This document shows positions 1 through 64,000 of a DNA stretch of 64,000 nt, one piece after another; position 1 is the first letter of the stretch; every line of letters begins with the position of its first letter. The position numbers and the translations under genes are program-made. Under the pieces are notes generated by a model. It was not told the DNA's origin, made no database searches, and saw only the letters and a program-made list of their open reading frames with translations. This DNA comes from Eucommia ulmoides (Eukaryota > Streptophyta > Magnoliopsida > Garryales > Eucommiaceae), in assembly GCA_016647705.1 (NCBI GenBank), contig CM028326.1, positions 16,989,901-17,053,900 on the forward strand, written 5' to 3'.

Positions 1-218
1 TTGATGTGTTGAAGAATGAGATCACAGAAGTGAGAGTAGTCCTTGAACCAATATTACTTTTGATATCTCCATTCTTCTATTATTGGATGATTAATTACAC
101 CAATCTTTACAGTATATATACAAGAGGAATGAGAGCTGAACTAACAAACTTTCCTAACAGCTCTAACAGAATATAATAAGCAACTCTAACAGACTATAAC
201 AACTAATATTCTCTAACA
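1..218 (-). mobile_element. Ty1-copia LTR (probably a 3' LTR), minus strand
   Basis: Read on the minus strand this begins TGTTAGAGAATATTAG at position 218 and runs to the window edge. The other end is probably at about 5-7, where the plus strand reads TGTGTTGAAG, giving an LTR of roughly 210 bp. It abuts a purine-rich tract (minus strand GAGGGGCAA, 219-227) and a copia RNase H tail, which is the order expected for internal region, polypurine tract and 3' LTR. The far boundary and any target-site duplication cannot be checked because the window starts here. Confidence 0.75.
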
Positions 219-400
219 TTGCCCCTCAAACTTAGATTGGGATTCTTTGCAACTCTAAGTTTTTCACGAAGAAGAAGAAAGCGAGAGATACCTAATGCCT
301 TAGTAAAAATGTCAGCAATTTGAGCACAAGAGGGGACATGTTTGACAATGATCTGTTTTTGCATAACTTACTCACGCACGAAGTATAGGTCCAATTTTTG
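219..400 (-). pseudogene. Ty1-copia polyprotein C-terminus (RNase H end) with polypurine tract
   Basis: Minus-strand translation gives a stretch ending in IADIFTKALG (about 290-320). The ADIFTK motif is the conserved end of copia RNase H. Upstream in the same frame are FVRE and MQKQIIVKHVP-like residues, interrupted by a stop codon near 372. Homology stops near 400-410, so only the last 50-60 residues of the polyprotein remain. The purine tract at 219-230 and the LTR follow directly. This is a dead element end, oriented opposite to the Helitron that comes next. Confidence 0.8.
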
Positions 401-880
401 TTTCTGTCATGCTGTCATTTGAGTCTGCATCATTTTTGTTTTTTGTAAATTACGCAAATCTTTATTCACTAATTTGATCAAATATTATTATTTTGGTTTT
501 ATTTTTGCAGGTTATTAACTACTGCCAATGGATAAATAACTCTTTACGGAAATGTAAATTTCATTATATCTCAAGTTTTTAATTTTTTTCTTTAACAATG
601 AATCTTGATAATCATTTTTGTATTTTCATGCAGGAAACTACTGAATTGAATGAAACAGTTTGGTCAAATCTTTCTTTATTGAAAATACTCCATTTAACCA
701 TTTAATTTATTATTTTATATTTATATACATTAATTTTGACAGGTTGAATTTCTTTAACAAAGAAATGTCCAACTTGAAGTTCACATCGAACAAGAATACA
801 ACGCAATGCGTATTTCAAGAGTAAGGATGCTATAATTTTGTTGAGTAATTTTTTTTAATATTATTTCAAATCTTTCTATT
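401..880. other. AT-rich sequence between the copia end and the Helitron arrays
   Basis: There is no ORF with recognisable similarity. The stretch is AT-rich with T runs. The 5' terminus of the downstream Helitron (a TC-starting end after an A) may lie here, but I could not fix it by eye. Confidence 0.3.
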
Positions 881-889
881 GATGTGGTA

Positions 890-3030
890 TATTTGTACCA
901 TTAATAATTGTTCATTCTTATTTGATTTTGGGAAAATCCCCTTTAAGCCCTATTATTATTACCTTACTACCACCTAACCCCAATCTAATTTTCATATGTT
1001 TTAAGTGCAAGCTCAACATAACATCTTCTTTTTCAATTTTATAAAATGGAATGAGTTGTTAAGCATGTAGTTAGTTCATATTAAGATAAAGTAGAAGTGT
1101 TGACTATAAGTTGTGTGATATAAGTTGGTAATGTAGTTCTACTTCTTTAATAGGTTATAAATTTTGATTGACTTGGATCTTCTTTTAACTGTTTGTGGTA
1201 ATGCACTTCATTCTTATAAGGATAAACATTTGGCCATGCAAAATAAAGAAACAAACTACAAAGGAAAAGGAAAAGGAAAAGAGAATGTCCCTTCTAATGT
1301 GGTATGTATGCGTTATTTATTAAAATTTCTTTATGAATGGTCATAGGATTATTTCGTAATTCTATTAGATAGACGATTGACTATTTTTTAATGATCGAAC
1401 ATGGTTCATTCTATTTCCACACACCACGTTTATCTCATTATTATACTTTGCAATTATTTTATCCGTTATCTACAACGAAAAAAAAATAAAAATCTCATAT
1501 TTAATCCTAATTAAAATTAATTTTAATAAAAAACTAATTTTATAAAGTTGATTATTGGTACAAAAAAAAATTATTCATAATTCATTCTTATTTTATTTTG
1601 GGCAAATCACCTGTAACCCCTATTTCTTTTACCTCACTACCACTTAACCCCAATCTAATTTCACACCCTCATATTGAGGTGAGAAATTTATATGTTTAAG
1701 TGCGAGCTCAATATAACATCTCCCTTTTCAATTTTATAAAATTGAATGAGTTGTTAAGCATGTGAAATCTAGGGAATCTGGTTAGTTCATATTAAGATAA
1801 AGTAGAAGGGTTTAAAGGAATTTTACTTGAAATTTGCGTGGTATAAGTTGGTAATGTAGTTCTACTTCTTTAATAGGTTATAAATTTTGATTGATTTGAA
1901 TCTTCTTTTAACTATTTGTAGTTATGTATTTCATTCTTATAAGGATAAACATTTGGCCATTCAAAATAAAGAAACATACTACAAAGGAAAATGACAGGGA
2001 AAAAAGAATGTCCCTTCTAATGTGGTATGTATGTGTTATTTATTAAAATTTCTTTATGAATGATCATAGTATTATTTCGTAATTTTATTAGATAGATGAT
2101 TGACTATTTTTTAATGGTCGAACATGGTTCATTCTATTTCCACACACCATGTTTATGTCATTATTATACTTTCCAATTTTTTTTATTTGTTATCTACAAC
2201 AAAAGACTTGAATTACACTAAAAAAAAAAATCTCATATTTAATCCTAATTAAAATTAATTTTAATAAAATCATAATTTTATTAAGTTGATTATTAGTGCA
2301 AAAAAATTATTCATAATTAATTATATAGAGAGAATATTGACCCCTGGCTCACTTTTACCTTACTATTACTTAACCCCAATCTAATTTTAAAACATACATT
2401 TTACACCCAAGGTGATAAATGCATATGTTTAAGCGCAAACTCAAATGAATATGTTTAAACGCAAACTCAACATAACATCTTTTCTATCAATTTTATAAAA
2501 TTGAATGAGTTGTTAAGCACGTGAATTCTAGGAGATGTGGTTAGTTGATATTAAGATAAAGTAGAAGGTGTTACAAGGGCATTTGCCTTTCAAATTTATG
2601 TGATATAAGTTGGGAATGTAGTTTTACCACTTTGACAAGTTATACATTTTGATTGCTTTAGAACTTATTTTAACTATTTGTGGTTATGAATTTCATTATT
2701 TTAAGGATAAACATTTGACCATGCAAAATAATGAAGCAAACTACAAAGGAAAAGGAAAGGAAAAAGAGAATGTCCCTTCTAATGTGGTATGTATACTTTA
2801 TTTACTAAATTTTCTTTATGAATGGTAATAGTATTATTTCATAATTATGTTAGACAGATGATTGACTATTTTATTATTATTGAAATGGTTAATTTTATTT
2901 CCATACACATTGGTTATGTAATTATATAATTTTTGCAATTTTTTTTTATTTGTTTTCTAAATAGATAAATAGTTAAACTATACTGGAAAAAAAAAACTTA
3001 TATTTAATCCTAATTAAATGAAGGGATTTC
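890..3030 (+). repeat. Three-copy tandem array, unit about 720-760 bp, each with a short Lys-rich exon-like segment
   Basis: Shared landmarks recur three times. AATGTCCCTTCTAATGTGG occurs near 1,284, 2,007 and 2,769, giving spacings of about 723 and 762 bp. ACCCCAATCTAATTT recurs about 310-390 bp before each. Each unit contains an open segment reading like KDKHLAMQNKETNYKGKGKG (copy 1), with variants in copies 2 and 3, followed at once by GTATGTAT, a good 5' splice donor. Copy 2 has TATTTGTAG before the segment, a plausible acceptor. I infer a duplicated exon plus intron block in the 5' part of the Helitron gene. I recognise no domain in the peptide. Confidence 0.7.
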
Positions 3031-3370
3031 ATAATTAATTACATACAGTGAATCTTGATAGCAAAATTACACTTTTCGCTCCTATCTCATTCTATATCCT
3101 TAACAATCGTGGCCAATTTTTTCCAAATCTCTCCGAATCTCACATATCTATCTACCTACACACCATAATCATTGTGAGTACAATTCGAAGTCGTTTTATG
3201 ATTGATCGATTGTTTCCTCGATTTGGTACCTTTGATCTTGATCTCAGATCCAGATCCATATCCAGTTTACGATCGATCTTGATTTCTAATCTTAGATCCA
3301 TTGATCTATGTGTGTTGATCATTGTTCGCGATCCGTCGTCACCGTCACTATCTCCATCAAGAAAATGAAT
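3031..3370. other. Spacer between the two arrays with a dense GATC cluster
   Basis: Between 3,190 and 3,335 the sequence contains about a dozen GATC tetramers in many overlapping contexts, for example TTGATCTTGATCTCAGATCC. A 106-codon plus-strand frame and a 73-codon minus-strand frame overlap here. Both are low-complexity products of the GATC repetition and are not supported as genes. The spacer may be the 5' UTR or an early exon of the Helitron gene. Confidence 0.3.
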
Positions 3371-5664
3371 CAAATCATCACTTAGATTCCCAAAATAAAA
3401 TGTGTTAAAATACTACAAACAGTCACTAATCTCTAACTATAGTTTGCTATAGTTATTTGAGTTTGATAATTGTGTTACAATTATATATAGAACATATCAA
3501 AAGCTACTATTGCACAACGAGCTAGAACGGAACGTGAGAGATTAAATCGTCTAACGATGTGTCCTGCAAATGGTCAATCATCTATGACTGCAAATCCACA
3601 AGCACCCATGGTTGTGGACATTTTCCAGAATCAAACTACTACATTAATGGTGGATTTCGAAATGAGAGGTACTATTCATGAAGAATCTATAGTGCAAGAT
3701 GAACAGGTATGCTTTTCTCTCTGTGTTTCGAACAAAATGAATCAATAAATCGCTTAAATTCCAAAAAAAATTGTGTTAAACTACTAAAAACAATCACTAA
3801 TATCTAACTATAGTTTTCTATAGTTATTTTAGTTCAATCAATAATTGTATTACAATTATATATTAAAGATATGAAAAGCTGCTATTGCACAATGAGTAAG
3901 AAGGGAACGTGAGAGATTAAATCGTCAGATGATGTGTCCTGCAATTGGTCCAAATATGACTGCAAATCCACAAGTACCCATGGTCCAAGGCGCTTTCCAG
4001 AATCAAACTACTATACCAGTGGTAGATATTGAAATGAGATGTGCTGTTGATAAAGAATCTATAGTGCAAGATGAACATGTGTGTTTTTCTCATGGTGTTT
4101 CTAAGAAAATGAATCAAAATATCACTTAAATTCCAAAAACACATGTGTTAAACTACTGAAAAATATCACTAATCTCTAACTATAGTGTTTTACATTTATT
4201 TTAGTTCAATTGATAATTGTATTACAATTATATATAGAAAATATCAAAAGCTGCTATTGCACAACGAGCGAGAAGGGAATGTGAGAGATTAAATCATCGA
4301 ACGACGTGTCTTGCAAATGGTCCATCTATGACTGCAAATCCACAAGCACCAATAAACCAAGACGTCTTCTAGAATCAAACTACTACACCAATGGTGGATG
4401 CTAAAACAAGAGGTGCTATTGATGAAGAATCTATTGTGCAAGATGAACAGGTGTGCTTTTCTCATTCATTGTGTTTCCAAGAAAATGAATCAATAAATCA
4501 CTTCAATTCCAAAAAGAATTTTTGTTACACTACCAAAACATTCACTACTCTTTAACCATCGTTTCCTATAGTTGTTTTATTTCAATTGATAATTGTATGA
4601 AAATTACATATAGAATATATCAAGAGCTACTATTGCATAATGAGCGAGAAGGGAACGTGAGAGATTAAATCATCGGACAATGTGTCTTGCAAATGGTCCA
4701 TCTATGACTGCAAATCCACAAGCACCCATTGTTGTCGACATCTTCCAGAATCAAATTACTACACCAATGATGGATAATGAAACAAGAGGTGCTATCGATG
4801 AAGAATCTATTGTGCAAGATGAACAGGTGTGCTTTTCTCATTCATTGTGTTTCTAAGAAAATGAATCAATAAATCACTTCAATTCCGAAAAGAATTTTTG
4901 TTACACTACTAAAACATTCACTACTCTTTAACTATCGTTTCCTATAGTTGTTTTATTTCAATTGATAATTGTATGACAATTAAATATAGAACATATCAGG
5001 AGCTACTATTGCACAACGAGCGAGAAGGGAACGTGAGAGATTAAATCGTCGGATGATGTGTCCTGAAAATGGTCCATTTATGACTATAAATCCACAAGCA
5101 CCCATGGTTGTCGACGTCTTCCAGAATCAAACTACTACACCAATGGTGGATACCGAAATGAGATGTGTTATTGATATAAATTTACCTTCTGAGGCCACTA
5201 TTGATGAAAAATCTATAGTGCAATATGAACAGGTATGATTTTCTCATTGTGTTTTAAGAAAATGAATCAAAACATTACTTAAATTCCAAAAAGAAAATGT
5301 GTAACTACTAAAAACAATCACTAATCTCTAATTATAGTTTGTTACAGTTATTTTGGTTTAATTGATAATTGTATTAGAATTATGTATAGAAGATATCATA
5401 AGTTACTATTGCACAACAAGCAAGAAGAGAACGTGAAAGATCAAATCGTTAGATCACGTGTCCTGCTAATGGTCCATCTATGACTGCAAATCCACTAGCA
5501 CCCGCGGTTGTGGAATTCGTTAACAATCAAACTATTCCGGCTATAGAGGGTCCACGAAATATTGATGAAGCTTTCTATGCTGAATCAAACTTAAATTCTA
5601 CTCGCAATCTCTGTGAAGAATCCAGAGTGGAAATTGAACCACCTATTTTATTTGAACGTATATG
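3371..5664 (+). repeat. Six-copy tandem array of an intron plus a phase-0 exon from the Helitron gene
   Basis: A block of about 375 bp repeats six times; the landmark TATTGCACAA or a variant lies near 3,509, 3,884, 4,256, 4,632, 5,008 and 5,408. Each block holds an exon-like segment after a TATATAG-type acceptor and before CAG|GT. The inferred exons are 3,491-3,706, 3,869-4,078, 4,238-4,450, 4,614-4,826, 4,990-5,232 and 5,390 to about 5,664. The first five are 216, 210, 213, 213 and 243 nt, all multiples of three, so skipping or adding one keeps the frame. The peptide starts like KATIAQRARTERERLNRL and continues MCPANG...QAP...FQNQTTT...EESIVQDEQ. Units 1 and 5 are open; 2, 3, 4 and 6 contain stops. 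The Arg/Glu-rich start resembles the basic N-terminal tail of plant Helitron helicases. Confidence 0.75.
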
Positions 5665-5735
5665 GTAAAAAAATATCCCTTAATCATTTAGGTTGTTATG
5701 ATCAAATTAATGAATCTAATTTTTCTTTGATGTAG

Positions 5736-8700
5736 GCCAACGTCTGCAGATGAATATCTTGATGTAAGTCAAAACAATGATGACTTAGAAAATTTACTAA
5801 TCAATCATTTGAATGGTATAATTTCTAATCGTCATAGTCTCGACCAAATGGATGTTGTTTGTACTTACTGTTCAACTTTGCATTGGATGGATAAAAGATT
5901 GTCAAAATCAACCACAACGCGTCCTTTATTTGGTACATGTTGTTTACAAGGTAAAGTTAAATTACCTTTGCTAACAATACCACCTCCACACATTAAAGCG
6001 TTATTTGATGGTGGAGATGCAAAGTCAAAATCATTTCGTCGTTACATTCGAGAGTACAATGCAATAAATGCTTTTACAAGTCTCAGTGCTAAATTAGATC
6101 AAAGGGTATTTAGCGGAAGAGGTCCAAAATCATTTACTATACATGGTGAATTGCGCCATCAAACGGGATCATTGATTCCTAAACACGGACAAAATCCAAT
6201 TTACTCTTAATTGTATATTTATGATCCTGCATATGCTCATAGCGTTAGATGTCGGAGAAATCCTCATTTGAGAAGTGATGTTTTGCAAATTATTCAAGAT
6301 AGTTTGTTGCAACACAATGCCTTCACGGATAAGTTTCGTCAGGCTCACACAATTCTAAATTAGATGAATTTGAATAAGCAAACTTTGCCTGCTATTCTTC
6401 AGTACAATGCATCTACAGATCGTTGACGGTATAATTTTCCTACAACAGATAAGATAGCTGTAATATTACCGGGGGATGGAACTCAGTTTTGTGGTATGAG
6501 AGATATTGTTTTACATTTAAGGGGCGATAATGAATTAATGCAAATTAATAAATGTCATCCGGCTTATATACCGTTGCACTATGTTTTGTTGTTTCCTTTT
6601 GGTGAGCTTGGATGGGAACCCAAATTTAGACGATGGGATGCGTTAAAGGGCCAACATACAGATGGTCGATTAACTTAGATGCAATTTTATAGTTATCAAT
6701 TATTTGAAAGATCGACCGAGTATTCAACGATTCTAAGGGGTGTAAAGTTATTCCAAGAATTTTTGGTAGATGCTTGGGCTGCAACAGAGCAAAATCGGTT
6801 GAATTACTTTCGACTTAATCAATCAAATCTACGTGGTGAACTATATCAAAATCTTACCGATTTACCATTTGATGGGTTGAGACCTGATTAAATAGGTAAG
6901 CGAATAGTCTTGCCATCTTCATTTATTGGTGGTCCAAGGCATATGTTTGAAATATTTCAAGATTCAATGGCTATAACGCGGCATAACCATCATCCAGACG
7001 TTTTTCTAACTTTGACTGAAAATCCTGATTGGAATAAAGTAACTTCAACCTTATTACCGCATCAAACGCCAAGTGACCACCCAGATTTGATTGCCCATGT
7101 TTTTCAACAAACGAGGATTGCTTTGATGAAAGAGGTTGAAAACACTCAAGTTTTCGGGAAAAAGGTTGCCCATGTTTTCACAAGCTCCTTGCATGGAAAA
7201 TGGTAGATGCACAAAAAGATATCCACAGGTTTGGGCAGATGAAACAACCATGGATCAAGATGGTTATCTAATTTACTGTCGTCGTAATGATGGTAAAGTT
7301 TATACTGTTAGGGGACAAAAAGTTGGTAATAGGGATGTTGTTCCTTACAATCCATACCTTTTGAAAATGTTTGATTATCATATTAATATTGAGGTTTGCG
7401 AGGGAATTAGATGCATAAAATAAATTCACAAGTATATCTACAAAGGTGGTGATCGAGTACATTGACTTTGGGAGAAATAGATGAAATCAAACAATATCTT
7501 GATGCAAGATACATTGGACCATCAGAAGTGGCTTGGCGACTTTTTAGTTTCCCTTTACATGAAGAGATTCCAACTATTGTTCAATTGGAACTCCATCAGC
7601 CTGGAATGCATCACGTTCTTTTTAATCCTAAATAAACTATGGAAGCTATTGTTTCTAGGGCTCAGTTACAAGTATCAACTCTAACGGGTTATTTTGCCTA
7701 TTGTGCAGCACATGAAGATGCGCGTGCGTATACTTATCAGGAGTTTCCCCAACACTTTGTTTAGAATAAAAATGAAAAAGTATGGAAACCAAGACAGAGG
7801 GGATTTGCTATTGGTAGAATGAAATTTGTACCTCCTAATTCGGGTGAACGATTTTATTTGCGTCTGCTATTAACAGTTGTCTAAGGACCAAAATCGTTTA
7901 AGTGTTTACGTACAGTGAACAACTTTGAACATGCGACATTTAAGGCTGCATGTATGGCAATGAGACTCTTAGAAGATGATGGTGAATGGATACAATGTCT
8001 TTAAGAAGCGTCCATAATGAGAACTAGTCATCAGTTAAGGGGATTATTTTGTGTACTTCTTACTCAATGTTCTCCGGTAAATCCACATGAATTATGGGAT
8101 CGATTTTCAATGTATATTTGTGATGATATTCCACATAAACTTCGCACATCATTCGCAATTTCTGATCCAACTAAAGAGCAAATTAAAGATTATGGTTTGT
8201 ATCTTTTGAATCAGCCACTGCAAGAATCAGGCAAAAGTTTAATCAATTTTCCATCAATGCCACTACCGGAAGAAAATTGGAATATGGTTGTTGGAAATAG
8301 GTTAATATTGGAACACAGACAATTACAACATAATGCGCAACAATTGAATGTTGACACCAACATTAAACGCCTTAATGTTGAACAACGAGTTGCTTATGAA
8401 GCTATAACTTCCTCTGTATTTGCTAATCGAAGAACTATGTTCTTCCTTAATGGTGGTGCGGGTACTGGAAAAACGTTTCTCTATAATATAGTTGCAACAA
8501 AATGTCGTAGTCTTGGTCATATTGTTGTTGCATTCGCATCGTTTGGTATAGCATCGCTATTGTAAGAATGAGGTCGAACAATACATTCTACATTTTGTAT
8601 TCCGTTGGATATCCTGGATAATTCAGTATGTGGATTTAGTAAACAGTCGTTGTATTCCGAGTTGTTCAGGGAAACCAAACTTATCATTTGGTAAGAAGTT

Positions 8701-9828
8701 CCTATGCAACATAGGTACTGCGTTGAAGCGGTCAATCACACGTTGCAAGATATTCGCGATAACAAAAAATCATTTGGGGGTATAACTATAGTTCTTGGGG
8801 GAGATTTCAGGCAGATCTTGCCTGTTATACCCAAAGGAGTCCGCCAACAAATTGTTACTGCGACACTGAGACGTTTCAACCATTGGAAAGATGTTAATGT
8901 CTTGATTTTGGAATTAAACATGCGCTTAAGCAGCACAAATAATAGAAATACTGAGTTTTCCGAATTTCTGCTACAAGTAAATTTTAAATATTATTTTTGT
9001 GAATACATATTTACTTATAGATAGTAACTAAATTGGGTGTTACTGTTTTAATTTTTCAGATTAGAAACAATCCACAAGAAACTATACAATTGCCGTCAAA
9101 CATACAAAGTCGTCGTAATATGGATGAATTAATATCAACTATTTATCTAGATCTTAATACACCGGGTATTGTTACTCTTATGTTTCTAACAGAACGTACA
9201 ATTCTTTCTGCACGAAACAATGATGTGAGTGTTGTAAATTCAACGGCATTAGAAAGATTTCCTGGAGAAACAATTACGTATTTGGCTGCGGATAAAATGT
9301 CTGAAGATGATGGATCTAATCCTCAAATTACAAACTGGTATCCTAATGAATATTTGAATTCATTAGACCCTCCTAGGTTGCCCCCCATTCAAGTTAGATC
9401 TGAAAGTAGGTTCTCCAATTATGTTGCTACGAAATATTGCACCGAATGAGGGGCTTTGTAATAGCACAAGATTGATGGTTGTAAGATGTGCCTCGCGTGT
9501 AATAGAGGCTCGAATTTTAACTGGTGAAAAAGCTGGAAATATGACATTCATTCCCAGAATTTCTTTGACACCGTCAAGTACTGAATTTCCATTTCAATTG
9601 ACAAGACGTCAATTTCCAGTTCGTCTGGCATATGCCATTACGATAAATAAATCCCAAGGACAGTCAGTCAAATTTGTCTGAATCGACTTAACCACACCGG
9701 TTTTCAATCATGGCCAACTTTATGTCGCTTTATCAAGATGTACATATTTCAATCAATTAAGTGTCCTACTTCCTGATAAGGGATCTTTATCAACTACGAA
9801 TATTGTATATCCTGAAGTTCTGTTATAG
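5736..9828 (+). pseudogene. Helitron Rep/PIF1-like helicase, broken
   Basis: The parent protein nicks DNA by a HUH endonuclease and unwinds it with a PIF1-family helicase. An acceptor TTGATGTAG precedes 5,736. A zinc-finger-like segment follows (VCTYCSTLHW, then FGTCC, 5,857-5,945), then the Helitron-like N domain (6,470-7,170), then a region ending VPYNPYLLKMFDYHINIEVC (7,340-7,405). Helicase follows: Walker [10 protein letters not shown] at 8,452-8,478, [10 protein letters not shown] near 8,800, and a C-terminus with INKSQGQS and [11 protein letters not shown] (9,645-9,740). An 83 bp phase-0 intron fits 8,977-9,059. Lesions are stops at 6,208, 6,361, 6,424, 6,676, 6,889, 8,563 and 8,692 and others, a frameshifting deletion near 7,190 that removes the HUH segment, and an extra base in a C run near 9,380. 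The identity is secure and the gene is inactive. Confidence 0.9.
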
Positions 9829-12800
9829 TTTGTCTTAAAAAAAAAAAAAAAAAAAAGGTACCACAATTAAGCATATAATTATCTTAATTTTTGTTTAAAT
9901 TAGTAAAACAATTATTTGAATTTGATTTTATAGAATTGGGAAGAAATGGCTCGAGAGCTTGGACGAGTAAATAAGAGGAATTTATTAAAATTGGGATTTA
10001 AACAAGATGTATTCAATTATATTTATTGTTTCAAACTAAAATAATTTAATTTATTGACTTGATTTTTTTATTTATTTTTTAACTAATTTGTATATTTGTA
10101 AACTGTAGATTATTGTGGTGGTTCCTAATTGGTCAAGCTACATTCGCATCTCTCTCCAAACATTTCGAAATGTGATGGAAAGAATTTATAGTTACGTGCT
10201 TCGATAAAATTGAAATTGATGTTTTTTAAAATTATTATCGAAGTCTTTTAGAAATGGTGGATTATATATAGATGTAATAATTTATTATTATTTTGTTATT
10301 TAAGTGGCCACGATGTTTTTATGCCAGACTATTAAGAAATTAGTTGTACTCAAAACAATTCAGATAAGTTCCTAGACTTCAATTCAGGTTAGTTCAACCG
10401 ATTTTGCTTTTCTTTTTTCAAACATCAATTCTTTGGTTAATGAAATATTGTTACAAACATTACGTTGGTTATTTGTCACGTTTGTTATTATTGTTTTCAT
10501 GCTTCAATGTGCCAATTACTTTTTTTTTTTCTTTTTTTTTTTTTTTTAATTTTGAATATCACTTCTTTGCTTAAAGGAATATTATTACAAGCATTACTTT
10601 GTTGGTTATTTGTCATGCCTGTTATTGTTGTTTCCATTTAATAAACAAAGTTGACTATATCAAATTCTCTTTAAATTTTGTAATTCGTCCTTACAGTTTT
10701 AAGGTAGATTTCAAAACAATCATTTATTATTTTTGGAATTGGTTGTCTTAATTTCAAAAAGTAAGTTAAATCCTAGGTAATGTTGAATAAATAAAATTTA
10801 TTTCGTAAAAGTAATTGTGTATTGTTTAAAATGGTTGAGTTTATTTCACAAAGAGTGGATAAATTACAAATTATAATCTTTTTTCTTTGTGCAGATTTTA
10901 AACTATATTTTATATTGGTGCTTGATTGTGTTATTATAGATAAATTGTGATAACTTTACTATTTATTATATGGAATTTTATTCAATGTTGTTAGTATTGG
11001 CTAACTAATTCAAAAGTTATTTAAAGTAATAGTTACTTTAATATTTAACAACTCTTTCAGTAGATATGTGAGCTATTATTTGGATTTTAAAATTAAATGA
11101 AAATTTCTTTTATGATAGTATTCTACCACTATTTAGTTATAACTAAATAGTGACCGAAAAATAAAAAGAAAAATTTTTCCCTATTTGAGTTGCATTAACT
11201 ATTGAATGAGAAAGTTTTTTGCAATTTTTCTAATTTACTTTTTTAATTGATTTCGGTATTTACTGATTTCTGTTCATGCAATTGGTACGTCTTTTACATG
11301 ATTGCCTCTCCATTTGATTTCAATTTCAGTTTGTTCAAGTTATCTCTAATTTTAATAACAGGTAAGATGATAATGCACGCTCTTTCTTTTATTTCCAATT
11401 ACATTTGCTTGATGTTAACATTGATTTCCTTACCTATTAACTCGAATGTGAAATTTAATGCTCCTTTTGATATTTGAAGGGGAATTTTCCCTATTTGAGT
11501 TGCATTAACAATTTCAGTCAATAAATGAGGCAAATTATATCTAAATATGTAACTCTTTCAAATTTTTGGTTAAAATAGCAATATTACGGATATTATCACA
11601 ATTTTAAAGTAGTTCAATGAAAATATGTGATTTATCAATCAATTTCATTACAAATATCAAAATTTTGTAATCATTTCTTATAGTAAACTTATGATTTAGT
11701 TTTTACTACTTAAAAATGTTGTGTTGAAAATTTAACAAAACATTTTAGCTTTCGCACACAACTATATGCTCATTAAAGATAAAATAATGCCTTCAAATAA
11801 TGGATAATTTATTTCACTTTTGAGGTCCAATTAACATCAACAATTTTTTCATATTTTATTTAATTTTTATAGTATTAGATTGAATTCTATGATTGTTTAA
11901 ATATGATAAATTAAATTACTCTAAATAGTTGGGGGTACCATCATGAGGTAATTGCATTATTTTTATTATTTAATTTAATTCAACTTATTGTTGTCAATAT
12001 ATTATTAATGTAGTCTCTTATTTATTTGTGTTTCTTATTTGTCGAGATATATACATGTGTCACTTCAATCATTTCAAATTTTGAGTAACAAAATTTATGG
12101 TTTAAAAGTATGTTTAAGGTAATTTCCAGTAGTCCTTAATCATGGATTTATTTTTTTATTTATTTGTCTTCAATATTATACTAATTTATTTATTTGTCCA
12201 GTTGACAATTATTGTGTTTCTTTTTCATTGGCCGAAATACATATATTTGTCACTTCAAATATTTCAAAAATATTTGAAGAGAATTTAATATTTGGAAAGT
12301 ATGGTAATGTCGGAAGCCAAAGTATGGTCTTAGGAATGAACTGACTGATTTGGACTCTCCAAATATTAATATTTTTGGATCCAATTCTTCATACTATGAA
12401 GACAGCAAGCCATATATGCACCATGATGTGGGGTAAATCTAATACCACTGAATCCACCACTTCGGGATTTTTTTTCATATGGTTATAAAAATCAAGTTAG
12501 ATTGTATTTATCTATTTTTTTTCACCTGTTTTTGTTTGTTATGGTCGATAGCAAATATTATTATTTGAAGACCAGATGAAAAGTTTACTAATCTTGGTAT
12601 GTGGAAGCCTGATAAAAAAACTCAGTATAGTGTACATTGCCGATGACAATATTGAAACCACTTGGAGATTAGCACTCAAAGAAACTATTAGCATGCCAAG
12701 GTAAACATATTTATAGAATGTTCAGAATGTCGTGTAGAAATACCAAAAAAACTTATAAACTGACAAGTAGTACCCTATTAATGGGTTTGTAATAGCCACA

Positions 12801-14452
12801 TATATAATATATTGCAACAGTATATAGGTTTTCTCGATTGTAACTTGCATAATCAAGAAAAAGATTATTGTTTATAATATGATTGTGTTAGTTATTGTCA
12901 TGCTTCATTGTCATTAGCCATGTTTGTTAATGTGTTCAAAATTTGGAATGTACTATAAATAAATAAAGGGGATTATGTCCAAATTTTTCAAAACATATTT
13001 TTTTTAGTTTTTGTTCTGGTACCTGTTGAACAGTTGTTTCTTGTTTGCTTCCTGTGTTTTTAGAAATATTATCATTTTTTTATTTATGCATTTAAATGAG
13101 ATCTAATTATTTGTCATTTTTTTTTTCTACGCAATGATAAGTTTTTTACAAGATTATTAAAATTGGAGTTATGTTTGTAATATTTAGTGTAAATTCCAAT
13201 TGTTTAGTATGCTCTAATGTCGTCTTTAATTTTTGGTTTGAGAGTCCATGTTTAAGGTAATTTTCCCTAACCATGAGTTAACTTTTTTATTTGTTTGTCT
13301 TAAATATTATTATAATTTATTTGTCCAGTTGATAATTATTATGTTTGATTTTCACTAGACGATATGAAAATATGTGTCACTTCAAATATTGAAGACAAAT
13401 GGAGAAATATATGGCTTGACAAAGTATAATTAAGGTAGGTTCCAGTAGCCCTAGGTGGTGGGCTCCAGTGTCCTGGATGGTGAACTTATATTACTAAATT
13501 TATAATGTATATACATAATTATTATTCGTCGTATTGTTAAAGTTCATATTGTAGATTATGGCCTTATTGTTGTATGATATGATTGTGTTCGTTGTTTTCG
13601 TGCTTGATTGATATTGATTGTATTTGTCAGTGTTGTGTAATAAAACAGGAGTTGATAATTTCGAATGTCATATAAATAGAGGGAGTTATGTCCAATTTTT
13701 TTTTTTTACATTAATTATTGATTGTCTTCATTTGAAAATAACTTTCGAATATTAGAGTGTGTCGTATAAATAAAGTAAATTATGTCAATATTTTTAATTT
13801 TTTAATAGTACTTATTCGATAGGGAGTATGACTGATTCATTGCCCAAACTAGGAATGTTTATTCGATATGGAGCATGGCTAATTCATTGCCCAAACTAAG
13901 TAATACGAATGATATACAAGTGTATCAAATGTTAACAGTAATGTTAACATTGATAGTAATACTAAAAATTCGAATCTTGAAAGTTCATCTATGCGGAATA
14001 TGACTGGAATTGGAAGTGGGATGAATTCGAATAAAGATCAATCTGATTCGTTGTTCGATTTTGGATCAAAACGTGGTGTGTCACTTTAGGAACTATAACC
14101 TGTTTGAGAGACGAATAATTTGAGAATTTTCAAAATGCTATAAAATCAAGTTGATCATCTATTAAAAAGGTGAACATCAAAAGTATAAAGTATTTTTTCT
14201 TTGTATAATTTTTTAAACTCAATATGGTATTAGTCCTAAGGGTTGTTTGGTTTGCAATTTCATTTCCAAAGTACTTGGAGTATATATTAATAGGGTAATT
14301 TAATTAATTTTAAATAAAAAATAAAATAAAATAAGAGATAAAAAATTACAAATTGTGGTATTATTATTGTTGATTTTTAATAAAACATGTTCAGAATGTT
14401 GTATAAATAGAGGAGTTTATATTGATTTCTTTTAAGTTTAATTTTTTTTTCG
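9829..14452. other. Long non-coding 3' part of the Helitron
   Basis: About 4.6 kb follows the helicase stop, starting with an A20-type run near 9,838-9,857. It is AT-rich, with T runs at 10,520-10,548. No complete gene is visible. A few short open stretches look coding-like: NELTDLDSPNINIFGSNSSY (about 12,334-12,395), a segment ending at a possible donor AAG|GTAAAC near 12,701, and NSNLESSSMRNMTGIGSGMN (about 13,968-14,027). They could be exons of an unrecognised captured gene or chance. GTATGTTTAAGGTAATT-type phrases recur near 12,110 and 13,250, suggesting an internal duplication. Confidence 0.4.
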
Positions 14453-14484
14453 CCCGTGCTTGAAGGCACGGGTTTTGCCCTAGT
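14453..14484 (+). mobile_element. Helitron 3' terminus: hairpin plus CTAGT
   Basis: CCCGTGC (14,453-14,459) pairs perfectly with GCACGGG (14,466-14,472), extended by a G-T and a T-A pair around a tiny loop. Seven bases later the element ends with CTAGT (14,480-14,484). A GC hairpin about 10 nt before CTRR-T is the defining 3' signature of plant Helitrons. The next base begins a (TA)n tract. Confidence 0.93.
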
Positions 14485-14545
14485 GTATATATATATATAT
14501 ATATATACCCTTGTATCAAAAAAAAAAAAAAATATATATATATTA
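14485..14545. repeat. (TA)n microsatellite and A run next to the Helitron end
   Basis: A run of TA dinucleotides (about 14,485-14,507) is followed by CCCTTGTATC, an A run (14,520-14,532) and more TA. An AT-rich target fits the A|T insertion preference of Helitrons. Confidence 0.8.
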
Positions 14546-14579
14546 ATTGTTCACTTGAGAAACTGAAGCGAATTTCAAA

Positions 14580-14786
14580 TTATTTCGAAAATCCAAAGCC
14601 AAAGCATATGCCCAACTTCACCATCTTAATCGTTTCATCAGAAAATGTAAAGCACATGTGTAAGACGAACAGATTTTTCTTAGGATCGTTTTCCTTCAAT
14701 GAATTGGTTGTTCCTTCGTCAAGAAGAGCACCGATGAGGACCTTGTACGCATCAGATTCAATGAAAACCCACCCTATGTCTAAGCC
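14580..14786 (-). pseudogene. Unrecognised protein fragment, 68 codons open
   Basis: The minus strand is open from just after an in-frame TAG (14,787-14,789) to TAA (14,580-14,582). It reads as ordinary globular protein: it begins GLDIGWVFIESDAYKVLIGA, passes through NDPKKNLFVLHMCFTFSDET, and ends near KMVKLGICFGFGFSK. There is no initiator ATG at its start, and I see no splice-supported continuation. I do not recognise the family. It sits about 100 bp outside the Helitron end, so it is either relic host sequence or a piece of another element. Confidence 0.4.
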
Positions 14787-15569
14787 CTAAGCAAGGACAA
14801 CAAAATTGAAACAGTGACAAAAGCAAAAACGCTGCTCCAGAAGCTGCATGGAGAGAAAAAAAATTGTGCCATATTTTGTCACTGAAAAATAGACTCTAAT
14901 TTTTTAAGGACGGTTGAAATAAATTAGAATCAATTAAGTAATTTTTCACTAAAAACATATTATTAGAGGTTATTTTGTAAGTGTCACTTGAATAGTTGCC
15001 GCTAAAGGTTGTTCTTCTTGTTCTGATGTTTTGGTCAAGTCAAAACGACAAACCTAGCTGGGTTAGTTGAACAAATATTGCATAGTTGTTTTCATGCCCG
15101 AATCAAGGGGAGTCAGGTATGCTTTCAGTATAAATACGTACATTTAGGTAACATTAAGGTTTCATTACTATTTTTTACTTCTAACCATAGTTGTTAAAGA
15201 CTCTAGGCACACCAAGGTGTACAAGGTATCCTGGATCCTAGACGCAAGGCAAGGCGCTAGTCTGAGCAATGTCAGGCACACGATATTAAAAAATAAATAA
15301 ATAATAGTTTATAGCACTAATAAATTGCAAAATGTAAAATCAAGAAGTAAAATTATCAACTAAATTTCAATTATAAAAAATAGAACACACTCCGTAGTCG
15401 CATGTGAGCCGATAAATGAGAAGAATTAACTAGTAAAATTATATTAAAGTCTAAAGCCCTAATAAACAACTAAACAAAAAAATAATAATTAAATTAATCA
15501 ATCAAGAATCCAAATTAACCATTCCAAAAACCCAAAATAAAAATTTTTAAACACCCACAAACAAAGAGC
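14787..15569. other. Intergenic sequence without a gene
   Basis: AT-rich sequence. One notable stretch at 15,195-15,290 has repeated AAGGCG/AGGCAC-type words, a style common in decayed plant repeats. No ORF or RNA gene is supported. Confidence 0.3.
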
Positions 15570-15950
15570 AAACAAACTTGGTGGGAATCACCCAACAACA
15601 CTTCCTTGTACTCAGTTTCAGAATAGGATCTGAACATAGCACATTCATAGTTAACATGGTGAGAAACACTAGTGTTTACCCTTCACCCTTCGGATCCACC
15701 AACTATGTTGATTTCTGAAATCATAGCCATAAGTTGGTCTTCGGTTAGATTTACCTGCAGAGCAGGACGAAGTCTAAGCCGGCAATTCCGAGCAATATAG
15801 CCCGCTTTTCCACAGTTACAATTAGTAAACTGTACGGTATCATTTCTTGAAGGGGGTTTGTGTTTTCCATTCTAGTTTTTCATATTTTTCTCTTTGGGTT
15901 TCATAACCGTGGAGGTGGTTCTCTTGTGAGCGTTGTTGGAAACAACGAGC
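15570..15950 (-). pseudogene. Ty1-copia gag/protease fragment with a zinc knuckle
   Basis: Minus-strand translation gives CNCGKAGYIARNC (about 15,790-15,828), a CX2CX4HX4C knuckle of copia gag with the His replaced by Tyr. After a short linker comes FRSYSETEYKEVLLGDSH (about 15,580-15,635), the protease-to-integrase region of copia polyproteins. The Asp-Ser-Gly protease site that should lie between them is degraded to a stop (near 15,693). A TAG also interrupts the gag part near 15,872. The rest of the element is missing. Confidence 0.65.
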
Positions 15951-17400
15951 ACTTCATCTTATTGATTTTGTTACCAGACTGCCCCTCAATACGAAAACTA
16001 GTAATCAAACTTTTTAAAGAAAATTCTTTTATATGGGACTAATAGTACTCCAAAATCTTTCCAACTAAAGGACAATTTTGTCAATGAAAAGAGTAACATG
16101 AAACTGTTCATCATACTTCCAAAAAATAATTTCATGAACAATTTCCATAATTGAAACAATTGCAAACTTTAGGGTGTTATGGGTCCAAATTAAAACCATA
16201 TGGACCATTTTTGATATTTTGGTCAAACATCAGGGGAGCTTAGTGTAATAAGCTCTAAAACAATTCACATGATATATTACAAGCACTTTATCACAGAAGG
16301 CCTGTGAAATAATTCACATGATAACCTATAACTAATTCGCATGATAAACTTTTTTCTAGTTTCAACAACTCACTTTCAAAAATCAGCAGTGCAAAATGTA
16401 AAAAGGTGCCAAAAAACAACCCACAAGATTCCATTTTTAAATAACCCACATGACATGTAAACCAACCATATTCAAAATACAACACAAATAAAAGACTCTT
16501 ATTGCTAAAATATTCTGTATGAATATATCCATTTTTTTTCTCAAGCAAATAAGAATCAAAGGTCAGGGGTGTAAAGTGTAAAAATTCTTAAACAATTCAT
16601 GTGTTATTTGCACATGAAACTACATGCATACAAAGAGTTTTCTTCTAATAAATTGAGGAGAAATCCTCTGGTAGTTTTATCCTATGATCTCTAGAGATAG
16701 AAATCGTCAGTCTTCTTTTTATTTATTTTTCTATCTCTCCAAAATATTCTCCTGATCTTTTATTTAAATATGCATGCAAAAAATATTTAATATGCTAAAT
16801 ATCTCTCAAATAGACAAGGCAGAAGAACACTTAAGTAATCATGGACCAAATAACCATAAAAAAAAATTGGAGCAACAGATTTATTTGGCAGATAATAACG
16901 TCTTAAAATTGTTGCTGCACGATTAAGATAAAAAACAAGGTTACCAAATTTTCTTGGGTTGAGTCGCGGACTAAGTCGCTCTCTTTAAGACGTTTCGCGG
17001 CTCTGCCCAAGAATCGTGCAAGTAGTATAATAACTCCGTCGTCCCCAGGATAAAACAGCCCAGAAAACTCCTCTGTCTAGGACGTTCTTTGCACTGTAGA
17101 AGTCCCGACAACCAAACACCCTCACATACTGTTTTAAAAAAGAACAAACTGCTCGGAAATCGAAGTAATAAAAAAAAAAAAAACTGTTCTAAGAATTAAA
17201 ATTGTTTTACTGTTTCGGAACCATTTCGAAAACGAAGAATAGTTTAAAAAAGAAAAGAATAACTGTTTCTGAATGTTTTCGTGTCCCTAAAAAAACTGAA
17301 GTAATCACAAGTATTTATAGACCCAAAACGTTTCCAATCAGTCCGAAAATAATGGAAACGTTTCGTGAATTAATTCCCGAAGCTGAAACGTTTTGAAAAC
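15951..17400. other. Intergenic repeat-like sequence, no gene
   Basis: At 16,260-16,440 the phrase CACATGATA recurs several times. Around 16,920-17,130 there is a more GC-balanced stretch with GTCGCGG/GTTTCGCGG words that could be an LTR remnant, but no boundary is visible. No ORF here is convincing. Confidence 0.3.
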
Positions 17401-17404
17401 GGTT

Positions 17405-17550
17405 CTTAATGTTTAGAAAACGTTCAGACTTGAAAGGATTCATAACTGTTGTTGTTTTGAAAACATTCAGACTTGAAACGATTCATTACTGTTGCTGTTT
17501 TGGAAACGTTTAGACTTGAAACGATTCATAACTGTTTGAAACTGTGATTT
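17405..17550. repeat. Short tandem repeat, unit about 60 bp, 2-3 copies
   Basis: GTTTAGAAAACGTTCAGACTTGAAAG and the following CATAACTGTTGTTGTTTTGA recur as variants at about 17,410, 17,457 and 17,499. The core CAGACTTGAAACGATTCAT or a variant is present three times at spacings of about 45-60 bp. Flanking sequence (17,200-17,400) is also rich in GAAACG/CGTTTC words. Confidence 0.6.
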
Positions 17551-18048
17551 ATATAATTTATTAAACAATTTTTATCCAAAAACTAAATAAGTACCATCTT
17601 ATCACACGCTCGACTCGACTCGGCATGGACGGCGGCGGCAGTGCGCGCGTGGTAAACTAGTAGAGTTGTAACTCCTCTCCCCTCCACAAAATGTGGGTAC
17701 CCCTTGGGGCACACCCCAAGTATCCCATATGCCCTTAATTATACTCATCAACAACTTTTCTCCCAACTAATGTGAGATAGAGAAAATAGAGGGAAACCAC
17801 TTTTGACACTTGTCTTTTAAAAACAATTAAAAATTCATCTAAGTTCCAACATATTCTAGTTGAAATTTTATTTTTATTTTTGGAAAAAAAAAAAAAAAAA
17901 CAAGTTTTTGTTTCTTATCTAGTCATAACTACAAACGAATTTCTCTTCTTTTTTTTTTTTCTTCTTTCTATTAAAAATAGAAACAGAACTAGTAAGTCAT
18001 GGTTATAAAATAGAACTTAAATGCATATCTGAAACCTCAAATGGTAAC
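17551..18048. other. Sequence downstream of the MYB gene
   Basis: It includes a GC-rich patch at 17,612-17,655 and GGGTACCCCTTGGGGCACAC (17,695-17,714). The last 100 bp or so should contain the MYB 3' UTR on the minus strand. No second gene is seen. Confidence 0.3.
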
Positions 18049-19089
18049 CTAGTAATTGTACATAAGATCAGACGAGTAAAATTCATTGCCTCTAAATGGG
18101 GAAGGCGGATAGAGAATTCCATCGTCCATAAATGGCTCCAAACAGTACGTTGGTGTGCTGTAAATGTAATTATCTGGAACAAAAGGTTCCGCCCAGAAAT
18201 TTCCTCCGTTTTCTAAAATTATATCAGCTGGCGAAATATCATTTCCGGCAAAACAGTCAGTGTCCGTCACCACCCCAGTGTCCGCGTTGGAAGATGAACA
18301 TTCAGCAGATGAAGGTTTTGGTGAAAATCGAGAGCTTTGGACAATTGGTTGATCAACATAAGGGGAATTCATAGGTGTGTCTTCTTTATCCTCGGGATTT
18401 GCACTGTGTTCACTTGAACCTGATTGAGGTTTGAACGAGGATGAACTCTGGATCAAACGTTTCTTGAGATAGCCGTGCCAATGATTCTTGATTTCGTTAT
18501 CTGTTCTTCCCGGCAAGTGGGAAGCAATCATTGACCATCTGAGAATAATTATGAAAGTTAGGGTCCGATTAATTTCTCTTTTATATCCTTACTGAGTGCC
18601 ATTTTTTTTCCTTTTCTAACATTAATCATATATTATACTTAGTTAATTAGGCTTTGGGAGTCTTGTATAAGTGTAGTAATTGAAGTACCTGTTCCCTAGT
18701 GAATCATGTAACTTGATGATGATGTCTTCTTCCTCCTTGCTGTAATTCCCTCTTCTAATGTTTGGGCGCAAGTAATTCATCCATCTTAATCTACAACTCT
18801 TGCCACACCTTGATAATCCTACAAAAAAAATTAAAAATATTGATGAGAACTTTGTAGAATTTACAAAAATAAATAAATAAATAAAATAAAATTAATCATC
18901 ATAAACTTATAGATTGAGAGGTTGTTTAATAGTAAAGTGCGTTCATGCATATCTACCTGCGTACTTGGGGAGTTGCCGCCAGTTGCAGCAGCCATATCTG
19001 CTGACATAAGCTATTAACTTCTTGTCTTCCTCGACGGTCCATGTTCCCTTCTTCACTCCTTTTTCATCAATGTGTGGAGTCCTCACCAT
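18049..19089 (-). CDS. R2R3-MYB transcription factor, subgroup 2-like
   Basis: Three exons on the minus strand: 19,089-18,957 (133 bp), 18,818-18,689 (130 bp) and 18,538-18,049 (490 bp), joined by GT-AG introns, giving 250 residues. Exons of 133 and 130 bp are the classic R2R3-MYB structure. The start is [12 protein letters not shown]2 (about residues 13-63) keeps its three Trp (GTW, CNW, LRW). R3 (about 66-114) has Tyr then two Trp and contains [20 protein letters not shown]. The acidic C-terminus contains [15 protein letters not shown], similar to the SFW-E motif of MYB subgroup 2 (the MYB13/14/15 group, linked in Arabidopsis to stress and phenylpropanoid responses). It should act in the nucleus as a DNA-binding regulator. 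No lesion is visible. The family is certain; the subgroup is an inference. Confidence 0.95.
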
Positions 19090-19142
19090 CTCTCTCTCTC
19101 TCTCTCTCTCTAAGTTCCTTGTCTCTCTACTCTCTCTCTCTC
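19090..19142 (-). repeat. (GA)n/(CT)n microsatellites in the MYB 5' UTR
   Basis: Two CT runs on the plus strand (about 19,089-19,111 and 19,130-19,142) lie between the MYB start codon and its TATA box. On the transcribed strand they read as GA repeats. GAGA tracts are common in plant 5' UTRs and may bind BPC-type factors (established for the motif, inferred here). Confidence 0.85.
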
Positions 19143-19177
19143 TAATTTCCTTGTCCCCATAATAAGTTTTACTTCAG

Positions 19178-19188
19178 CTATATATAAG
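19178..19188 (-). promoter_or_regulatory. Probable TATA box of the MYB gene
   Basis: The minus strand reads CTTATATATAG here, about 90 bp upstream of the ATG. Transcription would start about 30 bp downstream, giving a 5' UTR of roughly 60 nt that includes the GA repeats. Confidence 0.65.
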
Positions 19189-19189
19189 T

Positions 19190-20645
19190 GCAGAACTTTC
19201 AAGACCGAAACGTGCAACATGCCACATATTACATCCTAAAGGAAGTCCTTGTCTGTAATTGAATTAAATTATTAGTGATAAAGTAAAAGATAATAATTCA
19301 TGTTTCTTTATGTAATTATTTATATATTCAACGTTGATACTTCTAATACTGATTACAAATGGATATCATAATGGGTCAGTAGTCTCTTGGTCATGTTCAC
19401 ACCGTTTATTTCATTCGTACGTGGGCCTGAGTCTGTTGAGAATTAATGAATATATTGAAAAATCTTGATATAAAAAACATTTTTTTTTTGGTGTTTATTG
19501 GTAAAAAATTTGTGATTTCAAATTTATGTGAAAACTTAAAATAATTGCTGAAAAGGATATTGGCGTGTTGATATGTGAACGCAAGAATTGAATTATGATC
19601 ATGAAGACTTGATATTGTGTTGTCTTTTTATAAACCACTTCTCGAATCATCATAAATGCTATATGTGGCCTCTGTCAATTAGAAATTACACTCCTAAATT
19701 GTATTAGGAATATAGTTTTCGTCATTAAAATTCTAATTAGTTTAGACACCCGTATTGTGTGGGTTTTAAAAAAATAATAATAAAATTTTAATACTAAAAC
19801 ATGAAATATATATATATATATATATATATTATTTGGTTATGTTGGTAGCAATATGCATAAATTTTATTGAGTAATGTTGTTTTATAAATACCGATAACAA
19901 ATATTCTTTTAAAAATTATGTAAATAATTATAAAAGTGAAATAATATCTCTATAAATTAACTTTGACTAATATACTATAAAATAACAAACAAATAACTAT
20001 AAATTATGATTAATTTTATCAAATTTTTGCAAGTCTAAAATATTTAATTTAATTAATTATAAGTAATAAATTAATTTTTAATAAATATGATATCAAGCTT
20101 AAAATACTATCACTTTCAAAATTACCTACCAAGTGTCCTTGAAATTTAAAAAATGAGAAAGGATTTGTTGATTTTTCAAATGGTAGAGGTGTGGTTGAAG
20201 TTTACCTTTACTGTATCATATATTGTACAACATACAATTGTAGAAATATATATATTTTTTACTTTTTTTTTTTTTTTTTAATATTTTCTTGAATTTCACT
20301 GACGCGTTAGTCTGAAACCGGAAAAATAGGAGATAGATTGTCTTTTGTTGGAAACAATAACGTGTAGTCAACGTATAGTTAGTGGTGTGAAAAGGGCCCA
20401 TCATTTGATCAAGGTCAATGTCTGTACTAAATGTACTTCACCCAGGTTCTTTCTCTAATCGATCATGTTTTTATTTGTAAAAATATATATACATTTTTTA
20501 AAAACATATGGTTTAACTTGTTTACCAAAACAAACTAAAAAAACATAAAAACTAAATTATTCTTTAAACTTTCAACAATTTAATCCCTTTGTTATTATAT
20601 TTGTGAAGTAACTAAATATTAAAATTACTAGATTGACGCAACATA
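19190..20645. other. MYB upstream region and AT-rich intergenic sequence
   Basis: No gene. A (TA)n tract lies at about 19,807-19,829 and a T run at 20,262-20,279. TTGATC/GGTCAA words occur near 20,400-20,465. The MYB promoter region is cut off by the CACTA element about 1.5 kb upstream of the start codon. Confidence 0.4.
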
Positions 20646-20663
20646 CACTATAACAAAAATTGA

Positions 20664-20860
20664 CTATAAAAATACTTCTGTTGGTTCACTATATGTATTG
20701 TATCATATAATTAAATATTTAAAGGACACAAAGTAGTGTTCCTATAACATTTAATTAATAATTAAATAAATTAATATCTATATATAATATAAAAGGCCAA
20801 AAAATAGTGTCATAAAAATATAAATTATATCAGGGCACAATTTTGTATCCTATTATAATT
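20664..20860. repeat. CACTA left subterminal repeats
   Basis: Motifs such as GGACACAAAGTAGTGTTCC (20,724-20,742), AATAGTGTCATA and AGGGCACAATTTTGTATCC (20,832-20,850) are short inverted repeats. They match those near the right end. CACTA transposases bind arrays of this kind. Confidence 0.7.
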
Positions 20861-20934
20861 TAATTACATATATTAAAATAAATTAATTGATATTTGCACA
20901 ATTTAACCCAAAAAAAAAAAAAAAAAAAACAATG

Positions 20935-21480
20935 GTGCCCTCTCTCCCGCTCACACATTTGGTGAAAAAGAAATGACAAGTCATTTTGGTTTTTCCCCCA
21001 CACCCACACTCTCACTCTCTTAGTCCCAGTACCCACCCCAAACCCTTTCGTTCTTCTCATTTTCCTCTCCATCGCTCTATCGCCGACAACATCGCCTTAG
21101 ACCTCTCAGCCCTCTCTCTCGATCTCAGCCCTCATTGTTGGCGGTGGTGTTTGTTTCGTCTCCTCACCGTTCTTCTTTCGACCATCACTGGTGGGAGGCC
21201 CATCGATTTGCGCAACATAGGCTCAAGGTTGTTTCGTCGAGACCTTATGCAGCTGTGCTTCATTCAAATCTAGGGTTGGACAAATTTAGGGCTGGGGGTT
21301 GTGCTTCGTTCAAATCTAGTAATTGGATGTGAGAGATTTGGTCGACAAATCTAGGGTTGGACAAATAAGATCAACAATTCTCTGGGCTAATCTCGGGGCT
21401 TCGGTAGCTGGATTTGAAAGATCAAATCAACAAATCTTAGGGCTAGTTCGTTCTCAGATTCTTCTTTTCGTTCTCAAAAG
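20935..21480 (+). other. CT-rich, 5'-UTR-like segment inside the CACTA element
   Basis: Pyrimidine-rich sequence (CACTCTCACTCTC, CCCTCTCTCTCGATCTC) gives 95- and 65-codon plus-strand frames with biased Ser/Pro/His composition. The later part repeats TCTAGGGTTGGACAAAT-type phrases (about 21,270 and 21,350). It looks like a captured or native promoter and 5' UTR, not a protein gene. It lies upstream of the captured exons in the same orientation and could drive a chimeric transcript, which is an inference. Confidence 0.4.
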
Positions 21481-21934
21481 GTAATAAATTCTCCTCTATT
21501 TTAATTGACTTTTGTAGTTTTCACGTGTCGAAAATGGTCTCAAACTAGGGATTTGAATTGGAATGTGAATTGAAAATAGTCTCAGACTAGGGCAATTGAA
21601 AAATGAAATGGGTGTATTTGTTCTCTTCAATTGTAGAAACAGGTTAAATTTCATATCTCGAATCTCTAATCAGATCTTCCTAATGTCAATGAGCAGGTTA
21701 AATGTTATTTTGTAATAAACAATCCTAATCTCTCCCTGTCAAGATATAATTGATTAAGTGTGTTTCTGTTCTGTTCTGTTGTTGTTCACGTTTCTATTTC
21801 TGTTCTGTTCTTCTGTTTTTTTTTTGTTTTTTTTTTTTCATGTTTTTGTTATTATTAGTTATTTAGTTGTGTTATTTGTTTAGTTGTTTATTTATAAATG
21901 TTTTACTAATGCATATGTAGTTCCTAATGCATAG

Positions 21935-22184
21935 CAGAATTGGAGCTGTGGTGTTGTCAAGCAAAAGAGGAGGTAATCCAAAGGAGAAACCTTTTACCTT
22001 GTTCATATATTAAATTTTTCTTTTACAGATGGATGCCTACTTCTTAGTCCGGTCTTCAATGCTTCAAATCTCTGAAGTGACCCACATTACGTCTTGCTTA
22101 TATGCTTAAGATCACCTTCTATTGCAGTATGCAGGGTTAGCCTGGGAAGAACTCAAGCACATAAGACAAGTTGTTGGATTCTAG
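21935..22184 (+). pseudogene. Captured fragment of a class XI myosin (globular tail region), two exons
   Basis: Exon 1 (21,935-21,972) translates to AELELWCCQAKEE (first codon partly from the acceptor side) and ends at GAG|GTAATC. Exon 2 (22,128-22,184) follows CTATTGCAG and gives YAGLAWEELKHIRQVVGF, then a TAG where Leu is expected. Together they match the start of the conserved globular tail (dilute/DIL region) of plant class XI myosins, and the intron position is retained. The parent protein moves organelles along actin. Only about 32 residues are present, so this is a captured genomic piece with no function as myosin. The identity comes from recognition by eye. Confidence 0.75.
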
Positions 22185-22532
22185 GTTAGTTTCTGTTGAA
22201 GTGGCTTTTCAAGAAACTATATACTTTGATCATTATTAGACCACATTCATGATATTGAATGCTCCATTTTTAAGTGTTTCAACTGAAGTAAAACGAAAAG
22301 AATTTACAATTTCATGTAGAATATTTTTTTTGCATGATCCTCTGTAGGATTGGCATGAAGGTAAGAAGGATTTCTTGAGCAAGGGCATACAATGTCCTTC
22401 ACGTGAAATTTCAAAAAAACATTAACTAAAAATAGGCAGGAGGATAGGGTAAAAGAAGGGTTGCATATCTGCCTTTATTTTTGTATTTTTTTAATTTTTC
22501 GGTTATGTGCTCATGTATTTTTGGATTTTTTT

Positions 22533-22566
<34 letters not shown>

Positions 22567-22683
22567 GGGATTTCTTGGTTATGTGCTTCATTTTAGGATT
22601 ATCCATGATGCATGTCATCTAATTTTTCACAATTCCTTTGTACTAGTCTTCCTTGGCAAGGATTGAAAGCCAGTACCAAATAG

Positions 22684-23462
22684 CAGAAGTACGACAGGAT
22701 CGGCGAAAAGAAGATGTTGACACCAATAGAGGTACTTCATCCAGCTTAAATTCCTGTACGGGTCTAGTTTCATTAGTCCAAATTCTTCATTTCAAGGTTG
22801 AAGCTCTCAACAGTTGGCTGTGACGTTCCTTGAAACATTTATCTTCGTAGGTTTTTGTTTGTCTATTATTATGTTAAGGTAGCGTTTGGTAGTATGGAAT
22901 TGAAGCCTTGAAATTGGAATTAGAAATGAATGCGAGTAAAATTTGACATTTTTACATGGGTGCATATCCAATTCCCTGAAACCATGAAACCAAGCACTAC
23001 CTTTAAAAGTGTTTTCAGTAGCTTCTCTCACGTACAGCATTACCCATCACTTCTTTGCTTAGCTAAGTTAGTTTGTCATATTGAGCTATTAACATGCTAG
23101 CGTCTTGAACAGGTTTTATGCAAATCATATCCATCAGAGTTCATCTTCTTTTTTCACCATTGCCGCTCATTACGATTTGAAGACAAGCCTGATTATTCAT
23201 ATTTGAAGTAGCCTTTTAGAGACTTGTTTATTCGTTAAGGTAAATTTATTATACCTTACTTTTTCTCTATGTAAATATATTTGTTTTGCACGTCGTTGGT
23301 CCTTTTCCCTGTTTTTGAAGAGTTCATGCTTCAAGAATATGTATATATATGTGGTGGCACTCAGTTCTTTACTGCATTATAACTGTAGGCTATCAATTCG
23401 ACTATGTCTTTGATTGGACTATATTGAAGTATCCTCAAATTGGGGCAACTTCAAGATGACGG
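22684..23462 (+). pseudogene. Captured fragment of a casein kinase 1-like protein kinase, three exons
   Basis: Exon 22,684-22,731 (after AAATAG, before GTACTT) gives QKYDRIGEKKMLTPIE. Exon 23,113-23,239 (after GAACAG, before GTAAAT) gives [10 protein letters not shown], then [18 protein letters not shown], a stop, and FRDLFIR. Exon 23,389-23,462 (after CTGTAG, before GTAAGA) gives [18 protein letters not shown]. This is the C-lobe end of the plant CK1/CKL kinase domain, with exon phases joining correctly. The ATP site and catalytic loop are absent. In-frame stops (near 23,209 and 23,236, and after TSR in the last exon) show decay. A further exon may follow near 23,567. The parent enzyme is a Ser/Thr kinase; this copy cannot be. 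Confidence 0.88.
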
Positions 23463-23694
23463 GTAAGAACATGTAATATGTATTGTATGAAGAATATCAT
23501 TTATCAGTATTAGTTTCATCCAGTTGTTAAAAGGATGATAATTCATTTGGTGGCTTTCGTTTTCAGAATCCGACTGGAATCCAGGAACATTTGCAAAAAA
23601 AACAGGAAGAACGTTAGTTACTTCTCTTTGAAGGAAAAAAATACATGTAGTTTGCTTTTCTTCGTCACTTTTTCAGGTTTCCAATGGAGGAATG

Positions 23695-23797
23695 AACCCT
23701 GGTTGTTTACATAAATTTTCGGGATCGTCCAAAATAGGTAACTAATAAACCCTGGTTGTTTACATAAATTTTCGAGATCGTCCAAAACAGGTAACTC
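23695..23797. repeat. 53 bp tandem duplication inside the CACTA element
   Basis: AACCCTGGTTGTTTACATAA starts at 23,695 and again at 23,748. Both copies continue through ATTTTCGRGATCGTCCAAAA with single-base differences. It appears to be a local duplication after capture. Confidence 0.85.
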
Positions 23798-24143
23798 CAT
23801 TTTTCCAAATGCACAAAAAACTGAAGTTGTGTACACTAGAGCTTTTGGTCTGAACAGATCAAAAGTTGGATCAGTCGAGAAAGGAAGCGGAGTTAAGAGT
23901 TAGGGTTTGACATTCTAAGTACTCGAGACATCCTTATATTTTGAAACTAATAATTTCCCGCAGTGTCATATGTTTATTTCACTATTTGATTGGTGAATGA
24001 CTTGTTACCTTCTGACAGAATGCAGTTTAGCCATATATCCTGCTCCTGCATGTCAATTCATTGTTATGGTCTTTTTTTTTTTTTTTTTTTTTTTAAATTG
24101 TTTTAGTTTTCATATCCATATTTTCCAACAATCTTCATCATTG

Positions 24144-24299
24144 AGCATTCTACAACTTGAGAATTATGCAAAAATTGAAGAAGCTAAAGTTGAGGAGCTC
24201 ATCAAAGCCATCAAAGCTGTTGCAGGTTCAAGTGCAAAGGTTATTGTCAATGGGGCTGCTGTTAGGGAGATGGCGCTGCATTATTATGAGCGATACAAG
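24144..24299 (+). pseudogene. Captured exon of chaperonin subunit CCT-theta (CCT8)
   Basis: The frame reads LQLENYAKIEEAKVEELIKA, then VAGSSAKVIVNGAAVREMAL and HYYERYK, and ends at a possible donor (ACAA|GTGTGA). This matches part of the apical domain region of the theta subunit of the eukaryotic cytosolic chaperonin TRiC/CCT. About 50 of some 545 residues are present. The frame runs on into intron sequence (DCSYLSCQ...), as expected for a captured genomic exon. The parent complex folds actin and tubulin; this piece alone cannot. A long T run at 24,071-24,094 precedes it. Confidence 0.85.
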
Positions 24300-24829
24300 T
24301 GTGATTGCTCATACTTATCTTGCCAATATTATTTCTATCCCCTTATTGTGTATGCTACTTCCCATTTAAATTTTAGTGCTTTAGAATGTGAATTTCACAC
24401 TTTCTGTTTTTTACTGTTCCATATCACCTATTGTTCTGTAGGAAATGATGAGACTGACTTATTTTATGTTTGATCAGTCGAGAAAGAAGGTAGAGTATTG
24501 TATGGAAAATGCATTTAACACATATTTAGTATGTATATTACTTTTATACTTGAACCTTGTTTTTATTTACGAATGGTGGCTTAGATTTTAAAAGGAAGCA
24601 GCGACTCATGATGAGTATAATTTTGTGTATCTTTGGGGTTTTTAATTCTCCCATTTTAATGCAAACATTTGAGTTCTTTATGTATTTTATATTGTGAGGA
24701 ATTTTTAGTTTTATTGTTTGGATTTAGAGTATATTGATATTTTAAAATAATTTTAAATTATATAAAATAAAAAAATAAAAAAATCGATAATTTTTGGGAT
24801 ACTAAAAATTTTCCTTAAATGTTTGGTCT

Positions 24830-25126
24830 CTTTGACAATTTCGTGACACATTCTTGTGTCCTAATAGAGATTTTTCAGAACACTTTGTAGTGTCCTAATA
24901 TATATAATTTAAAAAATATAAAATCCTATAGAGGCAATATATGATGTCCTAATAGATATCTTATAGAACACTTATTATTGCATTAACAAGTTCAAACAAT
25001 AGGGGCTATATATAGTGTCTTATAACCTATTAGGGCGGCTACCTATGGGGAACCAGTCCAAGTGTCCCAAAAAGCCCAAGTGTCGCAATAGGGGATCTAT
25101 CGTGACACTTTTTTGTGTCCCGATCG
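24830..25126. repeat. CACTA right subterminal repeats
   Basis: Successive short palindrome-like motifs include GTGACACATTCTTGTGTCC (24,842-24,860), GAACACTTTGTAGTGTCC (24,878-24,895) and GTGACACTTTTTTGTGTCC (25,102-25,120). GTGTCTTATA, GTGTCCCAA and GTGTCGCAA words lie between them. They mirror the left end. Confidence 0.75.
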
Positions 25127-25144
25127 ATCAATTTTGTTGTAGTG

Positions 25145-25949
25145 AGAATATAAAAAACTTAAATTACATTCAATATCTTGTATTTTTAAGCGGGATTTAT
25201 CTGTATTAACATTAAAACAATAAAAACATATGCATAATTAAATAACATTTAATTAAATGTTATCTTTTTCAACGCTTCAACTGCAAAGTTGGTAGTTTTC
25301 GAGATGAGATATGAGAAGACTCTTCCCATAATAGTTGGACATGATCAGAAACATGTAATAGAGAATGATCCTTTGAAAAATAACATAAATGTATTGTCTC
25401 TAATAGTATCCACATGGAAACGTTTAGAAAGAAAAATATTATTGGGATTTCTAAGAATTTGATTCTAATCTCAAGAAATTAGAATAACTCTAATTTGAAT
25501 TTAGGTGATGGTAACATTAAAATCAGAGTAAATACGAATTATGAAAAACATAAAATCTCAAACAAAAATAGCTTAACCGAATTTTCCTAAAGGAGGCCAA
25601 ATTTCATAAAAAGTAGGCCGCTATTAGGTCTTCCCATCTTATAAAATCTATCCAGTGTTTTCAAAACCCTGGACCCATTCTTTTTGTATTTGCACTTTGG
25701 CCCTCGAACTTCAAAAATTCAACATTACTATCTATTTTTTATAATGAATTTTCTAACTTCTATTTTCTATTGTGTGATCCATTAGGTTCATACAAAAAGA
25801 CGGATAGTAAAATAAATTAATTAATTAATTAACTAATCAATTAATAAATTAAAATTGAAACAATTTCAACTTTACCCCTCTAGAAGAAAATATTTTTTCC
25901 CTAAGGTATTTCCTCCGACTATAAGTCACGCCTACCTACATATCACAGC
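25145..25949. other. AT-rich intergenic sequence without a gene
   Basis: I see no ORF or recognisable repeat boundary. A TTAATTAATTAATTAA-type run lies at 25,814-25,850. Confidence 0.3.
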
Positions 25950-27291
25950 TGGTAGCGGAATTATTCGTCGCTACTTTTACCGCAAGTGTATGGGTCAAAT
26001 TTTAATAGAATAGTGATGAGTAGGGTTGTCGTATCCACATGAATTAGATTAAATTGTTGTTAAGTACAACGATTATCGTAATCGAACTTTATCTATGCAA
26101 TCAAATTTAAGGTTTTTATAGAAATATAAAACTAAACTAGAATAATAACTAATTAAACTATAATACTAATAATGATGTTTATGGGAGTATATTATCTAGG
26201 GATTAACTTCGTTCACTAATACGTGTTTGATTTAGTCTAGTTTACATTAATGGTATTCAAACTATTCGACAATCTAGGTATCGAAAACTCACTCACTATC
26301 TCTCTCGAGTATAAAATGAATGAATATGAGACTCGTGTCAACACCGATATCCCTATCTAGCGTCTAAACGATCACATGAGTCTCACCCCAACCTCACGGA
26401 TTGCACACTTTCTAATAATTTCTTGAAACATTAGAACGTCGAGTTGTGTTTAAACCCTAGTCCGAATCCAGGGTTACCTCTCCCGAGTGTCAAACCCCGT
26501 ATTCTCAAATAAACCAATATATTATAACAAGCATATAATGGAAGTAAAAGAATGATAAACACAATCGAATATAAATGAACAACTGTTAACGAAACACGGA
26601 TTCAAACAAACATAGTATTCATGAACTATATTAATCCCTAGACAATAGATGTTTATCTACATATGGTGATAGCCAAATCTTCAACAACAAATAAGATAAA
26701 CATCATCAAAACAACCAACCAAAACTATGAATGAAAGAGAGAAACAAAGGAGAATAACCAAATTTGAAGAATAGACAATTTCACATCCACTAAGTCCGCT
26801 CCAATTGTGTTTCCTCTTCTCCAAATTGATGATCCTCTTGGTTGATATGTTCTTGGAGCTCCAATTACTCCCAAAAACGTGCTCTATGGAATTAGGAAAG
26901 AGGTGATCAAGTAGGAGTCCAAAATATCCAAAAAAATCAGATAAATATATAAGCTAGATGTTGCTTTATTGTTGCAACGATAAGAAGCATCGTTGCAACG
27001 GTAGTTGGGCAGAAGGTCCAACGAACCTTCATTGCTGCAGCGATAAAGGGCATCGCTGCAGCGATGAGGCTACTGGTTTAACTTTTTTCCACTTTGCTCA
27101 CTTTTCAACCGTTACTCCACTGACGTTTTACCGATTTGCTCGATTTTCAACCGTTTTCGTCACTTTTCGTCCCTAACACCTAATTTATACCAAAACAAAT
27201 AAAAACAAATTAAAAAATATTAAAACATTACAATAACACTCGAAAACTATCAAAATCGACTTGAAAATATATAGATAAATTCAACCTATCA
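25950..27291 (-). mobile_element. Solo LTR of a Ty3-gypsy-like element (1,342 bp)
   Basis: On the minus strand it starts TGATAGGTTGAATTTATC at 27,291 and ends CCGCTACCA at 25,950. The flanks are ACAGC (25,945-25,949) and ACAAC (27,292-27,296), a target duplication with one mismatch. Internal landmarks (CTAGGGATTAA, GGTAACCC..GAATTCGGA-like phrases, and GTACACTTRCGGTAAAAGT near the end) match the LTR of the nested element at 56,930-58,298 in inverted orientation. There is no internal region, so it is a solo LTR left by LTR-LTR recombination. Confidence 0.82.
26971..27062. repeat. Two consecutive perfect hairpins inside the solo LTR
   Basis: Hairpin 1: GTTGCAACGAT (26,971-26,981) pairs with ATCGTTGCAAC (26,989-26,999) across a 7-nt loop. 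Hairpin 2: GCTGCAGCGAT (27,034-27,044) pairs with ATCGCTGCAGC (27,052-27,062), also across 7 nt. The two stems differ at paired positions, so the structure is kept while the sequence changes. Confidence 0.9.
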
Positions 27292-27579
27292 ACAACCATG
27301 TCTAGTTTGTAGGAATTTCACTAAGAGAACCTCCTCAAGTATGATTTTTATATTATACGATCTTTTTATATTGTGTTCCCAAGAGTACCAACAAAATATG
27401 GAATAATAGAAACCTCTTAATCCAATCATTTATTAATAATATAATCCCTTGTAATACCAATTGGAATCTTATCCTAATCTTCACACTGCTCTGGCCAATC
27501 TTCGATGAATTATGTTAAATCAAATAAGATAAGACACGTCTTTGGTGAGAGTGATAGATCCTATATTGCATATTCATAT
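27292..27579. other. Short intergenic stretch, nothing recognised
   Basis: AT-rich, with no ORF of interest and no repeat boundary apart from the flanking elements. Confidence 0.3.
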
Positions 27580-27883
27580 TGTTAGAAGGTTCCAACTTTA
27601 AACCATATGGCGTTAAGTGAAGTAACTCCTTTGATTTATATAATGACTTGGGAACTCTCAAATAATTGATGTGGGATAGGAATCTGATACCCACCCTTAA
27701 ATGCAACCCCTACTTTGCATGAATGATTTGATTATGAGAGAATGAGAGACCCATAACCATAGCTCTGATATCATGTTAGAAGGTTCCAACTTAAAATCAT
27801 ATGATGCTAAGTGGGGTAACTCATTTGATTTATATAGTGGTTTGGAAAGTCTCAAATAATCGATGTGGGATAGCAATCTAACA
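27580..27883 (-). mobile_element. TRIM-like miniature LTR retroelement (304 bp)
   Basis: Two direct repeats of about 110 bp (27,580-27,689 and 27,774-27,883) both contain GTTAGAAGGTTCCAACTT and GATGTGGGATAG. On the minus strand the right copy begins TGTTAGATTGCTATCCCACA and ends TCTAACA. It is followed by TGATATCAGAGC (27,761-27,772), one mismatch from the initiator-tRNA-Met primer-binding site typical of TRIMs. Before the second LTR lies a purine-rich tract. The internal region is only about 84 bp and non-coding. The flanks CATAT and TATAT differ at one base. A 63-codon minus-strand frame over it is not a gene. Confidence 0.75.
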
Positions 27884-28217
27884 TATATGTACGTCCCACT
27901 ATACTCAATGAATACTTTTGAAGTCTAGTTACTAGAGTACAACATTTAGTATTATCATAGTCTAACAATCTATACTTGTAAAATACAGTACATTAGGCCA
28001 AAAAATCACAAATACAATCACATCTCAAATATCATATTTTGATATTGAGCAAAGTTACCATTTAGGACATTAAGAATGAACAACTTCGGTCCCTTACTAC
28101 ACTAGTAATCCCCTTGTGGTTGTTCTAATATCTTATACTAATGGTTTGAGACTCACTATTCTCAAAGAGAAAACCACAATATATCGATTAGGAACAATTC
28201 AAAATATCAAATCACCA
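27884..28217. other. Intergenic sequence without a gene
   Basis: AT-rich, with no ORF or structure supported. Confidence 0.3.
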
Positions 28218-28545
28218 CACTAAACAATATTTACTTTTGAGGACACCTAAATGTGTCCTAACATATATTATTTTGGGACGCATTAAGTATTGGGACAATT
28301 AAAAATGTTGTCCTATAAAAGGCTATTTCAATAACTTATTAAGACAATTATTTTTTTGTCGCATTAATTTATATTTATTAAGATAATATTATGTGCCCTA
28401 ATAAATCTTTAGAGCATTTGTACAGTAAATGCTTTCCGGACCTAAATACGTCTCAATAAATCTTTAATAGGACAAAACGATGCATCCTTTAAACTATTGA
28501 TAAATTATTTATCCAACAATTTTATGTGTCCCAAAAGCAAATTTT
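28218..28545 (+). mobile_element. End of a second CACTA element
   Basis: CACTAAACAATATTTAC starts at 28,218. It is followed by GAGGACACCTAAATGTGTCC (28,240-28,259) and further diverged motifs (GGGACAATTAAAAATGTTGTCC, AGACAATTATTTTTTTGTCG, GACCTAAATACGTCTC) down to about 28,535. The layout matches the subterminal region of the 20.6-25.1 kb element, but the sequence differs. No matching right end with TAGTG was found, so it is truncated. Confidence 0.6.
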
Positions 28546-29299
28546 TCGAGTTTTTTTTTTTTTTTTAAATATATTTAATTGGGTATAAACTAATAATCCA
28601 AATTTATCCAATTGGTAAAACAAATATTACTAAAAACTTTGAAACAAAATCCAGAAACAGAATAAAAAATTCCACATTAATTTTCGACCAAAATTCCTAT
28701 AACAGACACGTTTACTATATAGTCCACATTTTTGTTTGAAAACAGAAACAAAAATATAATCTCTTTTCAAACAAATTTTTTTGGGTTCCGATATTTCTGT
28801 TTTCTGAGAACAGAAACAGATATATAGGAACGGAAAGGGGGTGGAATAGTAGTTCTTCCAAAACTATAGTTCAAACGGAAAGGGTTCTTCCAAAACTATA
28901 ACAGATATGTTGCAGAATAAAAATTTCACCTTCTCCGGTTGTTGTCTCAAAAAATCAGAATGGAGGTATAGAAGATGAATCAGGGCTATCAAACGGCACC
29001 ACATCAGCCCTTTGAGAACACCTAGTTTCGGAAGCTAATTCAAGGCACCACAGTTTGGATGGTCCTTTTACTGGTAATTTTTCCATAAACTGATTCATAG
29101 AAAATTACTAAGCTAAACAAGATCTTGGAGTCGGCCATTTGGAAGGTCCATCAGTCCTTGTATTCACTGATTCGTAGAAAATTCACTGATATTTTTCTAT
29201 ATCATGCAATCAAAACAAAAGATTGACAGTTTTTTTTTCCTTCCTGAAATGCGGGAAAAAAAAAAAAAAAAAAGAAGAAGAAGAAAAATAAGAAGAAGT
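28546..29299. other. Intergenic debris with one open stretch
   Basis: T and A runs occur at 28,552-28,566 and 29,257-29,273. GTTCTTCCAAAACTATA occurs twice (28,851 and 28,884). On the minus strand about 28,965-29,100 is open (NQFMEKLPVKGPSKLWCLEL and onward), but I do not recognise it. Confidence 0.3.
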
Positions 29300-29620
29300 T
29301 AAGATAATTGAGAAGTGGGAAACATGAACAATATATTGATTTTTGTGAAAACGATACAAACAATATAATGATATACACAACTATTTATAGGAAAAGTGAG
29401 AGACCTTAGGGTTAGGGTTTTGCCCTAATGGGATAAGCCCATATATTACATTAACATTCCCCCTCAAATGCAAGGCGGTAAATGAGAGATGAACTAGAGT
29501 TTGGAAACTAGAGAGTGAGCGTCCGGGTGGATAAGCCTTAGTGAAAATATCTGCTGTTTGATCGGCTGAACTAACAGATTGTAGATGAACCGTATTCTAG
29601 AGAGTGTGATAATAGATAAT
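29300..29620 (-). pseudogene. Ty1-copia 3' end: RNase H tail, polypurine tract and LTR start
   Basis: The minus strand near 29,500-29,610 reads LQSVSSADQTADIFTKAYPP, the copia RNase H end with its ADIFTK motif, then a tail to about 29,465. GAGGGGGAA (29,457-29,465) is the polypurine tract. TGTTAATGTAATATATGGGC starts an LTR at 29,456 that runs down to about 29,300, where its end is unclear. A different frame in the same place gives an 89-codon ORF that is a shadow. The element is cut off at about 29,618 by the next repeat. Confidence 0.75.
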
Positions 29621-31030
29621 GTCACACCCCTTCCCAAGCTCCCATTGCCCGAGGTCAGGCGTGACATCGACTTGATGTTACCTGACCAATCAACAAATAC
29701 ACAAAGGTATAAATGTGTACTGCCATAGTTTTTTTTTTTTTTTTTAAAATAGTATTCAGCCACTTCAAAATTCGGGAAAACAAGTGTCCCAAATATTCAC
29801 AACAAACCAAAAAAAAAAAAAAATGAACCTTTCACGGTTCACACCTTTCCAACCAACCTTCCCAAAACGACACCACCTTTTGACCTTACCTAGTGATAGT
29901 AGTGGACCTGTCTCTAGTTGCGGCACCTAAAATTAAATATTTTATCGGCGTACTGTTTTCATAATATAAAAACACTTTATGGATCGAACATAATTATCAA
30001 ATATCATTTTTTAAACATAATATAAATATAACCGCATACTGAGCCGAAATAACATACCACAACTATCATTACAATAAAATAATGCATTTAAATCACCCAA
30101 TCAAATCATTTTGATATATAATAAAATACTGCACACATATTTCTCTATTGACCATATGATCATCTCACCTCATGATCGGGAGTTACGACGGTACCCTAAC
30201 TTGTACGATTGTGTCATCCGAGATGACTATCAATGCCAGAGCCATTTAATATCTCCAATAGTAAGAGCAACTATCTTGTAGGACTTACTTGACAGGTAAC
30301 AACATATATCCACATCTCGTAGGACATGCCCTCCTGATGAGAAGACAAATATGGCATAGTCGGATAATAAAAAATCACTTTCAACCTTTTAAAATTTACT
30401 TGATCAGCGTAACGTTATAAAATAATCAATTTTAATAAACTCTTTCTTTTTTTCATTTTAATACGAAAATATAATTTGACAATTTACATAGAAGACAATA
30501 CACTCACCTCGATTTTTGCGTTGCTAAATACTCTACTATTGTAATGCAGGCGTGGTCGGCGTCGTTTGTGAACCTAACAACGATGGAGTTTAAAGTAAGA
30601 ATTCATTTAAAATATCTCTAATATGCAATGTATGACCCTAAAATGCATTATTTCCCGTTCCCAACATTTTTTTTTAAAATTATACGAAATTATTTAACAC
30701 CTAATTTCTTAATTTAATATTAACTCTAGGAAAATTATTATAGCAACAATTACAAAAAAATTCCTATTAATAGTGTAGCTAACAAAAAAAATATTAATTG
30801 ACTGTTAAAAATATTATTCGTCAACGAAATACTAAAAATTATCGTTTTGATAAAATTCACATTTTTTTTATTTTGTTTTTTTTTTTTTTTTTATCTTAAA
30901 TTGTATTTCTCGAAAGTTTGATATATCTATACCCACTATATTTCTCAAACCCACGTATATATTTTTGATATATAAACATACATATATACCTGTCCGTATA
31001 GTTAGTCCCATAAATCGAACGTATGATATA
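29619..31030 (-). mobile_element. Inverted, non-coding gypsy-type LTR/internal fragment
   Basis: It starts with TGTCACACCCC (29,619). Read on the minus strand it shares phrases with the repeats at 34.4-36.7 and 52.8-54.3 kb: GGTCAGGTAACATCAAGT, CAAGTAAGTCCTACAAGATA, GTTACCTGTC, GGTTACG-type words and CGTTGTTAGGTTC. No coding region survives. The far end cannot be fixed; sequence after about 30,600 is AT-rich with T runs. Confidence 0.55.
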
Positions 31031-31034
31031 TTTT

Positions 31035-31240
31035 AGTTTAACAATATATACATACATACATACATACGCATACACATTTATGTATACGCATACATATACA
31101 TATGTGTGTGTATATATATATATATATATAAAAGAGATAGTGAGTACCTGCAAGTTGCTGTTGTTCTGCTTCTGTTTTTTTTTTTTTTTTGTTTCTTTCT
31201 TTCTTTCTCTCGCGGGAGAAACAAAATACACACACACACA

Positions 31241-31274
<34 letters not shown>

Positions 31275-31315
31275 GGTTTTTTTTTTTTACTTATTTATTT
31301 ATTTATTTATACTAA
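31035..31315. repeat. Compound microsatellites: (TACA)n, (TA)n, (CA)n, (TTTA)n
   Basis: Runs of TACATACA (31,046-31,070), TA (31,108-31,130), CACACA (31,229-31,243), TA (31,243-31,273) and TTTA (31,292-31,310) lie around a T14 run and GTTTCTTTCTTTCTTTC. Several frames of 67-115 codons on both strands here are microsatellite translations. Confidence 0.9.
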
Positions 31316-32112
31316 CTATCCCTATTGAAATAAAAAAAATATTAATTATATTCCAAAATTTTAAAAATTATATTTTAAATAACTTGAAAATCCCTAAATT
31401 TTTACGAGTCAAAATTAAAATTAACCTATTAGTCCCTAAAAGTGTTATTAGATTGGACTGGATCCTACCATTGAACAAGTAAACTGGCCAATTTGGTTTA
31501 GTTATTATATTCAACGCAAATTTGTTACTAAACTCGCTTTCACTTGAAAAAAAAAAAAAAAACTGTCGTGAGTTTTAGCAAATGTATACTCTAGGAATAC
31601 TAAATACCAAATACCTTATAGAATTGTCTTTCCAGTCTATCCGCTTTACTCTGCTCAAAGCTCAACTATTCTTTACTTGATTAATTTGGAAAATAAGAAA
31701 AACAAAAGATAAAAGAGAAAATTTAGTGAGGTGGCGTTTGGCTAATGTTGTTGCTTTTCTGTTTTTATTCTCTTTTACATTTTTTTCGTCATTTGCTTAT
31801 TCTTTTAAGGTCTATCGCACATGGAAACTATTAAAAAAAATGAAAAAAAAGGGTAGCTTATATATAGAAACAATGGAACAGTAAAAACAAAATCGTGTAT
31901 ATATATATATAACAAAAACAAGAGAAGATTGGACACTATATATCCCTAAATTTTAATTAAAATTTCACTTTGGTCCTACCGTTTCATTTTGAACATATTA
32001 ACATCTTAGGTGGCATTTGATTAATTCAACTTATCAATAATAAGTTAAATAAGTCTGGGTAAGTGTCGTGTTAGTCGTGGACCATAGAAATCTGTTTAAA
32101 AAGAGTGGTTAC
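31316..32112. other. AT-rich intergenic sequence
   Basis: No gene. The phrase AAATTTCACTTTGGTCC (31,961-31,977) recurs near 37,720 in the LTR at 36.7-38.3 kb, so part of this is probably old LTR material. Confidence 0.35.
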
Positions 32113-32314
32113 TGTAAGACCCTGATTTTTTTTTTTTTTATTTAAGACGCATTTTCACACATTTAGGAAATTATGGGGTAGATTATGTTATTTATTATTT
32201 AATTTAAAATTTAAGGGATTAATTAGCAATTTTCAAAATGCAAATTGTAAACTTTTGAACTAAAATGATTTCAAATTTTTAATTAGGGAGAGGTTAATGT
32301 ATTTTGGAAATAAG

Positions 32315-32365
<51 letters not shown>

Positions 32366-34397
32366 TACACATGCAAGACAGAAAAAGAAAGAAGAATCCA
32401 GAAGTGAAGAGAGAGAAGGCAGTTCGCTCCGGTGGGTATGTGATCGTCATTCATCCGGTGGTGCGTAATCATCTCCGTCATTTGGTAAGGGTATATTTGA
32501 TCAGACGTGGGTGTGTGTGTGACTGTAGAGGTGCTCTATTTTCCTTTCATCATCGTGGGTGTGTGAGGGCGTGATCATCGTTGTTTGGCTCGACAGTGTG
32601 GGTGGTCCGGTCGGCGGTGTCAGTGTATATGTATGGTCATTTGTTCGTCCAGTGAGTGTGTGCATGTATGTGTTCTGATCGTCGGAGTGTGTGTATGTGT
32701 GTGATCAATGTGTGTGTGTCTTGGCGTGTGTATGTGTGTGCAGACAGTGGGGGTCGTCCGGCGAGGGTGTGTGTGACTGTGTGTATTGTGTTTGTTGCTC
32801 TATGTGTGTATGTGTATTTGATCCGATGGTGTGTGTGTGTGTGTGTGTGTTATTTGGCCAGTGGGTGTGTGTTGTCATCGGGGTTGTGGGTGTTGATCGG
32901 TGGCCGATGGTGAGTAAGATCTAGTGAGAGAGAGGGAGTCGCAAGTCTGTGGAGGGGCATGAGTGTGTGGTCATCGGCAGCTTGCGGGGGTAGCGGTAGT
33001 GTGGTACGTCGGCTGTGTGTGTGTGACCGTTTGGTTGGGTGTGTGCGGGTGTCGTTGTTCACCAGTGTGAGTGTTCTGTCAGTCGTTGGCCGGTGAAGGT
33101 GGGGAGGAGTAGAAGGAGGTCGACAGTGATGCTACACCAGGAGCACAAACAGAAACAGAAAAATGACAGCCACCACCGAGGCGGTGAGGCGTTCGCTACG
33201 GCGGTGAGAATCCAGTGAGCAGAGCAGAGAGCAGTGTGGCATTCGCCGCGGCGGTGGATCTTTCGCCTCAACAGTGATGGGCGAGAAACAGAACAGAAAC
33301 AACGAAAAAGAAGCGGGAAAAATGAAAGAATAAAAAAGAAAAAGAAAAAAAAACAAGAATTACACAAACAACCCCAATAAAATCCAATAAATTCATCTCG
33401 CGGCAAATGGACGATTCGGGATAGGTAGAATTCCGAACTCTCTTAATATATGTATTTAATTGTCTCATGGTGTAATGATGAAATTATTTGGTAAATCATT
33501 GTGACATTTTACCTGTTTAATAAGCATGAAATAAATTGGACGATGTGGAATTTATGTGACAAGCATGCTAATGTGGTTTAGGTGTTATATTAATTAAACG
33601 CATGTATTAGAGGGGTTGAAGTTCTACTGAGCATTGGCTCACAACCTCATAGTTTTTTATTGCAGGGTTGGCGGGACAAAACGACGAAGAGACCTTTATT
33701 TAAATTTTTATTTGTAATAATTGTATTTATTTATTATTTTGAACTGAGAAAGGAAAGAAGAATATTTGCAGAAGATTATTTATTTAATTTTTTCAAATTG
33801 ATGGGAAATGAAAAGAAAGAGAGAGAGAGTAGGACGACGATGGATAAATTAGTTGAATTTCATTATCTATTTTGAAATAGTTGTATTGTATAAATTTGTA
33901 TTATTGCTAGGATTATAAATTGATGGATATAAATTAGAAGAAACGGTAATTATAGTGGGTTGTAAAATATCTCAATTTTGAAAATATTAAATATTCGGTT
34001 TTAATATAATTAATTTAAGATAACTGATTTATATAAAATGGTGGGAATTGGATTCTTAAATTATAAATTTGGTAATTATAAATTTTGCCGCGACATTGTA
34101 AATTAAAAGATGTTTTTTTTTTTTTTAATAAACGAATTTCTAAGTTCTTGCCATTATATATATATATATATATATAGTTCGCGGATTCAATTAAAAATAA
34201 CGTGTTGGTTATTTGGTAATATTTTAAATGGTGACTATTAGATTTGATAACTCCTGTTGTAAAATTGGCAACTAGAGTTATTTCCATTATTATAAAATTT
34301 ACCAACTTTGTAGATCAAAAATTTGGCCAGTTGGTTTTAGGTAGAATTCTATATAGGAGAAACCATAGTAGTTGCCCTGGGAAACCGGGTCGTTACA
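32113..34397 (+). mobile_element. Large gypsy-type LTR (2,285 bp), probably a solo LTR
   Basis: It starts TGTAAGACCCTGATTTT and ends GGGAAACCGGGTCGTTACA, the near-palindromic ends (TGTAA..TTACA) seen in chromovirus-type gypsy LTRs. The flanks are GTTAC (32,108-32,112) and GTTAT (34,398-34,402), a one-mismatch 5 bp duplication. No primer-binding site follows, supporting a solo LTR. It contains a (TA)n tract (32,316-32,362), a G/T-rich stretch (32,500-33,060), a GGCGGTGA-rich part (33,170-33,265) and a tail shared with other TGTAA-type LTRs in the window (ATTAGAGGGGTTGAAGTTCT at 33,607). ORFs of 60-115 codons on both strands come from the simple repeats. Confidence 0.65.
32500..33060 (+). repeat. 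G/T-rich (TG)n region inside the LTR
   Basis: The plus strand is strongly G+T biased with many GTGTGTG and GTATGTG runs (for example 32,828-32,850). It contains almost no A or C runs over more than 500 bp, unlike the surrounding AT-rich sequence. Confidence 0.8.
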
Positions 34398-36716
34398 GTT
34401 ATTGTCTTCTATATAAATCGTAAAATTATATTTTTCGTATTAAATTGTGGAAAAAAAAAAGTGTTGATGAAATGTATGGTTTTCTAATTATTAATGGATC
34501 AAGTAAAAATTTTAAAATGTGGAAAATGATTTTTATTATTTTGCTATGTCATAGTCATCTCGTTTGGAGGGCATGTCCTGCGAGATGTTGTTGGTCCTTA
34601 CAAGAGGACATGTCCTGTAGGACGTTATTGTTGTGACATGTCAAGAGGGCAAGTCCTACAGGTAGTTGAATATGTTATTGACATATTGAGACATGTTACG
34701 AGGGTAAATCCTACAGGTAGTTGATTATGTTGTTGATATGATAGTTTATACCATTATGTTGCTCCTACCATTGAAGATATTGAATGACCCTAATACTAAT
34801 AGCCATCTTAGATAGCACATTTGTACAGGTTACGGTACTGTCGTAACTCCTGATTTTGAGGTAAAATAATCCTATGGCTAGTAGGGAAATATGTGTGCAA
34901 TATTTTATTATATATCAAAAAGAAATTGATTAGTCATTTTAAAAGTATCGTTTTATTGTGATGGTAGTAATGGAATTTTATTTCGGCTAAGTGTGCGATT
35001 ATATTTATATTATATTTTGAAAAGTGGTGTTTGATAAATATATACTTGATCCATAAATTCTTTTATATTATGAAGACAGCGTGTGCATTATCTTCTATAT
35101 AAATTGTCAAATTATATTTTTGTACTAAGAAGTGGAAAGAAAATATTTTTTAAAAATGATTATTTTATAACGTGATGCGAATCAAGTAAATTTCTAAATG
35201 CGAAAAGTTATTTTATTATCCGGTTATGCCATAGTTCGTCTCTTCGGGAGGGAATGTCCTACGAGATGTGGTTGGTCCTTACAATAGGGCATGTCCTGTA
35301 GGACGTTATGTTGTAACGTGATAGGAGGGTAAGTCCTGTAGGGTGGTTGATATTTGTTGTTATCGTTGTTGTTGTTGACGATGATGATTATCACCATGAT
35401 ATGGTCATTTATACCATGCGTTGGCTTCTACTATTGGAGATATTAAATAGCCCTGACACTAATTGTAACCTTAGATTGCACAGATGGAATTGTTATAACT
35501 CCCGATTGTGAGGTAAATGATCCTATGGCTGGCAAGCAAGTATAGTATTTTATTATATATAAGTGAGCTGACTAATTGATTTAAATTCGAATATTATATT
35601 TTGATGATATGTCGTTGGAATTTTGATATTTTCAAGTAAGTTGTTATACTTTGTTGGAACGTGAATTTTGATAAAAGTACTGGATCCATAAAATTATTTT
35701 TGTATTATGAAGACAGTACAGTAGTGAAATAATTCAGATAGATATTAATCCACTACTAACAATAAGTGGAGTCGGAGTGTGGAGTAATTGTTAAAATTTT
35801 TGGGGGCTATGTGTAATATTTTTATATGCACGTTACGTGAGTATTGACCATTTGTGACGTGTCTAATTTTTGTAGTTTGACACGCATTTATAGGTTTCGG
35901 GACGTAGTTATGTGGTTGGAATGTCTTTATGTGTTTGAGATGTATTTATATGATTGAGAAGTATTTGGGTGTTTTGAGACGTATTTATATATTTGAGACG
36001 TATTTGATTTTATAGTTGACACGTATATATGTATTCCAGGTATTTATGTGGTGACATACATTTATGTGTTTTAATACGTATTTGTATGGTTGAGACATAT
36101 TTAAGTGTTTGTGACATATTTACATGTTTCCATATATATATTTATGCGGTTTGAGATATAGTTATATATTTCGAGATGTATTTACGTGATTGAGAGTATT
36201 TTTGTGTTTTAGACGTATTGCAAAAAATTTATTATTTGAAGTTTGGATTGTGTTGATATTTATGAAAACGTTTATGAGATAATTGAAATTTTAATGTGGA
36301 TATTGGAGATGATTGTTTTTAGTCATACGGGATAATCCACGAGGAATTTGGGCTATCTATTGGATAAGATATTGGTTGTTGAAATATTGAAATGTTGGAC
36401 GAAATTGATAAACGCTAGTTATGGGATATGACAGTGGATTTGAAAAGTCATGCCAAGTGAAAAAATTATTGAGGTCGTAGACTTATTGGAATCGAGATAG
36501 ACCTAATTTAAGTGAGACTATCATGATATTTTAAAATATATATTTATTGGTTGTATATACACATTATTGTTATTTTTATCAGAATAGCATAGTGGGGAGC
36601 GTAGTGGTGATTTTTGGTTATTATTGTTTCACCGAAAGTGACTAGTACAATGCGATTCTGAATTTTTATTATTTTGAATGAAATGTCAAGGATGAAATTT
36701 ATTAAAGGGGGTAGAT
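34398..36716 (+). mobile_element. Non-coding internal part of a gypsy-related element
   Basis: It carries no ORF with similarity. It contains a tandem duplication of about 680 bp: the landmarks TTCTATATAAATYGT, GTCCTGTAGGACGTTA and GCACA..GTTACGGTA recur at about 34,410/35,092, 34,613/35,293 and 34,820/35,480. It ends with GAAATTTATTAAAGGGGGTA (36,694-36,713), a polypurine tract directly before the LTR at 36,717. The same organisation recurs at 52.8-54.3 kb. Confidence 0.6.
35855..36225 (+). repeat. Imperfect short-period array (about 20-24 bp), GACGTATTTATRTGTTT-like
   Basis: Roughly fifteen diverged copies of a motif such as GAGACGTATTTATATATTT (35,976-35,994) follow each other: GAGATGTATTTATATGATT, GAGACGTATTTGATTTTATA, GACATACATTTATGTGTTTT, GAGACATATTTAAGTGTTTG, GAGATGTATTTACGTGATTG. 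The copies keep the GA-ACGTATTTAT core. Confidence 0.75.
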
Positions 36717-37956
36717 TGTAATATCCCGAAAATCTATATTTTAGAAATATTATATAAGTTTGATATTTTTGGTTCGTTTTTGCATATTATGAAAACTTAT
36801 GGTTGTTATTGTATATTAATGAATTTTTAAAGAGGTAAAATTGTATTTGATTATAAAATGAAATAGTAAATATAATGATTACTATATATTACTATGGGTT
36901 TAGGATTTTTAAAAATGAATATAGATGCCTTAATTATGGAGTGCCAACAAAAAAATGAAAGGAAATGTGTTTTACCCATAGAGTGCCAACAAAAATTGAA
37001 AGGAAATAAGGATAAGAAGAGTTCCTTTCATTTTTATATATACACATGTGAACTAGAGAGAGAGGAAGATGTGTTTCCTTTGGGGAATGGCAGACGACGT
37101 GGCATAAAGAAAAAAGAAAATAATTTAGTCGACTTTAATTTATGATTTCAAGTATAATTGTATTTGATTTCTCTATTGTGAGATTATGTTATTATTGTTG
37201 TTAAATTTTAATTGTTAATTTCCATAAAATAATTATATTTACATGGAAATTATGTGAAAATTATGCTCGTGTGTTTATTTGGTATATTAATTAAATACAC
37301 GTATTAGAGGGCTTAAAATTCTACTAAGTGTTGACTCACAATTCCACACTTTTGATTGTAGAGCCGATGAGAGCGAAATTGCACCCAAAATTTTATTTGA
37401 AATTCTATTTAATTTATAATAGTTATATTTATTATTTATAGTTGTAAAATTGATACGATAATTCGATAATTATAATTATTGCCGTATGCTTGTAAAATTT
37501 CTTAGATTTTTATATTCCCAAAATATTACTGTCCAAATTCTGCAAAAAGAAAAATAAAAGGCTTGAAAAGAAATATTATCGTTGTTTAAACAGAAAAATA
37601 AATTAAAATGTAAAGAAAAAAGGGCCAGGAAATAAAAGCTTGATTAAAAAAAAATTAGAAACGTTGAGTAGTAAAATTGAGTCTCTATTTTTACGCTTTG
37701 TACTCCTGAAGTTTGATAGAAATTTCACTTTGGTCCCTTCGGTTTCAATTTGATTTAATGAGGATGTATTGATTTATTTATTAATTAAACTTAGTAAATT
37801 AATTGGACCTAAATAAATTGAGATTGATAAATTGGATTAGGGTTTTAAATTGTTCATGCATCTCATGGAGGATACTCGTACTAAATTTAGAGATTCATAT
37901 TCGAAACACGTGCATCAAGAACCACACCCACAATAGTTTCATATGGCTAATTTTTT

Positions 37957-38000
<44 letters not shown>

Positions 38001-38258
38001 CTATTACAAAAATGCAGCATCACCTTCCTGTTCCAATAGAAAAAGATCTAAAAGTTTGTGTTAAACCTTGCCAAGCACCAGATGAACCAACTTGACCGGG
38101 AAAATGCCAAATCAATAATGGCCACTACATTGATAAATTTATTCGATTAATTGATAAATTTTCTCAGTTTTTTATAAACAAAATATTGAGCATTCGATTG
38201 ATATTAATTCTCTAATGGGGGAAACCAAATGGCGACCCTGGGAAATCGAGTTGTTATA
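36717..38258 (+). mobile_element. TGTAA-type gypsy LTR (about 1.54 kb)
   Basis: It starts TGTAATATCCCGAAAATC after a polypurine tract and ends near CCTGGGAAATCGAGTTGTTATA. This is a decayed match to the end of the LTR at 34,360-34,397. The two share other phrases too, such as ACGTATTAGAGGGCTTAAAA at 37,300. It includes a 46 bp tandem duplication (36,938-37,006, GAGTGCCAACAAAAA), a (TA)n run at 37,961-37,997 and AGACGACGTGGCATAAAG (37,091-37,108), which recurs at 63,851 in the terminal LTR. Frames such as 36,894-37,145 are not genes. Confidence 0.65.
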
Positions 38259-38317
38259 TACTATTGGTACCACATATTTCCCGACTAAAATGATACTGTT
38301 TAAAATAATAGTACAAA

Positions 38318-38403
38318 CAATATCTCATTCTCAGGGGGAGATAGAAAAGTATTTATTGCTATTAAAATATCAAATGAGTTGTCATCATAAAAAATGGAGA
38401 GAT
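38318..38403 (+). repeat. Copy of the Sirevirus pre-LTR (polypurine) segment upstream of the 5' LTR
   Basis: CAATATCTCATTCTCAGGGG and the following GAGATAGAAAAGTATTTATT match 47,584-47,668, the internal sequence just before the 3' LTR. A normal 5' LTR should be preceded by host DNA. Similarity stops abruptly upstream of about 38,318. Confidence 0.8.
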
Positions 38404-40669
38404 TGTTAGCCTAAGCGATTTCAATCATAGGATTCCTAGATTAAAGTGATTTTGACGATAACACACACATTTGACGTTTTAAATATACTAAAGATGATTT
38501 TGAATATAGAATATCCAAATACCATCAAAACAAATCATGAAAGCGAAATCAAGTCGAAAATGTATAAAAATGTATGATTTACATTAAAGCAATTTTTCAT
38601 TTTGACAATACTTACAAGATATTGAACTCGGAATTCTATAGGACACATACACAACGTATGTGTTCTTAATTGTGATATATTGATCTTATCATATCTAATA
38701 TACTTATATATCACAATATGAAGTATGCGTTTGATCATTACATGTTATATCGGAAAAAATACCTATTGATCATAATTATGCGAAATTGGAATTTTATATT
38801 CTTAATATGATCATTGAGTTTTTGAATCATATAAACATCTTGATAATAATTGTTACATGTTTTATAAAGTGTTTATAATAATAAAAGATCATAAACTAAG
38901 ACCAAAAACCCAAAATAGACGAAAACTTCATGCCGCAAGAACTGCAGCATAAGTAGTTGACTACTTATGTTGAAAGTGGTCGACTACTTGTGCTGAAAGT
39001 AGTCGACTACTTTCAAGCATAATACTTTCTTTCTCCTGCTCTGTTTTCGGCTTCACGTTTTGGCATCGTATGCTTGTTCTAATTAATATATGATGATTCA
39101 TATGCCTTATGATGATTATATAACATGTTTTCATCATTCAATTTGATCAATACAATGTTGAATTAAAAAGAAATTGATCAAAATATTTTGAAACATTTTA
39201 GAACTCAAAATGCAGAATTTTGTCATGAACTCAAATTTGGATTTGCATATCATATTTTGTTCGGAACGTTCAAATCATGTCACGAGATGTTAGTTTAATA
39301 TGTCTACATGATATATGCATGATCAATTGATATGTTTATCAATTCATTTATGATTAATTGACAAATTGACTCATAAGGTATGAAAATTCTGTTTTCATCA
39401 TGCTAAATGATTCTAAGTATTCAAATACCTTAAATACTTGTATGTACTTAATTGGTTTGTATAATTATATAATATACATTATACACTACTTATATAAATG
39501 ATCATATTATTATCCTATAAAAATACAAGTATATTGTTTTGAAATCAAGTGGGAATACAAAGATACCATTTTGAATTGATGGTAAGGTAGCTCAATAAAT
39601 GCTAGCCCATACCTTGTCTTCCACTAGTATGAAAGGTATCATATCTTGATTATACTAGCTGCTTTCTTTAATGAAAGGAGCCTAGTATTAAATTATTTCA
39701 CACCATCTTTACATAAACTCCATCATGCTATGTCTACAAATATCATGATCCCTTACACTCTATTATATACATTGTATGTAAGAGATAATGGCTGTATGTT
39801 TCCACTACCTCAACAACATGAATGGACTATGGGTCTTATGCATTTAATTACACTATCTTGCATTAATTGAGGTTTGAAAAAAAGAAAAAGATTCTTGACA
39901 AATCTACAGAGATAATGGAAGATGAGTCTATGCAATTTGAATGTTGAAATTTGAAGAAGATTTTCAAATAGACATTTGCTCTCAAGTTCTTCAAATGAGA
40001 TATCCTCCTACATTCTCTATATCTACAAAAAAGGAGAAAAGATTGCTGGAGGAAATAACTCAATCAAAGTATCAATCAAGTGAACCTCAAAGATCAAAGT
40101 GATACTACCAAAGGCTTCCAAACTAAAATCTATCCAACAACACTTATACTCTTCTTGATTCATATTTCTTGAGTGTTTGTTATATTTACATCACGCACAT
40201 AGATTCTTGAGTTTTATATCTTGTGAGTGTTGAAGTTTCATTCTGTGAGACGGTGATATTTTCATTGTAAATCTTGAGTAAGGGTTTTACTCAAGAGGAG
40301 AGATTTATGAGTGGAATATATTCACTCTATATTGTAAAGACTTAAGATACGTACTTCTTAAGCGGTGACTTAAACGGTTTGTTCTTCACTCGTAAGAAGA
40401 TCAAAGATAGTGAAATCCTCGAAGGAGCTCAAGGTAGTGGACTAGGCAAAGGGTGTTTACCGAACCACTATAAAATACCGGTGTCAATCTCTCTAACTCT
40501 ACTCTTTATATTTTCGCATATATTTGTATTTGTGATTATTACTCTTATTTGAATATTCGTTGTGCACTTAATCACATTAACACTTAGTTTATATTGAGTA
40601 GTTTTTAAATAACGAATTATTTGCCGAAACCCAATTCTCCCTCCTCTTGGCTAATTCTTGGGCCTTTAA
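38404..40669 (+). mobile_element. Sirevirus 5' LTR
   Basis: It begins TGTTAGCCTAAGCGATTTC and ends GGGCCTTTAA just before the primer-binding site (the canonical CA end has changed). It is 2,266 bp. It contains three copies of a 16 bp palindrome (38,951-39,012), repeated almost exactly in the 3' LTR. Short ORFs on both strands occur in both LTRs at equivalent places (38,535-38,738 and 47,799-48,002 minus; 39,863-40,063 and 49,106-49,405 minus) and are not genes. Confidence 0.88.
38951..39012. repeat. Three 16-bp palindromes in the 5' LTR
   Basis: AAGTAGTTGACTACTT (38,951-38,966), AAGTGGTCGACTACTT (38,974-38,989) and AAGTAGTCGACTACTT (38,997-39,012). The last is a perfect palindrome; the others have one change. 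Spacings are 7 bp between copies. Confidence 0.92.
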
Positions 40670-40670
40670 T

Positions 40671-40682
40671 TGGCATCAGAGC
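40671..40682 (+). other. Sirevirus primer-binding site
   Basis: TGGCATCAGAGC, one base from the TGGTATCAGAGC complement of initiator tRNA-Met, lies 1 bp after the 5' LTR. Confidence 0.88.
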
Positions 40683-40723
40683 AACACTTGTTTAATAAGG
40701 CTTAAAATCTTAGCAAATCGATC

Positions 40724-42331
40724 ATGGCAAATTTTGTTACAACTATCCTTCCCGAAGGTCAATCCATGCATAGACCTCCTTTGTTTAATGGTAACAATTA
40801 TATTTTTTGGAAAGCTAGAATGATAGCATTTTTACAAGCTACAAATTATGAAGCTTGGAAAGTTATTAAAAATGGTTCACATACTTCTATTAAAACTAAT
40901 CTTGATGGATCTACTATACTTAAGGTAGAATCGGAATTTGATGACAGAGATACCAAATTAATTTTTATAAATGCCCAAGCTATTAACCTTCTTTATTGTG
41001 GTTTAGATGTTCATGAATATAATAGGATTTCTGGATGCTCATCGGCTAAGGAGATTTGGGATACTCTTATGATTACTCATGAGGGTATAAACCAAGTCAA
41101 GGAATCCAAGATCGACATTCTCGTGCACCAATACGAACTATTCAAGATGGAGGATGGAGAATTGATCATGGAGATGTATACTCGCTTTACAAATATTTAT
41201 AACAACTTGAATGCACTCAGAAAGCCATACTCAATGTCCGAACGAGTACGAAAGATCCTTAGAGCTCTTCCCAAGGCATGGGATCCAAAGGCAACGGCCA
41301 TCTCGGAATCCAAAGATCTAAACAAATATTCTATTGATGAACTCATTGGTAACTTGACCACTCATAAGCCGTCACTCAAAGGCTATGAAGAAAAAGATAG
41401 AAACTGAAATAAAGGAATAACCTTAAAAGCTATTCATGACAATGATGATGATAATGATAGCATCGGGAGTGAACCCGAAGGTGAAATGGCTATCTTGGCA
41501 AGACGATTCAATCGGCTCAACCGGAGATTCTTCAAGCAGAAGAAATTCAACAAAACCGACATAAGCAAAGTTGAATGCTATAAATGTCACAAGTTCGGTC
41601 ACTACAAAACCGAATGTCCTCAACTCAAGGAGGATCAAAAAAAGCCAAAGAAACATCATTACAAAAATAAGAAAAGAGCTTTTTAAAAAACTTGGGATGA
41701 CACCGACTCAAGTGACTCTGAAAGTGAAAGTAGTGGCGAGGAGGCCACCTTACTTGCACTCATGGCAAAAGAAGATGAGGTAACTCCTACTTCCGAAACT
41801 TGATCATTAGATGAATATGATGAACTACTTGATACATATGAAGAATTAAAAGATGAGTTTAAAAATTATTTTTCTAAAATGATAAATCTTAACAAAACAA
41901 TAGCTACTCTTTCAAAAGAATTGGAAACAACAAAAACTGAAATTATTTCTTTAAAACAAGAAAATAATTCTTTAAAGAAATGTGATCTTGAAAAGAAAAA
42001 TATTTCTTTAAAAAATCAAGTTGATGATTTAACCAAAACAGTCCACAAGTTTACTAAAGGTGAAAATAATTTTAAACTTCTCTTGGGAAGTCAAAAGGGT
42101 GTTTTCAACAAAGCCGGTTTGGGTTTGCATCAGCATAAGAAACAAAAGAAATTTCAATTTTTTTTCTCTAAAACCAAAATGTTTATAAAATGTTTTTATT
42201 GTAACAAAGTTGGTCACGCCGTCGATGTTTGTAATGAAAGAAAACTGAAAAATACAAATACAAAGGTAAGAGAAATTTGGGTACCAAAGGGAACGTTGGT
42301 TCCAAAGACTAACCCTCCTGGACCTAAGTAA
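40724..42331 (+). pseudogene. Sirevirus gag, interrupted
   Basis: Gag forms the particle core and binds RNA. The frame starts MANFVTTILPEGQSM 42 bp after the primer site. The N-terminal copia gag domain runs to about 41,400 (LFNGNNYIFWKARM near the start). A zinc knuckle CYKCHKFGHYKTEC (about 41,577-41,618) follows, then an acidic Ser/Asp-rich stretch, a coiled-coil-like segment (about 41,880-42,045) and a second knuckle CFYCNKVGHAVDVC (42,193-42,234). Both keep CX2CX4HX4C. Two knuckles and a coiled coil fit the Sirevirus lineage. TGA at 41,405, TAA at 41,684 and a stop near 41,801 break the frame; it ends at 42,329-42,331. Confidence 0.85.
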
Positions 42332-42399
42332 AACGGGTACCATTTAGGAATCATTTGAGGTGCTCCTTGCAGGTTAGTTTTAAAGCAAACATAAGCAAG

Positions 42400-43786
42400 G
42401 ACAAATGACTCCTAGATAGCGGTTGCTCACGGCACATGACAGGCGATAAAAATCAATTTACATCTTTGACACCTAAAGATGGCGGACATGTGACGTTTGA
42501 AGACAACTCTAAGGGTAAAATCATGGGTATTGGTAAAGTTGGTAAAAATGATTTTATTATTGAAAATGTTTTACTTGTTGAAGGCTTAAAATATAATCTT
42601 ATAAGTATAAGCCAACTATGTGATAACGGTTTTAAAGTAACTTTTCTTGAAAATCAATGAGTCGTCAAAGAAGATGATGATCACAAAGTTTTATTTGTTG
42701 CATCACGTTTTGAAAATATTTATACATGTTCATTTGATGATCTATCTTCACAAAATGTTTCATGCCTAAATGCTTTAACCGAAAAGAGTTGGTTATGGCA
42801 TAGATGTCTAGGACATGCTAGCATGGAACTTATTTCAAACTTATCTAAAAATAATCTTATACGTGGATTACCAAATGCAAAATTTGTTAAGGATAAAATA
42901 TGTGATGCATGCCAACTTGGTAAACAAGTTAAAAGTTCTTTTTAAGAATAAGAAGTTTATTTCTACTACTAAACCATTGGAACTTTTGCATCTTGACTTA
43001 TTTGGTCTTAATCCCGTTGCTAGTTTAGGTGTCAAACTTTATGCATTTGTGATTGTTGATGATTATTCTAGATATACATGGGTTCTGCTACTTGCTAAGA
43101 AAAGTGATGTTGCTTACGTGTTTGTTAAGTTTTGTAAGCGTGTTGAAAATGAGAAAGGTTTTAGCATTAATAATATCCGAAGCAATAGAGGAAGAGAATT
43201 CTAAAATGATGAGATTGAAATTTTTTGTGATGAACAAGGTTACGGACACAATTTTTCAGCCCCTAGAACACCTCAACAAAATGACGTTGTTGAGAGGAAA
43301 AATCGCTCTTTACAAGAGATGGCTCAGACTATGTTAAACGAGTATTCTTCACCGCAATACTTTTGGGCGGAAGCCGTAAGTACGGCATATTACGTTTTGA
43401 ATCATGTTTCAATCCGCAGAGGCTTAAATAAAACTCTATATGAGTTATGGAATGGTAAAACCCCTATTATCTCATACTTTAAAGTTTTCAGTTGCAAGTG
43501 TTTTATTCTTAATGATAAAGAAAATCTTTCTAAATTTGATGCTAAATCCGATGAAGGTATTTTTCTTGGTTATTCAACTAATAGTAAAGCTTACAGAGTA
43601 TATAATAAACGTACACTTGTAGTTGAAGAATCAATGGATGTTGTTTTTGAGGAATCTAACCCCTTTTCGCCAAAAAAAGATATTGATGAAGAAAATACAG
43701 ATTTGATAGAAAAATCAACGGAAGAAGCTGAAAACGCTGATTTAAGGCCTTTTGATAATGACTTAATGGAAGTACAACCTTCCTAG
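42400..43786 (+). pseudogene. Sirevirus protease and integrase, interrupted
   Basis: The protease site LDSGCSRHMTG (about 42,412-42,444) keeps Asp-Ser-Gly. A GAG pre-integrase segment follows, then the integrase zinc domain with WLWHRCLGHAS (42,793-42,825) and CDACQLGKQ (42,901-42,927), which retains His and Cys ligands. The catalytic core has LHLDLFG, then IRSNRGREF (about 43,176-43,202), where the second catalytic Asp is Asn, then QQNDVVERKNR (about 43,276-43,308), which keeps the Glu. A stop near 42,658, a frameshift near 42,945, stop 43,202-43,204 and a further frameshift near 43,315 break the ORF. The last part runs to TAG at 43,784. The enzyme cannot work as it stands. Confidence 0.85.
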
Positions 43787-43879
43787 AACACGTTACCTAA
43801 GGCGTGGAAGAAGGTCAACATTCATCAATCTAATCAAATCATTGGTGACATTGAACATGGAGTAAGTACTAGATCTTCT

Positions 43880-45413
43880 TTGAGAAACTATGTTAACAAT
43901 TTTGCTTTCCTATCTCAAATTGAACCTAAAAATGTTTTTGAAGCTATTGATGATGAATCTTGGATTCTTACAATGCAAGATCAGTTAAATCAATTTGAGA
44001 GGAATAACGTTTGGTCTCTAGTACCGAGACTTAATGATCATCCCGTAAGTGGAACAAAATGGATTTTTCGAAATAAAAAGGATGAGTCGGGTGTTGTTAT
44101 TAGAAATAAAGCAAGATTGGTAGCACAAGGTTATAATCAAGAAGAAGAGATAGATTATAATGAAACATATGCACCGGTCGCTAAAACTTTTTCAAATGGA
44201 TGTTAAAAGTGCATTTTTAAATGGTTTCATTTCCGAAGAAGTTTATGTTGAAAACCTCCCAGTTTTGAAGATGAAAAATTTTCAAATCATGTTTTCAAAC
44301 TATCCAAAGCACTTTATGGTCTCAAATAAGCTCCTAGAGCTTGATATGAGAGGTTAAGTGGATTTCTCTTAGAAAAGGGTTTTAAACGTGGTTTAACCGA
44401 TATAACTTTATTTATTAAAGAAGTTGAAAATAATATCTTACTAGTTCAAATCTATGTTGATGATATCATTTTCGGAGCTACTAATGAGATCTTGTGCCAA
44501 AAATTTGCTAAGCTTATGCAGGAAGAATTCGAGATGAGTATGATGGGAGAATTAACATTCTTTCACGGATTACATATTAAGCAATCAATGGATGACATAT
44601 TTATAAATGAAGCAAAGTATACTAAAGACTTAATAAAAAAAATAATGGATGGAAAACTCAAAGGAATATAGTACACCTATGAGTACTTCAATCAAATTGG
44701 ATGCCGATGAAAGTGGTAAGAAGGTAAATCAGAAGGAATACCGAGGTATGATTGGTAGTCTCCTTTATCTTAAGGCAAGTAGACCAGATATCATGTTTAA
44801 TGTGTGTCTATGTGCTCGTTTTCAATCTTGTCCTAAAGAATCATATTTAACTGCCGTTAAACGTATTTTTCGATATTTGCTTGTTACATGTGATTTAGGC
44901 TTATGGTATCCAAAAAATGATTGTTTTGACATGCTTAGCTATTCTGACACTGATTTTTCCAGTTGTAAAGTAGAGCGTAAAAGCACTAGTGGTAGTTATC
45001 ACTTTTTAGGACACGCATTGGTTTCTTGGTCAAGCAAAAAACAAAAATCGGTTGCATTATCCACGGTCGAAACCGAATATGTCGCGGCTGGAAATTGTTG
45101 TACTCAAGTGCTATATATGAAACAAGAATTGGGAGATTTCGGTAATAATGTTGGTTGTGTTCCAATCTTATGTGATAACACTAGCACCATTTGTTTGAGT
45201 AAGAATCCTACTCAACATTCACGAACTAAGCACATTGAAATAAGACACCACTTCATTCATGACCACATTCAAAAAGGCGATATCACATTGGAATTCATTG
45301 ACACTAATAATCAACTAGTCGATATCTATACTAAGCCTCTCGGGAAAAAACAATTTTCAAAAATATTACGTGGCTTAGGCATGATAAGACAAAAAGATAC
45401 TTTGAAAGAATGA
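43880..45413 (+). pseudogene. Sirevirus reverse transcriptase and RNase H, interrupted
   Basis: RT starts with EPKNVFEAIDDESW, followed by GTKWIFRNKKDESG and ARLVAQGYNQ (to about 44,175). Between APVA and FQMDVKSAFLNG (44,173-44,224) a short block of the RT fingers is missing, and the frame shifts. The catalytic YVDDIIFGA is present at about 44,454-44,480. Stops occur near 44,327 and 44,355. RNase H is open from 44,649 to 45,413. It includes YRGMIGSLLYLKASRPDIMF, KSTSGSYHFLG, SWSSKKQKSVALSTVETEY, then a DIYTKPL end and a normal stop. RNase H is the best-preserved domain. Confidence 0.88.
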
Positions 45414-46021
45414 AAACTTTCAAAATTTCTACTTGAGAGTAAATATGCTATAAATTGTCAAAAACTACTTCAATCTTGATTTAAAATGGTTTTTTTACTG
45501 ATATATATTTTTGATGTGTTTAAAATGTTTTTAAAATGATTTCAAAGCCATTTTTTTCAAAAGTGATCAAAAATCTAATTTTGATAGACTTGAATCCCCG
45601 AGGCAAAAACGAAATTTGGTTATGAGTAATATTAATCAATTCTAAATTAATTAGGATTGATATATACTTCAAAAAACCATACAAAGGCTAAATATTGAAT
45701 AAATCAATCCAATTAGAGCATAGAACAGAAATGGATCAAGCCGATTACCTGCTGAAATGTTACAATAGAAGTAGTCGACTACTTTCCAGATAAGTAGTCG
45801 ACTACTTATCCTGACGGGTGAAAAACAGTGCATACGAATTTATTGCAAATCTTAAGAGTTATGGTTTATTTCATCCGAATTCCTTGCCTATATAATCAAA
45901 TATTCTCACATAATTTCATTCCTACCCTTAAAGAAAAGGCAAACCTTGATAAAACTTGAGAGTGATTGAGAAATTGTCCAAACCCTAGGTTGAATTCTTG
46001 TGTTCTTGAGAAATTCAAGCA
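45414..46021. other. Sirevirus pol-to-env intergenic region with two palindromes
   Basis: About 600 bp, non-coding. Two perfect copies of AAGTAGTCGACTACTT lie at 45,769-45,784 and 45,792-45,807, separated by 7 bp. They are the same palindrome that is in both LTRs. Confidence 0.85.
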
Positions 46022-47276
46022 ATGGCACCAAGGAGATCAAGGAGAAATCAGGAACAAGAGGTAGCCTCGGTTATTCTATTCGACAACTATCATTTCTCAC
46101 GCCCCGAACATGAGAAACAATTTCTCTCCGATTTCTCTCACCGTAAGGTAATCCCCGGTCGTCCTGTTGATTTTGAATCTCTTTCAAATCACAATCTTCA
46201 TACACGTACCTATTTGAATCATGCTGGTTGGGATTATTTTGTTGGTATTTCATCACCACTATATTCTGTTCTTGTCCAAATGTTCTATGAATCTTGTTTA
46301 TGAACGTGGTATTTACACTTCCTGTGTGAATGGTGTTGAAATCTCTTTTGGTAATAGCCTTCTTGCTAATATATTTCATTTACCTAGAGGAGAGATTAAA
46401 CCCAAGATCAATAACAATTGGTTGTCAATCCACTTGAATTTCAATCAATGGAATATCTTGGCTACTCTTTGTGGACCACATTTTTGTCCCGGTAATCGTA
46501 ATTCCGTAGCCGATTTACCACTTGAATTTCGTTTAATTCACTCTATAATCGACTACTCTATTGTGCCTAGAGCCGAAAGTATATCTCATATCACTTTCTT
46601 CGATCTTTTCCTTCTAAAGAGCTTTCTTGACAACACTAACATTGATCTTGCATTTGTCATCGGAAAGTATACGTTGGCTCAAAAGAACAAAACCAAAGGC
46701 TCTTTGCCTTATGGAATCGCTATCACCGCCATTTTCAATCATTTCCAAGTCCCGCTCCAAAATGAAATTCCATTTTCTATCATTACTCGTCATGAAATTC
46801 TTGACCATTCAACCGTGTTGAAAATGGGTTATCAATTTGTCAATGGTCGTTTTTGAAAAATGAATAGACAAGTTGATCATGAAGTTGTTGGTTTCGCACT
46901 CACAAATGTTCCGGTGGAACTAAGGCATGCCGATGCTTATCAAGGAGGTGTTGAATTTGTGGAAGAAAAAGAAGAAGAAGAAGAGGGAGACAACAAAATG
47001 GAGGACGTACCACCTCAAACCAGTGGTACTTTGACTTTTGAAGTTGGAGAAGGTTTCAATGCTCCGAACTTCAATTATAATGATTTTGTCACAAGATTTG
47101 AAGGGAGAATGGATGATATGACTAATCGCTTTGAACAGAGAATGGATGATCTTTCAAACCGTTTTGACACCCATGCACATCATGTGGATGAGCGGTTTGA
47201 TACTCTCATAGGATCATTCACACAATTCACAAGTCACTTCTACATACGCTATCCACCTCCACCACCTCAAGACTAG
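46022..47276 (+). pseudogene. Sirevirus envelope-like ORF (plant transposon protein domain), interrupted
   Basis: It starts MAPRRSRRNQEQEVASVILF. A frameshift near 46,285-46,300 moves to the frame with YERGIYTSCVNG. That frame continues through LPRGEIKPKINNNW and IDYSIVPRAESIS to a TGA at 46,854-46,856, then resumes in the same frame to TAG at 47,274. The middle matches the plant retroelement domain of env-like ORFs in Sirevirus and Athila elements. The last third is acidic (EEKEEEEEGD) and then shows a repeated RMDDMTNRFEQ / RMDDLSNRFDT coiled-coil-like pattern and a Pro-rich end. I see no clear signal peptide or membrane anchor. An envelope function for such ORFs has not been shown. Confidence 0.75.
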
Positions 47277-47589
47277 TTTACCATCCCTTTTTGATGTGAC
47301 AAAGGGGGAGAAAACTAGATTTGATGTTAGAGATTAAGTACTAGTTAGTTAGGTTTGATGTTAGAAATTTGGTGTTAGAGATTTAGTACTAGTTATGTTT
47401 GCATTTGTATCTTGTGTTGTTTATGACTATGATTATGTATGGTTATTATGACTATAACTATGATTATGTATGGTTATTATGACTATGACTATGATTATGT
47501 TATTTATGGTCATTATGTTATAAACTACAATAACCTTGAGAGAATGAATAATTAAACTTTATTGATAAAATTATTTCAAAACCAATCTC

Positions 47590-47668
47590 ATTCTCAGGGG
47601 GAGATACAAAAAGTATTTATTGTTATTAAAACATCAAATGAGTTGTTATCATAAAAAAATGGATAGAT
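47590..47668 (+). other. Sirevirus polypurine tracts
   Basis: AGGGGGAGA (47,596-47,604) and, next to the LTR, AAAAAAATGGATAGAT (47,653-47,668). More than one purine tract before the 3' LTR is a known Sirevirus feature. Confidence 0.7.
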
Positions 47669-49912
47669 TATTAGCCTAAGCGGTTTCAATCATAGAATTC
47701 CCGGATTAAAGTGATTTTGACGATAACACACACATTTGACGTTTAAATATACTAACGATAATTTTGAATATAGGATATCCAAATAACATCAAAACAAATC
47801 ATGAAAGCGAAATCAAGTCGAAAAGGTATGAAAATATATGATTTACATTAAAGCAATTTTTCATTTCGACAATACTCGCGGGATATTGAACTCCGAACTC
47901 TATAGGACACACACATACCGTATGTGTTCTTAATTGTGATATATTGATCTTATCATATCCAATATACTTACATATCACAATGTGAAGTATGCGTTTGATC
48001 ATTACAGACTATATCGGAAAAAACACCTATTGATCATAATTACGCGAAATTGGAATTTTATGTTCTTAATATGATCATTGAGTTTTTGAATCATATAAAC
48101 ATTTTGATAATAATTGTTACATACTTTATAAGGTGTTTATAATGAAAAACGATCATAAACTAAGACCAAAAACCTAAAACGGATGAAAACTTCATGCCGC
48201 AGGAACTGCAGCATAAGTAGTCGACTACTTATGCTAAAAGTAGTCGACTACTTTCAAGCAGAATATTTTTTTTCTCCTGCTCTATTTTCGGCTTCACGTT
48301 TTGGCGTCGTATGCTTGTTCTAATTAATGTATGATGATTCATATATCTTATAATGATTATATAATATGTTTTCATCATTCAATTTGATTAATACAATGTT
48401 GAATTAAAAAAAAAAAATTGATCAAAATATTTTGAAACATTTTAGAACTCAAAATGCAGAATTTTGTCCTGGACTCAAATTTGGATTTGCATATCATATT
48501 TTGTTCGGAACGTTCAAATCATGTCACGAGATGTTAGTTTAACATGTGTACATGATACATGCATGATCAATTGATATGTTTATCAATTCATTTATGATTA
48601 ATTGACAAATTGACTCATAAGGTATGAAAATTCTGTTTTCATCATGCTAAATGATTCTAAGTATTCAAATACCTTAAATACTTGTATGTACTTATTGGTT
48701 TATATAATTGTATGATATACATTAACACTACTTATATGAATGATCATATTCATTATCCTATAAAAATACAGGTATATTATTTTGAAATCAAGTGGGAATA
48801 CAAAGATACCATTTTGAATTGATGATAAGGTAGCTCAATAAATGCTAGCCCATACCTTGTCTTCCACTAGTATGAAAGGTATCATATCTTGATTATACTA
48901 GCTGCTTTCTTTAATGAAAGGAGCCTAGTATTAAATAATTTCACACCATCTTTACATAAACTCCATCATGCTTTGTCTACAAACATCATGGTCCCTTACA
49001 CTCTATTATATACATTGTATGTAAGAGATAATGGTTGTATGTTTCCACTACCTCAACAACATGAATAAACTATGGGTCCTATGCATTTAATTACACTATC
49101 TTACATTAATTGAGGTTTGAAAAAGAGGAAAAGATTCTTGACAAATTTGCAGAGATAATGGAAGATGAGTCTATGCAATTTGAATATTGAAATTTGAAGA
49201 AGATTTTCAAACAGACATTTGCTCTCAAGTTGTTCAAATTAGATATCCTCCTACATTCTCTATATCTACAAAAAGGAGAAAAGATTGCTGGAGGAAATAA
49301 CTCAATCAAAGTATCCATCAAGTGAACTTCAAAGATTAAAGTGATACTACCAAAGGCTTCCAAGCTAAAATCTATCCAACAACACTTATATTCTTCTTGA
49401 TTCATATTTCTTGAGTGTTTGTTATATTTGCTTCACACACATAGATTCTTGAGTTTTATATCTTATGAGTGTTGAAACTTCATTTTGTGAGACGGTGAGA
49501 TTTTCATTATAAATCTTGAGTAAAGGTTTTACTCAAGAGAAGAGATTTGTGAGTGAAATATATTCACTGTATATTGTAAAGACTTGAGATACGTACTTCT
49601 CAAGCGGCGACTTAAATGGTTTGTTCTTCACCTGTAAGAAGATTAAAGATAGTGAAATCCTCGAAGGAGCTCGGGGGAGTGGACTAGGCAAAGGGTGTTT
49701 GCCAAACCACTATCAAAATACCAGTATCAATCTCTCTAACTCTACTCTTTACATTTTTGCATATATTTGTGTTTGTGATTATTACTCTTGTTTGAATATT
49801 CATTGTGTACGTAATCATATTAACACTTAATTTATATTGAGCAGTTTTTAAATAACGAATTATTTGTCAAAACCCAATTCACCCTCCTCTTGAGTAATTC
49901 TTGGGCCTTTAA
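47669..49912 (+). mobile_element. Sirevirus 3' LTR
   Basis: It starts TATTAGCCTAAGCGGTTTC (TG changed to TA) and ends GGGCCTTTAA. It aligns along its length with 38,404-40,669. It has two 16-bp palindromes (48,215-48,230 and 48,238-48,253) instead of three. It is followed by TGGGTATCATA, a degraded primer-site-like sequence. Confidence 0.88.
48215..48253. repeat. Two 16-bp palindromes in the 3' LTR
   Basis: AAGTAGTCGACTACTT occurs twice, perfect in both, 7 bp apart. One of the three units seen in the 5' LTR is absent. Confidence 0.92.
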
Positions 49913-50491
49913 TGGGTATCATAATCTATCTCCCTTAAATAAATTTCATCCCCGAAATTTCATGCAAAATAATAATAATTCATAATCGCTCCAAATATTT
50001 TTTTCCAACATGTGTATATATATATATACCCATATGAAGTTCTTCAAGTTTTACTATTTGTTTGTATTTGTAATATATAAATTTAGTTGTTTATTTTAGT
50101 ACTAGAGTTTTTATACATATAGGCATGCTTATTTGAGAATCAAACAAGTGGAAAAAATCAAACAAATAATAAATAAAAAAAGAAAAAGAAAAAAAGTTAC
50201 CTTAAGTCCAAGTTGTTCAATCTTCCAAAAAAGGATAGAGAGAGAGAGAGTTTGAAAAATGGAGAAATGGAAATGGAAATGGAAATGAGCAAATTTCTAT
50301 CAACATAATTTAAGAATCGGTTGTTCATTGCCTTCATTATGAAGACTTCTTTCCTTCTTTTGCCAAGTGTTATCATGTGTCAATTTCTTATCAAGACTTT
50401 GACAACTAATCAAATAGATTTACAAGCCCCCCCCCCCCCCCACACACTTAATCTTTAAATATCAATTGAAGCCCAATTATTACAATTAACA

Positions 50492-50527
<36 letters not shown>

Positions 50528-51361
50528 GAGAGCCGCCTACAACTATTTCATTACAAAATTACAAATTTTATAAATGTGGTGACCATTATTGATTTGACAT
50601 GAAAACTAAATCAATAAGGCAATAAAATTACATTTAATCCCTCTAATACGTGTATTTAATTAATACAACGAATAAAATACATTGGCAAGATTTTCACATA
50701 ATTATTTCATGTGAACTAACCATTATAACTCACCGACAATAATAATGTAAATCACCTAATAGACAAATTAAATACAAATATTAGAAGAGTTAGAAATTCT
50801 ACCTAAAATTCAAAACCAAATTTCGAATCGAAATCCAAATAATTTTCTTGCCAAGCATTTCGTATAAACTGTAACTTTACATAATTATGTATATATACAC
50901 ATATATAACTATGCCTTCATTATTCTTTTCCCGTAAGTACGTATCCATCAACAATCCCCTTAAATAATACCTAAAAAATTTATGTTTTTGAAATATTATT
51001 TTATATAAGTTTAAAATTTTCGGGATTGATTTGTAAATTTATGATATTAATAATATTTGATAATTTTTGGGAATTGAATTTTAATTTTAATTTGATTTCT
51101 AATCGTTTTGGGACTATTGTATTATTTAAAATATATTTTTAAGAGTTTTAAGATATAATTAATATTCCATTATTTTAAGGAGGTATTGCATAAATAATAA
51201 AAATATTGACATGTGGTCCTAAATGAATCCACATGTATGTGTGTGTTGTATTACAAGTAATAACAATAACAATATGATAATAACAATGAATTAGCATTCC
51301 TTAAATGTTAAGAAATTATATGCATACTATATATATGTCAATACCACGTGTGTGTTTTTAA

Positions 51362-51392
<31 letters not shown>

Positions 51393-52130
51393 GTAACCAT
51401 CATCTTTATAAAAACTTAAACAATCAGTGTAGTTGGCTATATATAAGGACTTGGCATTATTATATATGTATAAGTATATATGTTAAACGAAAAACAACAG
51501 TTTATCAATATTGAATGTAATTTTAGTGATAAAAACTATTCTAGTTTAGATTTCGGTTTTGAATTTCAGGTAGAATTTCTAACTCTTTTAATATACGTAT
51601 TTAATTTCTCCCTCCATTGTGTAGTTCATGCTACTATTGTAGTAATTGTTGTTTTTCATGAAACAATTATGAGTACGTATTACGTTAATTATGTGAGATA
51701 TACGTTTATGTGGTTATTTGAGAATTGATTGTTATGTATTTATTTTGGGATTAATTGGATACACGTTTATGTGGGAGCGAAACTGCACCAAAAATTTTAG
51801 TTGATTTCTATTTGTAATAATTGTATCTTTTATTTTTGTAAAAATAGACACGATAAATCGATATTAATTATCGAAATAAATTCCCAAATGAAATATCAAA
51901 TTTTTATTATTTATGAATCCAGTATATAAGTTTGGGATTAATATTTAATAATGTTAAAATATTGATAAAAGGAATCAGTTTCTAGTTGAGCCAAGGAGTT
52001 GGAATTGTAATTGCAACTGTTTCTGTATTTTGAATTTATAAAAATTGGTTTGATAAATCGACAAATTATAATTGTCGCCATCGAATTTTAAAATTTCTCA
52101 GATTTTTATTAATAATGGGAAACCGGGAGT
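49913..52130. mobile_element. Mosaic of TGTAA-type gypsy LTR fragments
   Basis: 49,926-49,962 is an inverted polypurine region (minus strand ATTTCGGGGATGAAATTTAT). 49,985-50,545 is the inverse of about 62,940-63,400 of the terminal LTR, including CTTAAGTCCAAGTTG and a C15 run (50,427-50,441) opposite the G22 run there. An A36 run is at 50,489-50,525. 50,740-50,960 resembles 63,440-63,660 in direct orientation. 51,470-51,900 resembles 37,130-37,500 (GGGAGCGAAACTGCACC). An (AAT)n run is at 51,363-51,391. No coding region is present; ORFs here are chance. Confidence 0.6.
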
Positions 52131-52398
52131 TATGATGTTTATTCTCTCTTTATGTTGATAGAAATTTGTTCATTTCAATTTCTTCACTTTTCAAACACAC
52201 ACTCTCTCTCTCATCTTTTGGAATATTGACTAACTTGGACTTAAGGTAACTTTTTTTTTTTTTTTAATTATTTGCTTAATTCTTTTCACTTGCTTAATTC
52301 TCAAATAAGCATGCATATATGTATAAAAATTCCAGTACTAAAATAAACAACTAAATTTATATATTACAAACATAAACAAACAGTAAAATTTGAAGAAG

Positions 52399-52469
<71 letters not shown>

Positions 52470-54333
52470 GTTGGGAAAAAAATATTGGGTTTAATTTTAT
52501 TTTACAAAGAATTTAGTTTAAAGTAAAATATTATTAATTTGGTTAGAAAGATATTTTTAGTATTTTGACTAGTAGATTTTATTTATAGTTAGTTAATGTT
52601 TCTCTGCAAACTAAACTATTAATTGATAAATTTTATAATTGTAGTAATAATATTTTCATTTGTAAAGTTAATATTGGCTTAGAAAATTGGGAATGGGAAA
52701 ATTGCATTTTAGTTTCACGTATTTCCCGTATTTTATATCATATTAGATTTATTTAGTTAAACTCTTAGTTTAGGCCTTGTCGTTGTTAGGTTCGCAGGCG
52801 AGACCTATATGCTATAGCGTGATCCTGATAGGAGAACATATCCTGCAGGATGCTGTATTGTGACCAAAAAGGAGGACAAGTCCTGCAGGTGGTTGTTATA
52901 GTAGTTGTGGATGATGATGGTTATTATCTTGATATAGTGATTTATATCATATGTTGGCTCCTATCATTGGAGATATTAAATGACTCTGATACTGTTGGCA
53001 ACCTTAAATTACACAGTTGTACAAGTTACGGTACCATTGTTACCCCCGATTGTGAGGTAAAATGATTCTATCGCTAGTTGGAAAGTATATTTATGATATT
53101 TTATTATATATAAGTGATTTGATAGGTTGATTTATATTCAATTATTATTCGTTAATGATATTTGAGAACTTTGATACTGTTATGTAGTTATATTCTGATT
53201 TGAAAAATATCTCTATGAGTATATTTTGTTAAAAAGTAAATTATGCCAAATGCACTTGCGTCATAAATTATTTTTATATTATGAAAACAGTACACCAATA
53301 AAACAGTTTATCTCAGGTACCTTTACTAGAGACGAGTCTACTACTTGTGCTAGGTAGAGTTAGAGGATGTAGTGGGATTTATTTTGGGAGTGAGCAATTA
53401 AATTCTTTTTGTAATTTTATAATGAAATAGTTGTTTTAGTATAACTGCCGAGTACTTTAGGGTGGTAAAATATCTGTATCTTTTTCTCTGAAAATTCATA
53501 TCAGCAAATAGTTTATAAATACATGTGGTTGGTCAGGTGACATCAAGTTGATGTATATTCTAGAGTTGAAAGTGGTGTTTGATAAATATACTTGATCTAT
53601 AAATTCTTTTTATATTATGAAGACAGCGTGTGTATTGTCTTATATATAAATTGTCAAATTATATTTTCGTACTAAAATGTGAAAAAAAAAAAGTTTATTA
53701 AAATGGGTTATTTTATAATATTACGCGGATCAAGTAAATTTTTAAATGTAGAAAGTGATTTTTATTATCCGACTATAACACAGTTGTCTTCTCGTCACAA
53801 GGGTATTTCCTACGAGATGTGGATATATGTTGTTATTTGTCAGACAAGTCCTGCAGGGTGGTTGCTCCTACCATTGGAAATATTAAATGGCATTGACACT
53901 GATAGTCACCTTAGATGGCACAGTTGGACAGATTACAGTACCATTATAACTCCTGATCGTGAGCTAACCAATACTATGACTGGAAAGAAATTCGGTTATC
54001 TATTGGATAAGATGTTGGCTTGAAATGTCGGATGGAATTGGTAAACGCTGGTTATGGAATATGGCAATAGACTTGAAAAGTCATGCCAAGAAGAAACATT
54101 ATTGAGGTCGTAGATCTTGCGAAATTGAGATAGATCCAATTACGTAAGACTGTCATGATATTCTAAAAATATAGTGTTATTTATTGTTATTTTTATCAGA
54201 ATAGCAGTACGAGAGGGTGGTGGTGACTTTTGGTTATTATTGGTTAACCAAGAGTGACTAGTACGGTGCGATTTTGAATTATTACTGTTTCGCACGAAAT
54301 TTCGAGGGCGAAATTTATTTAAGAGGGCTGTTG
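52131..54333 (+). mobile_element. Gypsy LTR fragment plus non-coding internal region and polypurine tract
   Basis: 52,140-52,500 is a direct copy of 63,105-63,430 with a much expanded (TA)n (52,402-52,464). From 52,770 on (GTCGTTGTTAGGTTCGCAGG) it follows the pattern of 34.4-36.7 kb. GTCCTGCAGG-type motifs recur at 52,838-52,890 and 53,847, and GGTACCATTGTTACCCCCGA-like phrases at 53,030 and 53,938. It ends with GAAATTTCGAGGGCGAAATT and AAGAGGGCTGTTG (54,296-54,333), the purine tract, then TGTGTAAATAA. Confidence 0.6.
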
Positions 54334-54702
54334 TGTAAATAAATAAATAAAAGAAATATGGATGAAATTGTTTCCTTCCAAATGAAGGAAACAAAGTCAT
54401 CTACCGATATGTATATATATACCTAAGGCCGACACGTGTATGGATGATGGAATGAAAAGTTATGAAATATACATATTAACTAGATTTCAAGAAATGATAA
54501 GGAGCACATAACCTGACAGTTCTCTAGACGTGTTAGATTGTCTCCTTAGTAGTGGACCTTAAGATAGGGTGTTGAGTTAAGGGATTGGTTCAAAACGTGA
54601 GTGATAGTTGTTTCCACTTTAAAAGTAGTACCTTTGCATCATGTGTTATTTGTCGCATTATCGACTTTTTTATTTATTAAATTAAGGTTTCCAGAGCTTG
54701 AC
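54334..54702. other. Sequence between the purine tract and the gypsy gag
   Basis: No primer-binding site or LTR boundary is visible. A 91-codon frame starts at 54,601, but similarity to gag begins later. It probably holds a truncated LTR and leader. Confidence 0.3.
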
Positions 54703-55510
54703 ATGGAGTTCGAAAATGAACATAGTGAAAGTTCTGTACCACAAAGAAAAAGGGATAGGCTGCGGGAAAGTTTAGATGTTGTCATGCAAATATTACAAGT
54801 AGCTGTGCAACTGACTGAGCAGCAAGCAAAGATGATGAAGGGCCAGAGGGCCCAATCCGAAACAACCAATTATTAGGGTGTGCTGGTAAAAAGATTCATA
54901 GAGTTTAACCCTCCAACTTTTACGGGAACTACGGGGCCTACTGATGCTGAAAATTGGTTGCTAAGTATGTGGCACGTATTCGAGGGTAGGCCATGCTAAA
55001 AATTGGTTGCCAAGTATAGGGCACGTATTCAAGGTAATGGGTATTGCTGATGACAGCCGAGTTTCTCTCACTTCCTTTCAGCTGAAAGAGGAAGTCGAAC
55101 ATTAGTGGGAGGAAATGAAGAGGCTAATCTCGATTTTAGGCCAAAAGATCACTTGGGATCAATTTGTTGCTGTATTTATTGAAAAGTATTTCCCTGAATC
55201 TTATCGGTTCGAGATGGACGAGGAATTCATATTATTGAAACAGGGAAAGATGTTCGTTCTGCAGTATGAAATCAAATTTGATGCCTTATCTTGATTCACT
55301 CTTGATTTGGTAAACATTGAGGAAATGAGATGCAGATGCTTCTAAAAAGGGCTAGATCTACAAATACGCTAAAGTCGAACTACCCGACAAATCAAAAGTT
55401 TCATTGAACTGGTGAATATGGCGAAATTAATAGAGAAAGATATACAAGAAGCAGTACAGAACCATGAACAATACAAAAAAAGTAGATCCGAGGCATCAGC
55501 AGATATCTAG
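54703..55510 (+). pseudogene. Ty3-gypsy gag remnant
   Basis: It starts MEFENEHSESSVPQRKRDRL. After a stop (TAG 54,874) comes FIEFNPPTFTGTTGPTDAEN, then WEEMKRLISILGQKITWDQF and FIEKYFPESYRFEMDEEFIL. These are the retrotransposon gag core of chromovirus-like gypsy elements. A 50 bp tandem duplication (54,942-55,035) interrupts it, and many stops follow. A poor zinc-knuckle region (HFVKDCPTTGPICFCYPKSG) lies at about 55,720-55,780. Confidence 0.8.
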
Positions 55511-55953
55511 GTGGCACCTCTTGGGGATCTAGTCCTCGACCGCACCTTCCTCGGGCCCTGATATTTGATCAGTCAGCTAGGGGCCCTAGGCCCATAGAAA
55601 TCATATTTTGGGCGACGACAAATCTTACCTGGACAAAATTCGGGCCAGTTAGGGTAGGGTAGGGGCCAGATGTTTAGCTGAGCTGGGAAATCCATATGAT
55701 ATTAATGCGGTTCACCGGACCATTTTGTTAAAGATTGTCCCACAACAGGCCCAATATGTTTTTGTTATCCCAAGTCGGGCCATTTATCTTCGTTTTATTC
55801 GAAAATTGCTACTATTCCTACACCTTCTATGAGTGTGTAGGTAGTGTTGGCCCTAACGGTGTTCAGAGGCCAGGTAGAGGATCGACCGGTAGACCTCCAA
55901 CTCGGGGTCGTATTTTTACGACTACCAAGCAGGATACCTAGACTACTCTAGAC

Positions 55954-56391
55954 GTGGTTACAGGTATCATGTCTTTATTTGATAGAGATGCCTGTACACT
56001 TATCGATCCAGGTTCTACTCATTCATTTGTTTCGGTGACTTTTATTATGTATGTTGGAAAATATCCTACTTCTTTGTCATATTGTATTATTATTTATACC
56101 CCTGTGGGTGAGTCAGTGTTGATAGATAGAGTATATAAGAATAGTCCACTTCGTATGGGTGATAGAGAACTATCAGTGGATCTATTACCTCAGAGTATTC
56201 ACAAGTTTGATGTGATACTGGGTATGGATTTGCTATTTGGCTATCTTCCCACAGTCGATTGTTTTAAAAAACAAGTTACTTTTAGAATTCAAGGCAAGTC
56301 AAAGTTTGTGTTTTGGGGGGATAAAATTATTACCCCCGTCAATTTGATTTCTATTCTTGAGACCAGAAAACTATTAAAGAAGGGATGCTAG
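55954..56391 (+). pseudogene. Gypsy aspartic protease region
   Basis: An open frame contains LIDPGSTHSFVS (about 55,999-56,034), the protease active-site region with Asp-Pro-Gly in place of the usual Asp-Ser/Thr-Gly. HKFDVILGMDLL follows, the second hallmark of gypsy retropepsins (about 56,200-56,235). A TAG ends it at 56,389-56,391, a few codons before the RT frame begins. Confidence 0.82.
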
Positions 56392-56406
56392 GGATATCTC
56401 GCGCAT

Positions 56407-56929
56407 GTGATTAACACCCGTCATAATAAGATACTATTTTTAGATATCCCAATGGTCGGGGATTTTCCTGATGTATTTCCAGAAGAATTGCCAAGGCTGT
56501 TAGTGGATAGGGAAATTGAATTCACTATCGAATTACTTCCAAATACTTCTCCAATATCAATTTCACTCTATCGCATGATACCTACTGAGCTAAAAGAACT
56601 GAAAATTCAATTGCAAAATCTATTAGGCTGCGGGTTTGTCAGACCTAGTGTTCCTTCATGGAGAGCTTCAGTGTTTTTTGTAAGAGAGAATGATGGCACT
56701 CTGAGAATGTGCATCGACTACTGGAAACTGAACAAGGTTGTGGTTCGTAATAAATACCCATTATTATTTGTTCGATCAGTTATAAAAGGCCAGGGTATTT
56801 TTGAAAATAGATCTTCGATCAGGATATTATCAGTTGAAGATCAGAGATAGTGACGTGTCGAAAATGGCATTCCGTACGATGTATGGACATTATGAATTCT
56901 TAGTTATGTCATTTGGGTTGACAAATGCC
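56407..56929 (+). pseudogene. Gypsy reverse transcriptase, 5' half, cut by an insertion
   Basis: It reads FPDVFPEELP, then KELKIQLQNLLGCGFVRPS, DGTLRMCIDYWKLNKV and NKYPL. After a stop it continues in another frame as [20 protein letters not shown] and LTNA, ending at 56,929 where TGATAGG of the nested element starts. The protein continues at 60,929. Confidence 0.87.
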
Positions 56930-58298
56930 TGATAGGTGTAATTTATCTATCTATTTTTAAACCGCACTTGTTAGTTTTTGAGTATGTTTATTACATTTTA
57001 TTACGTTGTAATACGTTTTTATGTATTTTTGTATAAATCAGGTGTGTGGGGGTGAAAATGGATGAAAACGGATCATAAACAATCAAATCGGATCAAGAAC
57101 GGTGGGAAAACAAGCAAGAGGGCAAAATTCAGAACCTACAGCCCACCGTTGCGATGGTGAAACAACCATCACGACGGTCAAGATGCAGAGAAGGTTAATC
57201 TTGCTAAAAACCCACCTCTGCGGTGGTGAAACCACAGAAAGGTCTCTGCACCCACCGCCATGGCTGTGACCAAACCGACATACCCGCCATCGGAGCGGTC
57301 ACTCTGCACACAGTTTAAATATTTATTTTAGATATTTTGAATCCTATATCTTCTCTTCTCCTCTCCATTCGGCAAGAAGGGACCCCTTAGGGTTCATAAT
57401 ATTTTGAGAGTGTTTTGGGGAGTGCTTAACCAAATCCTAAGGAGAAGAACACGTTGCGAAGAAGGATAAGCAATTGTTGAATGGTTTTAGCGCTAAATCT
57501 TCAGACTACGGCTAAGTTTCTTTCATTTCTCTCTTTAATTTTTTAATTTCGGTAGTTTGTTGAGCATGTTTTTCTTGTTTCTCATTGTATAAATGGTTAT
57601 AGTCATGAGCTAAACGGATTTTGTCTAGGGATTAATAATATTTATAAAAATATTGTTTATTTGAGTTGTGTTTCGTTAATGGTTGTTCTTTGTTATTTGA
57701 TTGTGTTTACCGTTATTATTTGATTATATGCTTGTTTAGATATATAGAGAATATGGGGTTAGACACTCGGGAAAGGTAACCCCGAATTCGGATTAGGGTA
57801 AACACAACGCGATGATCTAATAACCTGGGAGGGAGTTAGAAAGTATGCAATCCATGACGTTGGGGCAAGACTCATGTGACCTAGTATCGTTAAGACATTG
57901 GACTTCTTCGTTGATGCATATTCACTCATCTTACACTTGAGAGAGGTGGTGAGTGAGTTTACGATATAGAGATTGTCAGATAGGATGAACGTTGTTATTG
58001 TAAACTAAACGAAACCAAACATGTTTTTGTAAATGAAGTTAATCCCTAGATAATCTTTTTCCCTAAATATCTCAATATAGTATTATAGTATAGTTAGTTT
58101 AATTAACTTAGTATTAGTATTAATTAATTATAAACTCATTTTTTATCGTTTAGATAAAATTAGGTTATAACAATCGCAGTACTCGATAATAATCTCAACC
58201 AATCCTTGTGAATACAACAACCCCTACTTCTTCCCATCTATACTAAAACTTACCCTGTACACTTACGGTAAAAGTGGCGACATGATATTCCGCCACCA
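56930..58298 (+). mobile_element. 5' LTR of the nested element
   Basis: It is 1,369 bp, TG...CA. It contains imperfect GC-richer hairpins (ACCGTTGCGATGGT pairing with ACCATCACGACGGT, about 57,147-57,180) at the place where the related solo LTR (25,950-27,291) has its paired hairpins. CGGTAAAAGTGGCGAC precedes the end. Confidence 0.85.
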
Positions 58299-58735
58299 AA
58301 TTTTTGGCGCTGTTGCCAGGAATTGTGTTTTAGATTGTTGTTGATATTGTGAGTAAATAACTTGATTTTAATTTAGCATTTATTTGTTTATAATTTTTTC
58401 TTTGTAGTTTTGTTTTTATTTTTCCTGTAGGGTACTTGACGATGTTAGATCAATAGGTACTTTTGCATTTTTTTCAACATGATTCCAAGCCATTTTACTG
58501 TGCTTGGGATTGATACAAGGAATTGCTATTCCAGTTTTCGAACCATCATTTCTAGAGCGAGTGTCAACTACTGAACTTCCTCAATGGATTATTAGCCGTA
58601 ACCAGAATGTGGGTTGAAAGAGGAAACGATACCACCTCTTTTGACCAACTAACCACGGATGAAGTCCATTGGTTGTTGGAAGATATGGTCGATTATGATT
58701 ATCACTGTTGAAATTATTCGACGAGCTACCAAAAC

Positions 58736-59389
58736 TTGGGGGATAGTTTCACTACCACGACGCCATGGATTGACACTCCAGCTCAAGATGTGGAGTCTTT
58801 CCCCCTAGAGGAAATGTTACCTAAATTTATGGGAGAGACTCAAGCTTTTTGGAGGGTAACAAATGACCGGATAAATGAGCACGAGGATCGTCTTGATAAT
58901 ATCGAGACGGTCTGTGCCGATATCAATGTGACCATAACGTCTTTTCAAATGCAAATCGATTATCTTATCTACTTGGCGGCACATAGACACACAAGCCACA
59001 TTCATCAAAAGCCACCACGAGGAACCGAAAACGAGCGGAATGAGCTTGGGAGCATTCACAGATTATTATTCGAATGAGCCGGGAACCCAAGCATGGATCG
59101 ACGATTATGATTTGTCAAGATCCACATTGTGATGCCACCGCCGATCCAAAATGATCAAATCTACGAGGATCTGATGTGGCTCACTTGTTCTTTGTTGCTA
59201 AAAGCAATTCTCTTTCATGCCCACCAAGCACATGAGCCGGTGGAGAGTTTTGTTGAAAGTTCGAGCTATATAAAGCCAAATTTCACTAGTCTTGAGGGCG
59301 TATTAAATCAAGACTTGTACATAGTGTTGTTTGACACGTACTACAGGCAGAAGCCACTCTTTCATGAGCTATTTTCTATGTCGGGCTAA
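58736..59389 (+). pseudogene. Small uncharacterised ORF remnant of the nested element
   Basis: A 113-codon frame (58,736-59,077) has DSFTTTTPW, then EEMLPKFMGETQAFWRVTND and NEHEDRLDNIETVCADINVT, a helix-like heptad pattern reminiscent of gag-type sequences in non-autonomous gypsy elements. An 86-codon frame (59,129-59,389) follows after stops. I recognise no enzyme domain. The ORF ends just before the conserved GGGAGGCAACCC motif, as in other LARD-like elements. Confidence 0.45.
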
Positions 59390-60900
59390 GGACAATAAAC
59401 CACGCGCTTCTTGGGAGGCAACCCAAGAAAAAAAAAAGTTAGATCCATCTCCGCTGACTTGATTAGGAGGCAAGATTCTCTTGCCTCCCAGGTACGTGTT
59501 CTAAACCTCTGTCTTCAATATCATGCTTTATGCTTTCATTGGGATTGATGGGTCGTTGAGAATACTGATTGTTTTAAGTTTGGCGGTGATGTGTAGGACG
59601 TTAGTATGTTTTCTTGTTTTACCATATTGCATGTTTGTTTAGTATAGAATGTTTTTGTATTGTTATTATTGTGTGCTGAGTTTTGACTTCATTTGGGCCA
59701 TTACCCGATGATGAGTATGTCCCCTGGTTGTTTATTGAGGTCGAGCGTAAAGCTCATTCATGTGTGTTTTGTGTGCTTGGCATATCATTTTAGTAAAAGT
59801 TATTGTAGATCCTAAATGTACGAGCACGTAAACTCAATGTATAACTATCCAATTGATTTGAAAACGATTATCCGTCACCCAAATTCATGACAATTGGGAT
59901 TTTAGAACTTGATTTGGGAAAAATTCGAGGTAAAATCCTAGGCGAGGTAGTTCGGAAGATATGATTTAGGCATTTATTTGATCAGTTGAGCCTTTTAAAC
60001 TAACATTGTTATATCATTATCTCTCGTTACCTTGTCGAAGCCTAAAAACCTTTTCAATTCTGAACACTTAACTAATACTATGGCCAATTGAATTCTTTCC
60101 AAACCTATATCATTGAACCGAAGGCACAATTTGAGTGAATCAAGTTAGCAGTTGCAAATGCTACTTGATATGAGCGGTTGGGTTTAGGGAGAACTTTTAA
60201 TTAGTTCGGTATTCGAGTACTCACTTGTCATTTTTCTTTCGTTTTAACCACATCGGTGAAATTCTAATAATCAAATAAGTTTGGGGGTGTGGTTTGTTAA
60301 AAAAAAAAAAAAAACTTGTATATACGGTTTTATTTTACGTTTCTTTTTGACAAGTGAGTACGACATTCTTAAATGATTATTCAGAGTTGTTTCAATTTTA
60401 TCTGTGGAGTTTCGAGGGTGAGAGTGCTAAGCATGTGCCTCGGCTATCGTTAACGCTGTTAACCTATTTTCTATTTTCGATATACGCTTGGCCATTTTTC
60501 CAAAACCGAACCAAGTCTTAATGATATTTTTGAATCGCTTAGCCTACATTAGTGGAGAATAGAACCCATGTCAGGCTTATGGATTCCCTATACCCTTGGG
60601 TTTTAGTAATAAACTTTATTGGTAGATAATCCAATCTAATCGATGGATATTTGTATAATTGAGTTTTTGCACACACACTTTAACAGGATCTAGAATAACG
60701 CTTACTATTATTAAACATTGAAATTCTAGAACCCCAAATGATGTGTTTTAATCTTGGACTTGATAGGATTGGGGACCGATGAGGGAAAAATCATTTGGCC
60801 AGTAGATGATATTCAAAACTTGCACATTATTGTTTTTAGTATTTTTTGTTTTTAATTTCGTAAGTAATTGTTATATTTTTTTGTATTGTGTGGGTGTTTT
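59390..60900. other. Non-coding 3' part of the nested element
   Basis: No ORF. An A15-type run lies at 60,300-60,314 after the GGGGGTGTG purine tract. The text includes GCACACACACTTTAACAGGA (60,669) and other AT-rich stretches. Confidence 0.5.
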
Positions 60901-60928
60901 GCTCGAGGACTAGCAAACTTCCAATGCC

Positions 60929-61415
60929 CCAACTACATTTATGGATTTGATGATTCAGATCTTTTAGATTTATTTAGATCGATTTATTATCGTTTTCATT
61001 TGATGATATACTGATTTACTCCCAAAATAAAGTAGGACATGCATAGCATCTCAAAATTGTGCTACAGATCTTTAGAGAGAAGCAATTGTATGCAACGTTT
61101 AGTAAATGTGAGTTTTGGCTAAATAGAATTGTATTATTGGGGCATGTTATCTTGGGTGATGATATTCAATTCAATCCAAATAAAGTCGAAGTCGTTGTTC
61201 AGTGGGAAATGCCAAAAAGCTTGACCGAAGTTTGAAGTTTCCTGAGATTGGCGGGTTATTATCGTAGGTTTGTACATGGATTTTCTGTTATAGCTGTCCT
61301 ATTGACCCGCTTGACTCGCAAGGAAACTAAATTTGAGTGGACTTACAAATGCAAACAAAGCTTCCAGAAGCTAAAAATATAGACTGATATCAGTGCCAAT
61401 ATATACTTTCTCTCC
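60929..61415 (+). pseudogene. Gypsy reverse transcriptase, 3' half, after the insertion
   Basis: It resumes with TFMDLMIQIF, then a stop, then IYLDRFIIVF. One extra T before GATGATATACTG shifts the frame exactly at the catalytic Asp-Asp. The next frame reads FREKQLYATFSKCEFWLNRI and LLGHVILGDDIQFNPNKVEV, then LRLAGYYRRFVHGFS and FEWTYKCKQSFQKLK, the end of RT and the connection to RNase H. Multiple lesions make it inactive. Confidence 0.85.
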
Positions 61416-61417
61416 CG

Positions 61418-61858
61418 ACAGAAGGTGGTGACTTTGTGATATATAGTAACGCTTCATACCAAAGGCTAGGTTGTGTGCTAATGCAACATGGCCACGTGAT
61501 TGCATATGCCTTTCGGAAATTAAAGAATCACGAGCGTAATTACCTGACATATGATTTAGAGCTGGCGGAGATTGTGTTTGCCTTAAAACTCTGGAGACAT
61601 TATTTGTATGGCGAGACTTGTGAGATATACACTGATCACCAGAGTTTGAAATATTTGTTTACTAAAAAAGAATTGAATTTGAGACAGAGGCGGTGGATAG
61701 AATTGATTAAAGATTATGAAAGTTCTATCCATTATCATTTTGGAAAGGCTAATGTTGTAGTAGATGCGTTGAGTGGAAATCGACGTGTTCGGTTGCATAC
61801 CTTTGAGTCATTCATACTTACCTATATGCCGAGCGGAGATCTCTGCGAGTCTAGTTGA
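61418..61858 (+). pseudogene. Gypsy RNase H domain
   Basis: An open frame contains [19 protein letters not shown], with Asn where the first catalytic Asp is normally found. [49 protein letters not shown] and [10 protein letters not shown] follow, then [12 protein letters not shown]. This is the standard gypsy RNase H. Apart from the Asp-to-Asn change it is almost intact to the TGA at 61,856-61,858. Confidence 0.88.
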
Positions 61859-61959
61859 CAGTTGGTCAGACGACGTCATTACTTGCAATTTTGACTTTGA
61901 GACCAACATTAATCGACCGCATTATAGAAGCACAAAAGTCGGATGCCCTATTGGAAAAT

Positions 61960-62700
61960 ATTAGAGATTAAATGAAAAATGGTCAAAGAATCGACTATCG
62001 TACTAGAGATAATGATGAAGCTTTAATATTTGAGAATAGATTGTGTGTGCTTAATAATACCAAGTTGAAGAAATATATCTTGGAGAAAACGCACAGCTCA
62101 ACATATGCAATGTATCTGGGCAGTACCAAAATGTATCGGGATCTGCGAGAACACTATTAATGGAATGGAATGAAACAAGAAAATACAGAATTTGTTACTA
62201 GGTGTCTTATCTATTAGAAAGTCAAAATCAAGAACCAATATCCAACGAGACTATTGCAACCTTTGCCTATCCCAAAATGGAAGTGAGCACATATCACGTT
62301 GAATTTTGTTTCAGGATTGCCCCGTACTCAAAAGAGATATAATTCTATTTAGGAGATTGTTGATAGACTTACAAAGTTTGCTCATTTTCTGGTTGTGGAA
62401 ACCACGTACATGGAAAAGTATGAAAAATTGTATATTGACGTGATTGTAAATATATGGTGCACCGGTTTCTATACTGTAAGATAAAGATCGTAGATTTACA
62501 TCGAAATTCTGGCCGAGTCTTCAAGCTGCTCTTGGTACCAAATTAAAATTCAGTACAGATTCTAAATCGTAAGGATCAAGTGCTGCAAACAAAAACTATA
62601 CCATTGGTAAAAGTGCTATGGCGCAGTCACTCCATGGAAGAGACGACGTGGGAAAGAGAGGAGGAGATGAGAAATAAATATCCATATTTATTCATTTAAG
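61960..62700 (+). pseudogene. Gypsy integrase remnant with an internal deletion
   Basis: It starts in the zinc-binding region: LENRLCV-like, then HSSTYAMYLGSTKMYRDLRE (about 62,092-62,151). Further on, in pieces, are LLQPLPIPKWK, NFVSGLPRTQKRYNSI, IVDRLTKFAHFLVVETTYME and a stretch to about 62,555 (LGTKLKFST). The core beyond it, including the last catalytic Glu, is missing. The sequence jumps to the C-terminal tail (KDQVLQTKTIPLVKVLWRSH, then EETTWEREEEMRNKYPYLF, about 62,567-62,695), which resembles the chromodomain-like end of Del/Tekay-type elements. Many stops are present. Confidence 0.82.
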
Positions 62701-62726
62701 GTAACTAAATTTCGGGGCGAAATTTC

Positions 62727-62743
62727 TTTTAGGGGGAAATAAT
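62727..62743 (+). other. Gypsy polypurine tract
   Basis: TTTTAGGGGGAAATAAT lies directly before the LTR start. AAATTTCGGGGCGAAATTTC just upstream is shared with 54,296-54,318 and, inverted, 49,938-49,962. Confidence 0.8.
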
Positions 62744-64000
62744 TGTAAGACCCGACTTTTGCACGTGTATATCTTTATTTGCATTTTAGAATATTTTAAA
62801 AAATAATAGGGTCCGTTGTGTCATTTAAATTTTAATTAAAACTTTTTAGGGGTTATTATGATATTTAAAAATTTTAGTTTTAAGAAATTTAGGGGGGCAA
62901 GTGTTAATTTTTTTAAAGTGTTAATTGTAACAATTAGGCTTCAATTGATATTTAAAGATTAAAGGGGGGGGGGGGGGGGGGGGGGAGTGCTTGTAAATTT
63001 ATTTGATTAGTTGCCAAAGTCTTGATAAGAAATTGACACATGGAAACACTTGGCGAAAGGAGGAAAGAAATCTTCATAATTCAAGGCAATGAACAACCGA
63101 TTTTCTCTTTATGTTGATAGAAATTTGCTAATTTCTATCTCCATTTCTTCACTTTTCAAACTCTCTCTCTCTCTCTCTCCTCTTTTGGAATATTGACCAA
63201 TTTGGACTTAAGGTAACTTTTCTTTTTTTTTACTATTTGTTTGATTCTTTCCACTTGTTTGATTCTCAAATAAGCATGCATGTATGTATAAAAACTCCAG
63301 TACTAAAATAAACAACTAAATTTATATATTACAAACACAAACAAACAGTAAAACTTGAAGAACTTCATATGGGTGTATATATATACATGTTGGAAAAAAA
63401 AATATTGGGTTAAATTTTATTTTACAAAAATTTTATTTTAATAGCATAAATCACCCAATAAACAAATTAAATATAAATATTAAAAGAGTTATAAATTCTA
63501 CCTGAAATCAGAAGCCAAATCTGACTAATTTTTTTGCCAAACATTTTGTATAACTGTAACTTTACATAATTATGTATATATACATATATATAATTATGCC
63601 TTCATTATCCTCCTCCCGTAAGTACGTATCCATCAACAATTCCCTTAAATAATACCCCGAAAAGATATATGCATGTGTAGTGGTGGGTTTGGGCTTAACA
63701 CGAGAAAATGAAGGGGGAAAAAAAGTCAGCATCATGTGTGTTGTGAAAGGATCCATGAAATCAGAAGAAAGTTGAAGGGTTATATTCATTTTTATATATA
63801 CACATGTAAACAAGAGAGAGAGGAAGAAGTGTTTCCTTTGCAGAATGACAGACGACGTGGCATAAAGAAAGAAGAAAATAATTCAGTCGACTTTAATTTA
63901 TGATTTCAAGTAGAATTCCTAACTGTTTTAATATTTGTATTTGTATGTGAAGAAAAAATGGCCTAGAAATAAAAGCTTTATTAACAAAACAATTAGAAAC
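62744..64000 (+). mobile_element. 3' LTR of the gypsy element, running off the window
   Basis: It starts TGTAAGACCCGACTTTTGCA. It contains a G22 run (62,964-62,985), a (CT)n tract (63,163-63,179), CTTAAGGTAACTTTT and further blocks shared with 49.98-50.96 kb (partly inverted), 52.14-52.50 kb and 37.0-37.7 kb. The end is beyond 64,000. Minus-strand frames here are chance. Confidence 0.75.

Follow-up and report, generated by a model that had tools for sequence, protein, structure and literature searches.

A probable Pack-CACTA element of Eucommia ulmoides with pieces of three host genes, and relatives that preserve part of its capture record

How pieces of three unrelated genes came to lie in one orientation within about 4.5 kb, bounded by what appear to be the ends of a CACTA transposon, is the question raised by positions 20,646–25,144 of the 64,000-nt stretch of the Eucommia ulmoides genome analyzed here (the window; coordinates refer to its plus strand unless stated otherwise). 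Very probably, this region is a non-autonomous Pack-CACTA element, whose ends derive from a multi-copy family of the host and whose interior consists of host DNA acquired stepwise.

When aligned with each other, the 5′ terminal inverted repeat (20,646–20,663; CACTATAACAAAAATTGA at 20,646) and its 3′ counterpart on the minus strand (25,128–25,144; CACTACAACAAAATTGA at 25,144) differ by one mismatch and one gap, while sister copies mostly show CACTACAACAAAAA. Because one other pair among the 914 CACTA..TAGTG pairs scored in the window ties with their ungapped score, the ends alone are weak evidence. Subterminal GACAC-n-GTGTC palindromes (at most one mismatch) occur four times in the two ends, one in the 5′ end and three in the 3′ end, against 0.0165 expected per shuffle in simple shuffles of the two end sequences; five further ones lie outside the ends, elsewhere in the window. 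The family-wide 5′ terminal and subterminal region (20,646–20,887), which is shorter than the version of approximately 340 bp found in relatives, contains a palindromic motif at 20,725 and a looser one at 20,834, and the 3′ part common to the family (24,439–25,144, with a core at 24,525–25,144) contains motifs at 24,845, 24,879, and 25,104. A second CACTA remnant was suspected at 28,240 and did not rise above shuffles. The absence of a transposase, as claimed in the original prediction, was borne out by a search of all six frames of the element against Pfam at E ≤ 1, as expected of a non-autonomous element; this search returned only sub-threshold matches to Cpn60_TCP1 and to a coiled coil, and short pieces of the element returned nothing but a sub-threshold coiled coil.

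The short inverted ends, the second CACTA..TAGTG pair of equal ungapped score, and the imperfect 3-bp target site duplication (TSD) of the window copy (ATA/AGA, two of three bases alike) are also what would be seen if pseudogene remnants merely had CACTA motifs beside them by chance, without forming a single element. The chance of this is close to negligible given a sister at another locus (L009, on C15), which has matching ends, all three gene pieces, and a perfect TSD (TAA/TAA). The three-gene element has thus transposed as a whole on at least one occasion, taking its cargo with it. Host DNA lies between the ends, and two of its parents (CK1 and CCT-theta) lie elsewhere in the genome. The C15 copy also contains a nested 2.1 kb insert in its CK1 stretch.

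The three-gene cargo itself was confirmed by protein searches, in which the myosin XI, casein kinase 1 (CK1), and CCT-theta pieces each found their match and proved to lie in sense. As a control, the three plus frames were read through and compared with PDB at E ≤ 1, which returned only CK1-superfamily kinases, CCT-theta, and Myosin-17. The CT-rich segment proposed as a 5′ leader is present at 20,931–21,482 (GC 0.469, with a GT close to its end), but it is family-borne and recurs in L011, L013, and L016, where the three genes were not found. It is followed by two class XI myosin exons, one at 21,928–21,972 (start approximate) with a GT donor and one at 22,128–22,184 with an AG acceptor, which terminates in an in-frame TAG. 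The sole PDB match of this block at E ≤ 10 is Myosin-17 (7kfl, E = 1.9e-10), which we take to be a class XI plant myosin. A myosin XI origin of 21,928–22,184 is thus indicated by protein match only. The segment containing the first exon (21,859–22,047) also occurs in L021, L023, and L026, where it is directly joined to the 3′ part.

The CK1 block was identified correctly, but the extent initially given to it (22,684–23,462) was too short: DNA derived from the CK1 gene spans 22,345–23,639 in two pieces (22,345–22,466 and 22,536–23,639), between which approximately 765 bp of the parent are replaced by 69 bp of T-rich sequence. Its best PDB match is a CK1-like kinase (3sv0, E = 9.5e-29), and a protein search returned 6363 proteins at E ≤ 0.001; among the 120 matches listed, most are plant CK1-like proteins with 85–89% identity, and the top five by E-value have 70–82% identity. 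Exons were recognized at 22,647–22,731 (one stop, common to the sister L009), 23,113–23,239 (two stops), and 23,389–23,462 (one stop shortly before the exon ends, GATSR*R), so that four stops interrupt the CK1 frame. A probable further exon at 23,567–23,617 reads NPGTFAKKTGR where the parent has NPGTSAERPGR, and its donor is lost (AG/GTACTT in the parent, AG/TTACTT here). A putative fourth gene (SSLARIESQYQ...) proved to be the first CK1 exon in the wrong frame, the right frame giving CK1.

For the third piece, the assignment to CCT-theta stood while its extent had to be corrected, as the derived DNA occupies 23,897–24,438 instead of 24,144–24,299. PDB yielded 13 matches, the ten best of which are all CCT-theta (best E = 1.2e-4), and four of 116 candidates in the protein search matched at E ≤ 0.001, all with PF00118 and 76–78% identity (two T-complex protein 1 subunit theta proteins from Orobanche, one hypothetical protein from Camellia, and one unnamed). 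The exon at 24,156–24,298 is open and carries a 9-bp duplication; the parental acceptor CAG reads CAA. Of the eight element copies read, the window copy and L020 have lost this acceptor, whereas the other six have it intact, as does the parent.

Parents and relatives were searched for in 947 Mb of the host genome. The CK1 parent was found on C14 at 53.60 Mb (53,599,790–53,601,785; L024) and the CCT-theta parent on C6 at 45.407 Mb (L045), both with exons in order and 84–87% identity including introns; within the stretch of L045 compared, the final CCT-theta residues (440–550) were not seen. For the CCT-derived DNA, 461 of 542 aligned positions are identical, introns included. Since the element matches both parents through their introns, capture at the DNA level, as originally proposed, is upheld. 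The accompanying claim of retained splice sites is true in part: GT-AG is kept where the two myosin exons meet and at the junctions of CK1 exons one to three, but one acceptor (CCT) and one donor (CK1) are gone.

These features bear on the proposal that the region was kept because its product, a single chimeric transcript or small RNAs, acts on the three parent genes. All pieces are indeed in sense, several splice sites are intact, and exons of the soybean element Tgm-Express1 are described as spliced into host transcripts (PMC1947982). However, three pieces agree in orientation by chance in one case out of four, so their agreement is no signal, and the case for one chimeric transcript made through native splicing is weakened by the loss of the CCT acceptor, also in L020, and of the fourth-exon donor of CK1, as well as by stops, of which CK1 has four and myosin has one. 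Furthermore, divergence of the CCT block from its parent is alike in coding (0.077) and noncoding (0.092) DNA. Such a role is therefore very unlikely. A protein function of the captured exons is likewise unlikely; they have the appearance of unconstrained, decaying passengers. Compared with the parents, the CCT coding sequence shows 5 silent and 6 replacement changes in 46 codons, and the CK1 coding sequence shows 4 silent changes, 6 replacements, and 3 stops in 91 codons, the fourth stop lying just outside. With regard to methylation-type decay, changes of the kinds C>T and G>A relative to the reverse number 19:5 in the CCT block of the window, 26:25 in its CK1 block, and 35:22 in the CK1 block of the C15 copy. 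The K2P distances of the two CK1 pieces are 0.081/0.089 between window and parent, 0.094/0.084 between C15 copy and parent, and 0.078/0.088 between window and C15 copy; given this similarity, little time separated capture from spread.

The relatives add a partial record of how the cargo was assembled. The family search scored 40 of 2450 candidates, and copy counts are therefore lower bounds: ends are shared and interiors differ in at least 18 sequences, eight of which were used as queries. A perfect 3-bp TSD is present in seven of nine sister copies with both ends placed. L013 and L043 show none (one end of each altered or uncertain), and L026 and L025 have one mutated end each. A whole CCT exon occurs in seven other elements (L009, L010, L014, L020 (as L017), L040, L041, and L042), and part of the exon in L043 and, detected by DNA match only, in L044; a scar of the CCT block without the exon is found in L021, L023, and L026 (58 bp) and in L025 (83 bp). 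The relatives thus comprise forms that have CCT but neither CK1 nor myosin, forms in which myosin stands with the CCT scar, and the three-gene form. When the interiors of L026, L042, and L011 were translated in the plus frames, Pfam returned only a sub-threshold Cytidylyltransferase-like match (E = 0.07, L042).

From the scar, it would appear that the family already carried the CCT piece when the myosin segment joined this 3′ part and that CK1 was the last piece acquired; the capture of myosin itself may be older and belong to a different lineage. This order rests on the scar and not on distance, because the noncoding CCT divergence of 0.092 is not above the CK1 distance. For the mechanism, we lean slightly toward capture by a composite element: two adjacent elements would lose their inner ends, and the outer ends would then move together with the intervening host DNA, mobilization requiring a transposase from elsewhere. 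Of the 54 match rows in the family search, 21 begin at query positions 3786–3787 and lack the CCT scar, which counts against the overall account of the element.

A 24-bp element repeat surrounds the CCT block (left copy at 23,865–23,888, right copy at 24,468–24,491 with four mismatches), and the two CCT flanks of the window align at a score of 34, whereas the best of 1000 shuffles reached 25. The left copy lies in a segment shared with other CCT-carrying elements (23,645–23,896; L014/L019 and L020), which includes a 53-bp tandem duplication at 23,691–23,796. With up to four mismatches, the repeat flanks CCT on both sides in five of eight CCT copies tested; L040, L041, and L042 carry CCT without the repeat, both flanking stretches being absent. 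It is single in all six tested elements without the CCT exon and was found in neither parent stretch (CK1 or CCT-theta). This arrangement is what capture between two copies of the element would leave, and equally what gap repair would leave, in which the repair strand after excision copies host gene DNA as filler and, when interrupted, re-enters the element template slightly upstream, so that a short direct repeat comes to surround the filler. The mechanism of Rubin and Levy is reportedly such a gap-repair model. These authors are cited for capture in a study of Chenopodium CACTA elements (PMC8978399). Besides the repeat, a 3-bp overlap (ATG, in our reading of the alignment) at the junction of CK1 with the CCT-type part and the internal CK1 deletion with its T-rich filler are consistent with gap repair, which we regard as possible though on balance rather improbable. 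The two halves are separate in relatives (the myosin segment in L021, L023, and L026, the CCT type in L014 and L020), so that fusion of two elements fits more simply. Even so, the flanking repeat can also be expected from interrupted gap repair, and the data do not separate the two. Quite possibly, though we propose this only tentatively, multi-gene CACTA capture by repeated fusion has left an almost complete fossil series in this family, with readable and datable steps and each gene bounded by the remnant of a second element.

Models supply most of the current understanding of host-DNA uptake by CACTA elements; because this family offers identifiable donor genes, a sister with a clean TSD, and partial forms, fusion and gap repair can be weighed against each other base by base. 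Genome annotation should treat the CK1-, CCT-, and myosin-like exons found here as transposon cargo.

The view that three parents in such an element are unusual does not hold, as Tgm-Express1 is reported to carry five genes, and maize Pack-TYPE elements, Pack-CACTAs the most, are described as often containing more than one locus (PMC1947982; PMC8903248). The window element is another example of this known gene-shuffling type, and its relatives hold a partly readable capture record. Literature searches, at the level of titles and the opening lines of abstracts, named no CACTA element with myosin XI, CK1, and CCT-theta, which is no proof of absence. As described for Pack-CACTAs of Arabidopsis and maize, the element is non-autonomous and combines coding DNA from several loci; for those elements, fusion of neighboring insertions has been proposed (PMC8903248; Catoni et al., 2019, as cited there), whereas here partial capture forms are shown by relatives. 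Chenopodium CACTA elements similarly contain host gene pieces, but these elements have their own coding sequence, and the pieces are reported upstream of an element domain named TAD, one gene in each case described (PMC8978399). A close likeness is also seen in Tgm-Express1 from the wp allele of Glycine max, a 5.7 kb member of the CACTA superfamily of similar size with intronic and exonic pieces of unrelated genes; as described, it differs in having five pieces (UP, CDC2, FPK, M, and CS), in lying in an F3H intron, and in exons shown to be spliced (PMC1947982). The window element, in contrast, holds other genes and sits 1.56 kb upstream of a MYB-like gene.

The CACTA element occupies 20,646–25,144 on the plus strand, as delimited by its aligned ends, subterminal palindromes and relatives. 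Its terminal repeats align with one mismatch and one gap. The window offered 914 CACTA..TAGTG pairs for scoring, and the element shares the best ungapped score with one other pair; the end alignment taken alone is therefore weak evidence. The two ends contain four subterminal palindromes, as against 0.0165 expected per simple shuffle, with five elsewhere in the window; the case for the element is carried by these palindromes and, above all, by the relatives. The window copy is flanked by the triplets ATA and AGA. A search of its six frames against Pfam revealed no transposase, the sole output being two sub-threshold matches. Outside the element, the palindrome GGACACCTAAATGTGTCC at 28,241–28,258 resembles the subterminal motif, and the surrounding sequence does not align above shuffles. 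A MYB-like gene (18,049–19,089, minus strand; Pfam Myb domain in the last exon, R2R3 type by reading) has its ATG at 19,089, 1,557 bp from the element’s 5′ end; the element therefore lies upstream of this gene.

The original prediction of myosin XI, casein kinase 1 (CK1) and CCT-theta pieces is borne out by protein matches of each block, and in PDB the plus-strand frames of the element matched only CK1-superfamily kinases, CCT-theta and Myosin-17. Myosin-17 is the single PDB match of the myosin piece (E = 1.9e-10), which has a GT-AG intron between two same-frame exons and a stop at its end. The CK1 piece matches a CK1-like protein (E = 9.5e-29), and read-through uncovered a further exon upstream; a single frame runs through three exons with two GT-AG introns and four in-frame stops. 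Most of the 120 listed among 6363 CK1 database matches are plant CK1-like proteins (85–89% identity), the five top-ranked of those listed having 70–82%. CCT-theta accounts for the ten best of 13 PDB matches, and all four protein database matches (from 116 candidates) contain PF00118, two being named CCT-theta. The claim that splice sites are retained stands for the myosin intron and the two introns between the first three CK1 exons. It fails at the acceptor of the CCT exon and at the fourth CK1 exon’s donor, both lost from the window copy.

The host genome (947 Mb, 391 contigs), in which the window lies at C2:16,989,901–17,053,900, was searched by scoring 40 of 2450 first-look candidates, giving 54 match rows, and a second search scored all 24 candidates; stretches for comparison (L-numbers) came from both. 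The proposed search for parent loci located CK1 on C14 and CCT-theta on C6, and introns of both parents also match the element. Exons in L024 cover residues 75–458 of the 458-aa CK1 reference in order and L012 contains residues 55–122, earlier residues being outside the fetched stretch or not seen. L045 contains residues 246–439 of the 550-aa CCT-theta reference in order and one weak out-of-order match (35% identity), with residues 440–550 not seen within the fetched stretch.

Across 18 compared sequences (8 as queries), the 5′ end is common wherever placed (~340 bp for the majority; L042 has 174 bp of it and L010 147 bp), as is ~600 bp of the 3′ end (in part only in L020 and L016; not seen in L022), and the interiors differ. 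Perfect 3-bp target site duplications flank seven of the nine sister copies with both ends placed (L009, L010, L011, L016, L025, L026 and L042; not L013 or L043). By protein search, all three genes occur in L009, the sister copy on C15, CCT and part of CK1 in L010, CCT in L014 and L017 (the place of L020), myosin as eight residues in L015 (the place of L022) and one stretch in L018 (the place of L021), and none of the three in L011, L013 and L016. The CCT exon is present in L040, L041 and L042, partly in L043 and as a DNA match only in L044; the myosin segment recurs, at the DNA level, in L021, L023 and L026. The sister copy L009 also contains a ~2.1 kb insert within its CK1 piece (oriented 3,766–5,911), which resembles a solo LTR, with ends TGTTG...CAACA and TTCTC on both sides.

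In L021, L023 and L026, which lack the CCT exon, the final 58 bp of the CCT-derived block still precede the common 3′ part; L025 keeps 83 bp, and L011 has no such scar. The scar’s end is where 21 of the 54 genome match rows begin. On the simplest reading, the 3′ part that received the myosin segment would have come from a CCT-carrying element. CK1 was probably captured last, because genome (40 of 2450 candidates scored) and protein searches found its DNA only in the window, L009, part of L010 and the parent.

A 24-bp element sequence (≤4 mismatches) flanks the CCT block on both sides in five of the eight CCT copies tested, both flanking stretches being missing from the others (L040, L041 and L042). 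It occurs once in all six tested elements without the CCT exon and is absent from both parent stretches; L016, L022, L043 and L044 were left out. The CK1 right edge passes within a few bases into a segment of CCT-type elements. We lean towards capture by fusion of two neighbouring elements, which would thereby enclose the host DNA between them, a model described in PMC8903248. Interrupted gap repair, which also fits the 24-bp flanks and the CK1 junction, is a less probable though real contender. The segment common to CCT-type elements contains a 53-bp tandem duplication (23,691–23,796, 94% identity).

CK1 DNA differs (K2P) by 0.081/0.089 from the parent and by 0.078/0.088 from the sister L009. 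The grass substitution rate is 1.3e-8 per site per year; at this rate, which may not be this plant’s, the CK1 divergence corresponds to about 3 million years. The 91 CK1 codons compared show 3 stops besides 4 silent and 6 replacement changes (the fourth stop lies outside these), and the 46 CCT codons show 5 silent and 6 replacement changes; the captured exons look unconstrained. One CK1 stop is common to the window and L009.

Multi-gene capture had been considered unusual; this is contradicted by two reports, on account of which multi-gene CACTA elements count as already known. Tgm-Express1, a 5.7 kb CACTA element, is a close precedent with five gene pieces and their introns (PMC1947982), and maize Pack-TYPE elements often capture more than one locus, Pack-CACTA most (PMC8903248). 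New here are the set of partial relatives and the identification of two donor genes. The window also contains a Copia-type retrotransposon (38,322–49,921; repeats 38,322–40,678 and 47,585–49,921, 92.6% alike) with gag at 40,706 and an extra ORF (46,218–46,856) with a sub-threshold match to Pfam Transposase_32, and a PIF1-like helicase piece (8,005–8,565), perhaps a Helitron remnant.
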